NCBI GenBank assembly: GCA_937925595.1
Contig: CALALQ010000493.1
Location: 28,229 to 92,228, forward strand
Reading direction: 5' to 3'
Origin: an uncultured Demequina sp.
GTDB taxonomy: Bacteria > Actinomycetota > Actinomycetes > Actinomycetales > Demequinaceae
Length of the DNA stretch: 64,000 bases
The position numbers and the translations under genes are program-made. Below are positions 1 through 64,000 of the stretch, one piece after another. The notes beneath the pieces were generated by a model. That model saw only the letters and a program-made list of their open reading frames with translations. It made no database searches and was not told the DNA's origin. The first letter of the stretch is position 1. Each line of letters starts with the position of its first letter.

Positions 1-1
1 C

Positions 2-622
2 GGGTGGACGGTGAACCAGGCGCTGGCCGACTCGATCCTCGCGCAGGCCGAGACCAGCGTCGACGGAGCGAACACCGGCCGAGCGGCATCGCTGCGGTCG
101 GACTGCCGTCAGGTCGGTTTCGGGCAGGTCGCAGCCAAGGAGGGTGGGCTCACGCTGCAGGAGGCCGAGGTGTTCATGGCCGAGTACCTCGCGACTGGCA
201 AGACCTTCCTCGATGGGCGCTACCCGGGCGCAAGCGGACCGGGGTCCTGCGGCGTCAACGACAAGTCCGACAACTGCGTCGGCTTCAGCACCTACTTCGT
301 GAACAAGTACACCTCCTTCCAGGAGTATCCGATGGGCAACGGCATTCAGACGGCATCGGCGATCGCGGAGCGCACAGGAAAGACGCTGAGTCACACGCCG
401 ACCGTCTACTCGGTCGCCTCTGGCCCCACACGCTGGCCAGAGGGGCACACTTTCGTCGTGCTCGGCATCGAGGGTGACCAGGCTGTCATCGGCGAGGCAC
501 AGTGCGGAAGCCACCACGAGTACACCCGCGCGAAGTACATGCCGCTGGCTGAGCTCACCGACGGGACATGGGAGTTCGTCGACGTTTCGGACCTGATGCT
601 CGACAACCCGAAGTCTTCGTAG
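2..622 (+). CDS. CHAP-like peptidoglycan hydrolase, 5' partial
   Basis: The frame is open to the left window edge, so the N-terminus is missing; the first in-window start would be GTG at 11 but coding probably continues upstream. Counting from that GTG, Cys89 sits in DNCVGFSTYF and His146 in GHTFVVLGI, the Cys/His order of CHAP or NlpC-type amidase/peptidase domains that cut peptidoglycan. No membrane segment is visible in this part. Being first in a run of transfer genes, it is probably the C-terminal catalytic domain of the conjugation machine's wall-opening enzyme (VirB1-like role). The family call rests on two motifs; the role is inferred from context. Confidence 0.5.
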   Translation, partial: GWTVNQALADSILAQAETSVDGANTGRAASLRSDCRQVGFGQVAAKEGGLTLQEAEVFMAEYLATGKTFLDGRYPGASGPGSCGVNDKSDNCVGFSTYFVNKYTSFQEYPMGNGIQTASAIAERTGKTLSHTPTVYSVASGPTRWPEGHTFVVLGIEGDQAVIGEAQCGSHHEYTRAKYMPLAELTDGTWEFVDVSDLMLDNPKSS

Positions 623-636
623 AGCCGCCGTTTAGA

Positions 637-648
637 CTCGAAAATGAG
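637..648. promoter_or_regulatory. Operator-like palindrome, site 1
   Basis: CTCGAAAATGAG: CTC-N6-GAG core followed by CAAAAAC. It overlaps a candidate -10 box TAGACT (633-638), so a bound protein would block the promoter. An ATG at 644 lies inside the palindrome and is not the start of the next gene. Confidence 0.7.
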
Positions 649-670
649 CAAAAACAGAACAGGAGACAAC

Positions 671-1546
671 ATGTCGACCGAGAGGACTGACCGACTGGAC
701 AAGGAGGCCGTCGACGCGCGCTTCACCGCACTGCAGGAGGCGAACCGGGCCAGGCGCCAGCACAAGGTCACCGCGGACGACATGCGCCGTCGGCTGGACG
801 AGCGCGGTGCGACCCGCAAGGCCGGGCGCGGAGCACGCACGCTCAGCCTGTGCCTCGGCGTAGGGCTGCTCCTCGGCGCCGGCGGCGTCGCTGTGGGCGC
901 CAACGCCGCGCGGCACGCGGCTGATGAAGAGGCGCGCCTGCTGGCCCAGCAGATCGCGGCGGCCGAGGGTGATCTTCGTGCGATCCCCACCGCGCAGCAA
1001 GATGCCGCCAGCGTGTACGCCGATGAGGTGCAGACCGCGCTGGCGATCGCCGCCCAGAAGGCGCGCGAGGTCGCCGAGCTGCAGCAGGAGTTCACCGCGA
1101 TCTACTTCGCAGGGAACGAAGAGTCGGCACAGAACGGCGGGGCCAGCGAATCCAATGTGAAGGCCGGTGCACACCGAAAGAAGCTCGCTCCGTACTTCCT
1201 CGAGGAGGGCTTCCTCGTCGACGGGGCGGCCGCCTACGCGCCGCTGTCGATCGAGCCATACGACCTCGATCAGATCGACCCGAGATTCCCCTGGTTCGTC
1301 GGCTTCGACGACGGCAAAGTGGCAGACCCCACACGGGACGTCTGGCGATTGGCGTCAGTCATGCCCAGCCGCTCGGACGGGATCTTCGAGACGGTGTGGC
1401 TCAACGAGAACCTCATGACCGGCGACCTGAATGCCTGGGCGAGTGCGAGCTACTACGTGCAGGACGAGTCCTTCACGCGGCTGCGGGTGGGAATGACAAC
1501 CGTCGGTTCGCAAACCGCCACGCAGCTCCAGGAAACGGGGGAGTGA
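671..1546 (+). CDS. Membrane-anchored coiled-coil protein, possible transfer-machine subunit
   Basis: 291 residues. The start at 671 has an AGGAG box seven bases upstream; an in-frame ATG at 644 lies within the operator palindrome and lacks a ribosome binding site. Residues 1-55 are charged and cytoplasmic, about 57-80 form one membrane segment (LSLCLGVGLLLGAGG), about 82-135 is an Ala/Glu/Gln-rich coiled coil, and the rest looks like a globular extracytoplasmic domain. This anchor-helix-domain plan resembles VirB8/TcpC-like subunits of Gram-positive conjugation machines, but no family motif was recognised. The next gene starts 3 bases after the stop and has the same plan, so the two may form a complex. 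Confidence 0.55.
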   Translation: MSTERTDRLDKEAVDARFTALQEANRARRQHKVTADDMRRRLDERGATRKAGRGARTLSLCLGVGLLLGAGGVAVGANAARHAADEEARLLAQQIAAAEGDLRAIPTAQQDAASVYADEVQTALAIAAQKAREVAELQQEFTAIYFAGNEESAQNGGASESNVKAGAHRKKLAPYFLEEGFLVDGAAAYAPLSIEPYDLDQIDPRFPWFVGFDDGKVADPTRDVWRLASVMPSRSDGIFETVWLNENLMTGDLNAWASASYYVQDESFTRLRVGMTTVGSQTATQLQETGE

Positions 1547-1548
1547 CC

Positions 1549-2196
1549 ATGAGGACGCAGATGAAGAACGCGATCTTCCCCCTCATCGCCGGCGGTGTGC
1601 TCATCTGCACGCTGGCCGTCGCCGGGGTGACCTCCACGGCGCAGAACTCGGCACTCCAATCGCAGCGGGACGAACTGGCGTCACTCACCGATCAGATCAA
1701 GCTCGCGCACGCGACGACCACGGAACTGGAGGAGTCTGTCGCCCTCGACCCGCTTGGGGCGCGGTCGGAGCGCGTCGAGAAGGACGCGGAGGAGATCGAG
1801 GCGATGGCCGCCAAGGCTCTGACCTGGGACAGCCATGCTTCGTATGAGGACGCGCGCGCGAGCACGATGCGCCTGTACGACCTTTCGGAGAAGTCCTCGT
1901 TCATCAAGAGCTTCCTTCCGGAGGCTCCCGTGAACTACGACAGCCAGGGCAACGCCTACCCGTACATCGACGCGGCCGGGCTCAACTCACGGATCGGCTC
2001 TACATCGGTGAAGTTGCTGGAAGTGAACGGCACCGATTACAGCTACATGGCACTCGTCGACGTCCAGGCGGTCTCAAGCGACGGACTCGGCACGGCGGTC
2101 AACGTCGCAACGATCTTCGCCACGGTCGACGGTGACGGCGGGATCTCCGAACTTTCCGGATTCGCCTCCACGAGCCCCGTCAGATCCGCCGACTGA
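1549..2196 (+). CDS. Membrane-anchored coiled-coil protein paired with the upstream gene
   Basis: 215 residues. The ATG at 1549 follows the upstream stop almost directly, with GGGGGAG in the end of the upstream gene as ribosome binding site; the longer frame from 1396 is a shadow. Residues about 8-30 form an N-terminal membrane anchor, about 33-85 a Glu/Asp-rich coiled coil, and 110-215 a compact domain with alternating hydrophobic strands. The layout matches its neighbour, suggesting related subunits of one extracytoplasmic structure, possibly VirB8-like with NTF2-type folds. That is inferred from architecture and context only. Confidence 0.55.
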   Translation: MRTQMKNAIFPLIAGGVLICTLAVAGVTSTAQNSALQSQRDELASLTDQIKLAHATTTELEESVALDPLGARSERVEKDAEEIEAMAAKALTWDSHASYEDARASTMRLYDLSEKSSFIKSFLPEAPVNYDSQGNAYPYIDAAGLNSRIGSTSVKLLEVNGTDYSYMALVDVQAVSSDGLGTAVNVATIFATVDGDGGISELSGFASTSPVRSAD

Positions 2197-2279
2197 CGGG
2201 CGTGCACGCACGCGGCTGCCGCGGAAACGCTGCGCGTCTCCTTGCCCGCGAAACAGGATGGAACAATAGGTGCGCGGTG

Positions 2280-2285
2280 TAGACT
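2280..2285 (+). promoter_or_regulatory. -10 box TAGACT
   Basis: A TANNNT hexamer four bases before the first of two tandem palindromes. The same TAGACT hexamer occurs at 633, 11725 and 23923 beside the same palindrome. Confidence 0.5.
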
Positions 2286-2288
2286 TTC

Positions 2289-2300
2289 CTCATAGATGAG
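2289..2300. promoter_or_regulatory. Operator-like palindrome, site 2
   Basis: CTCATAGATGAG flanked by CTTTC on the left and CAGAAACG on the right. First of a tandem pair with centres 30 bp apart. Confidence 0.75.
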
Positions 2301-2317
2301 CAGAAACGACGTTTTCG

Positions 2318-2331
2318 CTCGTAGATATGAG
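2318..2331. promoter_or_regulatory. Operator-like palindrome, site 3
   Basis: CTC-N8-GAG preceded by GTTTTCG; the spacer is 8 rather than 6. Its right half runs into the ribosome binding region of the gene at 2343. Confidence 0.6.
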
Positions 2332-2342
2332 GAGATCAGGCG

Positions 2343-2747
2343 ATGACCAAGAACGATCGTGAGACGGCGGAAGCGAAGAAGGCTGGGCGGGTCGCACTGG
2401 TTGTGTTTGCGCGGGTCGCTTCGGCGCTCGGATTGGTCATCGCCTACTACGTGATCGCGTTCTTCTCCGCTGTCCAGCTGGTGCCGCTGACGATGGGATT
2501 CGTCAAGAGCGGTACCGGCGTCACGATGGACATGCCCGTCGAGACGGTCGTTGCGGTGTGGATCGCGCCGTCACTGTTCCTCATCGCCCTGCTGTTCGCA
2601 CTCGTGCTGGTGACTATGCGTGCCCTCTACCGCGGCCGCAAGCGCGTCATCACCCGCATCGCCGAGTGGGCAGGGCTCGCAGACACCACCCCCGCGCCCG
2701 CATTCGTCGGTCGTGCACGCCTCGCCGCCAAGACTGCAACGGCCTGA
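2343..2747 (+). CDS. Small integral membrane protein
   Basis: 134 residues, start ATG at 2343 behind AGGAGATCAGG. Two hydrophobic segments are visible, about residues 20-46 and 67-92, with a basic loop after the second (YRGRKRVITR), so N- and C-termini are likely inside. No family recognised. It has its own promoter with tandem operators and lies in the transfer arm, so a membrane component or accessory of the conjugation machine is plausible. Confidence 0.5.
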   Translation: MTKNDRETAEAKKAGRVALVVFARVASALGLVIAYYVIAFFSAVQLVPLTMGFVKSGTGVTMDMPVETVVAVWIAPSLFLIALLFALVLVTMRALYRGRKRVITRIAEWAGLADTTPAPAFVGRARLAAKTATA

Positions 2748-2785
2748 CCTTCAACCAGCGATAGACCGACCACCAGGAGCACGAC

Positions 2786-3910
2786 ATGAAGATCGCCCCT
2801 CTCAAGACCAGCGACCCGTGGTACGGCCGCATCGTCAACAACGATGAGATCGACTCGGACACCCTCTCCGGTGTGCCGATCGAGACGACTGTCGAGATGG
2901 AGCTCGTCGAGCTTCTGCACGGTGACGCCGAGAGCAACTACCGTCCGTACCTCCACCTGCGCGGAGAACTGACCAGCGCGGTCCCCGCCGTCGCCCTGCC
3001 GTACGGCGTGGACGAGCTTGCGTTGCGGTCCGGCGCCGGCGTCCCTGTCGACGCGTTCTACGACTTCTCCCACAAGCAGCTGGCGGACCTCGTCGCCAAG
3101 GGCTACTTCAGCCCCGCGTTCCAGGTGCCCGAGGCGATGTCCGGCATCCCGTGGAACCTTCCCGGCAAGGCCGACTTCCTCGTGGTAGCGCCGGAGCTGG
3201 CAGACGAAGCCCCGCTCGTGTTCATGCGAGTCCACGACCAGAACAGCATGGCGCTGGACGAGGTCACGAGCGGGTACGAGCTCACTGCCTACTTCCCCGA
3301 CGTCGTGGCCGAAGCGGAGGCTCAGGTTGACGTCGACCACGTTGGAACCGCGCAGGCGCAGATCGCGGTTGACGCGGCGCTGGATGTGTTCGCCGACGTG
3401 AACTTCGACGTCGACGCGCCCACCGCCGTTACGCCAGTCCTCGCTGAGGAGTCCGCAGCTGCCCGCGCCGTCGTGCCTGACGGGGTCTTCAGCCGTCTCC
3501 TGGCCGAGATCGAAGAGCGTCACGCGGCAGTGCTCCCCGCGGCGCCCACCGAAGCTGAGGCCGAGGAAGGCGTCGTGCCTGGAAGCGCTGAGGACGTCTA
3601 CCTCTCGCGCATCGCCCCTGGCGTCGACCACGTCTTCACGGAAGGCTTCGCGGAAGAGGACGAGTTCGAGCAGGTCCCGCAGGCCGATGACTCGGGCGCC
3701 GACGACGCAGCGGTTGAATCCGAAGCGATCGAGGAGCCCGCCGACGCAGAGTCGTACGACCTCGAGGGCTACCTCGACCTCGCGGCAACGTCGGCTCCCA
3801 CTGTCGAAGACCACCTCAAGGCAGTCCAGCAGCGCGAGGCCCGTCTGCGAGCGGTGGCCGCCGGCGAACAGCACGTCGAGACCGAGGACGAGGCTCAGGC
3901 CGATCTCTGA
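2786..3910 (+). CDS. Acidic protein of unknown function
   Basis: 374 residues, start ATG at 2786 with CAGGAG upstream. Residues 1-165 look globular (conserved-looking start SDPWYGRIVNNDEIDSD, later a hydrophobic core FLVVAPEL); 170-374 is Ala/Glu/Asp-rich, strongly acidic and probably partly disordered. No signal peptide or membrane segment. It directly precedes the relaxase gene, from which it is separated by a hairpin, so a relaxosome accessory role is possible but nothing in the sequence proves it. Confidence 0.5.
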   Translation: MKIAPLKTSDPWYGRIVNNDEIDSDTLSGVPIETTVEMELVELLHGDAESNYRPYLHLRGELTSAVPAVALPYGVDELALRSGAGVPVDAFYDFSHKQLADLVAKGYFSPAFQVPEAMSGIPWNLPGKADFLVVAPELADEAPLVFMRVHDQNSMALDEVTSGYELTAYFPDVVAEAEAQVDVDHVGTAQAQIAVDAALDVFADVNFDVDAPTAVTPVLAEESAAARAVVPDGVFSRLLAEIEERHAAVLPAAPTEAEAEEGVVPGSAEDVYLSRIAPGVDHVFTEGFAEEDEFEQVPQADDSGADDAAVESEAIEEPADAESYDLEGYLDLAATSAPTVEDHLKAVQQREARLRAVAAGEQHVETEDEAQADL

Positions 3911-3941
3911 GGGTCCGGCCTCGCGATGAGCGGGGTCGCAT

Positions 3942-3983
3942 GAAGGGTCCGCTCTGGGGTTCCACCCCGGGTGCGGACCCTTC
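3942..3983 (+). terminator. 11-bp inverted repeat upstream of the relaxase gene
   Basis: GAAGGGTCCGC (3942-3952) pairs perfectly with GCGGACCCTTC (3973-3983). No T tract follows. It could be an intercistronic terminator for the gene ending at 3910, or the hairpin of a transfer origin, which often lies beside the relaxase gene. Confidence 0.5.
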
Positions 3984-4025
3984 GCAGAAGCAAGCCTCAC
4001 CCCGGCGCGAAGGAAGAGGGAGACG

Positions 4026-6242
4026 ATGGGACTGAAGCAGGACCTCGTGATCGTCAACGAGTTCTCGATCCCCGTGCCTTCTGGCAAGAAGGGGCGCACC
4101 GGCACCCGCGGCGGCACGCCCGGCGACTACGTCACTCGGTACATGGCGCGCGAGATGGCAACGGAATCCCTCGCCCCGATCCGCCGCCAGCGCACCGACG
4201 ATTTCATCGTCCGCTACATGGCTCGCAAGGAAGCGACCGAAGCGGTGACCGTGCGTGACCGCCGCGTGCTCAAGCGCAAGATGGCCGCCGCCCAAGGCGC
4301 GGGGGGAGTGGCGTTCGGCTACGGCCAGGTGTCGCTCTCGCACGACCAGCTCCTCGAAGCCAGCTCCGACATCCAGCGGCTCTTCGATAGCGGACACACC
4401 GTCATGAAGACGGTGATCTCGTTCGACCAGGAGTACCTCCGCAAGCACAGGGTGATCCCCGAGGACTTCGTCTGCGAGAAGCGCGGCGACTATCGAGGAC
4501 ACCTCGATCAGATGAAGCTCCGGCTGGCTGTCATGCGCGGGGTCGAGCGCATGGGGCGCGGGCTCTACGACGACCTCCGCTATGTCGCGGTGATCCAGGT
4601 CGACACCGAACACGTCCACTGTCACCTCGCGATGGTGGACGCCGGCCGAGGCAACCTGGCCGCTGACGGCACCCAGAAGGGGAAGATCAGCGCTCGTGCC
4701 AGGAGCCTGCTTCGACGGGGCATCGACAGCTGGCTCGACGAGAAGCAGACCGTTCGTCACCTGACCAGTGCCGTGGGCTACGAGCGCCGAAACGTCACCA
4801 CGTTCGTGAAGAAGTGGGCGCACCAGCAGATGCTCCGTGAGTCGCTCCCGCAGTTCCTGCTGGCATGCCTGCCTGCCGACCGCAGGCTGTGGCGCTACAG
4901 CACCAACAACCAGGCGATGCGGAAGCCGAACCGCATCGTGCGCCAACTCGTTCGGGAGGTGTTCGACCGCCCCGGGTCACCGTACGGCCAGGTGATGGCA
5001 GAAGTGCGCAGTTACGCCGATCACCGGCGCCGCAAGGAAGGGCTCAACGCCGACCAGTGGCGCCAGCTCGTCCACACCGGCGAAGAGCGGATCATGGAGC
5101 GTAGCGTCAACGCGGTCTACGCGATGCTGCGACAGCTGCCGGCTGATGCTCTGCGGATTCGCACCCCCATGCTCGACGCGATGGGACTGGACTACGAGAC
5201 GCTCGCCGAGCGCGCGCACGCCAAGACCGACGATCAAGAGGACCTGATCAGCTTCGGCTTCCGCATGCGGTCCTACGCGAGCCGGCTGCAGCACCACACC
5301 GAGAATCGCCAGCACTTCCACGAGCGCGCACGCGAATGGGAAGCCTCCGACGCGCAGGGCCGCGCGGCGGCCGCGTCGCGTGCGGTGTACGAGTTCTTCC
5401 GCGAGGAGGAGGAGTACCACGCCAAGGTCGCATCCAAGTACCGCCGCTTCCTCAACTTCGTGCCCGCGTCAGAGACCTGGCACGACGGGTGGGAAGAGGT
5501 CGCAGAGTACGGCGAACGGGTCATCTCGCTGGAGTCGATGCGGCGCGACCAGTCGCTGCGACGCATGAAGGACCTCGATGAGGCGGAACGGCTCGGCCGC
5601 GAGATCTACGGCCAGTCCGGAGGACGGCTCGTGGCCGCGGGGGACGCGACATCGACGCGCGTGCTAGAGACCCGCCTGCGGCAGATGCGAAAGCGGTACA
5701 GCGACAAGGTCGAGGATCTACGGGTGAAGCTCGCTGCCAGGGGGCTCCGCCTCGAGCTGGCGACCGATCCGGCGACTGGCAGGGACACCCCCAAGATCAG
5801 TCACGGCGCTGAGCACGACTTCCAGGAGGTGAAGGGGCTGGACCTCCACCACATGCGCTTCGACTTCGCCCAGGATTCCCCGGTTGGGAAGAAGACCCTC
5901 CGCGCATTCGTGGAAGCGGCACGACGTCGCGCCGATGCGCTGGATGCCGCCGGCCTCTACCTCGTCTCGTCGGGTCAAGAAGATGCGATCAGCGAACTCC
6001 CCGTCGACGACATCCGCCGCATGGTTCGGTTGGCCGAGGAGATCGAGACGGCCGAGGCGCCGACGCTCCCGAGCCACATCGCCGAGCTCGCTCGTGAGCA
6101 CGTCGTCGTGAAGCGCAGCAGGACCGTGCGACTCGATGCAGCCCTCACCGAACAGCTCACCGCGGAGGTAGAGAGCGCTGTTTCGTCAAATCTGCTCGTA
6201 AATGAGCCGGAACGAAGTGACAACGGCCCCATTTCCATGTAA
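4026..6242 (+). CDS. HUH-type relaxase, MobL/MobP-like
   Basis: 738 residues, start ATG at 4026 with GGAAGAGGGAG upstream. The signature is HVHCHLAMVD at residues 196-205: His196-x-His198-x-His200, the metal-binding histidine cluster of HUH relaxases that nick one strand at oriT and stay bound to the 5' end through a tyrosine. Candidate tyrosines lie near the N-terminus (Y35, Y39). The following KGKISARARSLLRRGIDSW stretch fits the helix after the HUH strand in MobL/MobP2-type enzymes of Gram-positive elements. Residues 400-620 are helical and charged, with no helicase motif. An operator palindrome lies inside the last codons (6195-6206). The coupling ATPase at 11787 is its expected partner. 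Confidence 0.75.
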   Translation: MGLKQDLVIVNEFSIPVPSGKKGRTGTRGGTPGDYVTRYMAREMATESLAPIRRQRTDDFIVRYMARKEATEAVTVRDRRVLKRKMAAAQGAGGVAFGYGQVSLSHDQLLEASSDIQRLFDSGHTVMKTVISFDQEYLRKHRVIPEDFVCEKRGDYRGHLDQMKLRLAVMRGVERMGRGLYDDLRYVAVIQVDTEHVHCHLAMVDAGRGNLAADGTQKGKISARARSLLRRGIDSWLDEKQTVRHLTSAVGYERRNVTTFVKKWAHQQMLRESLPQFLLACLPADRRLWRYSTNNQAMRKPNRIVRQLVREVFDRPGSPYGQVMAEVRSYADHRRRKEGLNADQWRQLVHTGEERIMERSVNAVYAMLRQLPADALRIRTPMLDAMGLDYETLAERAHAKTDDQEDLISFGFRMRSYASRLQHHTENRQHFHERAREWEASDAQGRAAAASRAVYEFFREEEEYHAKVASKYRRFLNFVPASETWHDGWEEVAEYGERVISLESMRRDQSLRRMKDLDEAERLGREIYGQSGGRLVAAGDATSTRVLETRLRQMRKRYSDKVEDLRVKLAARGLRLELATDPATGRDTPKISHGAEHDFQEVKGLDLHHMRFDFAQDSPVGKKTLRAFVEAARRRADALDAAGLYLVSSGQEDAISELPVDDIRRMVRLAEEIETAEAPTLPSHIAELAREHVVVKRSRTVRLDAALTEQLTAEVESAVSSNLLVNEPERSDNGPISM
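6195..6206. promoter_or_regulatory. Operator-like palindrome, site 4, inside the relaxase C-terminus
   Basis: CTCGTAAATGAG with TCTG on the left and CCGGAACG on the right. It is embedded in coding sequence 149 bases before the gene at 6344 and probably controls that gene. Confidence 0.65.
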
Positions 6243-6343
6243 AGTGATGGTCATCCCGAGGGGGCATCTCGGAGGCGTTACCTAAACCAACATGGTCGGA
6301 CCGGGCGGGAGCTCACCGACCCGAACGCTCAGGAGAAGAACAA

Positions 6344-6925
6344 ATGGTCGATCTGCGCAAGGAGACCTACGGCCCCGGCTCGATGAAGGGTGTCAACCTC
6401 GTCGTCATCGCGTACGACAACCGCGTGGCGAAGAAGGACGGGGAGATCACGACCCACTACCTCGACGCCCGCATCCACCCCTCGGACCGTCGCGCTGCAG
6501 GCCAGACCTCGCTCGCTCTGGTCTCGAAGAAGGACGACAAGTCGCCCTCGGGGTACAACAACTCGGCCCGCTACTCGGTCGGCCAGTTCGAGGCGATCAA
6601 GGAGGCCGCTGGCGACAACGTGGCCCCTCTGACGAACCAGGCCGGCGAAGTCATCGGCACGATCTACGGCGTCAAGGCTGATCTCCTGATCAGCAACGGC
6701 GACGTGATCGCCAACACCAAGACGCTGGAGTCCACGGATCTCTCCGTCGGCCCCGACGCCGACGGCAAGGACATCCGCGAGCAGATCTTCGCCGCCATGA
6801 AGGTCTCGAAGGAGGCCCGCGAGGCCAACAAGGCTGCGGCTGCCGCGGAGCCCGAGGCCGCTGCGGAGGCTCCGGTCCTCGTCGGCGCCGGCGCTCCCTC
6901 GGCGGACGAGCCGGAACTCGGCTGA
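6344..6925 (+). CDS. Conserved-looking protein of unknown function
   Basis: 193 residues, start ATG at 6344 behind CAGGAGAAG. Residues 1-150 look like a compact strand-rich domain (KGVNLVVIAYDNRV; LALVSKKDD); 158-193 is an Ala/Glu tail ending PELG. There are no membrane segments or catalytic motifs. It is monocistronic: an operator lies upstream and a perfect 11-bp terminator downstream. The plan (compact domain plus acidic tail) is also seen in single-stranded DNA binding proteins, but no OB-fold signature was identified. Confidence 0.45.
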   Translation: MVDLRKETYGPGSMKGVNLVVIAYDNRVAKKDGEITTHYLDARIHPSDRRAAGQTSLALVSKKDDKSPSGYNNSARYSVGQFEAIKEAAGDNVAPLTNQAGEVIGTIYGVKADLLISNGDVIANTKTLESTDLSVGPDADGKDIREQIFAAMKVSKEAREANKAAAAAEPEAAAEAPVLVGAGAPSADEPELG

Positions 6926-6933
6926 TCCGACGA

Positions 6934-6977
6934 CGAAGGCCCCGTGCTGGAGGTTCACCCTCTGCGCGGGGCCTTCG
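6934..6977 (+). terminator. 11-bp perfect terminator hairpin
   Basis: CGAAGGCCCCG (6934-6944) pairs with CGGGGCCTTCG (6967-6977), just after the stop of the 6344 gene. Confidence 0.7.
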
Positions 6978-7016
6978 CGTTGAACGGCCCCAGATGCACT
7001 GACTGAGAGGATCACC

Positions 7017-7370
7017 ATGACGATCGACTACGAACGCGACGAGCGCGAAGAAGACACGGCGGCCGCCCGGCGCGCACCCTCGCTGTCGGGACTGGCCCGT
7101 ACCGCAACGCTCGCGCGGCAGGTCGCCGAGGCGGCGAACGGGAGCAACGACCAGGTGAGCGCAGCGTCGCCCATCGGAGGGCTCATCCAGGTGGCGGAAT
7201 CGTTCGAGTCCGGCCTCACCAGCAAGGAGCGCGACGAGCGCATGGAACGGTTCCCCGAACTGCGTGACGTGGAACTTCCCAAGGGTGCTGCAGCGCAGTT
7301 CCCGGAGCTGGCTCCAGAGCCGGCAAAGGACAAGTCGGCCGAGGCTGACGAGGAGTACGAACGGCGCTGA
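7017..7370 (+). CDS. Small hydrophilic protein, unknown function
   Basis: 117 residues, start ATG at 7017 with GAGAGGATC upstream. It is charged throughout, with an acidic stretch at the start and end, a predicted helix near LSGLARTATLARQVAEAAN, and no membrane segment. It ends 14 bases before a terminator hairpin. It sits between a small unknown gene and the first Clp-like ATPase; it could be an adaptor or accessory of that ATPase, but this is position only. Confidence 0.4.
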   Translation: MTIDYERDEREEDTAAARRAPSLSGLARTATLARQVAEAANGSNDQVSAASPIGGLIQVAESFESGLTSKERDERMERFPELRDVELPKGAAAQFPELAPEPAKDKSAEADEEYERR

Positions 7371-7384
7371 GCAAGCACGGATCG

Positions 7385-7417
7385 AGGGCCGCTTTCCCAT
7401 CCCGGGGGAGCGGCCCT
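7385..7417 (+). terminator. 9-bp terminator hairpin
   Basis: AGGGCCGCT (7385-7393) pairs with AGCGGCCCT (7409-7417), followed by TCTCG, after the gene ending at 7370. Confidence 0.65.
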
Positions 7418-7454
7418 TCTCGTCGCTCCGAAGAGGTCGCGTGATACGCTTTCA

Positions 7455-7466
7455 CTCGTTTACAAG
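7455..7466. promoter_or_regulatory. Operator-like palindrome, site 5
   Basis: CTCGTTTACAAG flanked by CTTTCA and CGAAAACG; one base departs from GAG. A candidate -10 TACGCT lies at 7445-7450. Confidence 0.6.
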
Positions 7467-7487
7467 CGAAAACGGAGGGTCGCAGGG

Positions 7488-9269
7488 ATGTTCCACGTCA
7501 GTGATGAGAATGCCAAGTACCCCGCTCTTTTCGGTTTCAGCGCACCGCTTCCGAAGTCGTCGCGACCCATCGTCGGTCGTGAGCGGGAGATCGCTCAGTT
7601 GATGGCCGCGATGAGCCGCCCTGAGCTGTGCAACGCGCTGCTGCTCGCCCCTCCCGGGTCCGGCAAGACCGCGCTGGTGCAGGCCGCGATGGAGTCGGAC
7701 GGCGAGCGAAAGTACCTCGAGGTGGATCTCGCCCAGATGATCGCCGACTTGGACAGCTCGGACAAGATGGCCGCCAAGCTCAAGGATCTCTTCGACGAGG
7801 CGGAGCGCTACTGCGCCGACGAGCACGTCGAGCTGGTGCTATTCATCGACGAGTTCCATCAGATCGTGCAGCTGTCCCCGGCAGCCGTCGAAGCGCTCAA
7901 GCCCGTGCTCGCAGCGTCGGGAGCGCGCGGTATCCGTGTGATTGCAGCGACCACCGACGACGAGTTCGACCAGTTCATCAAGCCGAACCAGCCTCTCGTC
8001 GAGCGGCTGCAGCGCATCATCGTGAACCCGCCCGACAAGGCGACCACCATGAAGATCATGCGTGGCATGGCCGAGCGATACGGCGTGGCCGACCAGTTCT
8101 ACGACGACCACATCTTCGGACTCATCCACGAGTACACCGAGCGCTATATCCCCGCCTCCACCCAGCCGCGAAAGTCGATCCTGGTGCTCGACGCGATGGT
8201 CGGCTGGCACCGTGCAACGAAGCGCCCGATGGATAGGGCGCTGCTGGCCGACGTGCTCGAAGAGTCCGTCGGCATCAACGTGGCTTTCCGCGTTGATGCG
8301 GCGCAGATCAAGGCGGAACTCGACAGCACGGTGCTCAGCCAGCAATGGGCGACGTCCGTACTCGCCCGTCGCCTCCAGCTGTGCGTGGCGGACTTGCACG
8401 ACAAGACCAAGCCCGCTTCGTCGTTCCTGTTCACCGGTTCGACCGGTGTTGGCAAGACGGAGTTGACCAAGCAGCTCGCGCGGCTCATGTTCGGCGACGC
8501 CCGCAAGCACTTGATCCGGTTCGATATGTCGGAGTACGCGCGGGACTCCTCTGCAGAGCAGTTCCGCAAGGAGCTGACCAGCAGGGTGTGGCACACGAGC
8601 CACTCGGTGGTCCTGCTGGACGAGATCGAGAAGGCGTCGCCGCTGGTGACACGCATGCTGCTGCAGGTTCTGGACGACGGTCGGCTCTCGGATGCGAACG
8701 GGCGTCAGGTGTCGTTCCTCAACACCTACATCGTGCTGACCACCAATGCGGGGTCGGAGATCTACCAGACCATCGCGCAATACAACGTGGATGACACCGG
8801 CTCCGGCGCCCAGCTCGTGGAGAAGATGAAGGAGATCAAACGCTCCATCACCGCGACGCAGGGGGACAACCGGTTCCCGCCGGAACTGCTCGGTCGTATC
8901 GACGCGATCGTGCCGTTCCAGCCTCTGTCTCGGGAGACCCAGCGCAAGATCGTCACCGCCAAGCTCGCCGCCTTCGTCCAGGAGGTGCTCACCAAGCACA
9001 GCGCTCGGGTGTTCATCGCCGAGCGTGTCATCGACTATCTGATCGAGGACAAGGTCGACACTGACGCGGATGCCGGTGGTGCACGTGCCGCGGTGACCAG
9101 GCTCACGGATGAGGTCGCCACCGGCGTGGCCGAGTTCCTCAACAACCACCCCGGCGTGCGGGCGATCCAGGTCAGCGTCGAGGGCTCGCTTCGAGCCGAC
9201 GACAAGGAGCTGCTCAAGAGCGACGCTCGCGTCGTCGTCGGCCTCCCCGCCGTCGCGAGGGCCGCCTGA
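7488..9269 (+). CDS. Double-AAA+ Clp-like ATPase
   Basis: 593 residues, start ATG at 7488 behind CGGAGGGTCGCAGGG. The first AAA+ module has Walker A APPGSGKT (54-61) and Walker B LVLFIDEFH (about 118-126); the second has GSTGVGKT (about 317-324), VVLLDEIEKA (about 373-382) and sensor-like VLTTNAGSE. The order and the second-module sequence are those of ClpA/ClpB/ClpC unfoldases, which thread proteins through a hexameric pore. It is shorter than ClpB/ClpC and lacks the N-terminal repeat domain and the ClpB middle domain. Its place among transfer genes suggests remodelling of relaxosome or machine proteins. A second Clp-like gene lies at 36856. Confidence 0.8.
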   Translation: MFHVSDENAKYPALFGFSAPLPKSSRPIVGREREIAQLMAAMSRPELCNALLLAPPGSGKTALVQAAMESDGERKYLEVDLAQMIADLDSSDKMAAKLKDLFDEAERYCADEHVELVLFIDEFHQIVQLSPAAVEALKPVLAASGARGIRVIAATTDDEFDQFIKPNQPLVERLQRIIVNPPDKATTMKIMRGMAERYGVADQFYDDHIFGLIHEYTERYIPASTQPRKSILVLDAMVGWHRATKRPMDRALLADVLEESVGINVAFRVDAAQIKAELDSTVLSQQWATSVLARRLQLCVADLHDKTKPASSFLFTGSTGVGKTELTKQLARLMFGDARKHLIRFDMSEYARDSSAEQFRKELTSRVWHTSHSVVLLDEIEKASPLVTRMLLQVLDDGRLSDANGRQVSFLNTYIVLTTNAGSEIYQTIAQYNVDDTGSGAQLVEKMKEIKRSITATQGDNRFPPELLGRIDAIVPFQPLSRETQRKIVTAKLAAFVQEVLTKHSARVFIAERVIDYLIEDKVDTDADAGGARAAVTRLTDEVATGVAEFLNNHPGVRAIQVSVEGSLRADDKELLKSDARVVVGLPAVARAA

Positions 9270-9308
9270 ATAGTGAGATCTTCCGCGTCTTGTAGATTCT
9301 CGCTTTCA

Positions 9309-9320
9309 CTCATAAATAAG
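9309..9320. promoter_or_regulatory. Operator-like palindrome, site 6
   Basis: CTCATAAATAAG with CTTTCA left and CAGAATC right. First of a tandem pair whose centres are 30 bp apart. A TAGATT box lies at 9293-9298. Confidence 0.6.
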
Positions 9321-9338
9321 CAGAATCGGCCTGTTATG

Positions 9339-9350
9339 CTCATAATCGAG
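9339..9350. promoter_or_regulatory. Operator-like palindrome, site 7
   Basis: CTCATAATCGAG; overlaps the candidate -10 TATGCT (9335-9340) and is followed by CAGATCAGG, almost the same context as site 3. Confidence 0.65.
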
Positions 9351-9372
9351 CAGATCAGGAAGGACTTGAACC

Positions 9373-11628
9373 ATGGGTTTTGGTCGCAAGAAGAGTAAGG
9401 CGCAGGGCGAGCCCGCCGCCGCAGAAGCACCCGAGCCGGTGGCCGCAGAGCCGCCCGCCAGCCGCAAGGGAAAGAAGCGCAAGCCGGCCGAGTTGCTGTC
9501 GAGCGTCGTGAACGAGAGCGCCACCGGCGCCGCGATCGACCTGCTCAAGCGCAACGACCCCTTCGCCCTTCCCAACGGGACCTCGTGGGTGGGACTGCTG
9601 CTGTCCGTCGACCAGATCGGCGGCCTGAGCCAGAAGCAGAAGAACGACGCCACGAAGGGTTCGATCATCGAGCTCATCGCGGCGGACAAGATCCAGGTGG
9701 TCGCCACGAAGGCGATGCTCGACGAGGAGTTCCTCGGCCTGATCCCGAACCCTGACACGCTCACGCGCATGGACGAGTATCGCCTGCTGACGGATGCGCC
9801 CTACTACTGGGTGGTCTTCCGCACCGAGGACAACGGGAACACCCTCATCGCTGACGCGGTGCAGGACGTCGCCGCCAGCTACGCCACCGCAGTGGCGATC
9901 TCCCGGGGGGAGCGGACGCTGGAGCAGGTGCTCCCGCACGTCTGGTCCTGGGGCTCGGAGTCCATGGGCGAATTCGATCGCCTTCTCGTCGGCGCGACCG
10001 CGCGTGCCGCTTCGGCAGAGTCCGGCAGGTCGGCGATCACGGCGGACCCGATGGCCGACGCCATGGACAACGCCGGGGGCGCCACCTTCGACTTCCCCGA
10101 CATGGATGACGCCGTGATCGACCCGCTGAGCGGCGTCGTCAGCGAAGCCGAGCCCGAGGTGCAGGACGAGCCGTTGCCGTTCGACGAGGCGCAGTTCGAG
10201 CAGCAGTTCGCGGACTCAGCCGACGCTGGCGACGAGCATGACCCCTTCGAGAACGAATGGGACGGCGAGATCCCCGCCACACCTGACGAGCCCGAAGCCG
10301 ACGAGCCCACCGCCGACACCGGGTACTTCCAGTACCTCGTGGAGAACAAGGATCGCGTCGTCGACGAGCAGGAGGTCCGCGACACCATCGCCCGACGCTT
10401 CCTCAGCAACGACCTCGACCTGGTGGTCGACCTTGCGGAGTTCGAGGCCGTGTTCGGCACCCAGCCCGAAGCGATCGAACTGGAGATCGCCGCCGACGCG
10501 ACCGACTGGCTCGGATCGCAGGTCGCACAACTGAGCCGTCAGGCCAATGCGGAACTCGCCGCACTGCACCAGGGGCACGCCGACGAACTGCGACAGCTGT
10601 TCGTCGAGACGATGGCGCTCCACGTCGAGAAGACGATGGGTGCGGTCTCCACCGACACCGCCGGCGCTCCTTACGCCAACCTGATGGAGAGCGCCAAGCG
10701 GGACTTCGACAGCAAGCGCGCCAACTCCGCTCAGGAGGTCGCTGAGCAGCGGCGCGAGATCATCGCGCGCTTCGAGGCCGCCGCCCAGAGTCGCGCCGAC
10801 CAGGCCGCTGCTCACGCCAAGGCCGTCTACGAGGACAAGAACCGCCCCAAGCTCGAGCGCGACCTCGCCGAGATCGCCCTGGACCACGACCGCCGGGTGG
10901 AGGAGCAGTACGCTCACGACCGCCAGACGGTCCTCGAGATGCGCCGGAAGGAAGCCCTCGTTCGCATGGACGTCGGCACCAACCGCGCCTTCGAGTACCT
11001 CCGCGGCATCCAGCAGGAGCAGCGAGAGGCTGAGCGCCGCCTTCTCGAACTGTGGAACGGCCGCCTTGTGCAGTTCATCGACGAGAACCGCAAGAACGAC
11101 GTCGCCCGTGCCGCCGTCCTGGCGGAAGAGCTGGCTCGCACGAACCAGGTCGACACGCTGAAGGCGGAGCACCAGGCGACGGTCGCCGAACTGACCGCTC
11201 GCGCGGCGGCCCGCGAGGCGGAGCTGAACGCAGAGCTGGTTCGGACCCGCGAGGCAGGTCTTGCCGAACTGACCGCTCGCCGGAGCGAGTGGGAGACCGC
11301 TATCGGGCTGGAAAAGGATCGCGCCCGAGGCAACAGCGACCTCATCGAGCAGCTCCGCGGTCAGATCAACGACCTGGGCGCGCAGTACGAGGGTCAGTAC
11401 TCGGCACGCATTGCCATTCTCGAAGCAGACCGCGAGGCGGCGGCTTCGGAGCTGGAGCGCTCGCACGCGATGCAGAAGCGCACGAACCAGATGCTCGTCC
11501 TGCTGATGCTCGTGCTGACCCTAGCCGGTGTCGCCGTCGGCGTCATCGCGGGCTGGGCCTGGGGTCACCAGCAGCCCGTGGAGGTGATTCCCGCCGGCGC
11601 CGCCGTGCTGGGAGCCCTCCTCCCATGA
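9373..11628 (+). CDS. Long coiled-coil protein with C-terminal membrane anchor
   Basis: 751 residues, start ATG at 9373 with AGGAAGGAC upstream. Residues 1-35 are basic and Ala/Pro/Glu-rich; 36-220 form a compact domain; 230-330 is acidic and probably disordered; about 385-705 is an almost unbroken Glu/Arg/Ala coiled coil; one strongly hydrophobic segment follows (LVLLMLVLTLAGVAVGVIAGW, given here without its flanks) at about 712-735, with a short C-terminal tail. This is a tail-anchored cytoplasmic rod. Just before the coupling protein gene, it may tether or organise the transfer machine at the membrane. No family recognised. Confidence 0.55.
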   Translation: MGFGRKKSKAQGEPAAAEAPEPVAAEPPASRKGKKRKPAELLSSVVNESATGAAIDLLKRNDPFALPNGTSWVGLLLSVDQIGGLSQKQKNDATKGSIIELIAADKIQVVATKAMLDEEFLGLIPNPDTLTRMDEYRLLTDAPYYWVVFRTEDNGNTLIADAVQDVAASYATAVAISRGERTLEQVLPHVWSWGSESMGEFDRLLVGATARAASAESGRSAITADPMADAMDNAGGATFDFPDMDDAVIDPLSGVVSEAEPEVQDEPLPFDEAQFEQQFADSADAGDEHDPFENEWDGEIPATPDEPEADEPTADTGYFQYLVENKDRVVDEQEVRDTIARRFLSNDLDLVVDLAEFEAVFGTQPEAIELEIAADATDWLGSQVAQLSRQANAELAALHQGHADELRQLFVETMALHVEKTMGAVSTDTAGAPYANLMESAKRDFDSKRANSAQEVAEQRREIIARFEAAAQSRADQAAAHAKAVYEDKNRPKLERDLAEIALDHDRRVEEQYAHDRQTVLEMRRKEALVRMDVGTNRAFEYLRGIQQEQREAERRLLELWNGRLVQFIDENRKNDVARAAVLAEELARTNQVDTLKAEHQATVAELTARAAAREAELNAELVRTREAGLAELTARRSEWETAIGLEKDRARGNSDLIEQLRGQINDLGAQYEGQYSARIAILEADREAAASELERSHAMQKRTNQMLVLLMLVLTLAGVAVGVIAGWAWGHQQPVEVIPAGAAVLGALLP

Positions 11629-11630
11629 CC

Positions 11631-11670
11631 GGTGGTGCGGCCGTTTCCTGATCTCACCGGTCGCACCACC
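11631..11670 (+). terminator. 9-bp hairpin, first of two in tandem
   Basis: GGTGGTGCG (11631-11639) pairs with CGCACCACC (11662-11670), immediately after the stop codon at 11626-11628. Confidence 0.6.
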
Positions 11671-11682
11671 CAATCTCCGCAG

Positions 11683-11716
11683 AGGGGGCCTTCGCTAACC
11701 ACGCGAATGGCCCCCT
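11683..11716 (+). terminator. 8-bp hairpin, second of two in tandem
   Basis: AGGGGGCC (11683-11690) pairs with GGCCCCCT (11709-11716), with an inner TTCGC/GCGAA pair, then TTTCGG. Confidence 0.65.
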
Positions 11717-11746
11717 TTCGGCCGTAGACTGAAGATGTCAAAACTG

Positions 11747-11758
11747 CTCGAATATGAG
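11747..11758. promoter_or_regulatory. Operator-like palindrome, site 8
   Basis: CTCGAATATGAG with AAAACTG left and CCGAAACAG right; TAGACT box at 11725-11730. The ATG at 11754 lies inside the palindrome. Confidence 0.7.
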
Positions 11759-11786
11759 CCGAAACAGAAGATGGAAGCGAGTCGGC

Positions 11787-14700
11787 ATGGCGAAGAAGGC
11801 GACCCATCCGAAGGCCACGAACTGGGACAAGCTCTCCGCCCGGCAGCCCGGTGAGACCCTGAAGAACCGGGATGTCTTCGAGGACCAGCAACTCGATCGC
11901 TCCCGAATCGACCCGCGTCGGACAAAGACCAGCCGCACGATCGCCGCGGCCGTCGTCGGCGTCATCAGCGGCCTGCTGGCCTGGGTGGTGCTGTCTGCAG
12001 TTGCCGTCATGCTCACGATGCTCGGCAGCCTCGGCGGAACGCTTGAGGGTTCAACGGGCTTCTACGAGCGCGTGAAGCTCAGCGAGTACGGCACCAAGAA
12101 CTGCTACCAGATCCTCAACGCGGACGGGACGTGGGACGAGAGCGCCCCCTGCTACCCGACCGAGCAGGAGGCCGGAGAGAACCCGCCGAAGTGGTGGACC
12201 GATAAGGACAACGTCACAGTAGAAGCGGTCGACGGCCAGGAAGTCACGCAGAGGGACTTCGTCGGGGAGCTGACGAACCCGGAGCTGATGCGTCTCCTGC
12301 TCTCGTTTGTCATCGGCCTCGGCGTCTTCGGCTCGGTGCATGCGGTGCTGATGCGCAACCTCGACGCGCAGAACCTGATGAACGACACCTCCGACATCAA
12401 CCAGTACACCGGCGACCAGCACATCGCGCTGCCTGACGAGGTCATGCGCAAGTTCGACTGGTTCCCCGACGCCGGCGCTCACTCCAAGGTGCAGTTCAGC
12501 TCGATGATCAGCCACGTCATGATCACGAACAAGGGACTCAAGAAGATCGAGGTCGCGACCAGGGCCGACAAGGAGATCCTGGACGAGGACGGCGACGTCG
12601 AGTACCTCAAGGGCGAGATCCTCCGCGATGAGAACGAGAACGCGATCACGCGCACGATGCCGATGGTCGACGAGGAGTTCGGCGACGCCCTCTTCGAGGC
12701 ATCCGGCATGCCGGAAGGCAAGAAGTACCGCAAGAAGTACGACACCACGCAGGTCCCGTACAACCCGGACGGCGCCGACCGCAGCAAGCTCGGCAACTAC
12801 GCGACCGTCGCCGATCTGATCAACAGCGACTGGACGTTCCCGGAGTACGAAGTGCAGCGCCCGGGTGGCGCGTACCTGGTCGACACCGCCCCGGTGAACA
12901 CGATGGTGCTGGCCATCACCCGTGCCGGTAAGGGTCAGACGTACATCGAGCCGGTCATTGATATGTGGCTCCGCGAAGAGGACCCGAGCAACCTGGTCAT
13001 CAACGACTCCAAGGGCGAGCTGCTCGTCAAGAACTACGTCCCCGCCACCAAGCGCGGATTCCAGGTGGTGCAGTTCAACCTCATCAATGCGATGAAGACC
13101 GACATCTACAACCCGCTGGGCATGGCGGCCGACGCCGCCCGCGAGGGTGACGCGGCCAAGTGCGCCCTGTACGTCGAGAACATCGCCGACGTGTTCTTCC
13201 CGCTCGATGGGGGAGAGGACCCGGTGTGGCCGGCTGCCGCCAACAACGCCTTCAAGCGTGCCGCGTACGGCCTCATCGACTACTACCTCGAGGAGGAGCG
13301 TGAGCTTCGCGCATACGCCTCGCGCACGAGCATGGACCCGAAGATCCTGGAGAACCGCCTCGACCAGCTCTGGGGCAAGGTCACGCTCTACAACTGCTAC
13401 CAGCTGTTCGTGCAGCTGACGGCGAAGAAGATGAAGAACCCCATGAAGGCCCTCGAGCAGCGCGTCAAGCGCGGGGAGTTCGGCGACCCGCAGGGTGACG
13501 ACTTCGACGTCGACACCTACGAGGAGGAGCGGGACATCGCCACGCGCAAGGCGTTCCTGTGGGAGGACAAGGACGAGCTGGACATGCTCACCCTGTTCTT
13601 CAACGCAACCCAGAGCCTTCCTCGCAACTCGATGCGCACCCTGGTCAGCAACGCCGACAACGCACTGCGCGCGATGGGCGCGGCCGAGAAGATGCTCGCC
13701 AGCGTCTACGGCATCGCGATCACGGCCATGTCGTTCTTCACCGACCCCACCATCTCGACGCTCACCTCGGGTGCGCCGTCGCAGAACACCGACCTCGGTG
13801 GGCTCTCCTTCCCCCGCCGCATGGGCGTGCGCTTCGGCATGAACTACCTCAAGCGCGACCACCTCACCGGCGCCCAGGTGAAGTGGGACGCCTTCGCGGA
13901 TGCCGCCTTCCAGCAGCCGCTCGGCCCCGACTTCGACCACCAGGACATCGTGTCCCGTGAAGGATGGGCGCGCTACTACTTCAAGGGCAAGTTCGTCGGC
14001 GACGTCGCGTACCTGCGTCTGCGCCTGCTCAACGCGCAGACCGGCATGCTGATCCGCACCTTCTACTTCCGCTTCACGAAGGACTACCAGACCTCCCTCA
14101 ACGGCCGATACTTCATCACCGACCCCATCTCGGGGGAGAAGATCGTCAAGAACGGGATCCTCGTCGAACTCCGTCAGAACGAGAAGACAGGCGTGTACGA
14201 GCCCAGCAAGACCACGTACCCGCAGATGCAGCTGACCAACATCACGCTCGGCATGCCCGACAAGGCGCTCGTGCAGGCTGAGGCGATCGTGTCGACCCAG
14301 GTCCGATACAGCGAGAAGCCGAAGGTCGTCTTCCTGGTGACCCCTCCGCACCTGATGAAGTACGCCAAGCTGATCCTGATCCTCATCAAGCAGCTGGTGG
14401 ACCTCAACTTCGACCGCTCATACATGACCAAGGCCGACCAGAAGCCGCTCTATCGGACGCGCTTCATGCTCGACGAGCTCGGCAACCTCCAGTCGGAGGG
14501 TCACGGTATCGCTGGCTTCGAGACGATGCTCTCTATCGGCCTCGGCCAGGAGCAGGAGTTCACGATCATCCTGCAGACGCTGCAGCAGCTGCGCGATGTC
14601 TACGGGGAGTCCGTCGACAAGATCGTGCAGGGCAACACCTCGAACATCGTGTTCCTGAAGTCGACCGACGACTCGATGCTCGACACCCTGCAGAAGATGT

Positions 14701-15764
14701 CCGGAACGCGCCACCGCGCCTACCGCGACGCCAAGACCGTGACCAAGGACACCGAGCGGCTCATTCGCGGGCTCAACGTCGAGGGCAAGGTCTCGTACAC
14801 GATGACCACTCGCGAGGAGCCGGTGATCTCGTACAACGACATGGCGTTCATCTCGGAGCGCAACAGCATCGTCTTCCGCGCCGGTGACGCGCCGGTGTGG
14901 AACCGCAACGAGACGATCCTTCCCATGTCCTGGCGGCTGTTCAAGGACACGATCGTCCACCCGGGCCACGAGTACACGCTCCAGACGATTCCGACGCTCA
15001 GCTCGGCGCTGGACTTCGATGTGCGCCTGAACCAGCCCGACTTCGAGAAGATGCTCGCCAAGCGCATGCTCCAGGCTGAGAACGCCGTTGACTGCAAGAC
15101 GGTCTACCAGGCCGCTCACGAGTACGAGGACGTCGACATCGCACGCCTGGACCCCGACGTCTACAGCGAGGAGGTCATGCAGCTGGTGGACGTGTCGCTT
15201 CGTGAGACGATCTCCGATCAGACCGGCGTCACCCCTGACGAGGTGGATCTTGATGACGCGCCTGAGGGCTTCTACGACAACGGCGACTGGGAGGCCGATC
15301 TCGAGATGCAGCAGGCGGTCGAGGCCGCCCAGGCGGACGCCGCGGTGCGCACGGAGCTGCGGTACGCCGGCGGCCAGATCAGCCGCGAGATGCTCGTGCG
15401 CGCTGATGGTCGGGCGCTGCAGAACCCGCTGGACCGCGAGATCGTCGAGGCGTACAAGGCCGCCCGCGCCTACATGGAGCGCGACAGCCGGCACTTCAGT
15501 GTCGGCGCTGGGGGAGCGCTGCGATCGGTCGACGGGCGGATCGTCTACATCGACAAGGTCGACGAGTCGGACTCGGTGCGTGCGCTGAACGCGGCCGCGC
15601 AGGATGCAGGCACCGGCGTCTACGCGGAGGACCAGCTCGACGCGTTCACCGGATACATGGTGACGGGGGAGTTCTACGAGTACCTCGCCTCGCTGGAGGA
15701 CTGGCGTGACATCGCCGGTGGAGAGTTCGAGCGAGCCATGATGCTCGCGATGCGAGACAAGTGA
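11787..15764 (+). CDS. VirD4/TraG-type coupling ATPase
   Basis: 1325 residues. The ATG at 11787 has GGAAG upstream; the in-frame ATG at 11754 lies within an operator and is rejected. Two membrane segments (about 51-77 and 168-190) flank a roughly 90-residue outer loop. A P-loop-like AITRAGKGQT lies near 375-385, NDSKGEL near 406-412 (the coupling-protein variant of DxKGE), and Walker B RFMLDELGN at 892-900, followed by a Gln-rich stretch typical of the family. Such hexamers bring relaxase-bound DNA to the type IV channel. The P-loop departs from GxxxxGK[ST], and the protein is roughly twice the usual 600 residues, with a long C-terminal extension. Confidence 0.85.
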   Translation: MAKKATHPKATNWDKLSARQPGETLKNRDVFEDQQLDRSRIDPRRTKTSRTIAAAVVGVISGLLAWVVLSAVAVMLTMLGSLGGTLEGSTGFYERVKLSEYGTKNCYQILNADGTWDESAPCYPTEQEAGENPPKWWTDKDNVTVEAVDGQEVTQRDFVGELTNPELMRLLLSFVIGLGVFGSVHAVLMRNLDAQNLMNDTSDINQYTGDQHIALPDEVMRKFDWFPDAGAHSKVQFSSMISHVMITNKGLKKIEVATRADKEILDEDGDVEYLKGEILRDENENAITRTMPMVDEEFGDALFEASGMPEGKKYRKKYDTTQVPYNPDGADRSKLGNYATVADLINSDWTFPEYEVQRPGGAYLVDTAPVNTMVLAITRAGKGQTYIEPVIDMWLREEDPSNLVINDSKGELLVKNYVPATKRGFQVVQFNLINAMKTDIYNPLGMAADAAREGDAAKCALYVENIADVFFPLDGGEDPVWPAAANNAFKRAAYGLIDYYLEEERELRAYASRTSMDPKILENRLDQLWGKVTLYNCYQLFVQLTAKKMKNPMKALEQRVKRGEFGDPQGDDFDVDTYEEERDIATRKAFLWEDKDELDMLTLFFNATQSLPRNSMRTLVSNADNALRAMGAAEKMLASVYGIAITAMSFFTDPTISTLTSGAPSQNTDLGGLSFPRRMGVRFGMNYLKRDHLTGAQVKWDAFADAAFQQPLGPDFDHQDIVSREGWARYYFKGKFVGDVAYLRLRLLNAQTGMLIRTFYFRFTKDYQTSLNGRYFITDPISGEKIVKNGILVELRQNEKTGVYEPSKTTYPQMQLTNITLGMPDKALVQAEAIVSTQVRYSEKPKVVFLVTPPHLMKYAKLILILIKQLVDLNFDRSYMTKADQKPLYRTRFMLDELGNLQSEGHGIAGFETMLSIGLGQEQEFTIILQTLQQLRDVYGESVDKIVQGNTSNIVFLKSTDDSMLDTLQKMSGTRHRAYRDAKTVTKDTERLIRGLNVEGKVSYTMTTREEPVISYNDMAFISERNSIVFRAGDAPVWNRNETILPMSWRLFKDTIVHPGHEYTLQTIPTLSSALDFDVRLNQPDFEKMLAKRMLQAENAVDCKTVYQAAHEYEDVDIARLDPDVYSEEVMQLVDVSLRETISDQTGVTPDEVDLDDAPEGFYDNGDWEADLEMQQAVEAAQADAAVRTELRYAGGQISREMLVRADGRALQNPLDREIVEAYKAARAYMERDSRHFSVGAGGALRSVDGRIVYIDKVDESDSVRALNAAAQDAGTGVYAEDQLDAFTGYMVTGEFYEYLASLEDWRDIAGGEFERAMMLAMRDK

Positions 15765-15779
15765 GAAAGCGCGTTTCTG

Positions 15780-15791
15780 CTCGAAAATGAG
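15780..15791. promoter_or_regulatory. Operator-like palindrome, site 9, upstream of the RNA polymerase gene
   Basis: CTCGAAAATGAG with GTTTCTG left and CGGAAAATG right, among the closest to the consensus. A TAGGCT box lies downstream at 15815-15820. Confidence 0.75.
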
Positions 15792-15798
15792 CGGAAAA

Positions 15799-15879
15799 TG
15801 TCCCCTCGATCAACTAGGCTGGGATGTGAGATCACACACCACCGAGACCGGTTGATCCGGTCTACTGATCGAGGGGACA
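15799..15879 (+). promoter_or_regulatory. Structured leader covering the ribosome binding site
   Basis: TGTCCCCTCGATCA (15799-15812) is a perfect 14-bp complement of TGATCGAGGGGACA (15866-15879). The right arm contains GAGGGG (15871-15876), the ribosome binding site of the ATG at 15884. A second stem, AGACCGG/CCGGTCT (15845-15851 with 15857-15863), is nested inside. If transcription starts before 15799, the folded mRNA would hide the start region; if it starts from TAGGCT (15815), the left arm is absent. This could give a promoter-dependent translation switch. Confidence 0.6.
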
Positions 15880-15883
15880 CCCG

Positions 15884-18800
15884 ATGGATCCGCGTAGTCC
15901 AGGCATGCGCCGCTACCTGTACGAGCACCTTTTCCAGCAGACGATCGAACGGACGAAGGAAGCGACGGGGAAGACCATCCTGGTCTCCGCGGCACGCGAC
16001 CTCCGCGCGAAGGTGGAGCGCAAGCTCGCCACCGAGGGTCTGTCCATGTCCGACGCCAACCTGGGGATCACCCCGGTTCTCCGGGCGATCGAGACCACGA
16101 TGCGCGAGAACGTCCCGGGATACCCCGGCGTTTTCGGCGATGCCACACCCACCTCCCCCGCGTACGTCCAGATGCAGACGTCGTTCTTCAACATGGCGGG
16201 CTTCTCCCGTCGGACCGAGGACGGCACTGTCGTCCAGCCCACGCCGGGCAAGGCCGGCCCCCGCCTCCCCATCTCGCCCTACGACCCGCGCTGGGCTGTC
16301 CGTGCAGCGGTGAAGCAGGCCGGGTCGCAGGTCCGATACGTGCTCGACCACGAGATCGCCCAGCTGGCCGGCGGCGACGCCTCGCGCATCAGTGAGGTCA
16401 AGACACAGGACCTGCACCTGTACCAGCTCGACGAGAGCGGTCAGGCGATCGAAGCGGGCGAGGCGTACAGCTACGACGACGCCAGCGGCATCACCGAGCT
16501 GATGACCCGCATGAGCGAGCAGGAGTACCTCCACGTCCGTGACTGGGTCATCGACGGCGCCCGCGGGGTCGATGGACGCGTGAACGAGAAGCGCTTCATG
16601 TCGGGGGCCGCACTCGAGCGCGCAGCGGCGATCCTCGACGAGCTCCGCTCGCAGGGTGTCAGCTACACCGTGCGCCGCGACCGCAACCCCGGTCAGATCC
16701 GCGCCGAGATCACCGGGACAAAGATCGCCGTGCGCCTCACCGAGCCGCGCGAGGCAGAGCACTTCGTCGGCCGCGTGTACGACGACGGTGTGGTCACCCA
16801 CTACTCGACCAACGTGAAGGCCGAGCGCGGCAACAAGACCGTGCCGTACACGCCGACCGCTGAGGAAGCCGTGGCGCTGCTGCGCATCGCGCAGGGCAAG
16901 CCCGTCAAGCGGTTCGATGGCAAGGGCCTCATCGGCGAGGTCGGCACTCACGCCGAGGTCGAGTGGGACAAGGAAGCCGGACGCCGCGTCCCGGTCGAGA
17001 TGCAGGACTCGTACGTGTCCAGCAACGACAAGGCGACCATGGCTGTCGCCGGCGACCTCATCATCGACGGCAAGCCCGCCGGTCCCGGGGCGAAGGTGTT
17101 CGTTCGCCGCTCGGCCAAGACGCGCAGCACGACTGCTCAGTTCTTCCGCGACGCGGAGACCGGCGAGGCGTACCTGCGCGAGGCCATCGACAGCGCACGC
17201 GAGAACCTCGCGGAGTCGCTCGAGGTGGACCGCCTGATCGCGGAGTACGAGGAGCGCCCCGAGGAAGCGGCTGCAGGGGAGTGGTTCCCCGACTTCAGCG
17301 GCGACGCCGAGATCGCGGCGATCCAGCGCGCATACTGGGACGTCCTCCGTGGCGCCCAGACGACGCTTCTTCGCTCGGGTGCCACCGAGGAGGACTACCT
17401 CGACAAGGTCGGCGTCATCGGGGAGCTGCAGGTGGACAGCGACATCGCTCGCACCACCCACGACATGCTCGTCAGCGACCTGGCCTACGTCGGCTCCGCT
17501 GCCCAGAAGGTCCGCGACCACGCCGCCGACGTCGTCGACGAGCTGATCGGCTCCTACGAGCCGCACGACCAGGTGCTCCTGGACGGCGAGATCGTGACGC
17601 GACGCTTCGACCCGGTGCGCGTGGCCAAGCACATGACCAGCGAGTTCGGCCCCTGGCGCAACAACGCCGACATCGTGGCGGCGCTGCGAGTGACCGGCAT
17701 CAGCGGCGACGAGATGATGGGCTCCAGCTTCTACGCGACCGCCGTCAAGGACCGCCTCGTGCAGTTCGACCCGTCGACCGCGTACGAGCCGGGAAACCAC
17801 CCCGACCCCTTCGTCGGCCAGATGGGTACCGTCATCGGCAACGCGATCGAGCGCAACGGCGGTCGTGTCACTCGACTGGAGATCGACGCGCAGGGCATCG
17901 CTCAGTGGGAAGCCGAGCGGTACAGCCGCACCGGCAAGCCCGAGAAGATCAGCGGCCAGATCGGTCAGATCTTCGGCCGCGGCGAGCACGGTGAGGTCGT
18001 CACGCGATTCGCGGGCGGCGCCAACTACCTGTTCGTCCCCGGCTACGAGGCTCGCATCGCCTCCCAGCGCGCCGGCGAGGACCTCAGCGTCGAAGAGCGC
18101 ACGCTGCTGCGCGGCTACGAGCAGATCATGGCCGACAGCATCGAATACCAGGTCGCCAACGACATGCTCGTCATGCGCACGGAGGTCGGGGAGCCCACGT
18201 CCATCAACGGCGTCTACCGCCGCCTCTACGACGTGCGTCACGAGGTCGACTTCATCGAGCGGGCCACCAAGGAAGGTCTCGGTGAGCAGTGGGTCAGCGC
18301 GATCCTCGCCACCGAGGCGCGACGCGTGCGCTACCCCAGCGAGATCGCCTCGGGCTCGACCATCCACGCCGCCTGGCGCGCGGAGAACGGCGCGACCGGA
18401 GGCGACCCGGCCAACGACAACCGCTTCGACCCGTGGATCCTCACGGGTGGTCGCAACATGGCGATCATGACCGAAGAGGGCGACGGCTACTTCGACCCGG
18501 TGATGACCAACGGCGCCGTCTACCAGGGCATCACCCGCTACCTCGTCGAGGGCGCAAAGGTCGATGCCAAGACCGGTCGAGTCATCCCGAGCGAGGACAC
18601 CGCCGACCGCACCCCGCTGATGAAGCTGCCCGAGACCGAGATGATGCGGTTCGACCCGTACGACCGTCAGCAGATGTCGGCCTCGAACCTCCTCAACGCG
18701 GCCGCGGTGACCGAGCCGGTGGGCGTGGCGATGATGACGTTCGGCGGCTGGACGGCCGATGACCCGATGGTGGTCAGCAAGGAGTTCGCCGAGAAGCACG

Positions 18801-21469
18801 CCATCCGCGGCGCCGACGGTCAGCTGCGCGCACTCGTCCCCGGCGACAAGCTCAGCGACATGCACGGCAACAAGGGCGTCATCTCGCTCGTCGTCGACCG
18901 CAAGGCGCAGATCGGCCGCGACTACGACGAGTTCGACGTGAGCATGAACTACGCCGTGGATATGTTCAAGCTCAACCCCGAGCTGGACGTCGTGATGAGC
19001 CCGTTCTCCGCCGTGTCCCGCTTCAACGGCGGCACCGCGCGCGAGCTCATGCAGGAGCCCGGTGACCTGTCGCTGCCGTACAAGGGCCTCACCAAGGACA
19101 CGATGGGCAAGATGCGCCTGGTCGTGACGCACAAGGACGTCGAGCGCGGCACGCGTGTCTACGACGAGCAGGCCCTTCGCGAGGGGCGCGGTCGCAAGGC
19201 ATCCAGCCAGCTCGCCTGGGCACTCGGCTCCCAGGGTGCTGACCGCGTCATGGCGGAGTTCTACGGCCCGAACAACTCGGCCGTGGCCAACTTCCGCGAG
19301 ATGCTCGTCACGATGGGCCTCGACCTCGAGCCGGACGGCACGCTGCGTGTCGGGTACGACGACCTGGCCGAAGGCTCGGAGCGTCGCCTGTTCCCGATGC
19401 CGGAGCTGATCCTCACCACGACCGGATCGCTGAACGTGAACCGCATGAAGGCCGACTTCGGTCAGGTCATCGGCGACCGCGGTGGAGATCTCGAGCTGCC
19501 GTTCCCGCTGCGCTTCCCGACGGGTGAGCGCATCCCGACCGCGAGCGACTCGACCTGGAAGCTCCCGGTCATGAGTTCGCACCTGCGCAGCGGCCAGGAC
19601 CTCGACGACGGCCAGAGCACGGCGCACGACTACACCAACCAGTACCTCACGGTGTACGAGATGGCCGCGCGCTACCGGCACGCCAAGCACGTTCTGGAGA
19701 CGAGCCGCGAAGGTCTCACCGCCGCGCGCATCAGCCAGCTGGAGGACCAGATCGCGGAGGCTCCGCGCCGTGCGCAGTCGGCGTTCGACGCGATCACCGA
19801 CGACCTCAAGCGCAAGCGGTTCTCGGGCAAGCGGAACATCTTCAAGGAGGGCCTGATGTCCTCGCGGCTTCCGAACTCGGCGACCGCGGTCTGGACCAGC
19901 GACCCGCGCCTGGACATCGACCAGGTGGCGATCGGACCGGCGATGGCGGGTGCCCTCGGCCTCGAAGAGAACGACTACGCCCTGCTGTGGCGCGACCCGG
20001 TGCTCCGCGACGGTGGTGTGCGCTACATGCGGGTGAAGATCGACGAGCGTCTCACCGGCATCGCGATCAACCCCGTCATGGACAAGTCGTTCGACGGTGA
20101 CTTCGACGGTGACTCCGTTGCCGTCGTGCGCCTGACCAGCGACGCGGCCCGCCAGCAGGCGCTCGAGAAGCTGACCGTGGAGGCGAACCTGCTGGACCTC
20201 GGCCAGGTCGGACCCGACGCCCTGCACCCGCTGGCGATGCAGGACTCGCTCGACGTCAAGGTCACGCAGTTCGTGACCGAAGGCCGAGCGAACTCGTTCC
20301 GTGAGCGGTTCGAGGCGCTGAAGATGACCGCCAACGAGATCCAGAGCGACCTCGAGGACGGCATGATCGACGACTACCAGGCGTGGGAGCTTCGTCACGC
20401 GCTCGTCGGCAGCCTCTCGGACTACTACCGCGAGGCCATGCAGGGCCAGTACGGCGACGCGATCCTCCGCTTCGGCGACGCCGGCGATCACGTCAAGAGC
20501 GTGATCGAAGCGTGCATCGACACCGGCGCCAAGGGCTCGCTCTCCAAGATCGGCGACTACTGCCGCCACCTGGGCGTCGACCCCGACACGATGGTCGACC
20601 TCGGCGACACCAAGCACACCCGCACGGAGGACGAGGGCGTCATGATGGCCACGGCCGTCAAGTCGCACGGCACCGGCATCGCCGGCGCGTTCTCGCAGCG
20701 CGGCGTCAAGGCTCTGCGCAACAGCGAGCTGAAGGCGGTGCTTGAGCTGACCTACCCGGTGACGCAGTCGGTCCTCCAGGCAAAGCACGACCCGGAGGAG
20801 GCCAAGCAGAAGTACAACATGCTGATGGGTCCGGCTCGCGCTCTGTGGAAGGGTCGCAAGCTCATCGCCACGGCCGGCGAGGACGGCATGCGCCTCTGGG
20901 CGGTCGCCAAGGACGAGAAGGGTCGTGAGCTGCAGGCGGACGCGGAGACGTGGAAGGAGCAGTTCGTCGATCTCTACACGAGCAAGGACGGCCTGAACGT
21001 CTCGGTGAACGTCGACAACGTCGAGAAGGTCGCGGCTGCCCTTACCGCCCCCGACGGCAAGATCGTCGACATCGAGGACCCGGAGAGCGTTGCCGAGCTC
21101 GGCGCGGGTTCCACGATGGACCGGCTGGCATACGGCGGCAAGTTCGAGGACGTGCTCGCGGCGGCCGCCGCCCGCGAGAACATCTTCGCGGGCACCGAGA
21201 ACGCCCACTTCGCCCCGTACGCCGTCCGCGCGAACCAGCGTGCGATCGCACAGTGGGAGCGCGCGATCGAGGAGGGTGAGCCGGCGCCGGTGCTGGAGAC
21301 GCAGGTGCTCGCCAACCGCGACGTGCTCTCCGAGCGTGACACCCGGGCTCGTGCGCGCGGGGCCGGTCGCACCTCGGCGGTCGCTCAGACAGTCCGGGCG
21401 CCGCGGCCGCGGCCGACTTTCGAGTCGGCTGAGGACGCGCAGGTGGGGGTCGAGGACTTCCAGCTGTAA
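15884..21469 (+). CDS. Single-chain RNA polymerase with fused beta and beta-prime core motifs
   Basis: 1861 residues, start ATG at 15884 behind GAGGGG. The beta landmarks appear in order: DPYDRQQMSASN (924-935; compare DANRALMGSN in beta), GWTADDPMVVS (955-965; the ED site of beta) and GDKLSDMHGNKGVIS (987-1001), with Lys989 and Lys997 where beta has its two active-site lysines. Beta-prime landmarks follow: GKRNIFKEGLMSSRL (near 1315-1329), RDPVL (1370-1374), and DGDFDGDS (1404-1411), whose Asp1406, 1408 and 1410 form the Mg-binding triad. MQDSLDV and a TGAKGS element come next. Bridge helix and trigger loop could not be placed by eye. No alpha or omega subunit is in the window. Residues 1-900 are mostly unassignable. 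The tail ends EDFQL. Confidence 0.9.
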   Translation: MDPRSPGMRRYLYEHLFQQTIERTKEATGKTILVSAARDLRAKVERKLATEGLSMSDANLGITPVLRAIETTMRENVPGYPGVFGDATPTSPAYVQMQTSFFNMAGFSRRTEDGTVVQPTPGKAGPRLPISPYDPRWAVRAAVKQAGSQVRYVLDHEIAQLAGGDASRISEVKTQDLHLYQLDESGQAIEAGEAYSYDDASGITELMTRMSEQEYLHVRDWVIDGARGVDGRVNEKRFMSGAALERAAAILDELRSQGVSYTVRRDRNPGQIRAEITGTKIAVRLTEPREAEHFVGRVYDDGVVTHYSTNVKAERGNKTVPYTPTAEEAVALLRIAQGKPVKRFDGKGLIGEVGTHAEVEWDKEAGRRVPVEMQDSYVSSNDKATMAVAGDLIIDGKPAGPGAKVFVRRSAKTRSTTAQFFRDAETGEAYLREAIDSARENLAESLEVDRLIAEYEERPEEAAAGEWFPDFSGDAEIAAIQRAYWDVLRGAQTTLLRSGATEEDYLDKVGVIGELQVDSDIARTTHDMLVSDLAYVGSAAQKVRDHAADVVDELIGSYEPHDQVLLDGEIVTRRFDPVRVAKHMTSEFGPWRNNADIVAALRVTGISGDEMMGSSFYATAVKDRLVQFDPSTAYEPGNHPDPFVGQMGTVIGNAIERNGGRVTRLEIDAQGIAQWEAERYSRTGKPEKISGQIGQIFGRGEHGEVVTRFAGGANYLFVPGYEARIASQRAGEDLSVEERTLLRGYEQIMADSIEYQVANDMLVMRTEVGEPTSINGVYRRLYDVRHEVDFIERATKEGLGEQWVSAILATEARRVRYPSEIASGSTIHAAWRAENGATGGDPANDNRFDPWILTGGRNMAIMTEEGDGYFDPVMTNGAVYQGITRYLVEGAKVDAKTGRVIPSEDTADRTPLMKLPETEMMRFDPYDRQQMSASNLLNAAAVTEPVGVAMMTFGGWTADDPMVVSKEFAEKHAIRGADGQLRALVPGDKLSDMHGNKGVISLVVDRKAQIGRDYDEFDVSMNYAVDMFKLNPELDVVMSPFSAVSRFNGGTARELMQEPGDLSLPYKGLTKDTMGKMRLVVTHKDVERGTRVYDEQALREGRGRKASSQLAWALGSQGADRVMAEFYGPNNSAVANFREMLVTMGLDLEPDGTLRVGYDDLAEGSERRLFPMPELILTTTGSLNVNRMKADFGQVIGDRGGDLELPFPLRFPTGERIPTASDSTWKLPVMSSHLRSGQDLDDGQSTAHDYTNQYLTVYEMAARYRHAKHVLETSREGLTAARISQLEDQIAEAPRRAQSAFDAITDDLKRKRFSGKRNIFKEGLMSSRLPNSATAVWTSDPRLDIDQVAIGPAMAGALGLEENDYALLWRDPVLRDGGVRYMRVKIDERLTGIAINPVMDKSFDGDFDGDSVAVVRLTSDAARQQALEKLTVEANLLDLGQVGPDALHPLAMQDSLDVKVTQFVTEGRANSFRERFEALKMTANEIQSDLEDGMIDDYQAWELRHALVGSLSDYYREAMQGQYGDAILRFGDAGDHVKSVIEACIDTGAKGSLSKIGDYCRHLGVDPDTMVDLGDTKHTRTEDEGVMMATAVKSHGTGIAGAFSQRGVKALRNSELKAVLELTYPVTQSVLQAKHDPEEAKQKYNMLMGPARALWKGRKLIATAGEDGMRLWAVAKDEKGRELQADAETWKEQFVDLYTSKDGLNVSVNVDNVEKVAAALTAPDGKIVDIEDPESVAELGAGSTMDRLAYGGKFEDVLAAAAARENIFAGTENAHFAPYAVRANQRAIAQWERAIEEGEPAPVLETQVLANRDVLSERDTRARARGAGRTSAVAQTVRAPRPRPTFESAEDAQVGVEDFQL

Positions 21470-21481
21470 GCGGCTCGACAA

Positions 21482-21518
21482 GAAGAACCCCACCCCCTTC
21501 GCGGGGGTGGGGTTCTTC
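21482..21518 (+). terminator. 16-bp perfect terminator hairpin after the RNA polymerase gene
   Basis: The arms 21482-21497 and 21503-21518 are fully complementary around the loop TTCGC. No T run follows. It is among the strongest hairpins in the window. Confidence 0.8.
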
Positions 21519-21542
21519 GCGTTCGGCGTCAGGCCCCCGGGT

Positions 21543-21548
21543 TAGGCT
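21543..21548 (+). promoter_or_regulatory. -10 box TAGGCT of a leaderless gene
   Basis: TAGGCT ends six bases before the GTG at 21555, the spacing expected when the start codon is the first transcribed base. Confidence 0.5.
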
Positions 21549-21554
21549 CGATCA

Positions 21555-21827
21555 GTGCTTGTGGGGACCGTCCGGACGACTGAGAAGCTGCAGGCGACGG
21601 TCGAGGGTCACTTGCTCGACGAGCTGCGAGAGGCAGCTGCAGGTGTCACCCCAGACGGGTTCGAGCTTGTGAGCATCCAGCCGAAGATGTCCAAGGGCAG
21701 CGCCCTGCTGACCGGTGAGGTCGTCGCCCGCCGCAACGAGCTGTCGCAGATCGAAGCGGACTCGATGGGTGCGCTCCGTGCGATCGTGCCCGAGGGGTGG
21801 CAGCTGATCGCGGTTCGATCGGTCTAG
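21555..21827 (+). CDS. Small protein of unknown function, probably leaderless
   Basis: 90 residues with a GTG start at 21555 (a second GTG at 21561 is possible). There is no ribosome binding site, but TAGGCT lies six bases upstream, so the mRNA probably begins at the start codon. The sequence alternates strands and a helix (QATVEGHLLDELREA; GFELVSIQPKM; GWQLIAVRSV) like a small alpha/beta domain. No family was recognised. It opens a patch of genes with their own promoters and no operator palindromes. Confidence 0.5.
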   Translation: MLVGTVRTTEKLQATVEGHLLDELREAAAGVTPDGFELVSIQPKMSKGSALLTGEVVARRNELSQIEADSMGALRAIVPEGWQLIAVRSV

Positions 21828-21832
21828 GCGCG

Positions 21833-22063
21833 TCACCAGTCCTCTGTCTTCAGCGCGTATTCGACGAGGAACTTGCGGATCTCCTTCTCGGGAACACCGT
21901 GCTTGCGGAGGACCCGGACCCAGCGAAGCGCGAAGTAGGGCAGGAGCCATGTTCGTAGGAGCCGTCTGATCTTGAGATGACGGACGGTCTTCAGCGCGAG
22001 CCACGCGACCGCGACTCCAGCGCCGCTGCCGATGAGTGTGGTGAGTGCGAGGTCGAGGGTCAT
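21833..22063 (-). CDS. Small single-pass membrane protein
   Basis: 76 residues from ATG at 22063, preceded by CCGGGGGTCACC; a longer frame from 22132 is less likely because it lacks a ribosome binding site. One hydrophobic segment (about residues 3-25) is followed by a basic region rich in Arg/Lys/Leu, so the C-terminus should be cytoplasmic. It converges on the 21555 gene with 5 bases between stop codons. No family recognised. Confidence 0.45.
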   Translation of the reverse strand: MTLDLALTTLIGSGAGVAVAWLALKTVRHLKIRRLLRTWLLPYFALRWVRVLRKHGVPEKEIRKFLVEYALKTEDW

Positions 22064-22200
22064 GGTGACCCCCGGAAGGGCGTGCGAAGGTCTGGCTCCC
22101 ACTCGGCTGGGTATGACTTGGGGAAGGCGCATACCAGACCCGTAACGGTTAGCTGAAAGACATTCGCATATGGCTATGGTGAGGCCGCTTCGTCACGTCG

Positions 22201-23190
22201 TCAAGAGTCGGGACCGCCGACGACGACGGGTAGGTCCGGGCGAAGCCGGACGAAGCGGACGGCATGCCGGAACGAGTAGCCGGTGCGCGCCACGTCGACG
22301 GAGACCTCGGCCATCACGGGTTCCACGAGTGTCAGCTTCACCGGGTCGCGCCGCGTCCCGAACCGGTCCAGCGCGCCCGGCTTCACAACGTCCGGCCACG
22401 GATGCTCGCCCGCCGGTGCCTCCAGGAGCGCGCCGACGCTTCGGGCGGTCGATGGTTTCAGGGGAGTGGAGCGGCCGGCGATCCTCAACTGACCATCGAC
22501 CAGGAGCCCGACGACCAGCTCCTGGGGGCGGGAGATCGAGCCGATGACCGCGCCCACGACGACGTCCACGGTGTCACGACGCTTCACCTTCAGCCAGTCC
22601 CGCTCGCCCGGGCGATACGGCTGGGCGCCGCCTTTGACGACGACACCCTCGATGCCGGCTACGGCGAGATCCTCCATCCACCCCTGCGCCTCGTCGACGT
22701 CGCGGGTGATCGGTGAGAGCGAGAGCGGCGGTGACCACCCCTGTGCGAGCTCCTCCAGCAGGGTTCGCCTGACGTCAAACGGGTGATGCCGGATGTCCCG
22801 GTCTGCGACCTCCAGCAGGTCGAACAGCACCAGCGACGCCGGCGCGCTCCGCGCGAGGTGGCGAGCCTTCGCTCCGCGCGTTGAGATGCGCTGCAACAGC
22901 ACGTCGAAATCGAGCCGGCCGTCCTTCCAGGACACGATCTCGCCGTCGACGACGACGCCCTCCGGAAGCTGCTCGGAGAGAGCCTCGGCGATCTCCGGGA
23001 ACACCTCGGTCATGTCAGTGCCATGGCGCGACCAGACGGTGACGGCACCCTCGATCGTGCGCACAGCCGTCATCCGGATGCCGTCCCACTTCGGCTCCAT
23101 CCGGGTGCCGCCGGGCATGCTCGCTGGCGCAGGGAGCGCGGCGACGGCCTTCGCGAGGACGACACCCGGAGCGGTGCGAGTGGCGGCCAT
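22201..23190 (-). CDS. ATP-dependent DNA ligase
   Basis: 329 residues, ATG at 23190. Nucleotidyltransferase motifs are in order: EPKWDG with Lys34 as the AMP-accepting lysine (motif I), VVVDGEIV (III), LVLFDLLEV (IIIa), GVVVKGG (IV) and WLKVKRRD (V). A C-terminal OB-fold-like region follows. This matches the ATP-dependent ligase domain seen in LigC/LigD-type enzymes of actinobacteria, without the Ku-associated polymerase or nuclease domains. TAGCTT on the minus strand (23197-23202) ends six bases before the ATG, so it is probably leaderless. It is likely cargo that seals nicks in repair, and could also help close transferred DNA. Confidence 0.88.
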   Translation of the reverse strand: MAATRTAPGVVLAKAVAALPAPASMPGGTRMEPKWDGIRMTAVRTIEGAVTVWSRHGTDMTEVFPEIAEALSEQLPEGVVVDGEIVSWKDGRLDFDVLLQRISTRGAKARHLARSAPASLVLFDLLEVADRDIRHHPFDVRRTLLEELAQGWSPPLSLSPITRDVDEAQGWMEDLAVAGIEGVVVKGGAQPYRPGERDWLKVKRRDTVDVVVGAVIGSISRPQELVVGLLVDGQLRIAGRSTPLKPSTARSVGALLEAPAGEHPWPDVVKPGALDRFGTRRDPVKLTLVEPVMAEVSVDVARTGYSFRHAVRFVRLRPDLPVVVGGPDS

Positions 23191-23196
23191 GCCGCG

Positions 23197-23202
23197 AAGC
23201 TA
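23197..23202 (-). promoter_or_regulatory. -10 box TAGCTT of the ligase gene
   Basis: Read on the minus strand, TAGCTT ends six bases before the ATG, consistent with a leaderless transcript. Confidence 0.5.
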
Positions 23203-23250
23203 CTCTGTCGGCCCGGCGAGCGGCAGGGGCTTGCGCTCTGTCACAGGAGT

Positions 23251-23273
23251 GGCGCAAGCCGATAGATTGCGCC
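23251..23273 (+). promoter_or_regulatory. Hairpin and -10 box TAGATT of a leaderless gene
   Basis: TAGATT (23263-23268) ends six bases before the GTG at 23275. It is overlapped by a 7-bp inverted repeat, GGCGCAA (23251-23257) with TTGCGCC (23267-23273), a possible operator. Confidence 0.45.
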
Positions 23274-23274
23274 T

Positions 23275-23808
23275 GTGGACTGGGGATCCTTCTGGAAAGA
23301 TGCACTGCCGTGGGTGACCGCGTTGACGGCGGCGGCGGTGGCGGTCTATCAACTGAGCGAGTCGCGCGCGGCCATCAGGAAGTACGAGCGGTGGCGACAG
23401 GTCGCGTCGGACGCGAAGCAGGGTGATGTGATCCACGATCGTGCCGCCGGGCGGGACCTCCAGAAGCATGCCGAAGAACAGGCGAGACGAGCGTTGGTCA
23501 GACATCTGGCTAGCAATGACACCACCGGCACCACCTTCCTCCCGGAACTCCGAGTGCTGCTCTGGGCCTTCGCCGCGGGCGGTCTTCTCCTTCTCGTGCA
23601 GAGCGCGATACTCGAGCCGCGGATCTGGACGCGCGTCCAAGGGGACGAAAGTTTCCGCATGCTGGTGACGGCCTACCTCATCATCGGCTCGCTTTGGCCT
23701 CTCGCATACGCGTGGGCGACCCTCGCAGCGCGACGGAAGTGGCGCCGCAGGCTGGGTCTCACACCCTCCCACAGGGAGGTGAATCGGGGCGGCGAGGGGT
23801 CTCAATAG
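23275..23808 (+). CDS. Membrane protein of unknown function
   Basis: 177 residues, GTG start at 23275, apparently leaderless. There is a weak hydrophobic N-terminal segment (about 12-27), a charged cytoplasmic stretch (30-85), two clear membrane segments (about 95-115 and 130-150), and a basic tail. No family recognised. It has no operator palindrome and belongs with the ligase patch rather than the transfer regulon. Confidence 0.5.
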   Translation: MDWGSFWKDALPWVTALTAAAVAVYQLSESRAAIRKYERWRQVASDAKQGDVIHDRAAGRDLQKHAEEQARRALVRHLASNDTTGTTFLPELRVLLWAFAAGGLLLLVQSAILEPRIWTRVQGDESFRMLVTAYLIIGSLWPLAYAWATLAARRKWRRRLGLTPSHREVNRGGEGSQ

Positions 23809-23900
23809 GTGCCAGTCGGCCACCGCTGGGCACGCGGTGCCCACTCGGTGGCCAGTCGGCGGACGCCGTCGGCGGCGGTGTTAGCGATGTCTCATTTCTG

Positions 23901-23912
23901 CACGGAAATGAG
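23901..23912. promoter_or_regulatory. Operator-like palindrome, site 10
   Basis: CACGGAAATGAG with ATTTCTG left and CGAAAACG right; left arm CAC instead of CTC. First of a tandem pair with centres 31 bp apart. Confidence 0.6.
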
Positions 23913-23922
23913 CGAAAACGGC

Positions 23923-23928
23923 TAGACT
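23923..23928 (+). promoter_or_regulatory. -10 box TAGACT between tandem operators
   Basis: Hexamer identical to those at 633, 2280 and 11725, placed between sites 10 and 11. Confidence 0.5.
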
Positions 23929-23931
23929 GAC

Positions 23932-23943
23932 CTCTTATACGAG
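23932..23943. promoter_or_regulatory. Operator-like palindrome, site 11
   Basis: CTCTTATACGAG followed by CAGAAAACG, just downstream of the TAGACT box where transcription should begin. Confidence 0.65.
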
Positions 23944-23998
23944 CAGAAAACGAACCCAGCATCGGCGGGAATCGTAGCTCCGGATGAAGAGGACGGCG

Positions 23999-26098
23999 AT
24001 GGCTGGTCAGAAGCGCAAGCTCGGTATCCCGATCTACGAGACGGGCGAAGAGCCCGCGGGCATCTTCGATGAGGATGTCATCGACGCCGAGTGGCACGAG
24101 GACGACGTCCCCCTCGCCGAACGACTGCGCGCAACGGCGCACCTCGGCGCAGAAGCCGTCTCCGAGGCCGTACGCAATGTCCGGGTCAATGGCGTGCGCG
24201 ACTTCCTCCGCCAGCCTGCGGACCGGGTGCGGACTGCTCGTGGGACCGACGACCGGTGGGTGCGTGCCCGCCAGCAGGGTCGTGAGCAGCGCGCCCAGCA
24301 GGATGACGTCCGCAAAGCGCAGCGCGCCGACGCCAAGGCGACCAGCCGCGAGCGTGCCCGCCTCGAGCAGGAAGCGAAGCGCGACCCGCTCGCGAAGCTG
24401 CGCCTGGACACGATGCGCGCCGGCGAGTGGTACATGGCCGCGATCAAGCAGTCCGGCCTGCTCGACTCGGGTCAGACCAAGGAGACGCAGCGCAAGCAGC
24501 TCAGCGGCATCCACCAGGTCTACGCGTCGATGATGGTGCTCCAGTGCTTCCAGCCCCTCAAGGATGGCCTCAACGGCAAGAGCGTTGTCACCACTCTCGG
24601 TATGGCCGCCTCCATGTGGATGATGTCGCCCGACTTCCGCACCCACATGGGCAACGGCCTGAGCTCCGTTCGTCAGTCGATCGTGGACAAGATCGACGAG
24701 CGCACCGAGAAGAAGGATGAGAAGGCCCGCAACCGCTTCGAGAAGCTTGCCAAGCAGGGCAAGGGGGACCAGCTCGGTCGCAAGTGGCGCATGCGCCTCG
24801 AGCGGATCGAACGCGCTGAGCGCGGGCACCGCCTTCCCTTCACCGCGCAGAGTGCGGCGATGACGGAGGTGGCTCTCGCAGAGGCCGCCTACGCCGACAT
24901 GCGTCGCCCTGGGGCCAACGTCAGCGAGATCGACGACCGCTACCGTACGGCGCTGTCGGCGCTGTACGAGTACATCGAAGAAGACGGGATCGCCCCCGAA
25001 GAGGTCTCCCGCTCGATGCGCGTCATCGTGGGAACCCGGCTGGAGACCGAGCCGGAACTTGCGAGCGTGTTCAGCGAGCTGGCCCACGGCCGCTACGCGA
25101 AGAGCGAGCCGCGCGAGGTCTACATCAACGGCACCGGTGAGAAGGCGACGGTCTGGACCGGAGACTTCATCGACGCGTATGGCGGCAACACGATCATGTC
25201 GGGCTCGTTCCGCATGCGTGAGCGCATGGGCGCGGACGAGCACCGAGTGCACGCCTCCGAGACGCTGGCGGCCGAGCTGGTCGGCGTCACGAGCGTCGAG
25301 GAGATGGATCAGGTCTTCTCGCAGTACGTCGTGGCGGCGTCGGTGCGGAAGTACCCCGAGGTCGTCGACGAACTCACCGACCCGTCGGCTCGCACCCGCT
25401 TCGGCAAGGTGCGCGCGATGTTCTCGTCCATGCAGGACGACGGCCTGAGCGCCGAAGAGCAGGCATTTGCCTACAGCGCCGCGTACGTCGACGCGATCGA
25501 GATCGTGGAGCGCTTCCGACCGGAGATCGGCAAGGCGTGGGTCGCACAGCACGGTGAGAACTGGCGGGAGAAGGTCGCCGCCCAGATCCGGCTCTACAAC
25601 GACATGGGGGAGAAGGCGCGGCACGAGGCCCACGCTCACCAGGCCCCGGAGCAGGAGTACACTGCCACCGCTTACCGTGAGGACATCGTCGACGCCGACG
25701 TCGTCGACGACCACCGTGAGCCGAGCTCGGATCCGCGTGGTGCGGCAGCGTCAACCAGCGGAACGCGCACGGATGTCCCACGCGCGCCGCGGCGACCCCG
25801 ATCGGTCGAGCAGATGGTCTACGAAGGCGAGATCGACGACGACGAGGCTCCGGTGGACGAGATCATCATCGACGGTGAGGCCGAGGATCTGTCGCAGCTT
25901 GGCGCCGCTCGTGCCCGCCGGCAGATTCTCGCCAGGGCCGAGAGTGGAACGTCCGGCGACGTCGCCCGCGCGGTCGATGCGAAGGTGCGTCGCGCCAGGG
26001 TGAACCAGCACTACAACGAGGTCGACACCGGAGGCATTACGGGCATCGGAAGCGACGACGCCGCCCCGCTGCAGGATGTCGACTTCCAGCTGGGATAA
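23999..26098 (+). CDS. Large charged protein of the transfer arm, unknown function
   Basis: 699 residues. The ATG at 23999 has AGAGGAC upstream; an in-frame ATG at 23984 is poorly placed. Residues 60-140 are Arg/Ala/Gln-rich and helical. A weakly hydrophobic stretch at about 185-210 (VVTTLGMAASMWMMS) could touch a membrane. About 225-540 is a mostly helical domain and 560-660 is acidic and low complexity. The last residues are VDFQLG, close to the VEDFQL end of the RNA polymerase-like protein; the two share 12 identical bases there. Tandem operators and a TAGACT box precede it. No family recognised; a machine or relaxosome role is possible. Confidence 0.5.
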   Translation: MAGQKRKLGIPIYETGEEPAGIFDEDVIDAEWHEDDVPLAERLRATAHLGAEAVSEAVRNVRVNGVRDFLRQPADRVRTARGTDDRWVRARQQGREQRAQQDDVRKAQRADAKATSRERARLEQEAKRDPLAKLRLDTMRAGEWYMAAIKQSGLLDSGQTKETQRKQLSGIHQVYASMMVLQCFQPLKDGLNGKSVVTTLGMAASMWMMSPDFRTHMGNGLSSVRQSIVDKIDERTEKKDEKARNRFEKLAKQGKGDQLGRKWRMRLERIERAERGHRLPFTAQSAAMTEVALAEAAYADMRRPGANVSEIDDRYRTALSALYEYIEEDGIAPEEVSRSMRVIVGTRLETEPELASVFSELAHGRYAKSEPREVYINGTGEKATVWTGDFIDAYGGNTIMSGSFRMRERMGADEHRVHASETLAAELVGVTSVEEMDQVFSQYVVAASVRKYPEVVDELTDPSARTRFGKVRAMFSSMQDDGLSAEEQAFAYSAAYVDAIEIVERFRPEIGKAWVAQHGENWREKVAAQIRLYNDMGEKARHEAHAHQAPEQEYTATAYREDIVDADVVDDHREPSSDPRGAAASTSGTRTDVPRAPRRPRSVEQMVYEGEIDDDEAPVDEIIIDGEAEDLSQLGAARARRQILARAESGTSGDVARAVDAKVRRARVNQHYNEVDTGGITGIGSDDAAPLQDVDFQLG

Positions 26099-26121
26099 AG
26101 GTTCCGAGCGATAAGATTATG

Positions 26122-26133
26122 CACATATACGAG
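26122..26133. promoter_or_regulatory. Operator-like palindrome, site 12
   Basis: CACATATACGAG, identical to site 13. A further small palindrome, ACGAGT-CA-ACTCGT (26129-26142), overlaps it. TAAGAT (26112-26117) is a possible -10. Confidence 0.55.
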
Positions 26134-26185
26134 TCAACTCGTGCGATCACCCCCGGTCGGCGAGATCAGAGAAGGAGGGCATCGC

Positions 26186-26518
26186 ATGGGCATTATGGGT
26201 TTCCCCAGTGAGGGCGAGCTGGCCAGCATGATGGGCTTCGTCAGCGACGAGGACCGCAAGCGCTGGGAGCAGATGAAGGCTGAGTCGGATGCGCGCATCG
26301 CGGCTTCCGGCAAGGGGCTGTCTGCCCGCAATCTCGCGGCGCAGGCAGCGTCACCCGCGATGAGCATGGCAGAGAGGTCCGTCACGGCCGGTCTCCACGC
26401 CGCTCGCAACGAGCAGGCGCGTGACACTCAGGCGAAGAGAATGCGCAACGAGACTCGAACTGTCACATATACGAGCAGTGAGCCGGTATCGTCGGACGAG
26501 TACGAGCATGGATATTGA
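26186..26518 (+). CDS. Small hydrophilic protein of unknown function
   Basis: 110 residues. The ATG at 26186 follows GAAGGAGGG, one of the best ribosome binding sites in the window. The N-terminus MGIMGFPSEGELASMMGFVSDE is shortened here to its first residues: MGIMGFPSEGEL. The rest is Ala/Arg/Met-rich and probably helical. No membrane segment or known motif. Its C-terminal codons contain operator site 13, which serves the following HU-like gene. Confidence 0.5.
   Translation: MGIMGFPSEGELASMMGFVSDEDRKRWEQMKAESDARIAASGKGLSARNLAAQAASPAMSMAERSVTAGLHAARNEQARDTQAKRMRNETRTVTYTSSEPVSSDEYEHGY
26464..26475. promoter_or_regulatory. Operator-like palindrome, site 13, within coding sequence
   Basis: CACATATACGAG followed by CAGTGAG, inside the end of the 26186 gene and 127 bases before the HU-like gene. 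Confidence 0.5.
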
Positions 26519-26546
26519 GTGCCGGCTCGGTCGTGAAATCGACGTA

Positions 26547-26573
26547 CACGCAACGCCAGGGGGGCGTTGCGTG
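26547..26573 (+). terminator. 11-bp hairpin in the leader of the HU-like gene
   Basis: CACGCAACGCC (26547-26557) pairs with GGCGTTGCGTG (26563-26573) around AGGGG. There is no T run; it may be a terminator of the upstream gene, or a leader hairpin acting on the gene at 26602. Confidence 0.6.
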
Positions 26574-26601
26574 CAATACAGAAACCCTTGGAGGTTGAAC
26601 C

Positions 26602-26967
26602 ATGAGTGCAAAGACTGACGCTCCCGAGCAGGGACGCGTGAGCAAGCGCGAGTTCCTTCAGCGCGTCTCTCAGCGGTCAGGGGTGAACCCGCGGGCCACG
26701 CAGATGGTCTACGACGCGTTCATCGAGGAGATCCTGGACCAGGTCAAGGAGGGCAACCGCGTCACTCTCACCGGCTTCGGCAAGTTCTACCTGCAGCAGC
26801 ACAAGGGTCACCGCGTGCGCGTTGAGGGCAAGTTCAAGGAGGGCAGCCGCGAGATGAAGAAGGTCGACGACTACGCCGTCCTCAAGTTCTCCGCCACCCG
26901 CTCGCTCGATCGAGAGGGCTGGACAGTTGGCGCGTCTCTAGGCGCGGAGAAGAATCCCGGCCGCTGA
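26602..26967 (+). CDS. HU/IHF-family DNA-bending protein
   Basis: 121 residues, ATG at 26602 with CTTGGAGG upstream. Residues about 14-66 match the HU fold: KREFLQRVSQRSGVNPRATQ as the helical pair, then VTLTGFGKFYL, the family's G-F-G-F/K strand. The usual DNA-binding arm RxGRNPxTG is replaced by a basic stretch (HKGHRVRVEGKFKEG). The C-terminus is extended. HU proteins bend DNA and help assemble relaxosomes, origins and promoters. It lies just before the sigma factor and is followed by a terminator. Confidence 0.8.
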   Translation: MSAKTDAPEQGRVSKREFLQRVSQRSGVNPRATQMVYDAFIEEILDQVKEGNRVTLTGFGKFYLQQHKGHRVRVEGKFKEGSREMKKVDDYAVLKFSATRSLDREGWTVGASLGAEKNPGR

Positions 26968-26988
26968 GCCTTTTGAGTTGACTCGAGT

Positions 26989-27024
26989 AGAGACCCCCAA
27001 GGGATGATTCCCGAGGGGGTCTCT
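26989..27024 (+). terminator. 10-bp terminator hairpin after the HU-like gene
   Basis: AGAGACCCCC (26989-26998) pairs with GGGGGTCTCT (27015-27024), followed by CCGTTTC. Confidence 0.7.
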
Positions 27025-27033
27025 CCGTTTCTG

Positions 27034-27045
27034 CTCATGTATGTG
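27034..27045. promoter_or_regulatory. Operator-like palindrome, site 14, upstream of the sigma factor
   Basis: CTCATGTATGTG with GTTTCTG left and CGAAAACG right; right arm GTG instead of GAG. The outer arms match the consensus well. Confidence 0.6.
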
Positions 27046-27161
27046 CGAAAACGCATAGGTCGGGTGGCATGCTGGGTGGTCAGCGGACACTTTTCCACGA
27101 CGTAGAATCTCTCTGTAGCGCGTGGGGACGTCTGCTCAAATCAAGATCGAAAGGCGACCCC

Positions 27162-27971
27162 GTGGCACCCGCAGAGCGTGAGCAGCTCATCCTCGACAAC
27201 CTCCCCCTGGTGGGATACCTCGCGAGGAAGTTCCGCCTCAAGGCGACGCACATCTCTCGCGAGGAGCTCGCCTCCGCAGGCGCCGTGGCCCTCATCCTCG
27301 CAGTCGACGCTTACGACCCCGAGGCGGGTGTGCCGTTCGGTAGCTTCGCCCGGTTGCGCATTTTGGGCGCCTTCATGGACGAGATGCGAGCGATGGACTG
27401 GGCGACTCGCGGCGTCCGTCGACGCGGCAAAGCGATCGCCGAGGTCGAGGACACGCTGACCCAGGCGCTCGGCCGTAAGCCCAGCGAGGACGAGATCGCC
27501 ACCTCGATGGGGACCGATGCCGAGACTGTGCGCCGTCACATCGCGGAATCCCACCGTTCAGTGAGTGTGCTCGACGACACTCGCGCCTACGAGCTGCCGT
27601 CGACGATCATCTTCCCGGAGGAAGCTGCCGAGATCGCGGAACGTCGTGACCTGCTGCGCGCGGCCGTTGACGCGCTTCCCGGCCGTATGGCGGCCATCGT
27701 GCGCGGCGTCTACATCGAAGAGCGGACCGTCACCGAGCTGGCGGCCGAGTTCGGCATCTCTCACGCCGCGGTGTCGCAGCAGCGCGCGGAAGCGCTCCGG
27801 CTGCTCCAGGACGCGATGCAGGCTGCGTACGAAGAGGCTCCGGCGGCCGAGGCAGCCTCCCGGCTCTCGGAGCGGGCTCGGAATGCTTACCTCGAGCGGT
27901 TCAGGGAGCGTCAGCAGACCCGTCGCGCGAACCTGTCCGGGGCGCTCTCGCGCCTCGTCATCGTCGGGTGA
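27162..27971 (+). CDS. Sigma-70 family factor, FliA/WhiG type
   Basis: 269 residues from GTG at 27162, which has GAAAGGCG upstream; an ATG at 27069 would add 31 residues but has a poor ribosome binding site and non-coding-like composition. Region 2 begins LILDNLPLVGYLARKF. DWATRGVRRRGKAI and LGRKPSEDEIATSMG are typical of FliA/WhiG region 3. Region 4 includes VTELAAEFGISHAAVSQQRAEAL, a -35-binding helix-turn-helix. Sigma factors direct RNA polymerase to promoters; whether this one serves the host enzyme or the polymerase-like protein at 15884 is open. It has its own operator and ends at the bidirectional terminator between the arms. Confidence 0.85.
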   Translation: MAPAEREQLILDNLPLVGYLARKFRLKATHISREELASAGAVALILAVDAYDPEAGVPFGSFARLRILGAFMDEMRAMDWATRGVRRRGKAIAEVEDTLTQALGRKPSEDEIATSMGTDAETVRRHIAESHRSVSVLDDTRAYELPSTIIFPEEAAEIAERRDLLRAAVDALPGRMAAIVRGVYIEERTVTELAAEFGISHAAVSQQRAEALRLLQDAMQAAYEEAPAAEAASRLSERARNAYLERFRERQQTRRANLSGALSRLVIVG

Positions 27972-27985
27972 CCGTCGACAAAAAA

Positions 27986-28032
27986 GAACGCCCCTGCCAG
28001 GACCGCATGAGCGGTCGCCAGCAGGGGCGTTC
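27986..28032. terminator. Bidirectional terminator between the converging arms
   Basis: GAACGCCCCTGC (27986-27997) pairs perfectly with GCAGGGGCGTTC (28021-28032), with an inner GACCGC/GCGGTC pair. The A6 run at 27980-27985 gives a U tract to minus-strand transcripts. Confidence 0.8.
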
Positions 28033-28046
28033 GGCGTTGTGGGGCG

Positions 28047-28556
28047 TCAGCCGCGCTTGACGGCGAGGACTTCGCCGGCGGCATCGGAGACGACGACCTT
28101 CCGCAGCTTCGGCAGAAGCGACTCTGTGCCGTCCTCGAGCGGCCCAGTGACGAAGTTGAAGAAGCCGACAGCGATACCCTTCGGCTGCACCTCAGCGTGG
28201 GGCTCACTGACGATCACTCGCAGTTCCTTGTCGGACTCGACGACGAGCTCGTCGACGTTGCACGCCCAGCGCACCTCGTCCTCGCACGCCGCATCGAGAT
28301 CGGCGTAGCCGAGCGACTCAGAGACGTAGGCGGCGACGTCGTCGCCCGAAGCCAGGGCGGGTTCGGGCTCTTCGGTCGGAGTCGGCGCGACGGTCTCCGC
28401 AGGCGTGGCCGCGACGGGGGTCTCCGCAGCCGGCGTCTCGTCGGGCTTCGGGTTCGCGAGGTTCTGGATGCCTCCGATGATCATCAAGACGACGACGGCC
28501 GCGACCCAGCCCCACCAGGGGATGCGCTTGTACCAGGGCTTGCTATTCGTGCTCAC
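28047..28556 (-). CDS. Single-pass membrane protein with Pro/Thr-rich linker
   Basis: 169 residues, start at 28556. A basic N-terminus is followed by one membrane segment (about residues 14-33, WWGWVAAVVVLMIIGGI), a Pro/Ala/Thr/Glu-rich linker (36-68), then an extracytoplasmic domain with two cysteines (DAACEDEVRWAC) that may form a disulfide. No family recognised. It is the last gene of the minus arm and ends at the bidirectional terminator. Confidence 0.5.
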   Translation of the reverse strand: MSTNSKPWYKRIPWWGWVAAVVVLMIIGGIQNLANPKPDETPAAETPVAATPAETVAPTPTEEPEPALASGDDVAAYVSESLGYADLDAACEDEVRWACNVDELVVESDKELRVIVSEPHAEVQPKGIAVGFFNFVTGPLEDGTESLLPKLRKVVVSDAAGEVLAVKRG

Positions 28557-28597
28557 AGGGGTTCCTTCTTGGGGGAGTGGGATCAGGGCAAAAGGAA

Positions 28598-28637
28598 CGT
28601 CCCCGCCGTGGCCGCCCGAGCGACACCAGCGGGGACG
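28598..28637 (-). terminator. 9-bp terminator hairpin
   Basis: CGTCCCCGC (28598-28606) pairs with GCGGGGACG (28629-28637), just past the stop of the AAA+ gene at 28656. Confidence 0.6.
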
Positions 28638-28655
28638 CGTCCCGAGGGGGAGGGG

Positions 28656-29747
28656 TCAGAAGCCGTCGTATGCGTAGCTGGCCTGGCCGACCAGGGCGAG
28701 CGAGACGCTGACGGGCAGTTCCTCGAGAGGCTCTTCGTCCTCGTCGAGGATGTCCATCTTCTGGGAGGGGATGTAGATGGAGCCGTCGTCCTCGAACACG
28801 AGGTCGCGGGGGAGGAACGAGAAGAACAGCGACTCCTGGTTGTGACGCAGTTCGACGGTCCGACCCTCGTTGCCGCGCTCGAAGAGGTTCAGCGCAGCCT
28901 CGTCGGCGAAGACCTTGCCGTCGGCGAACTTCGCCTCGATGCGGTACTCGCTCGGCTCGATCGCCTTGATGTTCAGATCGCCGACGCAGTCGGAGAACCG
29001 AGCGGCGGGGTCGTTGATCTCGAACGCGATCGCGCGGAGGTGGTCGTAGTTCAGGCGCACGCGACGCGAGAAGAGCACCGCGCTGTCGATCTCGGACTGA
29101 GCGGCCAGGGGAGCCTCGTCACTCAGGTAGCGGCGGACGTCGTCGGGACCGGGGTAGTCGAATCGCATGTGGTAGTGGAATCGACCGGGGCGGTTGACGA
29201 TGTACGGGCTGACGTCCATCACGTCGTTGACGGTGAGGCAGTAGATGCGCTTGACCGTCGAGATCCCGTCGAAGAGGCTCAGGAACTGGTTCTGGCGGTT
29301 GGGTCCGTCGAACGAGCTGCGGCGGGTGGGCGCCTCGAACGTCTTCTCGAACTCGTCGAAGATGATGAGGCACTCGTCGAGCGTGTCGAGGAAATCCGCG
29401 ATACCGTCGGCGTCTTCGGTGACGAGCACGACCGGCATCTGACGGGCGATCGCCGCTTCAGAGAGCATGCGAACGAACAGCGACTTGCCCTGACCCTTGT
29501 CGCCCGAGAGCATGACGCCGAGGCTTCGCTCGGTGCGGTCGTAAGCTGTGAGGATCTTCTTGACCTTCTGCTCACGCGCCCCGTAGACGGTGCCGCCGAC
29601 GGCGAGGTCGGGCATCTTGAGGAGGCTGAAGCCTTCCTTCGTGTCGTAGTGGACGCGGTATGTGCCCACGGGGAGAGCGTTATGCGTCTGCACCGTTGAG
29701 TCGTAGACGCGGATGCGTGCGCCGGTTTCGATGTATGTGCTGGTCAA
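28656..29747 (-). CDS. AAA+ ATPase of unknown target
   Basis: 363 residues from a TTG at 29747; the nearby GGAAC is too close to be a convincing ribosome binding site, so the start is uncertain. Walker A GDKGQGKS lies near residues 83-90 and Walker B CLIIFDEFEK near 131-140; VNRPGRFHYHMRF resembles the arginine-finger region of AAA+ proteins. A C-terminal strand-rich domain follows. The single module and its plan recall small bacterial or phage AAA+ remodelling ATPases. The partner is unknown; it is first after the methylase operon in the minus direction. Confidence 0.65.
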   Translation of the reverse strand: MTSTYIETGARIRVYDSTVQTHNALPVGTYRVHYDTKEGFSLLKMPDLAVGGTVYGAREQKVKKILTAYDRTERSLGVMLSGDKGQGKSLFVRMLSEAAIARQMPVVLVTEDADGIADFLDTLDECLIIFDEFEKTFEAPTRRSSFDGPNRQNQFLSLFDGISTVKRIYCLTVNDVMDVSPYIVNRPGRFHYHMRFDYPGPDDVRRYLSDEAPLAAQSEIDSAVLFSRRVRLNYDHLRAIAFEINDPAARFSDCVGDLNIKAIEPSEYRIEAKFADGKVFADEAALNLFERGNEGRTVELRHNQESLFFSFLPRDLVFEDDGSIYIPSQKMDILDEDEEPLEELPVSVSLALVGQASYAYDGF

Positions 29748-29964
29748 AGTTCCGTATGGCTCTCTAATCGAACTCTAATGTTTGGGGCCAGAGAGAAACT
29801 ATCGTCACCCGCAGACAACGACGTAAGTCGAGGCCACGGATTCCTGTGAAGCTCCCGGAAACCACCCACTTTCGGAGGGTGTGGTCGGACCATCTAGCCA
29901 CGAGGGCATGCTTCTCAGGGTCAGACCACACCAGCCGGAAGGGCTTCCAAGGTCTCTCTTCGTC

Positions 29965-30636
29965 TCAGGCGATGCGCTCGAAAGCGTCGCGGATGGCCAG
30001 TCGCGTCTCCCACCCGCCCAGAACATGGGCGGGTGTGGGCCAGACATCGAAGGTCTCCGCGCTGAGGGTGTTGCCGTGCGTGACCTGGGCGGGGATGCCC
30101 AGCAGCGACAGCTGGATATAGGTCATGTGCACGGCGGTGGGGTCGATGTCCGTAGCCTGCACGTGGATCTGCCGCTGGTAGTTGAAGCCCGCGTCACGGA
30201 GCTTCTCTGCCAGGGCGATGACCATTCCGCCGCTGCCGGATGCGGGCTCGTGCATCGTGATGAACGGCTTCGTGGCGAGCTCGCCGAGGATGGGGTCGAC
30301 CGTCATCGCCGCCATCGTTCGGCTGACGTCGTACGGCGTGAAGAATTGACCGATCGCCTCATTGCCCAGGTCGAGGCTCATGTAGAGGTCCCCGAGCACG
30401 TCGCCCATCTTGGCCTCGAGCGCCAGAACGACCTTCGACATGCACTCCGCGAAGCGGTTCATCTCGTCAGTTGTGTAGCCGGATGCGATCGCGAGGTATC
30501 GCGCCTCGCGGTCATCCCGACCTTCGGGCTGGACGGCGTTGCGCATGCTGAGGGCTGAGAGCTCGCAGAAGTCCTTGAAGACCTGGGTCATGCGACGCTG
30601 GCCGCCGGCGCGGTTCTGTTGGAGCAGCTTCTTCAT
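29965..30636 (-). CDS. N6-adenine methyltransferase-like protein lacking a visible NPPY motif
   Basis: 223 residues. The ATG at 30636 overlaps the upstream stop as ATGA, which fixes the start. QFFTPYDVSRTM and HEPASGSGGM are the N-terminal and AdoMet-binding motifs of HsdM-type N6 methylases (usual form DPACGSGG), and DIDPTAVHMTYIQLSLLGI is the next conserved strand. The catalytic NPPF/Y motif expected after it is missing; the protein ends at GGWETRLAIRDAFERIA. It may be an inactive AdoMet-binding fold, a subunit needing a partner, or a truncated enzyme. It is translationally coupled to two upstream genes. Confidence 0.65.
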   Translation of the reverse strand: MKKLLQQNRAGGQRRMTQVFKDFCELSALSMRNAVQPEGRDDREARYLAIASGYTTDEMNRFAECMSKVVLALEAKMGDVLGDLYMSLDLGNEAIGQFFTPYDVSRTMAAMTVDPILGELATKPFITMHEPASGSGGMVIALAEKLRDAGFNYQRQIHVQATDIDPTAVHMTYIQLSLLGIPAQVTHGNTLSAETFDVWPTPAHVLGGWETRLAIRDAFERIA

Positions 30637-31067
30637 GCGGTTCCCCATCTCTCGTGGCCGACGACGTTCTCCGCCATGGCGGGCGAGCGCCACGCGGCCC
30701 AGTCGACGTTGCAGACTCGCTCGATGACCTCTTGGGCGTGGGTCTCGAACGCCCACCACTGGGTGCCCGGCTGGTCAGCTGGCTCACCGGCGTCCAGCCA
30801 CGCACGGCCGTTGGCGTTGTCGAACAGGACGACTTCGGCGTTCTTCTGCGCCCAGTCGGTGGACTGCCTTCGCAGCGTCTGCAGGATCGGGTTCGCCGGG
30901 TAGTGCTGCTCGATCGCGTACTCACGGCGAGGGTCGTACCGGTAGAACTCGATCCCTCCGAGATGCGCAGCGGTCTCATCGACCCGCATCCCGGCGGCGA
31001 GGCCGATCGTGATGACGTATGGCTCGGGGTCGTCGTAGCGGGTGGTGCTGGCGTAGATCTTGTTCAC
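30633..31067 (-). CDS. Small protein coupled to the methylase-like gene
   Basis: 144 residues, ATG at 31067 overlapping the upstream stop as ATGA; its own stop overlaps the methylase ATG in the same way, so three genes are translated as one unit. It begins MNKIYASTTRYDDPEPYVITIGL and is shortened here to that first part. Trp-rich segments (WWAFETH; VDWAAW) suggest a compact fold. No membrane segment. No family recognised; it could be a specificity or accessory subunit for the methylase fold. Confidence 0.5.
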   Translation of the reverse strand: MNKIYASTTRYDDPEPYVITIGLAAGMRVDETAAHLGGIEFYRYDPRREYAIEQHYPANPILQTLRRQSTDWAQKNAEVVLFDNANGRAWLDAGEPADQPGTQWWAFETHAQEVIERVCNVDWAAWRSPAMAENVVGHERWGTA

Positions 31068-31681
31068 GCGGTGGTGGCCTTCTTCTCATCTGCCTCGGTC
31101 CATGCCGAAAGGCCGTGCTTGCTGCGGTATCGCGCGACGGCGGCCTCGGTGATGGCGAGGCGCCGGGCGATCTGGCTGTCACTCCACTTGCGGGAGTGCA
31201 GGCGGGTGATCGCCACGAGACGCTCGACGCGGGTGAGCTTCACCCGCTCGCCACGCACGGCCTTCTCCACGGCGATCTCGTCGACGTAGGTTCGGCGGGA
31301 CTTGTCACCGCGGGCCAGCCGGCTGCCGGTGATGTTCGGCTGCTCACTGGGGTCGTCGATGTCGTCCCAGGCGAGGGGGCCGACCCAGCCCATCTGCTGC
31401 GCGAGCTCGCGCGAGGCATCGCCGTCGGGGCCGGTGACCGGCTGGGTCCACAGCGTCGAGAAGAGGCGTCGAACCTCTTCGCTGGTCGGCGGCTCGTGCG
31501 TGACCTCGCTCGAGCGGGTAATGAGCGTGATGCGCTCCAGCTCGACACCCAGTCGGGAGGCCAGAGCCTCTTCGGAGTATCCGATCGACACCAGTGCTCG
31601 CAGACGGCGCGCGACGTCGACGGGGTGTGGCACCTTGGCCCAGGCGGAGTGCTGACGGGGAGTGCTGTTCAGAGCGTGCAT
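31064..31681 (-). CDS. Putative DNA-binding protein with two helix-turn-helix-like regions
   Basis: 205 residues, ATG at 31681. Two helix-turn-helix candidates: SEEALASRLGVELERITLI (about 35-54) and DSQIARRLAITEAAVARYRS (shown in part, near the C-terminus). The C-terminal one resembles the recognition helices of resolvase or sigma region 4-like proteins. Between them lies a charged domain. It is the first gene of a coupled trio with the methylase-like protein. It is one possible binder of the repeated palindrome, but nothing in the sequence links the two directly. Confidence 0.5.
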   Translation of the reverse strand: MHALNSTPRQHSAWAKVPHPVDVARRLRALVSIGYSEEALASRLGVELERITLITRSSEVTHEPPTSEEVRRLFSTLWTQPVTGPDGDASRELAQQMGWVGPLAWDDIDDPSEQPNITGSRLARGDKSRRTYVDEIAVEKAVRGERVKLTRVERLVAITRLHSRKWSDSQIARRLAITEAAVARYRSKHGLSAWTEADEKKATTA

Positions 31682-31687
31682 GACGGT

Positions 31688-31734
31688 CCTTCCGGTGTGC
31701 GTTGTGTGGGGAAGCCCTCTCGCACACCGGAAGG
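31688..31734 (-). terminator. 14-bp perfect hairpin between the toxin-like gene and the HTH gene
   Basis: CCTTCCGGTGTGCG (31688-31701) pairs with CGCACACCGGAAGG (31721-31734), directly after the MazF-like stop codon. Confidence 0.75.
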
Positions 31735-31744
31735 TGCGCCGTGG

Positions 31745-32413
31745 CTAAGCCGCTCGACGACCGCTGAGAGCGGCCTCGACGTCGTCGAGTGCCGAGCCCC
31801 TCTTCGGCAGGGACTCGTAGAGGTTGCGGTACGCATCGCGCTCGATGGCGACGTTGCGCAGCGCTCGACTGAGCGCTTCGACGCGCTGGTCAGCGGTCGT
31901 GCCGGCGAGAGCGTCGATCTCCTTGGCGAGGTCGATCCCGTGGAGCTTGATGTGCTCCTCCCACTTGCGGAACGCGCTGTGGGTGTTGGGGTTGCGTCCG
32001 ATGCTCAGGGACAGCGCGAGCGCGGTGTCGATCTCGCGGATGCTGTCCTCGGGCAGCACGCCCAGCCGGCGTCGCAGGCGTGATGCGTCGACGGTGTGAA
32101 CCTGCTCGCACAGAGCCATCGCCGTGCCGCCGCCGACTACGGCGGGCACTTCGACATGGGTCGGGCCGGTGCGCTTTCGTGTGGCGGTCGACAGGTAGAC
32201 GACCTGAGCGACGCCAGAGCGGGCGTTCAGGACGTTGTTCGAGACGATGATCGCGGGGCGGTCGCTCCAGATCTCGTTGCCCACGGCGGGGGAGGACGGA
32301 TCGGAGACGACCATCCAGACGTCGCCGCGGCGATGACGCTGCTCCGGAACGGGCACGGGGCGGATATGCGCCGTGCGCGCGACCAGCGCCGGGGAGGGTG
32401 CGGGAGTCGTCAT
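31745..32413 (-). CDS. MazF/PemK-type toxin-like protein with C-terminal extension
   Basis: 222 residues, ATG at 32413 behind AAGGAGGTGA, a near-perfect ribosome binding site. Residues about 28-130 carry the PemK/MazF core: RRGDVWMVV, DRPAIIVSNNVLN, VVYLSTATRKRTGPTHVEV and CEQVHTVDASRLRRRLG. Such proteins are usually sequence-specific endoribonucleases that hold plasmids in their hosts. The C-terminal 90 residues form a helical extension absent from ordinary MazF (about 115 residues). No MazE-like antitoxin is recognisable; the upstream gene at 32436 is the nearest candidate. The extension could be a built-in inhibitory domain, or the protein may have lost toxicity. Confidence 0.75.
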   Translation of the reverse strand: MTTPAPSPALVARTAHIRPVPVPEQRHRRGDVWMVVSDPSSPAVGNEIWSDRPAIIVSNNVLNARSGVAQVVYLSTATRKRTGPTHVEVPAVVGGGTAMALCEQVHTVDASRLRRRLGVLPEDSIREIDTALALSLSIGRNPNTHSAFRKWEEHIKLHGIDLAKEIDALAGTTADQRVEALSRALRNVAIERDAYRNLYESLPKRGSALDDVEAALSGRRAA

Positions 32414-32435
32414 GGGGTCACCTCCTTGGTGATGG

Positions 32436-33032
32436 TCATCGGTTCGCCGGGGCGAAGCTCGTGTACGTCTCGCCTTCGGCGGCGCGGTCTGCCTCGAACA
32501 GGTAGACGCGCGCTTTCCCCGAAGACATCAGGGCGGTCTCGATGACCTTCTGGCAGGTGGCCTCGTCGGCGGTGAGGAAGAAGTCCTCTGGATGCCGGCT
32601 GTCCAACGTCAGAGCGCGCTGACGCAGCTGCACCAGGCGAGCTTCGGGGGTCGGATGGTGCTCGACGTAGAGCGAGCCGTCGCCGTAGTCGGTGAGCGTC
32701 GAGTAGAGCGTCTGGGGTCCGACGTCGCGCTTCGCCTCGGACAGATAGAGATCGAAGTCGTCTTCGCCGGCGTCGGCATAGAGTTCGAGCACCTGGTCCA
32801 GAGCGACATCGGCGTTCGCGCCGCCGAAGGGGGCAAGGGCTTCGTCGACGTCCTCGCGGTCGATCTCGTCCGAGTGGTGGAGCAGCCATTCGATGACTGC
32901 GTCGCGCCGCTCGGCCTGGGTGGGGAACTCTTCTTCGAGCGACCGCTCGCCGTCGACGAGGATCAGGGCGCTGTAGACGGTCTCGTACGCCCGAGACGGG
33001 CGCGTGGCGGGGTCTACGAGGGTGAGAGTCAC
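32436..33032 (-). CDS. Acidic protein of unknown function upstream of the toxin-like gene
   Basis: 198 residues, start at 33032. It is strongly acidic, with helical segments (RRDAVIEWLLHHSDEIDRED) and a C-terminal strand pair (KARVYLFEADRA). No DNA-binding motif typical of MazE is visible. It ends 22 bases before the toxin-like start, so the two are probably co-transcribed and an antitoxin role is conceivable. No family recognised. Confidence 0.45.
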   Translation of the reverse strand: MTLTLVDPATRPSRAYETVYSALILVDGERSLEEEFPTQAERRDAVIEWLLHHSDEIDREDVDEALAPFGGANADVALDQVLELYADAGEDDFDLYLSEAKRDVGPQTLYSTLTDYGDGSLYVEHHPTPEARLVQLRQRALTLDSRHPEDFFLTADEATCQKVIETALMSSGKARVYLFEADRAAEGETYTSFAPANR

Positions 33033-33068
33033 GATGGGTCTCCTTGGATTTCAGGTGGGGGCGGCGCC

Positions 33069-33647
33069 TCAGAGCAGCTGCTCGTCGACGACGGTCTCGA
33101 TGAGCGCACGGGCGATGGCGAGGTATCCCTCGCGCCCTGCAGCCTCGGCGTCTTTGGTGAGGCTCTCCGGCAGGCGGCCGACCGAGCGATAGGTGTGTGT
33201 GGCGCGGTCGACCACCTCCACCATCACGAACTCGGGGTCCTCCCAGTTGTTGTGCTCGATCGTCACGTCGAGGCCGGGAATGATCCCGCTGTGATGGAGC
33301 GCACGGGCGACGTCGCGGACCAGGTAGGCGAAGTCCTTGCGGTCCGCCAGCGGTTCCTGGCCGAACTCGTCGAACTCGATCCGCTCGTCGGCGGCCCGGG
33401 TGAGAGCCTCCACGAGACGGTCATCAGTGATGCTGGCCGGGTCCACGACGAGGAGTTCCTCGGCAGAGACGATCCGCGGCGGCTGCGGGTCGTGAGCGAA
33501 CCGCATCGCGACCTCGAGCACGGCGTAGGGGAGCGAAGGCGCCTTGACCTTCACGGCGTCCGGGTTGCTGAAGGTGGTCGAGCGCGCGGAGCGCGACTCG
33601 GCGTCAGGGGAGACGTTCCTCTGCAGAACGACGCTGAACGTGGGCAT
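33069..33647 (-). CDS. Protein of unknown function
   Basis: 192 residues. The ATG at 33647 has CCGGAGAA upstream; the longer frame from 33866 overlaps a terminator and is rejected. The N-terminal 50 residues are polar; the rest is mixed helix/strand (KDFAYLVRDVARALHHSG; EFVMVEVVDRATHTYRSVG). No membrane segment or known motif. It lies downstream of the UvrD-like helicase and upstream of the acidic gene at 32436. Confidence 0.45.
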   Translation of the reverse strand: MPTFSVVLQRNVSPDAESRSARSTTFSNPDAVKVKAPSLPYAVLEVAMRFAHDPQPPRIVSAEELLVVDPASITDDRLVEALTRAADERIEFDEFGQEPLADRKDFAYLVRDVARALHHSGIIPGLDVTIEHNNWEDPEFVMVEVVDRATHTYRSVGRLPESLTKDAEAAGREGYLAIARALIETVVDEQLL

Positions 33648-33698
33648 GATTTCTCCGGTCTCCAGCGCATGCGCGCGGGGATGGGTGCGTGAACGGAA

Positions 33699-33731
33699 GC
33701 GAGGGGCGACCCGCAGTGGATCGCCCCTCGC
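33699..33731 (-). terminator. 11-bp perfect terminator after the helicase gene
   Basis: GCGAGGGGCGA (33699-33709) pairs with TCGCCCCTCGC (33721-33731), just past the helicase stop at 33751. Confidence 0.75.
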
Positions 33732-33750
33732 TCGTTGGTGCTGACTGGTG

Positions 33751-36735
33751 TCAGACGGTGACGGCCGTGAACGCCGAGCCGTCGTCGACGGTCTCGTCGG
33801 CGGGCTCGTCATCGGTGCCGCCCAGGACGGCCTCGACCTCATTGCTGTCCAGGCGCGCCAGCTCATCGCTGAAGTCGCTCACCGCAGTGGCGACGTCGAC
33901 GACCTCTTCCTCCTCGGCCACCGCAGTGCCCGCGAGGATGGCGAGTGCAGCCTCGACCTCGTCATCCGACATGGTGTCGGGGTCGAAGCCCTGCTGACGC
34001 AGGACGTTGACCGCGTCGCGCTTCTCGAGCGCGGCGACGAGCATCGTGTAGTCCGACTCGATGCGCGGGTTCTTGACGGACCCGTAGGAGAGCACATACA
34101 TGCTCTTCATCGCCCGGGTGAAGGCGACGTAGTACATGCGCTTGTCGGCTTCCTTCATCTGGGCGTCGAACTTGTGAACGACAACAACGTTGTCAAATTC
34201 GAGGCCCTTCGCACCGTGGATCGTGCTGACGACCAGCTTCGCCTGCGCATTGAGGTTAGCCTCCTTGCGCTCCCGGTTCTTCTGGTTCATCAGCGACTGC
34301 TTGATGCCGTTGTGGCGGATCTCGTACGCGAGCACGTTCTCCTGCAGGCGCTCGAAGAACTCGTCCGACGTGATCTGCCCGGCCTGGTAGAGGCCGAGCC
34401 AGCCGTTGATGTCGTCGCCCGACGCAGCCCACCACTCGGAGGTCATTCGACCCACGGAGGCGCGCGCCTTGTCGGCCTGCTTCGTCAGCTGGTCGAGGTT
34501 GTCGTTGATGCCCTTGTAGATCACGAAGGCAGCATCGGCGGGGTCGACCTGGCACACGTCGTTCCAGAACATCTTGATGTACTGCGAGAACACGGTCGTG
34601 GCGTAGGTACGCGCACTGACGAGATTCGCCACGTGCTCCTGCGGGAACATCTCCTGCAGCTTCGTCTCGATGATGCTGGTGTCCGTGCGCGTGTGCGCCA
34701 GGAATGCCACCTGCTCACCGCGACCGAGAGCCGCTTCGATGTACTTGCGGACGTCGACGGCGATGTAGCCGCCGAGGTCTTCACGGAACTTCGTGATGTG
34801 CTGGTAGTGCTTGTAGTCGACGGTGACCTTCTCCTGGAAGGAGGCTGCCGTCGGCACGTCCAGCGAGTTGGCCTGCAGTCGCAGCTGGGCTGCGGCGTTG
34901 GCCTCGATGTCCGCGAGGTGGACGTTCGCGAAGTCCAGGATCTCCTGGTTCGACCGGTAGTTCGTCGTCAGCTGGAACGTCGCGAAGACGCCCGACTCCT
35001 CCAGCGCGTTCAGCGCCTTGGGGTTGGACGCGCGGAACTCGTAGAGAGTCTGCGACGCGTCGCCCACGATGAACATGTTCTCGCGGTGCTTGGCGACGTA
35101 CTTGAGCAGGTAGATGAACTCGAAGATCGAGTTGTCCTGCACCTCGTCGATGATGAGGTACTTCGACGACACGTGAGGCGGCTCGACCATGGTGTCGATC
35201 TGCTGGTAGGCCAGCACGATCTCCAGCTCGAGGCACGTCTGACCGATCCGGTCCAGCATCTCCAGCACCTGCGCCTCGTACTTCTCGATGAAGGCGTTGA
35301 GCAGGGTCGTCGCTCCGGGCTGGAGCTTGTCGACGTCGACCATCACGCGTCGGAAGGACCGCGCGATGTCGCTGTTGGGGAAGTAGATGTCGATGCTGTT
35401 GAGGATCGTGTCGATCGACGAGAGCTCGTGCGTGGGGTGGTTGACCGAGTAGATGTCGTGGATCATCCGCGCGATCGTCATCGACCGAACACGCGGGTTG
35501 CGCTCGGTGATGTTGTCGGCGGCCGCGTTGGTGAACGACAGCACTGCGATGTCCTCGGGGTTCACACCCAGCGACTCGAGGTGCTGGATGCGTCCGAGGA
35601 TCACGGTCGACTTCCCCGTACCCGCACCGGCCTGCACCAGGGTCAGCGGCTCCGATGTGGAGATCGCCGACCGCTGCTGCGCGGAGAAGTGCGAGGGCAT
35701 CTGCCAGCCCGTCACGTTCTGACCGCCGGCCGGCGGCGCAGACAGCTGCGGCTTGAGGGCGCTGAGGCCCTCCAGCGTGTGAGACATCAGCAGGTTGAGG
35801 TTCTGCTTGCTCAGGCTGTTCGCGATGTCGGGCGGGCACACGCCGTTGATGGTGGCGTGGATCGCGCGGTACGCGGCCAGCGATACGTTGTACGTCTCGA
35901 GGTAGCGCAGCTGCATCGCGAGGTGGTGCAGCGTCTGGGTGTCGGGTGCTCCGTTGGCGAACAGCTCCTCGATGTGCACCGACATGATGTCGGCGATCGC
36001 GTCACCGGCCCAGGCGTCGGCGAGGCGGCACATGCGCTCGTAGACGTCGTAGTCGGCCATCCAGGTGGCGAGCTCGTCGACGTCGACGTACACGCTGCCG
36101 CCGTTCTTGGCGAGGCGGTACGTGGCGTCAGCGATGAACTGCTCGGCGTCATCGAGCGGTGCGTAGCTGAAGCGCAGCATCGAGAACTCGTCCGCAGCGC
36201 CGAAAGCGGCGAGAGGGCGAGCCGGGGCCGTGGCGACCGAGCGGACACGCTCGCTGGTCGAGCCCTTCGCCAGCACGAACAGCTCCATCCGGTAGAGGAT
36301 GTCGAGGTCCTTCTGGATCTTGTCGCCGTTCTCGTCCTTGCGGAGCACCACACCCTGCGGGGTGAGGTCGAGGAAGACGTCGAAGTCGTAGGCGGTGGCT
36401 GAGGCGGTCACGTCGAAGCGGTCGTCGACGAACGGCACCGGGTAGGTGAGGCCGCGAGCGGCGTTGTTGTCGACCGAGTAGGGCGCGAGGATGCCCATCG
36501 GGATCGTGAACGTGGTCACGTTGCTGCCCGAGCTCTTGGTCTTGCTGAGCACGGCGGCGACCGGCATGGTCTGTGCGCTGGATCCCAGCGGGTAGCGGCC
36601 GGGACGGACGGTCTTGTTGATGAGACCGACGGCCTTGCCGCTTCCGGTCATCTCGCTGCTGAAGTACTTGGGGTTGAGGGCCTTCGCCGCGGGGGCCGTG
36701 GCGAGGCTGGTGAGATCGTCGAGCTGGATCGGCAT
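33751..36735 (-). CDS. UvrD/Rep-like superfamily 1 helicase with long N-terminal domain
   Basis: 994 residues, ATG at 36735 with AGAGAAG upstream. Helicase motifs: QAGAGTGKST (I, near 365-374), AVLSFTNAAADNI (Ia), YLIIDEVQD (II, near 522-530), FIVGDASQTLYEFR (III), TTNYRSNQEI (IV), VVSTIHGAKGLEFDNVVV (V) and YVAFTRAM (VI). The N-terminal ~350 residues precede the first motif and are not recognisable; ordinary UvrD starts motif I near residue 25. The C-terminus is acidic. It probably unwinds DNA during element replication or transfer; the extra domain may bind a partner such as the adjacent Clp-like ATPase. Confidence 0.85.
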   Translation of the reverse strand: MPIQLDDLTSLATAPAAKALNPKYFSSEMTGSGKAVGLINKTVRPGRYPLGSSAQTMPVAAVLSKTKSSGSNVTTFTIPMGILAPYSVDNNAARGLTYPVPFVDDRFDVTASATAYDFDVFLDLTPQGVVLRKDENGDKIQKDLDILYRMELFVLAKGSTSERVRSVATAPARPLAAFGAADEFSMLRFSYAPLDDAEQFIADATYRLAKNGGSVYVDVDELATWMADYDVYERMCRLADAWAGDAIADIMSVHIEELFANGAPDTQTLHHLAMQLRYLETYNVSLAAYRAIHATINGVCPPDIANSLSKQNLNLLMSHTLEGLSALKPQLSAPPAGGQNVTGWQMPSHFSAQQRSAISTSEPLTLVQAGAGTGKSTVILGRIQHLESLGVNPEDIAVLSFTNAAADNITERNPRVRSMTIARMIHDIYSVNHPTHELSSIDTILNSIDIYFPNSDIARSFRRVMVDVDKLQPGATTLLNAFIEKYEAQVLEMLDRIGQTCLELEIVLAYQQIDTMVEPPHVSSKYLIIDEVQDNSIFEFIYLLKYVAKHRENMFIVGDASQTLYEFRASNPKALNALEESGVFATFQLTTNYRSNQEILDFANVHLADIEANAAAQLRLQANSLDVPTAASFQEKVTVDYKHYQHITKFREDLGGYIAVDVRKYIEAALGRGEQVAFLAHTRTDTSIIETKLQEMFPQEHVANLVSARTYATTVFSQYIKMFWNDVCQVDPADAAFVIYKGINDNLDQLTKQADKARASVGRMTSEWWAASGDDINGWLGLYQAGQITSDEFFERLQENVLAYEIRHNGIKQSLMNQKNRERKEANLNAQAKLVVSTIHGAKGLEFDNVVVVHKFDAQMKEADKRMYYVAFTRAMKSMYVLSYGSVKNPRIESDYTMLVAALEKRDAVNVLRQQGFDPDTMSDDEVEAALAILAGTAVAEEEEVVDVATAVSDFSDELARLDSNEVEAVLGGTDDEPADETVDDGSAFTAVTV

Positions 36736-36808
36736 CGTCTGGCTTCTCTCTGATTTACGCCCGAGGGCGGGTGGGCTTGCAATGGGTGTTGTGCGAGCTG
36801 GGTGCGGT

Positions 36809-36847
36809 CACCGGACGGGACAGGGGTGTTCCCCGCCCCGCCCGGTG
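36809..36847 (-). terminator. Imperfect GC-rich hairpin
   Basis: CACCGG (36809-36814) pairs with CCGGTG (36842-36847), with further pairing of CGGGACAGGGG against CCCCGCCCCG inside, after the Clp-like stop. Confidence 0.55.
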
Positions 36848-36855
36848 TGCCGGGG

Positions 36856-38769
36856 TCATGCGTCTTCGTCTCCCGACCCGGCGACGCCGGGTGCGGCCAC
36901 GCCGTAGCGCGCCGCGAGGATCGCGTTCTCGATCAGGTCACGCGCTGCCTGCTCCGCCGGTCGAGCTCCCTGGTCTTCCAGGTACGTGGTCTCGACGGTG
37001 CGGGCGAGCTCGTCCGGGTCGATCGGCTCCGGGATGAGAGCCGCGGTCCGGGGGTCCGAGATCGCGATGCGGTCGCGCTCACGGTTGTAGCTGGCCACGA
37101 GGATCTCCTCGTAGGTCTGCTTCGTGAGGCACGCGAACGCGATTAGCTTGGAGAATCGGCCGAGGAACTCAGGGTCGAACGACTCCTGCAGCGCTCGGGT
37201 GAGCTCCTGCACACTGAGCCGCGTCGGACCGACGGCGACCGAGAAGCCCATGGGCCTCTTGGAGACGGCCTCACGGGCGGCGTTGGTCGTGGCGATGACG
37301 ATCGTCTTCGAGAAGTCGATGATCTTGCCGTTGGCCATGCGCATCCAGCCCTCATCCAACGCCGTCAGGAACAGACGGTGGATGGCCTTGTCAGCCTTCT
37401 CGAGCTCGTCGAGCAGGATGACCCGATACGGGTTGGACTCCAGCGTGTCGAACGGCATCTCCTTGTCCGAGTCGCTCCCGATGTAGCCGGGACCGGCGCC
37501 GATGATCCGGGAGATGTCGTGCTTATGCGCGAACTCGCCCATGTTGAGCGTGATCGGCGGCTGGTTGGTCAGCTCCTCCGCGATGATCTTGGCCATCTCG
37601 GTCTTGCCGACACCTGAGGCGCCCGCGAAGATCCATGCGATCGGCTTGCGACGAGGGAACACCGCGAGGTCGTCACGGCGCAGCGCGTCGATCACCTCTC
37701 CGATGATGTCGTCCTGCCCCTTGATGCGCTGGAGCCGGTCGAGCACGCGAGCCTCGTCGTAGACCTCCTTGGTGGCCATGCCCGTCATCAGACGGACGGC
37801 AACCGAGCGGACCTTCGCCTCGTTCAGAGGGACGGACGACACACTCTGGATGGCCTGCGCAGCCGCGGCGTTGCCGGATGCGACCGCCTTGGCGATCGAC
37901 GTCGAGCGTGCGACGACGGTCTCCGCCATCGCCCGGTCCAGCAGGGTGAGGGCGTTGTCGGGGCGGTGAGAGGACGCGCGGGAGTTCTCGTCGGCGATGA
38001 CGACGAGCTTGGTGAGCACATCATCGGAGACGGTGATCTGGTGCTTGTAGTGCGCGAGGTACGACGGGCGAGCCATGTGGAGGACCTGGAGGGTCTGCTC
38101 ACGGGTGAGCTCGTCGACGACCAGACGCGTGAAGCGGCGCTGGAATGCGGGGTCATCGTCGAACGCCTTGGCCTCGTTCATCGTGGTCGCGCCAATCAGG
38201 CGCATGTCGCCTCGGGCGAGTGCCGGCTTCAGGATCTGGGAAACCTTCTTGTAGACCGGGTCCTTGCTGTCCTGGAGCAGGTGGATCTCGTCGACGAACA
38301 GGATCGCGTCGTTCTTCTTGTCCGTCGCGAAGTCGACCAGGGATGCCAGACGCTCCTCGAGCTGACCGACGACGCCGGCTCCGGCGACGAGGTTGCTCAG
38401 CGGCAGCTCGTAGATGGTGGACTTCGCCAGGCCACTCGGGATGAGCGGGCTGTTGGTGGCGATGGATCGCGCGATCTCCTCGACGATGCGAGTCTTTCCG
38501 ACGCCGGCGGGACCGACCAGAAGCGGGTTGGGCTTCGTCTTGCCGATGAGCACGGAGATCGTCTGTGCGATCAGCTCGTCGCGGAACAGCGCCGGGGTCG
38601 CGGCCTTGAAGCGCTCGTTGTAGTCGATGAGCATGTCCGTGATGTCGCCCATGTTGCCGGTGACGTTCATCATGGGCGGAAGCGCAGGGATGCCCGGTCC
38701 ACCCGGGCCGCCGCCGTTGCCACCACCGTTGGTGTCGTCGTCGTTCGACGTGAAGTTGCTGAGACCCAT
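36856..38769 (-). CDS. Double-AAA+ Clp-like ATPase, second copy type
   Basis: 637 residues, ATG at 38769 with GAGAGGAAA upstream. A Gly/Asn-rich leader (residues 10-30) precedes module 1 with GPAGVGKT (86-93), ILFVDEIHLL and LIGATTMNEA; module 2 has GASGVGKTEMAK, VILLDELEKA and VIATTNAARE. The arrangement is ClpA/ClpC-like, without an N-terminal adaptor domain or an IGF/L loop that I could see for ClpP docking. It differs from the Clp-like protein at 7488. Neighbours are MoxR/VWA genes and the helicase, so it may form part of a multi-ATPase remodelling system. Confidence 0.8.
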   Translation of the reverse strand: MGLSNFTSNDDDTNGGGNGGGPGGPGIPALPPMMNVTGNMGDITDMLIDYNERFKAATPALFRDELIAQTISVLIGKTKPNPLLVGPAGVGKTRIVEEIARSIATNSPLIPSGLAKSTIYELPLSNLVAGAGVVGQLEERLASLVDFATDKKNDAILFVDEIHLLQDSKDPVYKKVSQILKPALARGDMRLIGATTMNEAKAFDDDPAFQRRFTRLVVDELTREQTLQVLHMARPSYLAHYKHQITVSDDVLTKLVVIADENSRASSHRPDNALTLLDRAMAETVVARSTSIAKAVASGNAAAAQAIQSVSSVPLNEAKVRSVAVRLMTGMATKEVYDEARVLDRLQRIKGQDDIIGEVIDALRRDDLAVFPRRKPIAWIFAGASGVGKTEMAKIIAEELTNQPPITLNMGEFAHKHDISRIIGAGPGYIGSDSDKEMPFDTLESNPYRVILLDELEKADKAIHRLFLTALDEGWMRMANGKIIDFSKTIVIATTNAAREAVSKRPMGFSVAVGPTRLSVQELTRALQESFDPEFLGRFSKLIAFACLTKQTYEEILVASYNRERDRIAISDPRTAALIPEPIDPDELARTVETTYLEDQGARPAEQAARDLIENAILAARYGVAAPGVAGSGDEDA

Positions 38770-38797
38770 GTCGGGATTTCCTCTCGTGAGTTAGACG

Positions 38798-38835
38798 GCA
38801 GGCGGCCACGCTCGCAATGAGTCGGGACCGCCTGC
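38798..38835 (-). terminator. 8-bp hairpin between VWA and Clp-like genes
   Basis: GCAGGCGG (38798-38805) pairs with CCGCCTGC (38828-38835). Confidence 0.55.
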
Positions 38836-38851
38836 TGGTCGTGGGAGTGGC

Positions 38852-39397
38852 TCAGAAGCCCATCCCGAAGATCCGCTGCTCAAGGGCAGGGGTGATGTGC
38901 TCCATGGAGTCCGCAAGCTCAAGCGCGGCGGCGTGGAGCCGGACGTAGTTCTCCTTGCCGCAGGGGGCGTAGAAGAGGTTCGACGGGTGAGGGACCTGCT
39001 CACGGGGAGCGAGCCACTCGAAGTCGGTGAGGATGACCGAGAGCCGGTCCATGCGCGCGGGGGAGGCCAGGATGTGCTCCCAGACCCGACGGAAGTCGGT
39101 TCCGCCGGAAGCCTTGGGCAGAGCGTCGAGCGCTTGCCAGGCGGCGCGCAGCCCCGGCCGAGGCGAGGCCAGGAGGGTCGTGGCCCCGACGTAGTGCGAG
39201 AACGTCGTGAGGTAGACGTCCACACCCGCCTCGGATGCCTCGGTGACGGCGTCGAAGAGAGCATCGGCGTGGTGGCGCACTTCCACGGAGCCAGACAGGT
39301 CCGCGAACAGATGGATGTCGGGAGGCCGGTTGTCCGGTCGCTGCTGCGCCAGTTCGGCGAGCTTGCGAGTGAGGTCGTCGAGAATCCTGACGCGCAT
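38852..39397 (-). CDS. Small VWA-domain protein
   Basis: 181 residues. The ATG at 39397 has AAAGGAAA upstream; the longer frame from 39511 runs through a hairpin and is rejected. DLSGS (near residues 32-36) is the DxSxS metal-site motif, GGTDFRRVW supplies the conserved Thr and ILTDFEW the later Asp, so the MIDAS looks complete. VWA proteins of this type partner MoxR AAA+ ATPases, as in CbbQ/CbbO. It is a shorter relative of the neighbour at 39515: both share FxxFSHxxG-like, GGTD and NLYYAPC-like segments, suggesting duplication. Confidence 0.75.
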   Translation of the reverse strand: MRVRILDDLTRKLAELAQQRPDNRPPDIHLFADLSGSVEVRHHADALFDAVTEASEAGVDVYLTTFSHYVGATTLLASPRPGLRAAWQALDALPKASGGTDFRRVWEHILASPARMDRLSVILTDFEWLAPREQVPHPSNLFYAPCGKENYVRLHAAALELADSMEHITPALEQRIFGMGF

Positions 39398-39423
39398 GGG
39401 GATTTCCTTTCGGGAAGACGGCA

Positions 39424-39481
39424 CGCGGCCGCGCTCCGGCATCCGCCCTCGGGGAGGGCGTGGATGCGGAACGCGGCCGCG
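39424..39481 (-). terminator. Long nested hairpin between the two VWA genes
   Basis: CGCGGCCGCG occurs at 39424-39433 and 39472-39481, with inner pairs GCATCC/GGATGC and GCCCTC/GAGGGC. The outer arm is itself self-complementary. Confidence 0.65.
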
Positions 39482-39514
39482 CACTGGTCGGCGCCTTCGC
39501 AGGCGGCTCATCGG

Positions 39515-41203
39515 TCAGGCGACCAGACCGATGAGCCGCTGCCCGATGGCCGGCTCGATGTGGCGCATGGCCGGGGCGAACTGACGAGCCTGCGCCAGGA
39601 TCCAGTCCCAGTTCATGCTCGAGCAGGGGGCGTAGTACAGGTTCACCGGGTGCTGCATGCGCTGCGTCGGCGGGCTGTACTCGAAGTCGGTGATCACGAG
39701 CGACAGCCGTCGCTTGCGAGCCTCCGAGGCGTTGATGTACTCCCAGATCTGCTGGTAGTCCGTGCCGCCGTTGACTTTGGGCAGGCGGCGGAACTCTTCC
39801 CAGATCCTCGTGACCGACTTGCCCTTGGTGCGAAGGAGCACCTCCTGGGACATGACGTGCGAGAAGGAGTTGAAGTACAGGTCGACGTTGAGCTTCTTCG
39901 CGAGGCGAATGAGCATCATGACGGCCTGCTGGTAGTTCGCCTCCGAGATCGAGCCCGACGTGTCGATGTAGACGTGCAGGTCCGGCAGGTAGTGCGTGGA
40001 TGTCACGCGACCGGGCCTGTTGAAGTCCATCGGGTCACGTCGGTTCGCCTTGGCGAAGCTCGTCTTCGACTTCTTCAGGATGTTCTGCGAGCGATTGACC
40101 TCCTTCATGCGTCGCAGGACGCGGAGGACACCCTTCTCCAGCTCGACCTTCGTGGGGGCCTGCTTCTTGAAGGTGATCTTCGCCGAGCGACCCGCCTGTG
40201 CCGTCTTGTTCGACTGCGCGTTGGCGGCCTGCGCGGCAGCCTTAGCCATCGCACGCGGCAGCGCGGTGAGCTTGCTCAGCGCCTTGTTGGAGATCATCTT
40301 CACCGGCGAGGCGATCGAGGCGTTGATGAGCTTCCACTCGTTGTCGACCTTCTTCGGTGTCGAGCGCGCGTGCGCTTCGACGTTGACGATGAGGATCGTG
40401 CGCGGGAGGAACAGCTCCGAGACCACGAAGGGCAGGACGCCCATCGGGGGCTGGGTGCCCCACGTCTTGGCGTGCTGCTGGTGGTACTGCATCAGCATGT
40501 GCACGATGACGCGGGCGAAGGTGAACTCGTCGTTGGCGTCGCCGTCGTCCTTGCGGAGCACGAAGCCTTCGACCAGACCCTTGAGGGTGACCTGGCCGAA
40601 CTTGCTGAGCAGGTTCACGGTGTCACCGGGCAGCACCGCAGACAGCGTCTGCGCCTGGAGGGCGAGCCATGCCTGGAAGTCGCTGAAGTCGTCGGCACTC
40701 TTGAACCAGAAGCCGAGAGCCTCGGGGGAGTAGGTGTAGGCCACAGAGGCGAAGAACTCGCCGTCGTCCTTGACGTTGCCGGCGAGGAGGTTCTTGGCCG
40801 AGGGGATCACGTCGTGGGCAGACGTGTAGAGGGTGCGAGGTCCCGGGTGCGGAAGCCGGTTGGCGTTCGCTGCCTGAACGACGTACAGCTCGTTGGACAG
40901 CAGCGGGGTGGTCTGGTCGAAGTTCACCAGGCCCTGCTGCAGGAGCGACTTGAGCTCCTTGTCCGACGCGGGGTTCGCCGTCGGGCCGACGGTGCTCAGC
41001 AGAAGCTGCTGCACGTCGTCCTTGCTGAGAGCGGCGCCCTGCTGGTCGGTAACCGTCACCTTCGATCCCTTGCGGATCGGCTTGAACAGCGGCTTGACGA
41101 TCGCCTTGCGGATCGCGGGGATCGGGTCGTAGTCGCCGTTGATGGGGATGGTGTGCACCGGGCTGAGGACTGCGGGCTTCTGCCCGTTGAGGGTGAGAGT
41201 CAC
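39515..41203 (-). CDS. VWA-domain protein with large N-terminal region
   Basis: 562 residues from GTG at 41203, preceded by AGGAGCACCC. Residues 1-360 are mixed, with a basic Ala/Lys stretch near 300-380 that could bind nucleic acid or acidic proteins. The C-terminal ~200 residues are a VWA domain: YIDTSGSIS carries DxSxS, GGTDYQQIW the Thr and VITDFEYSP the later Asp. This layout matches CobT/CbbO-like partners of MoxR ATPases, and the MoxR gene lies directly upstream. The pair probably acts as an ATP-driven chaperone. Its target on this element is unknown. Confidence 0.75.
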   Translation of the reverse strand: MTLTLNGQKPAVLSPVHTIPINGDYDPIPAIRKAIVKPLFKPIRKGSKVTVTDQQGAALSKDDVQQLLLSTVGPTANPASDKELKSLLQQGLVNFDQTTPLLSNELYVVQAANANRLPHPGPRTLYTSAHDVIPSAKNLLAGNVKDDGEFFASVAYTYSPEALGFWFKSADDFSDFQAWLALQAQTLSAVLPGDTVNLLSKFGQVTLKGLVEGFVLRKDDGDANDEFTFARVIVHMLMQYHQQHAKTWGTQPPMGVLPFVVSELFLPRTILIVNVEAHARSTPKKVDNEWKLINASIASPVKMISNKALSKLTALPRAMAKAAAQAANAQSNKTAQAGRSAKITFKKQAPTKVELEKGVLRVLRRMKEVNRSQNILKKSKTSFAKANRRDPMDFNRPGRVTSTHYLPDLHVYIDTSGSISEANYQQAVMMLIRLAKKLNVDLYFNSFSHVMSQEVLLRTKGKSVTRIWEEFRRLPKVNGGTDYQQIWEYINASEARKRRLSLVITDFEYSPPTQRMQHPVNLYYAPCSSMNWDWILAQARQFAPAMRHIEPAIGQRLIGLVA

Positions 41204-41254
41204 GGGTGCTCCTGAGATTTCGAGAGGTCGACCGGTGGTCGACGTGTGGGCAGA

Positions 41255-41299
41255 CACGAAGAGGCCCCTCACCGCGGGTGCGGGAGGAGCCTCTTCGTG
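41255..41299 (-). terminator. 11-bp perfect hairpin between MoxR and VWA genes
   Basis: CACGAAGAGGC (41255-41265) pairs with GCCTCTTCGTG (41289-41299). Confidence 0.75.
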
Positions 41300-41307
41300 T
41301 GACTCGA

Positions 41308-42543
41308 TCAGGCCATGAAGGAGCTGAGGACGAGTCGAGTGGTGTCGCCCACCGAGGTGGACGTGCCGAACAGCACCGAGAGGTTCTCGTCGTCGAGCAT
41401 GGACGCGGCCGCCAGCTGCACCAGCAGACGGTTGTGGTCCGGCTCGATCGCGGCGACCTGCTGCGCGAGCTGCTCGATGATGATGCGGTTGTCGGCGTGC
41501 TCGTAGAGCGCGTACAGCAGCGAACCCGACTTCTCGTGCTCGGTGAGCGACGAGATGATCGCCTCCAGGTCGTTCACCGTCGCGGCCTGCTTCAGGCTGT
41601 TGAAGCAGTTCGGCTTGGGGGCCGTGAGCTGCTGCACCTGGGCGGCGGCGCCGGAGTTGAGACCGCTGGCGATCTCCGCGACCAGGTGGGTCGCGAACTC
41701 CGTGTTGCCGACGTGCGCCTCGACGATCTCGTTGAGCATCGTCGTGTCGCGGCCGTCCTGCGTGGTGATCTGAGTCTGGAGGTACTCGCTGAGCTTCACC
41801 GGGTCGACGGCGTTGAGCCAGCGGCTCATGGCGTCGATCGTGCGCGGCGTCGTGAGCTGGAGCATCTCCTCGCCGCCGTCGAGCAGGTCGGTGTACGTGG
41901 CGGTCGTGTCGTCGTCATCGTCGTGACCATCGGCGAGCACGGTGCTCGGGACACCCTTGGCGAAGACCAGGTGCGGGTAACGCACCAGGACCGCCTTGAC
42001 GTACGGGTTCAGGCCGTCGCCGAGGATGCCGATGAGGGTCTGGGCCTCCGGCTCGACGTTGTAGATAGAGAAGCGCGACAGCGACGCCTCGTCCAGCATC
42101 GTGACGTTGCCCTTGTTGTTGCCGGCGATCATGATGCGCAGGTTCGACGGGAGCTCAGACGAGCCGATGCGGCGCAGCGTCGGAAGCGACAGCGCCGCGG
42201 AGGTGACGTCCGAGGTCGAGCGGTTGATCTCGTCGAGGAAGAGGATCGGCCACTCGCGGGGGTTGGCTTCCGCGTAGGCGATCGCGTTCTGGATGACCTC
42301 GTGAGGGTAGAACACCTGGCTGTAGCTCTTGCCGTCCTTCGTCGGGACGAGGCGGCCGCCGGTGAGGTCGGCCTTGTCGGCGAGCTGGTTGCAGGGGAGC
42401 GTGAACGCCTTGGTGTCCATCGACTTGGCGAGGTCTTCGACGAACGAGCTCTTGCCGATGCCGGGCTCACCCATGAGGGCGGGGACGGCGCCGACCTCGA
42501 GGTCGACCTTGATGATCTCCGTGAGGGTTTCGTTGAACTTCAT
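41308..42543 (-). CDS. MoxR/CbbQ-type AAA+ ATPase
   Basis: 411 residues, ATG at 42543 with AAGGAAA upstream. Walker A GEPGIGKS (25-32), Walker B ILFLDEINRS (about 104-113), sensor 1 IAGNNKG and the LDEASLSRF segment follow MoxR/CbbQ order. MoxR proteins work with VWA partners to activate or remodel enzymes; two VWA genes lie immediately downstream. A second, helical half (residues 230-411) is unusual in length and contains an Asp-rich loop. No operator palindrome was seen near it. Confidence 0.8.
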   Translation of the reverse strand: MKFNETLTEIIKVDLEVGAVPALMGEPGIGKSSFVEDLAKSMDTKAFTLPCNQLADKADLTGGRLVPTKDGKSYSQVFYPHEVIQNAIAYAEANPREWPILFLDEINRSTSDVTSAALSLPTLRRIGSSELPSNLRIMIAGNNKGNVTMLDEASLSRFSIYNVEPEAQTLIGILGDGLNPYVKAVLVRYPHLVFAKGVPSTVLADGHDDDDDTTATYTDLLDGGEEMLQLTTPRTIDAMSRWLNAVDPVKLSEYLQTQITTQDGRDTTMLNEIVEAHVGNTEFATHLVAEIASGLNSGAAAQVQQLTAPKPNCFNSLKQAATVNDLEAIISSLTEHEKSGSLLYALYEHADNRIIIEQLAQQVAAIEPDHNRLLVQLAAASMLDDENLSVLFGTSTSVGDTTRLVLSSFMA

Positions 42544-42561
42544 GAGCGATTTCCTTGTCTG

Positions 42562-42577
42562 TGCGGCCGCGGCCGCA
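42562..42577. repeat. 16-bp perfect GC palindrome
   Basis: TGCGGCCGCGGCCGCA between the MoxR gene and its upstream neighbour; it can form a short hairpin or act as a binding site. Confidence 0.5.
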
Positions 42578-42603
42578 TGGTGGTGGCAGAGAGCTGAGGG
42601 GGC

Positions 42604-42981
42604 TCAGCCGATGCGATCGGGCAGTTCTGCGATGAGTAGGTCGGAGGGGCCGTCGACAGCCAGCGCACGCGCTTCGAGAGCGCCGGCGTTGTCGCCGTAG
42701 GGGTCGATGAGCACGACGATGAGGTCGGGCGCACGGGCTTCGCCCCCGATGGGGTCGGCGAACAGCCCGTGCTTCTCCGCGAAAGAGACGACGGAGAGCG
42801 ACGGTGCCCTCTCGTCGGCGTAGAGCACCCGATCGGTTGGGCGGAGGAGGCCGACCAGGAGCCGGTCGACACGGTCGTCGTCGGCGGCACTGACCGAATC
42901 GGGCAGACAGACGTAGACCGACCTGGTGGAGGATTTCGGCGTGGGCTTCAGCCACGCGGTGACGACGGTTCGTCTGGACAC
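42604..42981 (-). CDS. Small protein of unknown function
   Basis: 125 residues, GTG start at 42981 with TGGAGG upstream. The pattern of strands and helices (SVYVCLPDSV; LLVGLL; RVLYADERA; LIVVLIDPYGDNA) suggests a Rossmann-like or small alpha/beta fold. No catalytic motif recognised. It is probably the first gene of the MoxR/VWA/Clp/helicase transcription unit, preceded by a structured intergenic region. Confidence 0.45.
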   Translation of the reverse strand: MSRRTVVTAWLKPTPKSSTRSVYVCLPDSVSAADDDRVDRLLVGLLRPTDRVLYADERAPSLSVVSFAEKHGLFADPIGGEARAPDLIVVLIDPYGDNAGALEARALAVDGPSDLLIAELPDRIG

Positions 42982-43031
42982 AGCGCCTCCAGGGGATCGG
43001 TGAATCGGAAACCGGTAACTCGATGCCCCGT

Positions 43032-43142
43032 AGAAGGCGGAGCCTTCTGGTTAGCGACGTCTCGGGCAGGGCCAGCGCCCCTGCTCCGGGCGTCGCCATC
43101 ACTCCCGGCTGCGCAATGCGCAGCAACTTCGGCCATAGGCCG
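43032..43142. other. Structured intergenic region with several inverted repeats
   Basis: Within the 230-base gap 42982-43211 there are four consecutive inverted repeats: AGAAGGC/GCCTTCT (43032-43048), a long interrupted stem GCGACG/CGTCGC (43054-43096) with inner GCAGGG/CCCTGC, GCTGCGCA-A-TGCGCAGC (43108-43124) and CGGCC-ATA-GGCCG (43130-43142). No coding frame fits. It may be a leader RNA, a small RNA or an origin-like site. Confidence 0.45.
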
Positions 43143-43170
43143 GAGCCCTGGCGTCATGCTCACGCAGTGA

Positions 43171-43198
43171 ACGGCCCCCACGCACCGGTGGGGGCCGT
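43171..43198 (-). terminator. 11-bp perfect terminator
   Basis: ACGGCCCCCAC (43171-43181) pairs with GTGGGGGCCGT (43188-43198) around a six-base loop, after the gene ending at 43212. Confidence 0.8.
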
Positions 43199-43211
43199 CC
43201 GTTCGCCTGTC

Positions 43212-43643
43212 TCAGGTCGTCGTGCCGACGAGCGCTTCGTGCTCGGAGCGGGTGAGGCGAACCACCTCATACCGGGTGCGACCGTGCTCCGGGACGTAGT
43301 CCTCGTACGGGATGGGCTGGAACGGCTCGGGCACCTTGACGTCCCGCTTGTCGATGCCGTGGGCGCGGAGGATCTCGTGCTCCCGATTCGTCGCCTCGGC
43401 TGCGGCGATCTTGGCTTCGCGCTCGCGGCGAGCTCGGGCCATCGCGATCTCGTAGAGCGCGAAGTCGTTGTGGTTCAGCCGATCCCGGCGCGCATTGGCC
43501 GTCGCTTCGTCGGTGAACCAGCCCTCGTCTCGCTCGAGGGTGATGGAGGTGACGGGGCGACCATCCGCGTCGCGGTAGTCGTACCGGCTTTGGATCACGT
43601 GGATGCGCTCGTCGTCGCCGGGTGGATCGTTCATGGGTGCCAT
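43212..43643 (-). CDS. Hydrophilic protein of unknown function
   Basis: 143 residues, ATG at 43643 behind CAGGAGGCCC. It is charged, with a long helix in the middle (FALYEIAMARARREREAKI) and a C-terminal segment containing YEVVRLTRSEHEAL. No membrane segment or known motif. It ends at a strong terminator and is the last gene of a run that begins with the primase-polymerase. Confidence 0.45.
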   Translation of the reverse strand: MAPMNDPPGDDERIHVIQSRYDYRDADGRPVTSITLERDEGWFTDEATANARRDRLNHNDFALYEIAMARARREREAKIAAAEATNREHEILRAHGIDKRDVKVPEPFQPIPYEDYVPEHGRTRYEVVRLTRSEHEALVGTTT

Positions 43644-43667
43644 TGGGCCTCCTGTCTCGTGCCGACC

Positions 43668-43910
43668 TCAGCGGTCGGCGGTGGTCTTCCGCCGCGCCGA
43701 GGGGAGCCAGTCCTCCCAGAAGCCGAGCACTTCGCTGATCGAGCGACCGCGTGAGCGTTCAGCGACGGGAAGCGTGGCGGCGGCCCAGACGTCGGCGCGT
43801 TCAGCCCACGCGCGATAGTCGCGCCCCTGGTTCGAGAAGCGGGACGGTCGCGGGTCATCGGGGTGAGCGTTCGCGTACTTGTTGCGGTTCTCTCCGGTGG
43901 TGGTGGTCAC
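43668..43910 (-). CDS. Small protein of unknown function
   Basis: 80 residues, GTG start at 43910, two bases after the upstream stop, with TGGAGGAC as ribosome binding site. It is polar, Trp/Arg-containing and without membrane segments (SRFSNQGRDYRAWAERADVW). Tight spacing indicates co-expression with the genes on both sides. Function unknown. Confidence 0.4.
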   Translation of the reverse strand: MTTTTGENRNKYANAHPDDPRPSRFSNQGRDYRAWAERADVWAAATLPVAERSRGRSISEVLGFWEDWLPSARRKTTADR

Positions 43911-43912
43911 GC

Positions 43913-44419
43913 TCAGTCCTCCAGGTGCTGGTCGCCGGCGAACACGTCACCTTCGACATACGTGATGACCTCGCCGGTGCGGGTGTGCTTGAGCACGTAG
44001 TAGTACCCGGCTTCCGCCCAGGTGGTGCGCCAGTCGTCGCCGAGCGCGCTGCGCAGCGAGCGGTCTCCTCCGCTTCCTGCGAAGAATGCGGCGTCGGCGC
44101 TCATCGGCTGGTCGCGGTACACGCCGAGATGGGTGTAGGCGGGGTCCGTGAGGATCTCGCGCAGGCGGACGAAGGATGAGGGTCTCACTGCCTGGATGCG
44201 GTCCAGCTGGTGGTCGACCTGGCCCCAGAAGTCGGCGGGCACAGGTGCCCCGACCGTCGCGTCCATGAGGTTGCGAGCCTCGGCAATCTCTTCGAGCGAG
44301 AAGTTCCACTGCGCCTGGGCGCGGAAATAGGCGTCCGCGTCGTAGGCGGCGAACCACTCTGCGAGGCTTTCGCCAGCGCCCTGGGCTTCTTGAGCGACGC
44401 GATTGGTGTGCGTCTGCAT
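43913..44419 (-). CDS. Protein of unknown function
   Basis: 168 residues. The ATG at 44419 has GAGAGGAA upstream; the longer frame from 44584 crosses a hairpin and is rejected. It has an aromatic-rich N-terminal helix (EWFAAYDADAYFRAQAQW) and a C-terminal strand segment (GYYYVLKHTRTGEVITYVEG). No membrane segment or recognised family. Confidence 0.45.
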   Translation of the reverse strand: MQTHTNRVAQEAQGAGESLAEWFAAYDADAYFRAQAQWNFSLEEIAEARNLMDATVGAPVPADFWGQVDHQLDRIQAVRPSSFVRLREILTDPAYTHLGVYRDQPMSADAAFFAGSGGDRSLRSALGDDWRTTWAEAGYYYVLKHTRTGEVITYVEGDVFAGDQHLED

Positions 44420-44483
44420 GACGGTTCCTCTCTTGCCCTCGACGGGCGTCGTTGTGGCTGCGCGCTGTGCTTGCGGCTGCCGC

Positions 44484-44504
44484 CTCACGACCCCTGGTCG
44501 TGAG
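44484..44504 (-). terminator. 9-bp hairpin with three-base loop
   Basis: CTCACGACC (44484-44492) pairs with GGTCGTGAG (44496-44504), downstream of the primase-polymerase gene. Confidence 0.6.
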
Positions 44505-44540
44505 TTGCCATCGAATGCGGCGGTTGAGTGTGGTGTGGGG

Positions 44541-45500
44541 CTACGCGGTGGTTTCGGTCGCGGCATCTCCGACCCGGCGAGCAACGAGCGAGACGGCCGC
44601 GTTCAGGAGCAGGGGCATCCCGTTTCGCTGCTCGTCGTGCTTGTCGCGGGCGGGGAGGATCATCGTCGCGGCCTCATAGACGAGCCATGCTTTGACCGAC
44701 TCGTCGTAGGGGTGATCCGGGACACCGTCGGTGATCGCGATGAGGATGCGGCTCAGGCGGTTGTAGAGCGTCCCCAGCGTGGAGTACTCGAATCGCGAGT
44801 GGTCTCCGTGGAAGTCGTCCAGACTTCGCTCCAGCCCCAGCCGGGTCATCAGCTCGAGGATGTCATCGGCGCGAGGAATCACCGGGCGCTCCGAGGTGAA
44901 GTCGAAGTCGGCGGTCGCCGTCTCGACCGCATCCTTGGCGAGGCTCGCGTAGAGGTCCTCCCAGGCCGTGCTGACGTAGTCCTTAGCCGGCAGCGCCTCG
45001 GCGGGCACGGGCGCGCGAGTGAAGGTGACCCAGTGATCGAGCAGGATCTCGTACCAGCCGTGCTCCTCCTTCAGCACCTTCTTGCCCATCGCGATCGGGA
45101 ACTCCCAGAAGTTCGCGGGCATGGGAAGGATCAGGTGGTAGCCCTTCCCACTCATCGAGTACTCGGTGTAGTGGGCGGGCATGGTCAGCAGCTGCTGAGC
45201 AACGTCGGGAGGGCAGGTCTTCTCGATGTCGAGGACGAGGAATCCGTCCGTCTGCGCGCGCAGGTAGTACGCCGCGTTGCTGGCGCTCGGGAGGAACGTC
45301 GTCAGCGTCGGAAGGTCAACCAGGCATTGCGCGCTGATCTCATGTGCGCCCCAGATGCGCCCCGTCGACATGAGCTCGACCATGTTGATCGGCACCTTCT
45401 CGTTATCCGAGACGGTCCACCGGGGCGCGTCTGCGATGGCCCCGATGATCGGGTTGGCGTAGAACTCCGGGTACTCGGAGTGAGGGTCGATGTGACTCAC
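44541..45500 (-). CDS. AEP-type primase-polymerase-like protein
   Basis: 319 residues from GTG at 45500, six bases after AGAGAGGA. Motif I is FLVLDIEK with Asp91 and Glu93, motif II SGKGYHLIL (117-125) and motif III WYEILLDHWVTFT, which fits the E-x-Y-D...R-F-T-x-T segment of phage and plasmid prim-pol enzymes. The C-terminal 120 residues are helical. Such enzymes make primers and often extend them. With the D5-type helicase at 58755 and the DNA polymerase at 55024 it could supply the element's own replication start. No zinc motif is visible. Confidence 0.7.
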   Translation of the reverse strand: MSHIDPHSEYPEFYANPIIGAIADAPRWTVSDNEKVPINMVELMSTGRIWGAHEISAQCLVDLPTLTTFLPSASNAAYYLRAQTDGFLVLDIEKTCPPDVAQQLLTMPAHYTEYSMSGKGYHLILPMPANFWEFPIAMGKKVLKEEHGWYEILLDHWVTFTRAPVPAEALPAKDYVSTAWEDLYASLAKDAVETATADFDFTSERPVIPRADDILELMTRLGLERSLDDFHGDHSRFEYSTLGTLYNRLSRILIAITDGVPDHPYDESVKAWLVYEAATMILPARDKHDEQRNGMPLLLNAAVSLVARRVGDAATETTA

Positions 45501-45534
45501 GGGTGTCCTCTCTCGGAACCGGAATGGTGGGGCA

Positions 45535-45816
45535 TCAGGCGTAGGCGAGATGCGCCGGCGCGATGATCTCGATGTCGCGTTCTTCGACCACGTGGTCAAA
45601 CGTCTCCAACTCGGAGTCGTAGAGCGTCGTCGCCAGTTCGTCGCCGTCCATCTCAGAGAGCGCGTCCTCGTCTGCGGGCAGGCCGAGGTCGTCAAGCTGA
45701 CGGGCGGTGAGCCGGAAGGTCTGCACGACTTCCTCCGTGATCCGAATGGTGAACTCGGCCTCGGCGGCTTCGCGGATGTGCGCGGGGGTGATGTCGGTGG
45801 TCGATGCGAGCGTCAT
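45535..45816 (-). CDS. Small acidic protein of unknown function
   Basis: 93 residues. The ATG at 45816 follows AGGAGAAATC; the longer frame from 45951 includes a terminator stem and is rejected. Mostly helical and acidic (LDDLGLPADEDALSEMDGDEL), without membrane segments. It lies 34 bases upstream of the primase-polymerase start and is probably co-transcribed with it. Confidence 0.45.
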   Translation of the reverse strand: MTLASTTDITPAHIREAAEAEFTIRITEEVVQTFRLTARQLDDLGLPADEDALSEMDGDELATTLYDSELETFDHVVEERDIEIIAPAHLAYA

Positions 45817-45853
45817 GACTGATTTCTCCTGGGGATGAGGGGGAGTGCTGGAA

Positions 45854-45893
45854 CGAAGAAAGGCCCGGGCATGAAGCACCGGGCCTTTCTTCG
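45854..45893 (-). terminator. 15-bp perfect terminator
   Basis: CGAAGAAAGGCCCGG (45854-45868) pairs with CCGGGCCTTTCTTCG (45879-45893), after the gene ending at 45912. Confidence 0.8.
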
Positions 45894-45911
45894 TCAGGGG
45901 GTTACCTGGGC

Positions 45912-46922
45912 TCAGCCCTGGTAGGCGGGCGCCTGGCCGGGGACGTCCCACGGCGTGAACGCCGAGTCGCCGCCGGAGGCAGCCTGTGCCGCGTCACGCT
46001 CGGCGATCTGGGCCTGCAGGCGCGCGATCGTCTGCTCGGCAGTCTCCATCGGCGCTGCGGGTGCGGTCGCCTGCGGGAACGCGGGAGCTGCCGGAGCGGC
46101 GACCGGTGCGGCCTGCGGGAACGCGGGCGCGGCGACGGGAGCCGAGGCGGCCGGAGCCGACACGGGGAACGCCTGCTGCGCGAGCGTGGGTGCCGGGGCG
46201 ATGCCCTGTGCGCCGGGCATCGGCATCGGGAGACCCGACGCGCTGACCGCGCTGTTGGCGGGCACGGCGAAGCCGGCGCGGTCCGCCTCGGCGGCGAACG
46301 CAGCGGCGGCCGCGGCGGTGTCCGAGGGGGCAGCGTCCGTCGGCGCGGCGACCGTGCGGATCGGGCCGTTGACCACGATGCCGCGAGCGGCCAGCGCCGA
46401 CGTGTTCACACCCGACGAGTAGTACTTCGGCGCCTCGTTGAGGACGACCTGCTGCAGGCCGATGCCGCGCTTCTCGTAGCCCGCGGGCTTGAAGACCTCG
46501 AGGACGACCGTCACGTCGAGACCGGTCGCCAGGTCGCGCTCCAGGATGAGCTGGCGGTACTGGCCCGGGTTCTCCGGGTCCTGCTCGAGCACGGTGGGCA
46601 GGTAGGCCGACTTGTTGTCGACACCGAACGCCTGCTTGCCGGCGTTCTCGCCGCTCTTCACGGCGTACATGAGCTTCTCGTGGACGAAGACCTCTTCGGG
46701 CGACGGGTTCGCCGGGTCGGCCGGCAGCACCTGCGCGTCGACGAGGTTGATCGTCGTGTGCGGCACCGTGGTGGGGTACAGCGCACCACGCGCACGCGCC
46801 TGCTCGATGCTCTTGGTGAGAGCCTCACCCTCGATCAGTCGCGCGAGGCGCGAGAACGAGATCTTGCCGCGGACGAGGATCTGCGAGCCTTCGCGAAGGC
46901 GCTCAGCGGGGACGGCAGCCAT
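45912..46922 (-). CDS. Protein with conserved-looking N-terminal domain and Ala/Pro-rich tail
   Basis: 336 residues, ATG at 46922; only a weak CAGG precedes it. Residues 1-200 are strand-rich (ILVRGKISFSRLARLIEG; VVLEVFKPAGYEKRGIGLQ). Residues 205-300 are Ala/Pro/Val low complexity and the end contains SAFTPWDVPG. A strand-rich domain with a flexible tail is the layout of single-stranded DNA binding proteins, and it lies in the replication arm, but there is no clear OB signature or acidic tail tip. It is divergent from the LysM gene, with an operator palindrome between. Confidence 0.45.
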   Translation of the reverse strand: MAAVPAERLREGSQILVRGKISFSRLARLIEGEALTKSIEQARARGALYPTTVPHTTINLVDAQVLPADPANPSPEEVFVHEKLMYAVKSGENAGKQAFGVDNKSAYLPTVLEQDPENPGQYRQLILERDLATGLDVTVVLEVFKPAGYEKRGIGLQQVVLNEAPKYYSSGVNTSALAARGIVVNGPIRTVAAPTDAAPSDTAAAAAAFAAEADRAGFAVPANSAVSASGLPMPMPGAQGIAPAPTLAQQAFPVSAPAASAPVAAPAFPQAAPVAAPAAPAFPQATAPAAPMETAEQTIARLQAQIAERDAAQAASGGDSAFTPWDVPGQAPAYQG

Positions 46923-47028
46923 GTGGACCTGCTTTCGTTGGGGGTTGGTGCACGGTCGAGATCGACCGATGGATTGGGTGGGTTCGGCGTGAACGAACGA
47001 CCTCGTTCTGATGAAGTCGTGCGATATA

Positions 47029-47040
47029 CTCAAAAACGAG
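47029..47040. promoter_or_regulatory. Operator-like palindrome, site 15
   Basis: CTCAAAAACGAG followed by CGGAAACG, overlapping a TATACT box (47025-47030) that points towards the LysM gene at 47100. Confidence 0.65.
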
Positions 47041-47099
47041 CGGAAACGTGCTTCTACAGGACGGCGAAGCTCCTTCCTGAGACAGCGAGAGGCGTGAGG

Positions 47100-47561
47100 A
47101 TGACTGACGAGACCACCGAGGCACAGCGAGTCGCGAAGGCTCGCGCGCAGCACCGGTACGGGGTTGCCCCCGTCGTCGCCGTCGGCGTCCTGGTGGCAGG
47201 GCTCGCCGGCCTGTTCGTGTCTGGTGCCATTGGCGCAGCCAACGCGATGACCAGCCCGCATCCTGTCGCCCATCGGGTCTCTGAGGCTCCGCCGACTCCG
47301 TCTGCCGGTGTCGAGACACCGGTTGCGGAACCCTCAACGCCCCCGGATCGCGATAGCGATCAGACCGAAGCCACCTCCGCGTCCAGCACGGTCTACGTCG
47401 TACGCGACGGGGACACCCTGACGAAGATCTCGGCGCTGCACGGAGTGAGCGTCGACTCGATCGCCGAGTTCAACGGCATCCGCAATCTGAACGTCATCTC
47501 TGCGGGCGCGAAGCTCCGCATCCCGGTGGTGTACCTGCTACCGCAGGAGGCGGGTCACTGA
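47100..47561 (+). CDS. Membrane-anchored LysM protein
   Basis: 153 residues from ATG at 47100 with GAGAGG upstream; the frame open from 46680 is a shadow. One membrane segment (about residues 24-48) is followed by a Pro/Ser/Thr linker and a C-terminal LysM domain (YVVRDGDTLTKISALHGVSV ... IRNLNVISAGAKLRIP), which binds peptidoglycan. It is the only recognised plus-strand gene between 28 and 63.5 kb and carries the transfer operator, so it is probably a stray transfer-arm gene that holds the machine or mating partner at the wall. Confidence 0.8.
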   Translation: MTDETTEAQRVAKARAQHRYGVAPVVAVGVLVAGLAGLFVSGAIGAANAMTSPHPVAHRVSEAPPTPSAGVETPVAEPSTPPDRDSDQTEATSASSTVYVVRDGDTLTKISALHGVSVDSIAEFNGIRNLNVISAGAKLRIPVVYLLPQEAGH

Positions 47562-47574
47562 CCACCACACGACG

Positions 47575-47940
47575 TCAGCCGACGGGGGTAACCTCGTCGG
47601 CTTCTTCGTTGTCGACGTCGTTCGGGTCACGGAACGGGCGGTCGAGGATGACGCTGGCGAACGCGGCGATCTCGCTGGTGGTGTCGCTGTCCCACTCCTG
47701 CCCGTCCATGAGGTTGTAGACCGCGACGCCGAACTGCTCGAAGGGCGCGCGCTCACGGCGATCGACCTCGATGGCGTCGGCGACGATGTCGGCGAGCTGC
47801 TCGTAGAGGATCTTGTCGCCGAGCGCCCAGGACACAGCCTGGACCCAGGTCTCGGCCTCGTCGGCGCGCTCGATGCCGTGCGACTCGGCGGCGCGCTGAA
47901 AGGCGGCCTCTACGGCGCCGGAAAGTGCTTCGTTGGCCAC
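47575..47940 (-). CDS. Small acidic protein of unknown function
   Basis: 121 residues, GTG start at 47940 with TTGGAGCC upstream. Mostly helical (WVQAVSWALGDKILYEQLADIV) and acidic at the C-terminus. No membrane segment. Its last codons overlap a hairpin shared with the converging LysM gene. Confidence 0.4.
   Translation of the reverse strand: MANEALSGAVEAAFQRAAESHGIERADEAETWVQAVSWALGDKILYEQLADIVADAIEVDRRERAPFEQFGVAVYNLMDGQEWDSDTTSEIAAFASVILDRPFRDPNDVDNEEADEVTPVG
47577..47602. terminator. 8-bp hairpin between converging genes
   Basis: AGCCGACG (47577-47584) pairs with CGTCGGCT (47595-47602), followed on the plus strand by TCTTCGTT; likely ends the LysM transcript. Confidence 0.5.
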
Positions 47941-47988
47941 GGGGTGGCTCCAATCGTGTCGAGGGCTCAGGGATGCACACAGCGGCGC

Positions 47989-48198
47989 TCAGAGCGGGTG
48001 GATGTCGAGGTCGCCGAGCTGATCGAGCGGAGACAGGTCGGCTTCATCGGCCTGAGCCAGCGCCTCGGCGAAGGCGTCGCGGAGATCGTCGGGGGTGATG
48101 GTGTCCGGGCGGGAGACCCGGAGGTCGACGACCACGACACCGGGTCCGATCTCGATGCCGTCACCGACGGCGTCGCGTGGCGCGGGGGAGTGGGTCAC
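47989..48198 (-). CDS. Small acidic protein of unknown function
   Basis: 69 residues from GTG at 48198 with CGGAGC upstream. Contains strand-like GIEIGPGVVVVDLRV and a helix LRDAFAEALAQADEA. No known motif. It lies close upstream of the 47575 gene, so the two are probably co-transcribed. Confidence 0.4.
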   Translation of the reverse strand: MTHSPAPRDAVGDGIEIGPGVVVVDLRVSRPDTITPDDLRDAFAEALAQADEADLSPLDQLGDLDIHPL

Positions 48199-48226
48199 GG
48201 GCGCGCTCCGATGGGTAGATACGACA

Positions 48227-48261
48227 CCGCCCCGGCCATGCGAAGTGCACGACCGGGGCGG
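48227..48261 (-). terminator. 9-bp terminator hairpin
   Basis: CCGCCCCGG (48227-48235) pairs with CCGGGGCGG (48253-48261), after the secreted-protein gene. Confidence 0.65.
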
Positions 48262-48311
48262 CGGTTACGAGGGTGGCGGCCAGAGTTGGCGCCGACGTGG
48301 TTGCTACATCG

Positions 48312-49064
48312 TCACCACTGCGAGAAGACGCCATGCAGCAGGAACGTACTGTTGCTGCTGGCCCAGCGCTGAACGTGGCCTTCGGTCTGAAGGATGAGAG
48401 CGACGGGAGTCACCTCGAGCTTCTTGGCGATTGCGTCGCTGACCTTCTTGGCGACATCCTTGTTCTTGGCCTTCTTCACCCAGTTCTTGGGGAAGATCTT
48501 CGCCGCCTGGTTCAGCGCCTTGTACGCAACATTGATCTTGTTGCTGCGGTTGAGCTCGTAAGCCGCGTAGTTGAGCATCGCGCGGTAATGGAACTTCACG
48601 CCTTCGTCGTCGAGACGGAGCCGCTCGTCGACGTAGCCCATGATGGCTTCACCGTAGTTCTTGTGCATGGTGGCAGTGAGAACCTGCCAGTCGCGCAGCA
48701 CCAGCTTCTTGACCGTGGCGCGCGACTGCTTCGCCAGGGCCTCGTAGTGAGCCTTCTGCTTCTTGGTCTTCGCCTTGCTCGCACTCTTCTTGGCCGCCTT
48801 CTCCGCCTTCAGGGCGTTGAGTACGGTCTTCTTGTCGGCGAGCAGCTTCTTGCCGAGGTCGTTCTTCAGGCACGGCGACACATCGTCCGGCAGGTCGCGC
48901 GGTGTGAGCACGCCGTAGGAGAACGTCTTGACGGCCTTGTCGCAGGCGGTGGGCTTGGGCGGGTCCCAGGGCCACGCGCTTGCGGCCGGGGCAGCGACGG
49001 CTCCGACACCGAGGGACAGGGCGACAGCCACGAGCACCGCGGCGATCCTTTTCCGTATGGTCAT
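48312..49064 (-). CDS. Secreted Lys/Ala-rich protein
   Basis: 250 residues, ATG at 49064 with CGGAAGG upstream. A classical signal peptide (basic start, hydrophobic stretch about 8-25, cleavage likely after AASA near residue 30) precedes a Lys/Ala-rich, mostly helical mature protein with two cysteines near 41 and 65 that could form a disulfide. No catalytic motif recognised. It has its own promoter region with an inverted repeat. It might coat or modify the cell surface of carriers; function unknown. Confidence 0.55.
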   Translation of the reverse strand: MTIRKRIAAVLVAVALSLGVGAVAAPAASAWPWDPPKPTACDKAVKTFSYGVLTPRDLPDDVSPCLKNDLGKKLLADKKTVLNALKAEKAAKKSASKAKTKKQKAHYEALAKQSRATVKKLVLRDWQVLTATMHKNYGEAIMGYVDERLRLDDEGVKFHYRAMLNYAAYELNRSNKINVAYKALNQAAKIFPKNWVKKAKNKDVAKKVSDAIAKKLEVTPVALILQTEGHVQRWASSNSTFLLHGVFSQW

Positions 49065-49154
49065 GTTGACCTTCCGTTGGGGGATGGACGACCGCCGATT
49101 GAACGGTCGCTTCTCCTATGCGCGAGGGGTTTCCAATCCGCTTCACTCATAGGG

Positions 49155-49187
49155 GAAGTGGACTCGCGAGAGTGCCCCTTCCACTTC
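49155..49187. repeat. Nested inverted repeat upstream of the secreted-protein gene
   Basis: GAAGTGG (49155-49161) pairs with CCACTTC (49181-49187), enclosing ACTC-GCGA-GAGT (49162-49173). It lies in the 226-base gap 49065-49290, which otherwise shows no gene. It may be an operator. Confidence 0.45.
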
Positions 49188-49290
49188 TATATATGCGCGG
49201 TGGAGGGCCAATACGTGGGTCACTCTCGTCTTTCGGGCAGGTCAGCGGCGGTTTCGCTTCCATGCAGCCCGGGCGTGTCGCAGGGGTGAT

Positions 49291-49560
49291 CTAGGCCGCC
49301 ACGAGCCCTTGTCGCACCGCAGCGGTCTTCGACCGCTCCACATGCGGGGACAGGTCGCCCTCGATCGCATCGTCGGTCAGCGAGTGGAAGTCGAGCACGC
49401 GCTCGGCCGCCGAGTCGAAGCCGACGGCGCGGAAGACATCGGCGATCGCCTCGGCCTGGTGGCACGAGAACGAGCCGGCCACGTCGTAGAGCGTGTGTGC
49501 GTCGAGTGCGTCGTCGAGTCTCGAGATGGAAGCGGTGACGCTCTGCAGAGTGATGGCCAA
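49291..49560 (-). CDS. Small protein of unknown function, TTG start
   Basis: 89 residues from TTG at 49560 with GAAAGGCG upstream; the longer frame from 49638 overlaps the helicase terminator. Helical and mildly acidic (AEAIADVFRAVGFDSAAERVLDF in part). No membrane segment or family. Start codon uncertain. Confidence 0.4.
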   Translation of the reverse strand: MAITLQSVTASISRLDDALDAHTLYDVAGSFSCHQAEAIADVFRAVGFDSAAERVLDFHSLTDDAIEGDLSPHVERSKTAAVRQGLVAA

Positions 49561-49641
49561 GGCAGCGCCTTTCGTAGTCGTGGGAGCGGCCCGTTGGGCG
49601 CACTCGTTCGGGTCTCTTGGATCCCGAACCAAAAGCACCCC

Positions 49642-49666
49642 GGGGCGGCGCGCGAGCAGCCGCCCC
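49642..49666 (-). terminator. 8-bp GC hairpin after the SNF2-like gene
   Basis: GGGGCGGC (49642-49649) pairs with GCCGCCCC (49659-49666). Confidence 0.6.
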
Positions 49667-49675
49667 AGGGCGCAG

Positions 49676-51178
49676 TCAGACCAGCATGAGGTCTGGTGTC
49701 AGGTCGAGGTCGCCGAGCATCTCTCTGATGTCGTCGTCCACGTCGTAGACCTCGACGCGTACAGCGTCGAGCAGGCCCTTCTGGACCATGTCCTTCCGCT
49801 CGAGCATGAGCGGCATCTTCTCGTCACGAGTCCCCTTCGTGATGAGTCGCCAGATCTGCACCGGGTGCTTCTGACCCATGCGCGCCAGGCGTGCGTTGGT
49901 CTGCTGGTAGTGCTCCAACGAGTCCGGCAGCGTGTACCAGATCAGCGTGTGGCCGCCGTCCTGGAGGTTGAGCCCGTGACCGGCGCTGGCTGGCTGCAGG
50001 AGCATCACGGGGATCTTCCCGGCGTTCCAGCGGGCGACCATGTCGCGGCTGCCATCGAAGGCTTCCACGGCGTGACCGGCGTCGGCCAGGTGCTTGAGCA
50101 GCTGGGCCTTATCGGATTTGTACTTGTACGCGACGATCACCGGCGAGCCGCCGTTGTTGCGGATCAAGTAGTCGGTCATGAGGAGCTTCTCCTCGTGGAT
50201 GACCGAGTAGTTCTTGTCCTCGTCGACGTACATCGTGCCCGACGCGAACTGCAGCTGCTTGCCGTACAGGATCGCGGCGTTGTCGGCCGTGATCGTGATC
50301 GTCCCGGGGTTGTTCGGGTCGGGGCTCGCGAGGTCCAGCACCAGCTCCTTGGTGAAGTCCTTGTAAGCCGTGAGCGTGTCCTTATCGAGCACCACGCTCA
50401 CGTCGTCGATCGATACGTCGGGGAGCGGGATCTTGGTGTTCTGCGCGCTCATGACCTTGTGGCGCACGCGCGCGTAGATCTCCTCCTCGGCGCCGGGGCG
50501 CGGCTCCCATCGGACCGGGCGGTTGTTCACGATCTTCGAGGGCACAAAGTACCGCTGGAGGTACTCGGTGATGGTCCCCCCGAGGGCCAGACCGCCGTCG
50601 AGCAGGTACATCTGGCTCCACAGGTCGATCAGCCCGTTGGGTGTCGGCGTGCCGGTGAGCTCGATGAATCGGATCGTGGCCGGCGCGACGTGGGAGAGTG
50701 CCTCGAAGCGGACCCCGGTGGGGCTCTTCAGCGTCTGCGACTCGTCGACGATGACCGTCTGGAATGGCCACAGGATCGTCTCGACGCCGTCGATGGTCTG
50801 CCGCGGCATGTTCTTCACCAGGTCGGCGACGAGGTCGACGTTGATGAAGTACATCGTGGGGGAGGACGACCAGATCGCCTGGTACTGCTCGAGGCGCTCC
50901 TCGCGGGAGTACTTCTTGTCGTTGTCCTTGACGATGAGGCTCTTCGCGCGAAGCGGGAAGCCCCACTTCTCGATCTCGTCGACCCAGGTGGAGCGGGCGA
51001 TGTTGATCGGCGCGACGACCAAGATGTGACCGTTGGGGCGAACTCGGGCGAGGGCGCTGAGCGTGCACAGCGACTTGCCTCCGCCCATTGTGAGGAAGAT
51101 GCCGCACTTGGGGTTGTTCACGATCCAGTCGACCACCACCTCTTGGTGGGGCATCAGTGAGGGCATGGTGAAGGTCAT
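49676..51178 (-). CDS. SNF2-like superfamily 2 helicase/translocase
   Basis: 500 residues. The ATG at 51178 overlaps the upstream stop as ATGA, which supports this start over the longer frame. Motifs: PHQEVVVDWIV (Q-like), MGGGKSLCTL (I), ILVVAPINIARSTW (Ia), VDESQTLKSP (II), IELTGTPTPNGLIDLW (III), IVAYKYKSDKAQLL, LLQPASAGHGLNL (V) and NARLARMGQKHPVQIW (VI). This is the compact SNF2 form common in phages and plasmids. A VRR-NUC nuclease is encoded 1.2 kb upstream, a pairing also seen in phages. It probably moves along DNA during replication or repair. Confidence 0.85.
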   Translation of the reverse strand: MTFTMPSLMPHQEVVVDWIVNNPKCGIFLTMGGGKSLCTLSALARVRPNGHILVVAPINIARSTWVDEIEKWGFPLRAKSLIVKDNDKKYSREERLEQYQAIWSSSPTMYFINVDLVADLVKNMPRQTIDGVETILWPFQTVIVDESQTLKSPTGVRFEALSHVAPATIRFIELTGTPTPNGLIDLWSQMYLLDGGLALGGTITEYLQRYFVPSKIVNNRPVRWEPRPGAEEEIYARVRHKVMSAQNTKIPLPDVSIDDVSVVLDKDTLTAYKDFTKELVLDLASPDPNNPGTITITADNAAILYGKQLQFASGTMYVDEDKNYSVIHEEKLLMTDYLIRNNGGSPVIVAYKYKSDKAQLLKHLADAGHAVEAFDGSRDMVARWNAGKIPVMLLQPASAGHGLNLQDGGHTLIWYTLPDSLEHYQQTNARLARMGQKHPVQIWRLITKGTRDEKMPLMLERKDMVQKGLLDAVRVEVYDVDDDIREMLGDLDLTPDLMLV

Positions 51179-51630
51179 TCGTTGGCTCCTCGTGAGATAG
51201 GGCGGTCGACCACCTGGCGCACCGTGTCGAAGTGCACGACGTCGAGCGGGTACACCGCGGGCCACTCGAAGACGAGCGGGCAGGTGATGAGCTCCGGGTC
51301 GGTCGGCGGCAAGGGGTGGCCGGCGTTGTGGAACTGCCGGGCCGTCCAGTCGACGGCAAACTGCTGACCCGAGTGAGGGTCGGTGACGACGGCGAACCAG
51401 TGAGAACCTTCGTCGAGGGAGTCGGCGCGCACGATGTGACCGTCGACGCCGGCGGACCGGGCGAGATCGAGGAATCGTGCGCTCATCACGTCACAGTCCG
51501 GCGACTCCCACTCGTCTTCGTCCGGATAGAGGAACGCCCACCCCCACGCGTCGGGATCCTCGGTGAGGAATCGACGGCAGAGGTGGGCGATCGTGTGCTG
51601 TGAGGTGGCGTCAGGCAGCGACCCGCTCAT
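51175..51630 (-). CDS. Possible papain/transglutaminase-fold protein with Cys-His-Asp
   Basis: 151 residues, ATG at 51630, overlapping the upstream glutaredoxin gene by 20 bases; a weak ribosome binding site is seen. SPDCDVMSARFLDLA, GSHWFAVVTD and FAVDWTARQF give Cys, His and Asp in the order of papain-like or transglutaminase-like enzymes, including glutamine deamidases. Whether it is active is unknown. Its stop overlaps the helicase start, so four genes (51961 to 49676) are tightly coupled. Confidence 0.45.
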   Translation of the reverse strand: MSGSLPDATSQHTIAHLCRRFLTEDPDAWGWAFLYPDEDEWESPDCDVMSARFLDLARSAGVDGHIVRADSLDEGSHWFAVVTDPHSGQQFAVDWTARQFHNAGHPLPPTDPELITCPLVFEWPAVYPLDVVHFDTVRQVVDRPISRGANE

Positions 51631-51964
51631 CTTCAGGGATCAGCAGGCCCGCCTCATCGAACCGCTGGATGGTCTCGCGCCACTTGTCCATGCGGCCGCC
51701 CGACCACCAGTCCTCGACGCCGATCTCGTCAGAGATAACGACGACGGGCATCTGGCGGCCGTAGGTCTCGACGACGTACTCGAACGGCGTCTTGCCGCCG
51801 AACTCGGCGCGAGGCTCGGTGTCCTCCTCGACGTTGATCGCCGTGAAGGGGACGCCCTTGAGGTCGAACTGCCTCTTGGTGTTGTCACAGATACTGCACT
51901 GGTTCTTGGTGAACATGAGCAGCGACAGCGGCTTGGTAGCCGTGCCGGTGGTGGCGCCGCTCAC
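51611..51964 (-). CDS. Glutaredoxin-like (NrdH-like) protein
   Basis: 117 residues, ATG at 51964 overlapping the upstream stop as ATGA. MFTKNQCSICDNTKRQF carries the CxxC redox pair (Cys23, Cys26) behind a beta strand; GVPFTAINVEED and MPVVVISDEIGVEDWWSGGRMDKW are the remaining thioredoxin-fold elements with the cis-Pro (MPVV). NrdH/glutaredoxins give electrons to ribonucleotide reductase and other enzymes. No reductase gene is in the window. It may support nucleotide supply or redox control of partner proteins. Confidence 0.75.
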   Translation of the reverse strand: MSGATTGTATKPLSLLMFTKNQCSICDNTKRQFDLKGVPFTAINVEEDTEPRAEFGGKTPFEYVVETYGRQMPVVVISDEIGVEDWWSGGRMDKWRETIQRFDEAGLLIPEDERVAA

Positions 51965-52242
51965 AGGGCCGGGTGCTTCACTCGGCCGCAGTTGTTGCAG
52001 ACGCGGTAACCGGGGTTACCGTCGCTGCCACAGCTCTGGCAGACCTGCGAAAGCTCCCAGAAGCGCTCGGCGTCCTTGCGGCGACGGACGATCGCGCGCC
52101 AGATCCAGAATGCCGTCCAGCCTCCGGACCAGGCGAGCCAGCCGAGCCCGGTGCCGAAGTGCTGGCTGAAGAGCACCCATGAAAAGAAGATCGTGAGCAG
52201 CGCCGAAACGGCTGCCAGGAGGAGGTACAACTTGAACCGCAT
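51961..52242 (-). CDS. Small membrane protein with zinc-ribbon tail
   Basis: 93 residues, ATG at 52242 with CAAGGAGTATC upstream. Two hydrophobic segments (about 4-25 and 31-50) are followed by a basic linker and a C-terminal ribbon CQSCGSDGNPGYRVCNNCG (CxxC-N11-CxxC), which should bind zinc in the cytoplasm. Function unknown. It is first of the coupled glutaredoxin/cysteine-enzyme/helicase group. Confidence 0.6.
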   Translation of the reverse strand: MRFKLYLLLAAVSALLTIFFSWVLFSQHFGTGLGWLAWSGGWTAFWIWRAIVRRRKDAERFWELSQVCQSCGSDGNPGYRVCNNCGRVKHPAL

Positions 52243-52261
52243 AGATACTCCTTGCGGGTAG

Positions 52262-52281
52262 ACCCTCGCGTCGGCGAGGGT
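52262..52281 (-). terminator. 8-bp hairpin upstream of the zinc-ribbon gene
   Basis: ACCCTCGC (52262-52269) pairs with GCGAGGGT (52274-52281). It follows the VRR-NUC gene on the minus strand and may end that transcript. Confidence 0.5.
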
Positions 52282-52356
52282 GGGCGTGGCCCGGGGGGAT
52301 GGGGGGTTGGAGCGGGCAAGACCGGGCGATCCGGCATCTCTCCGCGCTTATTTTGA

Positions 52357-52368
52357 CACGTTTATGAG
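52357..52368. promoter_or_regulatory. Operator-like palindrome, site 16
   Basis: CACGTTTATGAG with TTTTGA left and CGGATTCG right, in the gap before the zinc-ribbon/glutaredoxin group. Confidence 0.5.
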
Positions 52369-52395
52369 CGGATTCGTACACTCACGGCGTAGCGC

Positions 52396-52707
52396 TCAGG
52401 CGGCTTGCGGACGCTGGAGTGTCGCGCCCGAGGAGGTCAGCTCGTCGATAAGGTCGTCGACCTGCTCGCGGGTGTCGATGACGCGGACGTCACCTCCGGC
52501 GGCTCGCATCTGCGAGTGCCGGACGAGCTGAAGCTTGCGAGGCTCTTCTCCTGGAGCCTTCGTCTCGACGAACACGGTGTGCCCGTTGAGGATGACGATC
52601 CGGTCGGGGACGCCATTGATGCCGGAGGTGAACTTCAGGCACATGCCAGCGCATGCCTTGACCCGCTTGACGAGGTAGCCCTCGATGTAGCCCTCAGCCT
52701 TGCCCAT
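52396..52707 (-). CDS. VRR-NUC domain nuclease
   Basis: 103 residues from ATG at 52707 with GGAG upstream. The full minimal VRR-NUC pattern is present: YIEGYLVKRV with Glu9, GVPDRIVIL with Asp35, VFVETKAPG with Glu48 and Lys50, then LQLVRHSQM and GGDVRVIDT. Stand-alone VRR-NUC proteins are Holliday-junction or flap-type endonucleases in phages and mobile elements. It overlaps the upstream gene by 14 bases. The nearby SNF2-like helicase may be its partner. Confidence 0.8.
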   Translation of the reverse strand: MGKAEGYIEGYLVKRVKACAGMCLKFTSGINGVPDRIVILNGHTVFVETKAPGEEPRKLQLVRHSQMRAAGGDVRVIDTREQVDDLIDELTSSGATLQRPQAA

Positions 52708-53008
52708 GAGCGTTCTCCGCCGTCGTGAAGGGGCCGAAGGCCGAGACCAGGGGTGTGTAGCGCTCATCGCGTCGCTCACCGAGATGGTCCGTCCAGCAAC
52801 CCTGCTCGTCGAGGGTCCACCGGTCGCCCTCACGGTCGAGGTAGACGCCGGGTTCGGTCGGGATGGTGTGCTGCCGGGACCGGAGGTGCGCGTCGACTCG
52901 GCTGCGAGCTGCCTCATCGAGATCGCCGTACAGTGCGCGTGGCAGCAGCGGCGCGATCCGTGGGACGTAGGAGCTGCGTCGACGGCCGCGAAGCAGGCGT
53001 CTCAGCAC
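52694..53008 (-). CDS. Small protein of unknown function
   Basis: 104 residues from GTG at 53008, which overlaps the upstream stop region; CTGGGAG is the ribosome binding site. Longer frames overlap the upstream gene out of frame. Basic N-terminus, then YLDREGDRWTLDEQGCW, a strand-turn-strand segment. No known family. Tightly packed between neighbours. Confidence 0.4.
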   Translation of the reverse strand: MLRRLLRGRRRSSYVPRIAPLLPRALYGDLDEAARSRVDAHLRSRQHTIPTEPGVYLDREGDRWTLDEQGCWTDHLGERRDERYTPLVSAFGPFTTAENAHGQG

Positions 53009-53427
53009 GTCTGCTCCCAGCCCTCCGGGAGATTCACGGGAAGGCCGCACGGCTCGTGCATGAGCGTGACGCTGTCGAAGTCGCCGTCCTTGTAATTGAT
53101 CGCGACGACGCCCTCGAAGGGCTCGATCTCGGCTGCGTACGACCAGCGCTGTCCGATCTCGAGATCGAAGAGCGAGTCCGTGCGCACGTCGTCGCGGCAC
53201 CACGGGCAGACCAGCACCAGAGGGGTATCGGCTTCACCACCGAAGTCGGCGGTGGTCTCACCCACGGCGAGGTCGAACCGGGTGCCGAGGGTCGGCGCCG
53301 GGAACGCGCCGAGCGCCTTGACGGCTTCGTCGATCGCCGCGACCAGCCGGCGTGCCTGCGCGCGATTGGACTCGGTGACGGCTTCGGGAAGATGGATGCG
53401 GGATTCGGGCTCGATGTCGTTCGTCAT
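53002..53427 (-). CDS. Protein of unknown function with paired cysteines
   Basis: 141 residues from ATG at 53427 (AAGAG upstream; a start at 53460 is possible). The first half is helical. LVCPWCRDD gives a CxxC, later EPCGLP and a terminal Cys, so metal binding is possible. LFDLEIGQRWSYAAEIEPFEG suggests a strand-rich domain, quoted in part only. No family recognised. Confidence 0.4.
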   Translation of the reverse strand: MTNDIEPESRIHLPEAVTESNRAQARRLVAAIDEAVKALGAFPAPTLGTRFDLAVGETTADFGGEADTPLVLVCPWCRDDVRTDSLFDLEIGQRWSYAAEIEPFEGVVAINYKDGDFDSVTLMHEPCGLPVNLPEGWEQTC

Positions 53428-53456
53428 GCCGTTTCTCTTTCGCTTAGGGGAGTGGG

Positions 53457-53840
53457 TCACACCCGGGCTGTTGCCTTGTAGACCGGCATGTCGCCGGCGA
53501 AATGACTGAAGTCGTAGCCGACGCGGCCCACGGCCCGAAGGATCGCGCCCACCAGGGCGGGCGCAGTGCCGACAGGGAAGATCGCGAGGTCGTCACGGAA
53601 CAGGGTCCGAGGCGCTGCCGTCTCGACCTGCGCGAGAGTCACGCCACAGGCGCGCTCCAGCGGGGTGATGTTGGCCTCGGTGAACCCCGGGATGTGCTCG
53701 CTCTTCTCGAGCCAATCTCGGCACCGCTTGCACGCCGTCGCGCCGCGGTACTTACCGGTCTCGCGGGTGGCGAGCAGGCGGAACGAGTCGGGGCACGTTA
53801 CGGCGGGGTGGGTGTGGCGCCAGTGGATCGCGTTACTCAT
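53457..53840 (-). CDS. Protein of unknown function with cysteine pair
   Basis: 127 residues from ATG at 53840 with AGAGAGG upstream. N-terminal HWRHTHPAVTCPDSFRL and ATACKRCRDW include His/Cys residues that could bind zinc. The rest is mixed (IFPVGTAPALVGAILRAVG). It overlaps the upstream gene by 8 bases, so it is co-translated. Function unknown. Confidence 0.4.
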   Translation of the reverse strand: MSNAIHWRHTHPAVTCPDSFRLLATRETGKYRGATACKRCRDWLEKSEHIPGFTEANITPLERACGVTLAQVETAAPRTLFRDDLAIFPVGTAPALVGAILRAVGRVGYDFSHFAGDMPVYKATARV

Positions 53841-54117
53841 GGACGCCTCTCTGGTCGGTGAATTGGAAGGCCGCGCAGGCGCACTCGGAGAAGCCGCACT
53901 CACCCATTCCGATGCGGGAGCCGTCGCGCCATTCGGCCGTCGATGGGTCGTATCCGTAGCCGTGGCTGACGTTCCGGTGCTTGCACGTGCAGAGCGTCCT
54001 GTCACGGGCCGTCTGGATCTGGCTGTTTCGCAGATACTCGTGCCCGAAAAGCGGCCGCGCGTCGGAAACCTTCCACCAGGTGACGGGGTCTTTGGGGTCG
54101 GACGTGATGCGAGGCAT
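53833..54117 (-). CDS. Small Cys-rich protein, possibly zinc-binding
   Basis: 94 residues from ATG at 54117 with GAAGGGA upstream. LCTCKHRNVSHGYG and MGECGFSECACAAF provide six or so Cys/His ligands, consistent with a small zinc-binding domain. No known family match by eye. It follows a perfect 11-bp hairpin. Confidence 0.45.
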   Translation of the reverse strand: MPRITSDPKDPVTWWKVSDARPLFGHEYLRNSQIQTARDRTLCTCKHRNVSHGYGYDPSTAEWRDGSRIGMGECGFSECACAAFQFTDQRGVHE

Positions 54118-54120
54118 GAC

Positions 54121-54151
54121 GGTCCCTTCCGCTGCGGACACGGAAGGGACC
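54121..54151 (-). terminator. 11-bp perfect hairpin
   Basis: GGTCCCTTCCG (54121-54131) pairs with CGGAAGGGACC (54141-54151). One arm reaches the ribosome binding site of the 54117 gene, so it might also affect that gene's translation. Confidence 0.65.
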
Positions 54152-54158
54152 GCGCAGC

Positions 54159-54446
54159 CTATGTGGTGGTGAGGTTCTCGGTGCCCGAGGCGACGGCGGC
54201 CGCGAGGATCGCGTACCAACTCGTCAAGTCGCGGGGGTACTGTCCGAGCCAGGTGCGCTGCGCACCCTCTTCCTCGCCACGCGCGTGGCGCTGGAGCGCG
54301 TACTGGGTGACCATCTGAGCGGTCGCGTCGTCGTAGCCGAGCGTGGCCGCCTGGTTGAGGCCGGCGGCAATGTCGACTGGATCGACGTTGACGCCAGGCG
54401 TGAGAGACGTGCCGTTGACGTGGTCACGCCCCCGCGCATCACTCAC
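54159..54446 (-). CDS. Small helical protein of unknown function
   Basis: 95 residues from GTG at 54446, overlapping the upstream stop as GTGA. It is helical (DIAAGLNQAATLGYDDATAQ in part) with a C-terminal segment WYAILAAAVASGTENL. No membrane segment strong enough to call. Translationally coupled to the 54443 gene. Confidence 0.4.
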   Translation of the reverse strand: MSDARGRDHVNGTSLTPGVNVDPVDIAAGLNQAATLGYDDATAQMVTQYALQRHARGEEEGAQRTWLGQYPRDLTSWYAILAAAVASGTENLTTT

Positions 54447-54913
54447 TCGACGCCTTCTCCGTAGGCGAGGCGGATGCCACCGCCGAGGATGCCGACCTCG
54501 CGCCCGAACTCAGGGATGATGGCGGCCGCCTCGGAGGCCATGACCGCACCGTCGAACTCATCGAAGGGCGAGTCGCCGTGGCTCATCCCACCGGCCGTGA
54601 CGAACGCGAGGTTCTCTGCGCCCGGGATGTGCCAGCTGTCGGAGCCCCAGTCTTCGTGAATCCACACGAGTCCGTCGACGAGCAGCTTGACGAGCTCCTC
54701 GCGCTCCTCGTCGCGAGACTCGACCTCGCCGGCGTCGTCCGTGTCGATCTCGGCATCGGGTCCGAGCAGCTCGTACCGCCCGCTCGGGTCGATGTCGCTG
54801 AGCTTGCCCTCGATGGTGTCGAGGTGGCGCAGGACGACCTCTTTCGCTCGCTCGGCGTCGAGGCTCGCGCCCTGTTCGACGGTCATACCGAGGGAGACGT
54901 AGCTGGCGCTCAT
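54443..54913 (-). CDS. Acidic protein of unknown function
   Basis: 156 residues from ATG at 54913 with GAAAGAGAAA upstream; the longer frame from 55399 lies antisense to nothing but overlaps the polymerase gene and is rejected. It is acidic and helical in the first half, then LVWIHEDWGSDSWHIPG and a Gly-rich C-terminus. No family recognised. A perfect hairpin separates it from the polymerase gene. Confidence 0.45.
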   Translation of the reverse strand: MSASYVSLGMTVEQGASLDAERAKEVVLRHLDTIEGKLSDIDPSGRYELLGPDAEIDTDDAGEVESRDEEREELVKLLVDGLVWIHEDWGSDSWHIPGAENLAFVTAGGMSHGDSPFDEFDGAVMASEAAAIIPEFGREVGILGGGIRLAYGEGVE

Positions 54914-54949
54914 AGTGATTTCTCTTTCGTTGGTGGGGTCTGGACTGCG

Positions 54950-54986
54950 CGAAGAGGCCCCGGGTGGTGTTCCCAGGGCCTCTTCG
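54950..54986 (-). terminator. 11-bp perfect terminator after the polymerase gene
   Basis: CGAAGAGGCCC (54950-54960) pairs with GGGCCTCTTCG (54976-54986). Confidence 0.75.
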
Positions 54987-55023
54987 ATGCGCGGACGGTT
55001 GTTCCGTCGGGATGGTGGCGACC

Positions 55024-58000
55024 TCAGTCGCCCGTGAGATCGACGACCCCTGAGGGGTCCTCGGCTCGGTTCTGCCAGTTCTTCTCGTAGGTGCCGGCCA
55101 GCATGTCGAGGTAGACATCCAGGTCCAGGCATCCGAGAAGGTCGCGAACGGCTTCCTCCTCCATGCAGAGCAGGTCGCCGTTCTCGATGAGGATGCTCCA
55201 GGACGGGTCGATCCCGGAGATCCGCCGCACAGCGACGTCCTGGTCCTCGGGGAGCAGCTCCCTGCCCGTCTGAGCGGCCTCGACGCGGGTGCGCGCGAAG
55301 CCGTTCGCCTGCAGGATCCGCATCGCGATGGGGTCCGTGACGACAGGGGGCAGGTTTTCCTTCGCGCGCTTGACGCGGGAGGCCGGGTTGACCACCCACG
55401 CCCCCGCGTTCCGGAGGGACACCGCGCCGGGCTTGCCCTGGTGCACGATGAACATCCGGTTGTAGTGCTGAAGCACACGCGGATTCACGACCTTGTCCGG
55501 GTCCGGATCGACGGGGTCGACCGGGTCCGCGGCGAAGGGGATCGTGATCTTGCCGTCGCTGGCAGCGATGATGTTCTGGAACAGGCGCGCGGCCGTCACA
55601 GGGTCGTTCGTGCGAACGGCCTCGTGCAGCAGCTGCTTGCCCAGGCGCCGGTCCAGCGGCTCAGCGAGGCTGATCGGCGTGGTTCGCCATGACGGGATGA
55701 ATCCGCCGGCGGCGTACCGCAGGTAGCGCGCGAGCGCCCAGTCGAGCACCGCCGGGTGGGCGAGGCTCTTCGTGGGCTGCGGCCCCTTGTGGCACGCAAG
55801 CGTCCCGCCGGAGGCCGAGACGATCTCGGCTTCCCAGACAGGCGTGTCGGGGTCGTCGGGGACCTTCAGCTCGAGGCGGTTGTTCGAGTCCTTGCTCACG
55901 ATGATGAGCGGTTCGGGCTCGATCTCCACGTTGATCAGGGCCTGCTGCTCGGCCAGCACGCGGTTGTTGATCTCCTCGTCCAGGACGGAGTACAGACCGT
56001 CCGTGTTGGTGGAGATGATCCGCGCCCCGGCGAGCGTCTGCGCCTGACCGATGCGCCACGAGAACAGCTGGCCGATGATGCGCATCGAGATGATGGCGTT
56101 GTTGACGCGGATGGGTGTGTGGTGAGTGGTGTCACCGGCGCCCGACGCCGAGTTCAGGATGAGCTTCGTTCCGTTGCGGAGAACGCCCAGCCGTGTACGC
56201 TCTTCGGCGCTCAGGCTCGGGTCCTTCATCATCTTCCCGTAGCGGTCCTTGTCGGCCAGGATCTTTGCGTAGCGGTCCTCGCCCAGCTCTGCGTTGTAGA
56301 ACGCGCTCATGTTGCGAAGCATGTTCGGGTAGTAGCTGGTGAAGTCCTCGTGAATGGCCGGGGCCATCGACGTGAAGGCGTACTTGGGCTTGAGCTTGGT
56401 CGAGCCGTCCGCCTTCTGCTCGAACAGCGCCGGCGGCGCGGTCGGCTCCCTGTAGCCCACTCCCGGAAACTGCGACGCTATCTCGAAGTACCGCTCCCCA
56501 TCGAACTGGTCGGGCGGGCAGGTCGCCCATCCCGGGTAGCCGGCTTCGAGTGCTTCCGACATCGCGGTGAGCGCCTTGATGGTCGACTTTGAGGTCAGCA
56601 CCTCGGAGTACTGGACCACGCGCCCGTCAGGCAGCGTGACGCCGCCCTTGGTGGTGCGCACCACAAGCGGGTCGGGGAACGCCTTCTGGACGGCGCCCAG
56701 CAGCTCGTTCTTGGGCCTCCACGCCTCGACGTCGGCCCGGTAAGTGGCCCAGTCCGCCTCGGCGCCGTGGATGCCTCCCGTGGAGAACGTGGCGAAGCAC
56801 GTCGACGGTGACCCGTCCGCGTTGAAGTACGGCAGGTTGTTCGGCAGCTTCGGGATGTCCGTCAGGCTCAGGGCCATCGGACCGTCCGGCCAGCGCTTCA
56901 TGTACTCCTCGGAGCCGTTGAAGTTCTTGCCTTCGATCGAGCGGTAGTACTCGTACACCTTGTCGAACTGCGCTCGCGCGTTCGCATCCGAGATGTTCGC
57001 GTAGAAGAACTCACGGCAGTCCTCGAGCACGTTACGGCGCTCGACGCCGCGCTCCTTGGCGACCATCTCGGACGGGTACATGAAGCTGACACCCTCGAGG
57101 TCGTCGAGGTTGCCGTACGGGCTGAGGATCAGCCCCACGAGCTTTGCCGACGACGCGTCCGGCGTGAGCCGTCCACGGCGCACGGCCGTGGGGTGGATGT
57201 TCGGTGCTCCCGTGAACTTCGACTTCTCGTAGATCGTCTCGGGGTACTCGTCGATCAGACCCTTCTTCAGGTCGAAGCCCGAGGAGTAGGTCGGGTGCTC
57301 GAACAGGTCGGCCAGTCCCACGACGTCGGAGACGTTGTACGCCAGCAGCTCGTAGAAGTCGGCGAGAGAATCCACCGTAGCGTTGTGGCCCTCGAGCTTC
57401 TCGCTCTCATAGATCTGGCGACCCAGGCCGCCGAGCTGACGCTTCAGCCCGACCAGCTTCTGCGCCTCGTTGAGTCGTGCGATGTCGATGTGACGGCCCG
57501 AGTTCATCATGGCGTTGCGGATCTTGTTCGGCGTCGACGCCCAGCGCTTTCCACCGGCGACTCGGCCGTCGGTGAGGTAGCGCGGCATGTAGCTCTTGAA
57601 CGGCTCCTTGAACAGTTGGTCGTTGTGCTCGCGCAGCATCGCCGCCGTGGGGGCGGAGAACCCACTGTCGAAGCGGAGCCGCTGCTGAATCGCCAGCCCG
57701 ATGTGCGCGAAGGCTTCGGTCAGGTAGATCGCGAGCATCGTCGAGTCGTAATTGAACGAGTTGTAGCCGGCGATGTACGGGTGGGCGTCGAACGGGTCAT
57801 ACTCCGGGTCGGTGTCACACACCGGGCGGAAGTACGGGTGACCAGGAATGTCGTAGGTCGACGGCGAGTGGGGGTCGTTGACGTTGTCCGCGTCGCTGAG
57901 CCCCACCAGGCGGGCAAGAGCCATGCTGTGCCCGCACTGCGTGAGGTCCCAGAAGCGGATCTCGGGGGCCTTGCCGTCGCGGGGCTGGAGCGCGGGGTTG

Positions 58001-58257
58001 CGAGCGAGGATCGTCTCCGTGGCGAGGCCCAGGTCGAGCGGGGTGCTCGCGAGCTCTGCGCCGAGCGCACCGCCCTCGTCGATGCGGTAGAACGCGTCGA
58101 CGGAGTTCGTGCGGGGGTTGTACGCGGCGACGGTGAAGACGTTGTTGAGCGATTCGATGTCGTAGAACGTGAAGTTGGCGGTCTTGGCCGTCACCGGACG
58201 CTTCGGCTTGGGCGACGCGGAAGTGGCGGGAACGGGCGCCAGGGCGGCGTGCGACAT
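55024..58257 (-). CDS. Family-B-like DNA polymerase with proofreading exonuclease
   Basis: 1077 residues, start at 58257 with GAGAGGGGA upstream. Exonuclease motifs: FYDIES (Asp33, Glu35), YNSFNYDSTML and YNVSDVVGL. Polymerase motif A is DFTSYYPNML (near 640), the D-x2-S-x-Y-P signature; motif B is KLILNSASGAGD (near 700); motif C is STNTDGLYS (near 752), a variant of the usual DTD. The order exo-A-B-C and the spacing fit family B. Motif C has TDG in place of DTDS, so one of the usual aspartates is not obvious. It probably replicates the element together with the primase and helicase nearby; a protein-primed mode cannot be judged here. Confidence 0.8.
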   Translation of the reverse strand: MSHAALAPVPATSASPKPKRPVTAKTANFTFYDIESLNNVFTVAAYNPRTNSVDAFYRIDEGGALGAELASTPLDLGLATETILARNPALQPRDGKAPEIRFWDLTQCGHSMALARLVGLSDADNVNDPHSPSTYDIPGHPYFRPVCDTDPEYDPFDAHPYIAGYNSFNYDSTMLAIYLTEAFAHIGLAIQQRLRFDSGFSAPTAAMLREHNDQLFKEPFKSYMPRYLTDGRVAGGKRWASTPNKIRNAMMNSGRHIDIARLNEAQKLVGLKRQLGGLGRQIYESEKLEGHNATVDSLADFYELLAYNVSDVVGLADLFEHPTYSSGFDLKKGLIDEYPETIYEKSKFTGAPNIHPTAVRRGRLTPDASSAKLVGLILSPYGNLDDLEGVSFMYPSEMVAKERGVERRNVLEDCREFFYANISDANARAQFDKVYEYYRSIEGKNFNGSEEYMKRWPDGPMALSLTDIPKLPNNLPYFNADGSPSTCFATFSTGGIHGAEADWATYRADVEAWRPKNELLGAVQKAFPDPLVVRTTKGGVTLPDGRVVQYSEVLTSKSTIKALTAMSEALEAGYPGWATCPPDQFDGERYFEIASQFPGVGYREPTAPPALFEQKADGSTKLKPKYAFTSMAPAIHEDFTSYYPNMLRNMSAFYNAELGEDRYAKILADKDRYGKMMKDPSLSAEERTRLGVLRNGTKLILNSASGAGDTTHHTPIRVNNAIISMRIIGQLFSWRIGQAQTLAGARIISTNTDGLYSVLDEEINNRVLAEQQALINVEIEPEPLIIVSKDSNNRLELKVPDDPDTPVWEAEIVSASGGTLACHKGPQPTKSLAHPAVLDWALARYLRYAAGGFIPSWRTTPISLAEPLDRRLGKQLLHEAVRTNDPVTAARLFQNIIAASDGKITIPFAADPVDPVDPDPDKVVNPRVLQHYNRMFIVHQGKPGAVSLRNAGAWVVNPASRVKRAKENLPPVVTDPIAMRILQANGFARTRVEAAQTGRELLPEDQDVAVRRISGIDPSWSILIENGDLLCMEEEAVRDLLGCLDLDVYLDMLAGTYEKNWQNRAEDPSGVVDLTGD

Positions 58258-58294
58258 GGGCGTCTCCCCTCTCGGAGTAGTGATGGGTGGAAGG

Positions 58295-58619
58295 TCAGGT
58301 GCGCGTGAGCGCTTCGATCGCGGCCTCGATCAGAGCGACTGCGGTCTTCAGATCGGCCACGCGGTCGTCCGCCGGCCGGTAGACGGCGTCGGGCCACGGC
58401 CAGCCGCCGGGCGGTACGAAGCGACCGAATGGGTCGTGCCAGGCGTCCGCGCCGAGCGTGCCGATGCTCAGGAAGCAATCGGCAGCGGCGAGCAGCTCGT
58501 TGGGGGAGAGCGCCGCGCCCCCCTCCCAGTCGCGCGTAGATGTCGCGCAGGGGCGCGTCGGTGGCGGGAAGCGGCGGAGGTGTCGATCCGTTCAGGGCAT
58601 CGTGAATCGGCGTGGTCAT
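58295..58619 (-). pseudogene. Frameshifted small gene between polymerase and helicase genes
   Basis: A frame starts at ATG 58619 and reads well to DAPLRDIYARL; it then continues in another frame, which reads LSPNELLAAADCFLSIG and on to a TGA at 58295-58297. The switch point is a run of six C on the plus strand (58518-58523). Removing one base joins the two parts into a 107-residue protein without stops. It could be a mutation, a sequencing error in the homopolymer, or a programmed shift. The product is unknown; the second part has Trp/Pro-rich WHDPFGRFVPPGGWPWPD. Confidence 0.6.
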
Positions 58620-58665
58620 GATGCCCCTTCTGAGCGAGACGTGGTGCGTGCCGGACACGCAACAG

Positions 58666-58689
58666 AGCCCCGACCGTCGGGCCGGGGCT
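58666..58689 (-). terminator. 7-bp hairpin downstream of the helicase gene, distal
   Basis: AGCCCCG (58666-58672) pairs with CGGGGCT (58683-58689), upstream of the frameshifted gene on the minus strand. Confidence 0.5.
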
Positions 58690-58717
58690 GTGCGTAGGGG
58701 GATGGAGAGGGAGACCA

Positions 58718-58747
58718 CCGGGCGCGCTGGGGGAGTAGCGCGCCCGG
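58718..58747 (-). terminator. 11-bp perfect terminator after the helicase gene
   Basis: CCGGGCGCGCT (58718-58728) pairs with AGCGCGCCCGG (58737-58747). Confidence 0.7.
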
Positions 58748-58754
58748 TGAGATC

Positions 58755-60413
58755 TCAGCTGGTGGCGGTGTCGTCTTCGTCGTCATCGCCGGCGGCGGGC
58801 TGGGTGCCCTTGTACCGCAGCACGCCCCGGTAGTTCGGGGACTGCGGGTAGCAAAGCCCCCGCTTGAGGGGGTCGTTGCCCTGGTAGGACTGGTTCATCC
58901 AGTCCTTGAGGTCGAACCGCAGGATGAGCGGCTCGGGTGCGACCATGCGCCGGGCGGATCGGATCTTCGCCGATTTGTCCGTGCAGTAGAAGACCGTCGA
59001 CTTCTCGACGATGCCGACCAGGTCGCGCACGAAGCCGCTGCGCCCGATCGGGGAGCCCGACGGGTTCGTCTTCGCGAACCACGACTTGTAGAGGTCGTAG
59101 AGGAACTGGAACGGCAGGAGGTCCCATACGAAGGCGTCCTCAAACTCGTCCCAGAACGCGCGCACGGGGTCGTTGTACGTCTTGTACTCCGCCAGCACGA
59201 GCTGCGTCGCCTCCGGCTCCGAAAGCACGTAGTAGTCCATGTGGAGAACGCGCTTGAGCACGTACTCGAGGACCTCGGCGCGGGTGACGTAGTCGTCCTT
59301 GATGTAGCGCTTCTCGGCGCCGGTGAAGGACTTGTTGAAGGGCACGAAGAGCTGTCGGCGGTAGAAGCTGTCGCTTCGGTCCTTGATCTTCGGGAACTCG
59401 TTCAGACACTGGACCATGAAGCCCCAGAACTGATAGGCGATCGGCGTCTTGTACTTGCGGTTGATCGAGATGACGTCGTTCGTGATGATCGCCTTGAGGT
59501 TGGCGGCTCGGTCCACGAAGGTGCCGACGTCGTTCTCGTCGACCAGGATCGCGCTGGCACGGGTGAGCGGCTCGAGCAGGAAGTCCTTGCCGAAGTCGCT
59601 GATCGGGATCGACGCGTAGCTGGCCGTTCCGACCAGGTTGCGCATGAGCTCGACCAGGGTTCCCTTGCCGTTGTTGCCCTTCTCGCTGTAGAACCAGGCG
59701 CTCTTGTTCCAGCGGACGTGTGGCCGGATGATGGCGCCGAGGATCTCCCACAGGAGGTTCACGATCTCGGGGTCGTCGCTCAGCGTCTCCATCCACTCCT
59801 CGACCTCCCAGGTGTCACCGTCGGGTGTCTGGATGCCGTGAGAGAGGGCGTTGGCGTTGTAGTTGACGCGCGCCTTCGACAGGAAGACGTAGCCGGGATC
59901 GAAGGGGTGAAGCTCCTTCGTCCGGTAGTCGAAGATGCCGTTGTTGACGGGGACCATGTCGCGATCGGAGCAGCGACTCAGCCGCGGGGCCTCTTCGCGC
60001 AACACGGTCATGACCTCCTTGAACTCGTTGATGGTGAGCTCGCGGTTGTACTGACGGGCGATCCTGCGGATGTGGTCTTCGCTGGTGACGTAGATCCCCT
60101 CGTCCTCACCTTGGTCGGCGTAGATAGCCAGCAGATCGAGGTCCCGGTCGGTGTTCCGGCCGGAAGGGGTGATCCGCGCGACCTTGTGAAGGTAGACGAG
60201 GATCTGGGCGACCTGGGAGAACGTCAGGCGCTTGAGAAGGTTGATCTTGTGAGAGCCCTTGCGGGCGACGTTCTCAGCGTCGAACGCCTTGTTGGTCGCG
60301 GCGAGGAGGCTCTCTTCGATCGTCGCCGGCGTCGGCAGGTTCTTGAGATCGAGCGAATCGAGGTACTTGGTGGTCACCTGCTTCGTGATCTCGTTCTGGG
60401 TCTTCGCTGCCAT
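58755..60413 (-). CDS. D5/P4-type replication helicase
   Basis: 552 residues, ATG at 60413 with AAAGGCATC upstream. The central SF3-like ATPase has Walker A SEKGNNGKGTLVELM (near 239-253), ASAILVDENDVG as the Walker B region and FMVQCLNEFPKIKDRSDSFYRR as the motif C/arginine finger region (part). The N-terminal ~190 residues and C-terminal ~150 resemble D5 N-like and P4 C-terminal helper regions. These proteins are ring helicases that start replication in phages and plasmids. No primase active site is visible in it; that role could be filled by the prim-pol at 44541. Confidence 0.82.
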   Translation of the reverse strand: MAAKTQNEITKQVTTKYLDSLDLKNLPTPATIEESLLAATNKAFDAENVARKGSHKINLLKRLTFSQVAQILVYLHKVARITPSGRNTDRDLDLLAIYADQGEDEGIYVTSEDHIRRIARQYNRELTINEFKEVMTVLREEAPRLSRCSDRDMVPVNNGIFDYRTKELHPFDPGYVFLSKARVNYNANALSHGIQTPDGDTWEVEEWMETLSDDPEIVNLLWEILGAIIRPHVRWNKSAWFYSEKGNNGKGTLVELMRNLVGTASYASIPISDFGKDFLLEPLTRASAILVDENDVGTFVDRAANLKAIITNDVISINRKYKTPIAYQFWGFMVQCLNEFPKIKDRSDSFYRRQLFVPFNKSFTGAEKRYIKDDYVTRAEVLEYVLKRVLHMDYYVLSEPEATQLVLAEYKTYNDPVRAFWDEFEDAFVWDLLPFQFLYDLYKSWFAKTNPSGSPIGRSGFVRDLVGIVEKSTVFYCTDKSAKIRSARRMVAPEPLILRFDLKDWMNQSYQGNDPLKRGLCYPQSPNYRGVLRYKGTQPAAGDDDEDDTATS

Positions 60414-60465
60414 CGTTGATGCCTTTCGAGGGGTCGTGCGAAGCCCTGCAACCGATGGAGGCGAC

Positions 60466-60978
60466 CTATAGGTCGGTCATCTGATCGCGGAACTCCGAGA
60501 CGAGTTGTTCGGTGGGGCTCAGCCGAGAGAGGGCGAGTCCTGCGTGGTGCTCGAGGTGACGAACCGCGGTGAGCACCGCTTCGCGGCCCGCTTCGTCGTC
60601 GGGCTGGTCGGGGTTGACCGCAGAGAGCGTGAAGAGCGATTCGGCCGCCCGCCACAGGTGGGGCTCGGTCGGGAAGGCGACGTCGAGCATCCGCCAGAGT
60701 CTCTGGCGGTGGTGCTCGGTCGCGCTGACCGCCTCCGGCTCCTCGTCGACGGCCGTCTCGCCGACCTCAGCGGCGAGGTCAATCTCCAGCACCTCGGCGA
60801 GCTTCTCGCGAAGCACGTCAGGCATGGAGAGCGAGGCAAGGTTCGCCTTGAGGAAGTCGCGAACGACCGGGGGAAGGTCGTCGATCTCCGTGAAGACGCC
60901 GAAGGGGGTGTCGAAAGCCAGGTGAATGTCGGCGGGCTCGGCACCCTCCGGCTGCTCGTCGTCGGCAGGAGTGGTCAT
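60466..60978 (-). CDS. Acidic protein of unknown function
   Basis: 170 residues from ATG at 60978 with AAAGCGAGA upstream. Acidic throughout, helical in the second half (HHRQRLWRMLDVAFPTEPHL). No membrane segment or recognised family. It lies just upstream of the helicase gene and may be co-transcribed with it. Confidence 0.45.
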   Translation of the reverse strand: MTTPADDEQPEGAEPADIHLAFDTPFGVFTEIDDLPPVVRDFLKANLASLSMPDVLREKLAEVLEIDLAAEVGETAVDEEPEAVSATEHHRQRLWRMLDVAFPTEPHLWRAAESLFTLSAVNPDQPDDEAGREAVLTAVRHLEHHAGLALSRLSPTEQLVSEFRDQMTDL

Positions 60979-61013
60979 GATGTCTCGCTTTCAGCCGCGT
61001 GCCGCGACGGAGC

Positions 61014-61316
61014 TCAGGGGAACGGGGTGGGCAGCGCCGCGTAGGCGCTAACGAGGATCGCCAGCATCACGGCGACCGAGAGGACGGAGCCGCAGCCGGA
61101 GATCCACAGGGCCGCGATCGCAGCGCCGCGGCCGCCACGGTGGATGCCGCGCCGGCGGCCCGCGCGCAGACGCACCAGCGACACAGCGGCCATGACCGCG
61201 CCGAGGAGGAACCCGACGAAGGTCAGGAGTCCGCTCATGGACACGGCAAGAGAGAGCCCCGCCAGCACGCTGAAGCGTGCGCGGGGCGCAGGAATGGGGT
61301 CGATGAACAAGCCCAA
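61014..61316 (-). CDS. Small membrane protein, TTG start
   Basis: 100 residues from TTG at 61316 with GAAGGGATC upstream. Two long hydrophobic segments (about 14-46 and 65-92) flank a strongly basic loop (RLRAGRRRGIHRGGRG), so both ends face out and the loop is cytoplasmic. The plan resembles small DUF4190-like actinobacterial membrane proteins. Function unknown. Confidence 0.5.
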   Translation of the reverse strand: MGLFIDPIPAPRARFSVLAGLSLAVSMSGLLTFVGFLLGAVMAAVSLVRLRAGRRRGIHRGGRGAAIAALWISGCGSVLSVAVMLAILVSAYAALPTPFP

Positions 61317-61402
61317 GGTCGGATCCCTTCTACGGACGTCGGAGTCCGCGATCAGCGGGCGACGGAGAATCCGGACGCAGGCTTGTGAACTTCACACTGT
61401 CT

Positions 61403-61434
61403 CCCGGTGCGCGCTGTGCGCGCGCCAAACCGGG
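61403..61434 (-). terminator. Hairpin after the recombinase-like gene
   Basis: CCCGGT (61403-61408) pairs with ACCGGG (61429-61434), enclosing alternating GC. A second hairpin with GAAA loop lies at 61441-61458. Confidence 0.5.
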
Positions 61435-61440
61435 GGCAGG

Positions 61441-61458
61441 TGAGAGCGAAAGCTCTCA
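61441..61458 (-). terminator. 7-bp hairpin with GAAA loop over a stop codon
   Basis: TGAGAGC (61441-61447) pairs with GCTCTCA (61452-61458); the right arm contains the stop codon of the recombinase-like gene. Confidence 0.55.
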
Positions 61459-62373
61459 GTGCTTGATTGCTTCGAGGCGCGCCAGCGCCTCGTCACCCTC
61501 GCCGACCAACTGCTTCAGCCGAAGCAGGATGGCGGCGGCCTGAGCATCGGCGTCGTCGTAGGCGGCGGCGAGCTCATCACTGGTTGCATCTGCGAAGCGC
61601 CCTGTCGCCTGGAAGACAGGCTGGGGTTGAGCGTGGGTGGCCTCAGCGGCAGAGAGGCGGTCGGCGATCGTGGCGCTGATCGCACGGAGGGTCATCGGCT
61701 CGACCGAGACCCACCCGTAGCGGTCAATGTGCGGCAGGAGCGTCTGCGCCTGCCGCCAGGTGCCGTCCAGCCCCACGTTGCAGTCGTGGCCGGTGAGATC
61801 GGCAGTCGCAGGGTCCAGCTGCTCCTTGACGTCGTTCCGCCAGCCGAAGGATGCGGCGCCGACGACGCGCAGCCACCGGGTCACAGCGCAGGCGTGGCAG
61901 GTGGCGGGGTCGGCTGACGCCTCCACGGGGAATCCTTTGATTGTCAGGCGGGGGAACAACACGACGTCGCTCTCTACGACGTTCTGAGCGGCCCGCCGAG
62001 TGAGGCCGAGCAGTCCGATCAGAATGAGCAGCCAGGCGTCCCTACGGCCGCGTAGCGCCTGTGAGAAGTACTTTCGGTGCTGGTGCGTCGGCAGCTGTGC
62101 GAGCGCCTGGTCGAGAGACGCCCATTCGGGACCTTCTCGCATCGCAGTCGGCCGGGGCGCCGCGCCGGGCAGCTCGAGCGGACACCCCCTGTGCTCATGC
62201 ACGAGACGGATGGCGCGCACCCGTCGGGTCTGCGATTCCAGCGGTGCCGGGAACTCCTGCAGGAACGAAGCGACCATGTGGGCTGTGGCTGGCATCGGCT
62301 GAAGCCCCATCGACTCACACCAGTCAGCAAAGAGCGCCCAGTCGCGCTCGGAGCGTGCACGTGCGGCGGGCAT
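61456..62373 (-). CDS. Degenerate tyrosine-recombinase-like protein
   Basis: 305 residues; the ATG at 62373 immediately follows the upstream stop. The N-terminal part (ARARSERDWALFADWCESMG) matches the core-binding SAM-like domain of tyrosine recombinases, and LLGLTRRAAQNV sits where the first catalytic Arg region lies, but the HxxR box and the nucleophilic Tyr are not visible. A short Zn-like CHAC occurs midway. It is likely a catalytically dead partner or regulator of the recombinase at 62374, with which it is coupled. Confidence 0.55.
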   Translation of the reverse strand: MPAARARSERDWALFADWCESMGLQPMPATAHMVASFLQEFPAPLESQTRRVRAIRLVHEHRGCPLELPGAAPRPTAMREGPEWASLDQALAQLPTHQHRKYFSQALRGRRDAWLLILIGLLGLTRRAAQNVVESDVVLFPRLTIKGFPVEASADPATCHACAVTRWLRVVGAASFGWRNDVKEQLDPATADLTGHDCNVGLDGTWRQAQTLLPHIDRYGWVSVEPMTLRAISATIADRLSAAEATHAQPQPVFQATGRFADATSDELAAAYDDADAQAAAILLRLKQLVGEGDEALARLEAIKH

Positions 62374-63543
62374 CTACAGCCCCAGGCGCGTCACGGCGTT
62401 CTGCCGGAGGGGCGTGCTCTCACGCTGATAGATCAGGACGGTGTTCAGGTTGCGATGGAACGTCTGACGGGCGACCTCGGACGGCGATGCGCCCGCGCGG
62501 AGCGCCTGGGTGACGAAGCCGGCGCGAAGCGAGTGACCGCCGAAGCGGGTCGGGTCCATGCCTGCCGCCTCGAGGCGGCGCTTGACGACGTCGTTGATCG
62601 CGGAACCGCTGAGGAACGCGGTGCCGATGTGTCCGCCTCGGCGCACCGTTCGGAACAGCGGGAGCTTGGGGTCCAGCCGCTGCAGCTGCGGCGCGGGGGC
62701 CTGGCAGATGTGAGTGTCGATGCTGGACTCGCGCAGGAGGCGCATCATCGCACCTCTGGACTCGAACGCGGCCGCGTCCAGCACGCGCACCCAGCGCAGG
62801 AACGAGCAGGGCGCGCACGTCAGCGGGTTACTGCCGAACGGCAGGCCCTTGACCGAGCCCCGACCTTCCTGGTCGGTCTTCGATGTGAGCAGGCGCACAT
62901 GGAGCCCGTCCTCGGGGTGCAGGGTGATGTCGCCGAGAACCCGAGAGGCAAGCTCGGAACGGCGGAACGCGCCAGCGAATCCCATCATGAGGATCGCGGC
63001 GTCGCGAGTGCCGATGATTCCCTGGGGGTAGGAGGTCGAGTCGATTGTGGTGAGGACCTTCTTGAGGTCCGCCAGCAGCAGGGGTGCCATGCGCCGTGTC
63101 GGTCGTGCGTGACCGCGGCGGATGCCGGACATGGTGGTCGCCACCATGGGCATCCTGCCCGGTTCACGGTGTCCTGCCGCGCGGTGACGCGCGTTGATCG
63201 ACGTCAGCCAGCGGGCGAGAGTCGTCGGAGAGTAGGCGTAGTCACCAGACGGCTTCAGCACGGCCGCGCGGTCTGTGAGGAACGCCGCGACAGTCTCGGC
63301 AGAAGCCGGCAGAGCCACTTGATCGTGCGCGTCGCACCACCGCTCGAAGCCCTCCCAGTCGCTGCGGTAGGCGCGAGTGGTGTTGTGCGCGCGAGAGTTC
63401 GCCTGGTGCTCGGCGATGCCGGCGATGAGGGACGCGGGGAGCGGTGCGCTCTCACGATCAGGGACCTGCGCGGCCGCAGGGAGTACGAGGACTTCTGCGG
63501 CCGCGGAGGTCGGTTCGGCGGTGGCGACAATCTGGGGGTTCAC
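62374..63543 (-). CDS. Tyrosine recombinase/integrase
   Basis: 389 residues from GTG at 63543 with CGGAGG upstream; the longer frame from 63969 runs over an inverted repeat and operator. Catalytic residues are present in order: Arg194 (GAFRRSEL), Lys222 (LLTSKTDQEG), His337 and Arg340 (GGHSLRAGF), His363 and Tyr372 (TVLIYQRES). The N-terminal 35 residues are Ala/Pro-rich. It could integrate the element, resolve dimers or invert a segment. No attachment site is proven; a 10-bp inverted repeat lies upstream of it at 63609-63649. The closely coupled degenerate homologue suggests a two-protein recombinase. Confidence 0.85.
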   Translation of the reverse strand: MNPQIVATAEPTSAAAEVLVLPAAAQVPDRESAPLPASLIAGIAEHQANSRAHNTTRAYRSDWEGFERWCDAHDQVALPASAETVAAFLTDRAAVLKPSGDYAYSPTTLARWLTSINARHRAAGHREPGRMPMVATTMSGIRRGHARPTRRMAPLLLADLKKVLTTIDSTSYPQGIIGTRDAAILMMGFAGAFRRSELASRVLGDITLHPEDGLHVRLLTSKTDQEGRGSVKGLPFGSNPLTCAPCSFLRWVRVLDAAAFESRGAMMRLLRESSIDTHICQAPAPQLQRLDPKLPLFRTVRRGGHIGTAFLSGSAINDVVKRRLEAAGMDPTRFGGHSLRAGFVTQALRAGASPSEVARQTFHRNLNTVLIYQRESTPLRQNAVTRLGL

Positions 63544-63577
63544 CGCCACCTCCGATCCGCTCACCTGTTCGAGTTCC

Positions 63578-63589
63578 CTCGTAAATGAG
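63578..63589. promoter_or_regulatory. Operator-like palindrome, site 17
   Basis: CTCGTAAATGAG, the same core as site 4, 35 bases upstream of the recombinase start. Its outer flanks match the consensus less well than site 4. Confidence 0.55.
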
Positions 63590-63608
63590 CCTAACGAGTG
63601 GTTCCGAC

Positions 63609-63649
63609 ATTTCGGCCGGTTCGTGGGGATCGGCTCATACGGCCGAAAT
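63609..63649. repeat. 10-bp inverted repeat near the recombinase genes
   Basis: ATTTCGGCCG (63609-63618) and CGGCCGAAAT (63640-63649) are perfect complements 21 bases apart. The stretch 63544-63804 contains no gene; this repeat and the operator are its main features. It may be a recombination or regulatory site. Confidence 0.5.
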
Positions 63650-63791
63650 CCGCGACGGATGCGGAAAATGGGGCTGCGCGCCGATAGTCGCGATAACGGT
63701 GAATATGGAGCCCAAAAAAACGACCCCTTGAAGTGAGATGTGGCTGAGTATGTCGCGGATCGCGCGGTCCGGAGAGGTACTCGGTCGCCGG

Positions 63792-63797
63792 TAGATT
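63792..63797 (+). promoter_or_regulatory. -10 box TAGATT of the lipoprotein gene
   Basis: TAGATT ends seven bases before the ATG at 63805; the transcript would be leaderless or nearly so. Confidence 0.5.
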
Positions 63798-63804
63798 CGG
63801 AACC

Positions 63805-64000
63805 ATGAAGACCATCGCAAGCGCGGCAATCGCAGTCGCCGCACTCGCCCTGACGGCGTGCTCGTCGCCGCTGCCCGCCGACCCGGAGGCCGCGTTCATC
63901 GCAGAGCTGGGCCAGTTCACGAACATCACTGACGTCCCGGACGAGGACGACTGGATCGAGCTGGGCCACATCGCGTGCCGCGAGTGGGAGGGGATGAGCA
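63805..64000 (+). CDS. Lipoprotein, DUF732-like, 3' partial
   Basis: 65 residues visible, running off the window. A short basic start, a hydrophobic stretch and the lipobox LTAC (residues about 16-19) mark a lipoprotein signal; the Cys would be lipid-modified and the protein held at the outer face of the membrane. AAFIAELGQFTN ... ELGHIACREW fits the spacing of DUF732-like actinobacterial lipoproteins. It has no operator palindrome, only a leaderless promoter, and may be host or cargo. Confidence 0.6.
   Translation, partial: MKTIASAAIAVAALALTACSSPLPADPEAAFIAELGQFTNITDVPDEDDWIELGHIACREWEGMS

Follow-up and report, generated by a model that had tools for sequence, protein, structure and literature searches.

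A single-chain RNA polymerase with fused beta and beta-prime catalytic cores, linked to the conjugation genes of Gram-positive mobile elements and possibly delivered with the transferred strand

Introduction

It has long been asked how a DNA strand entering a recipient cell by conjugation is first primed and then read, and the question bears on a locus of an uncultured Demequina sp. (contig CALALQ010000493.1) in which the gene for a large RNA polymerase (RNAP) stands directly behind conjugation genes. The conjugative primases TraC1 of RP4 and SogL of R64 are delivered to the recipient and prime the incoming strand (PMC5512222), and gp96 of phage P23-45, a virion RNAP fused to the tape measure protein, has been proposed to transcribe during phage DNA entry (PMC10770324). 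Other mobile elements encode their own polymerases, among them YonO of SP-beta, a single chain with an Asp triad that is active without other subunits and whose sequence homology to cellular RNAPs is described as limited to a few residues (PMC5467207); K2ORF6p/K2ORF7p of yeast linear plasmids, with fused beta and beta-prime regions and a conserved sequence before each gene (PMC6211774); and the NCgl1702-like two-barrel RNAPs of mobile elements, said to be devoid of the sandwich-barrel-hybrid (SBHM) insert in the beta barrel (PMC7824862). In the open-access literature searched (titles and the beginnings of abstracts), none of the matches listed described an RNAP within a conjugation block, and none reported a fixed linkage to such a block, a relaxase-like tail, missing sigma contacts or spread across phyla for RNAPs of this kind.

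Here, we analyze a window of 64,000 nucleotides, the whole stretch of DNA to which all coordinates refer (Table 1). A sequence-only reading of this window had proposed a mobile-element transcriptase with fused catalytic cores; we ask what this protein is, where its relatives occur, and on which side of the mating pair it would act.

Table 1. Coordinates of the RNAP gene, its parts and the neighboring features in the window
Feature	Position	Strand	Basis
MobL relaxase, ends SDNGPISM	4026..6242	+	Pfam MobL, E 3e-73; tail comparison
193-aa protein, ends DEPELG	6344..6925	+	Related stretches; tail comparison
Clp-type double AAA ATPase of the transfer block, candidate unfoldase	7488..9269	+	Pfam; related stretches
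751-aa conserved transfer-block protein	9373..11628	+	Pfam scan; related stretches
VirD4-type coupling protein (T4CP), directly upstream of RNAP	11754..15764	+	Pfam T4SS-DNA_transf; plasmid search
Palindromic operator-like site before RNAP gene	15776..15797	+	Repeat search, motif scan, EM motif
Further palindromic copies	Starts 2285, 7451, 9305, 9335, 11743, 23897, 26120, 27030	–	Repeat search, motif scan, EM motif
Single-chain two-barrel RNA polymerase gene	15884..21469	+	1861 aa plus stop; ORF list, Pfam, profile comparisons
N-terminal domain, aa 1-659	15884..17860	+	Confident predicted fold, no PDB match
Similarity to beta CPIETPEGPNIGL region, aa 868-900	18485..18583	+	Very weak; third profile-profile alignment, Prob 0.1
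Beta barrel strand GWTADDPMVVS, aa 955-965	18746..18778	+	Conservation in relatives; second profile-profile alignment, Prob 29
GDKLSDMHGNKG, aa 987-998, with the two catalytic beta lysines K989 and K997	18842..18877	+	Pfam, relatives, profile-profile alignment
Beta-prime catalytic part through and beyond the Mg triad, aa 1212-1444	19517..20215	+	E 7e-11 (RpoC profile); E 1.1e-17 (PDB)
Mg-binding aspartate triad DFDGD, aa 1406-1410	20099..20113	+	Invariant in 66 rows; 159/161 family proteins
Candidate bridge helix, aa 1588-1606	20645..20701	+	Our reading of invariants among relatives and helix 1580-1635 in the model; not significant by profile
C-terminal tail VEDFQL, candidate export signal	21449..21466	+	Tail comparisons
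704-aa protein, ends DVDFQLG; homologues in four actinobacterial elements	23984..26098	+	Related stretches; tail comparison
125-aa protein, ends DEYEHGY	26141..26518	+	Related stretches
HU-like DNA-binding protein	26602..26967	+	Pfam; related stretches
FliA/WhiG-like sigma factor ORF	27069..27971	+	Match below model cut-off

Fused catalytic cores and missing parts

No frame in the window has a higher length-weighted coding score than that of the RNAP (GC3 0.92, GC2 0.44), and the sequence-only reading was right about the frame, about the order of beta before beta-prime, and about the signature residues that it named. The start codon possibly lies 21 nt further downstream, where two close homologues begin at MRRYLYE. 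An antisense ORF (15674-21493, 1939 aa) is, in our reading, a GC artefact.

The proposed fusion of catalytic cores was borne out by profile searches. Pfam families of both subunits scored above cut-off (Rpb2_6 at residues 980-1006, E 4e-6; Rpb1_2 at 1360-1428, E 1e-6), and in profile-profile comparisons with RpoB and RpoC of five actinobacterial genomes, residues 979-1054 aligned with beta 854-913 (Prob 95, E 1.7e-8) and residues 1212-1444 with beta-prime 319-590 (Prob 97, E 7e-11, 218 columns). Two weaker RpoB alignments paired residues 870-971 with beta 655-724 (Prob 29) and 868-900 with beta 461-492 (Prob 0.1). Searched against the PDB as a single sequence, the RNAP matched best to gp96 of phage P23-45 (8h2n, E 6.7e-7); a profile of 16 relatives (A1) retrieved 154 sequences at E <= 0.01 (best E 1.1e-17), and all 60 of these that were listed represent the largest-subunit type found in cellular RNAPs. 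Judged by the first and last aligned residues, one chain covers the largest subunits from close to their start into their C-terminal region. D1406, D1408 and D1410 form the DxDGD Mg triad of the beta-prime-type barrel, and K989 and K997, the two basic residues of the beta-type barrel, are invariant in 66 aligned rows. Sequence comparison thus supports a single chain, encoded by the element, in which the catalytic cores of beta and beta-prime are fused, and the enzyme is probably active. An inactive core, in a protein that serves the transfer machine structurally or by handling DNA, would suit the fact that no trigger loop was identifiable by profile search, but it is hardly probable, given that DFDGD is retained in 159 and the GDK..D.HGNK motif in 158 of 161 family proteins (P0001-P0161), down to ~20% identity. 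The segment TQSVLQAKHD (1627-1636) was considered as a trigger-loop remnant and dropped; the profile put it on a C-terminal part of beta-prime (E 0.36, not significant), and the model has a single long helix (1580-1635) where the remnant was first placed.

The estimate that the protein is ~1000 residues shorter than full-length beta plus beta-prime was too high, the difference being ~620 residues when beta and beta-prime of a single actinobacterial genome are the reference (1182 + 1303 aa, stop to stop). The portion of beta and beta-prime absent from the RNAP exceeds ~620 residues because its first ~650 residues are not recognizably beta. The claim of ~900 novel N-terminal residues likewise went too far, as residues 870-971 align, weakly, with beta and residues 600-1799 are predicted as one core (pLDDT 88.3, pTM 0.83). 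Residues 1-659 have a confidently predicted fold (pLDDT 89.3) with no match in the PDB (best E 0.16). Opposite the 129 residues of the beta flap (725-853) stand just seven (972-978), by an alignment that is weak in its first half (Prob 29). Between the last beta and the first beta-prime match lie 157 residues, compared with ~247 + 318 in the cellular subunits; beta-prime 1-318, the zinc-ribbon/clamp N-terminus, has no aligned counterpart, with at most those 157 residues available for one.

These gaps set the protein apart from the cellular rpoB-rpoC fusions of the Helicobacter type, in contrast to which it has neither an aligned beta flap nor an aligned zinc-ribbon/clamp N-terminus of beta-prime. 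The SBHM insert is also absent by alignment (gap between aa 971 and 979, first half weak), as it is in the NCgl1702-like RNAPs, with which the comparison is by description only. YonO resembles the window RNAP in being a single, element-encoded chain with an Asp triad, whereas the match of the window protein to beta-prime spans 218 columns (E 7e-11) and YonO is set apart by its published description. The yeast enzyme consists of two subunits, with C-terminal regions of beta-prime on the second protein, unlike the one chain found here, and belongs to cytoplasmic, eukaryotic elements that also encode a capping enzyme and a helicase. The gp96 protein is a phage tail protein that aligns with the window RNAP family over ~71 columns around DFDGD.

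Single-chain two-barrel polymerases also include RNA-interference enzymes (PMC10770324), and early effectors are linked to the transfer genes of conjugative elements (PMC5512222). A defence or counter-defence factor is therefore conceivable, for instance a QDE-1-like enzyme whose RNA, made on RNA or ssDNA, would blunt recipient immunity. We consider this improbable, since cellular beta-prime aligns better (E 7e-11, 218 columns, with a five-sequence profile) than gp96 (E 3.5e-8, 71 columns) or gp64 (not significant), the latter two compared as single sequences. QDE-1 and phi14:2 gp66 are absent from the matches listed for the family, from which nothing follows about kinship.

Apparent independence from a sigma factor

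In cellular RNAPs, the sigma contacts sit in the beta flap and in the N-terminal clamp part of beta-prime. The sequence-only reading had paired the polymerase with a sigma factor, noted there at 27162, so that the RNAP would supply the core, and the element's FliA/WhiG-like ORF the sigma factor, of one holoenzyme. Both genes lie on the same strand, 5.6 kb apart, the sigma gene downstream and with a palindromic site before it, but this sigma found no match in seven related RNAP-bearing stretches, even that of Plantibacter, whose RNAP is 79% identical to that of the window, and the parts of the RNAP that would contact sigma have no aligned counterpart. The partnership is accordingly very improbable, and because of the same two observations the RNAP appears to be independent of a classical sigma factor. 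The sequence-only reading had seen neither alpha nor omega in the window, and Pfam listed no such family for 50 other ORFs (part scanned at E <= 1, part at E <= 0.01).

Distribution of the RNAP family

A protein search with the window RNAP retrieved 159 proteins at E <= 0.001, itself included; among the 120 matches listed, all those with a named organism are actinobacterial, and most are annotated as hypothetical protein, some as DNA-directed RNA polymerase. A firmicute profile search added the Bacillota side, with 44 proteins, 29 of them at E < 1e-77. The element is rare in the genomes sampled, with one of 299 in a family sample (Plantibacter's) and one of 396 in a phylum sample, in each case the genome on which the sample was centred. 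The RNAP was detected in 13 of 72,556 plasmid records (five Staphylococcus, five Lactococcus, and one each of Streptomyces, Rhodococcus and Gordonia). A phage origin was rejected, as neither the window nor the Staphylococcus RNAP matched any of 50,697 phage records. A viral collection yielded four matches, one of which (L010) has a coupling protein and the RNAP side by side and resembles a conjugative element.

Fixed linkage to a conjugation block

The RNAP gene closes a row of genes that runs from the MobL relaxase through the 193-aa protein, a 117-aa ORF, the Clp-type AAA ATPase and the 751-aa protein to the coupling protein. The relaxase and coupling protein match the Pfam families MobL and T4SS-DNA_transf, as expected of MobL/VirD4-type Gram-positive conjugation systems; matches to the NCBIfam models for CD1115-type coupling proteins and MobP2 stayed below their cut-offs. 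The RNAP is present in all seven related stretches, six of which also have the relaxase, AAA ATPase and coupling protein, and the seventh, L010, the coupling protein. A coupling protein immediately precedes the RNAP in six contexts (window, Plantibacter, Streptomyces, Gordonia, Rhodococcus and L010). In Staphylococcus, the RNAP is two genes behind it (three plasmids with both in their gene tables), and in Lactococcus pJM1A the two are ~32 kb apart.

The association also holds when the search starts from the coupling protein. Among the best 60 of 726 plasmid matches, the 12 plasmids with the highest scores (at least 324 bits; next listed, 158) all bear the RNAP, and none of the more distant matches listed does. 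Of the 13 RNAP-bearing plasmid records, 12 make up this top set, and pJM4A is not among the best 60 of 726. Pairwise distances of the RNAP correlate with those of the coupling protein (r = 0.98, 36 pairs from 9 elements) and of MobL (r = 0.99, 21 pairs from 7 elements), the split between phyla driving part of both correlations.

A relaxase-like C-terminal tail in several elements

Many of the RNAPs end in a variable linker followed by a short acidic-hydrophobic stretch, for example VEDFQL (window) or GFELEM (Staphylococcus). This pattern occurs at the C-termini of 57 of 131 actinobacterial and 18 of 25 firmicute proteins (P0060, a truncated protein, and the distant P0158-P0161 omitted), compared with maxima of 7 and 4 in 1000 tail shuffles. 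At internal cut points, the mean was 1.2 (actinobacterial) and 0.4 (firmicute) and the maximum 28 of 131 and 4, the 28 being reached because the sequences are related.

The relaxase is the classical substrate of type IV secretion systems (T4SS), and Staphylococcus relaxases end in DIELEL, EYEIEL, DIELDI and HVIEL. RNAP and relaxase have a C-terminal motif in common in three of four Staphylococcus plasmids. A firmicute regular expression matched six of 243 ORFs on five plasmids, all of them RNAPs or relaxases (three of each), and none of 177 control ORFs. Both this expression and the actinobacterial pattern were composed with the tails already known, and, the plasmids being related, their matches are not independent. 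Lactococcus pJM1A gave no match to the firmicute expression. With a profile built solely from other RNAP tails, the relaxase ranked 2nd of 44, 2nd of 65, 7th of 60 and 4th of 38 proteins (the last in pHD75-1_1) and the RNAP 1st, 1st, 19th and 1st, the S. aureus plasmid (RNAP 19th, relaxase 7th of 60) being a clear miss; a first version of the test had placed the relaxase 1st of 43, tied first of 64, 27th of 59 and tied first of 37.

On the actinobacterial side, the pattern marks four of 16 transfer-block proteins of the window (relaxase, 193-aa protein, RNAP and 704-aa protein) and none of 33 others. The related sets gave 1 of 16 (Streptomyces), 4 of 15 and 1 of 15 (two Gordonia stretches) and 2 of 15 (Rhodococcus), with 2 of 105 in controls; in these three genera the RNAP itself was missed, and the relaxase was among the matches only in Rhodococcus. 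The shared tail may be an export signal read by the coupling protein; alternatively, it could be a degradation or partner-binding motif.

We tentatively propose that the element's own T4SS exports the RNAP together with the relaxase-bound strand and that RNA is then made on the incoming ssDNA in the recipient, a reading that we regard as quite possible, if somewhat short of an even chance. The RNA would serve as primer for second-strand synthesis, as the first transcripts, or both, and the neighboring Clp-type ATPase might help to unfold or load the cargo. The mode of action would be that of the RP4/R64 conjugative primases or of the virion RNAPs of N4 and P23-45, carried out by an enzyme related to cellular RNAPs.

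Palindromic sites and possible transcription in the donor

The principal competitor is a transcriptase that reads the transfer genes from the element's own promoters, in the donor or on both sides, and is not exported, much as YonO transcribes the late genes of its phage (PMC5467207). The window offers candidate promoters, since a palindromic motif lies before many transfer genes, the RNAP gene included, with a diverged version in Plantibacter, and such a motif for each gene is reminiscent of the UCS in yeast linear plasmids (PMC6211774). By expectation maximization (EM), the motif was found in eight of 15 upstream regions of the window, scoring 100 against 61-69 in four shuffles, and in Plantibacter, before the matching genes but with different arm sequences, scoring 87 against 58-65; the shuffles were given fewer starts, which favors the real sets in these and the following comparisons. 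However, no such motif stood clear of shuffles in the Streptomyces and Gordonia upstream sets, that of Rhodococcus (72 against 61-63) is not palindromic, and that of Staphylococcus (80 against 56-64) resembles a ribosome-binding site.

In a motif scan of the window, the four best matches (31-36) were training sites, other intergenic matches ranged from 29 to ~20, three lesser ones lay inside genes, and the reversed sequence reached 15.6 at most. TANNNT boxes were found near eight of 12 sites in the window and five of nine in Plantibacter (one site of each list omitted), with backgrounds of 0.09 per gap position and 0.04 in random sequence. The sites are probably operators on host-type promoters, because they are two-fold symmetric, as for dimeric regulators, often stand beside TANNNT boxes, differ in their arms, and are not clear in Streptomyces and Gordonia. 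Such host promoters under a regulator would speak against the donor-side transcriptase, which also leaves the tail shared with relaxases unexplained. We take it to be a serious though rather doubtful alternative. The earlier notion of an element-specific transcriptase survives to that extent, but the conserved conjugation block and the relaxase-like C-terminus point to DNA transfer. A simple listing of palindromes in the window consisted mainly of terminator-like repeats.

Possible delivery in place of a primase

The proposed delivery of the RNAP with the transferred strand leads to a broader proposal, which we put forward as possible but still more tentative, that Gram-positive elements of two phyla send a cell-type, sigma-free RNAP along with the ssDNA instead of a primase, a plasmid counterpart of a virion RNA polymerase that would start both replication and expression in the recipient. 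Export, if shown, could make this a categorically new RNAP system. Elements bringing their own RNAP would be independent of the recipient's transcription machinery on entry, which, if true, bears on their host range, their escape from early defences and their spread over Actinomycetota and Bacillota. The enzyme also offers a compact, apparently sigma-free relative of cellular RNAPs for comparison with ideas on minimal RNA polymerases.

TraC1 and SogL are TOPRIM-type primases, with a fold unrelated to that of the window RNAP. Among 22 RNAP-free records with a related relaxase, four were examined, and three of these encode a DUF3991/TOPRIM protein at most three genes from the relaxase (confirmed by Pfam for two of the three). 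By tblastn, the three TOPRIM proteins had no homologue in 14 stretches of 12 RNAP-bearing, mostly partial elements (window, Plantibacter, L002-L006, L008, L010 and L021-L025). The pattern fits a replacement of the primase by the RNAP, as seen in few and mostly partial elements. In the fourth RNAP-free record, from Bacillus badius, a topoisomerase and a Fic protein take the place of the TOPRIM primase, and this topoisomerase has homologues in the RNAP-bearing elements of Staphylococcus and Gordonia.

Nature of the element and its putative regulon

The presence of a P4-family primase C-terminal (D5-like) protein together with a tyrosine integrase suggests that the element in the window is integrative or plasmid-like. 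Palindromic sites precede single transfer genes and are predicted, from sequence, to make up the regulon of a putative regulator. In the related Plantibacter element, such sites are laid out as in the window, with altered arms.

Features by window position
Feature	Position	Strand
Palindromic sites	2285-2306, 7451-7472, 9305-9326, 9335-9356, 11743-11764, 15776-15797, 23897-23918, 26120-26141, 27030-27051	
ATP-dependent DNA ligase	22201-23190	
PemK/MazF-like toxin-antitoxin family protein	31745-32413	
AAA ATPases clustered with weakly VWA-like proteins, MoxR-VWA style	36856-42543	
1077-aa protein	55024-58257	-
P4-family primase C-terminal (D5-like) protein	58755-60413	
Tyrosine integrase	62374-63969	

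The ligase gene lies between those for the polymerase and the 704-aa protein, and no match to it was detected in the seven related stretches. The AAA ATPase/VWA-like cluster is kept in Plantibacter; the 1077-aa protein, without a match in Pfam or NCBIfam, is 72% identical to its Plantibacter counterpart.

Related elements and other polymerase genes

The 2072-aa polymerase frame of L010 (IMGVR_UViG_3300026735_000021), a contig filed as viral, adjoins the coupling protein, and L010 is probably a conjugative element. In the Streptomyces element, the Clp-type AAA ATPase (L002:9123-13418) has LAGLIDADG/homing-endonuclease domains, which probably represent an intein. LAGLIDADG domains also accompany the beta and beta-prime domains of two metagenomic proteins of about 2550 aa (P0162 and P0164). 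A separate rpoB-like stretch, for the most part annotated as rpoB, is encoded by twelve Clostridioides difficile plasmid records (hits H87-H98); the match covers only 3% of the query.

In two polymerase-free records with a related relaxase (L047 and L048), the relaxase and its neighbour, a TOPRIM primase or Fic protein, have similar C-termini (EMER/EVER and GYER/SPER), perhaps representing another candidate export tail.
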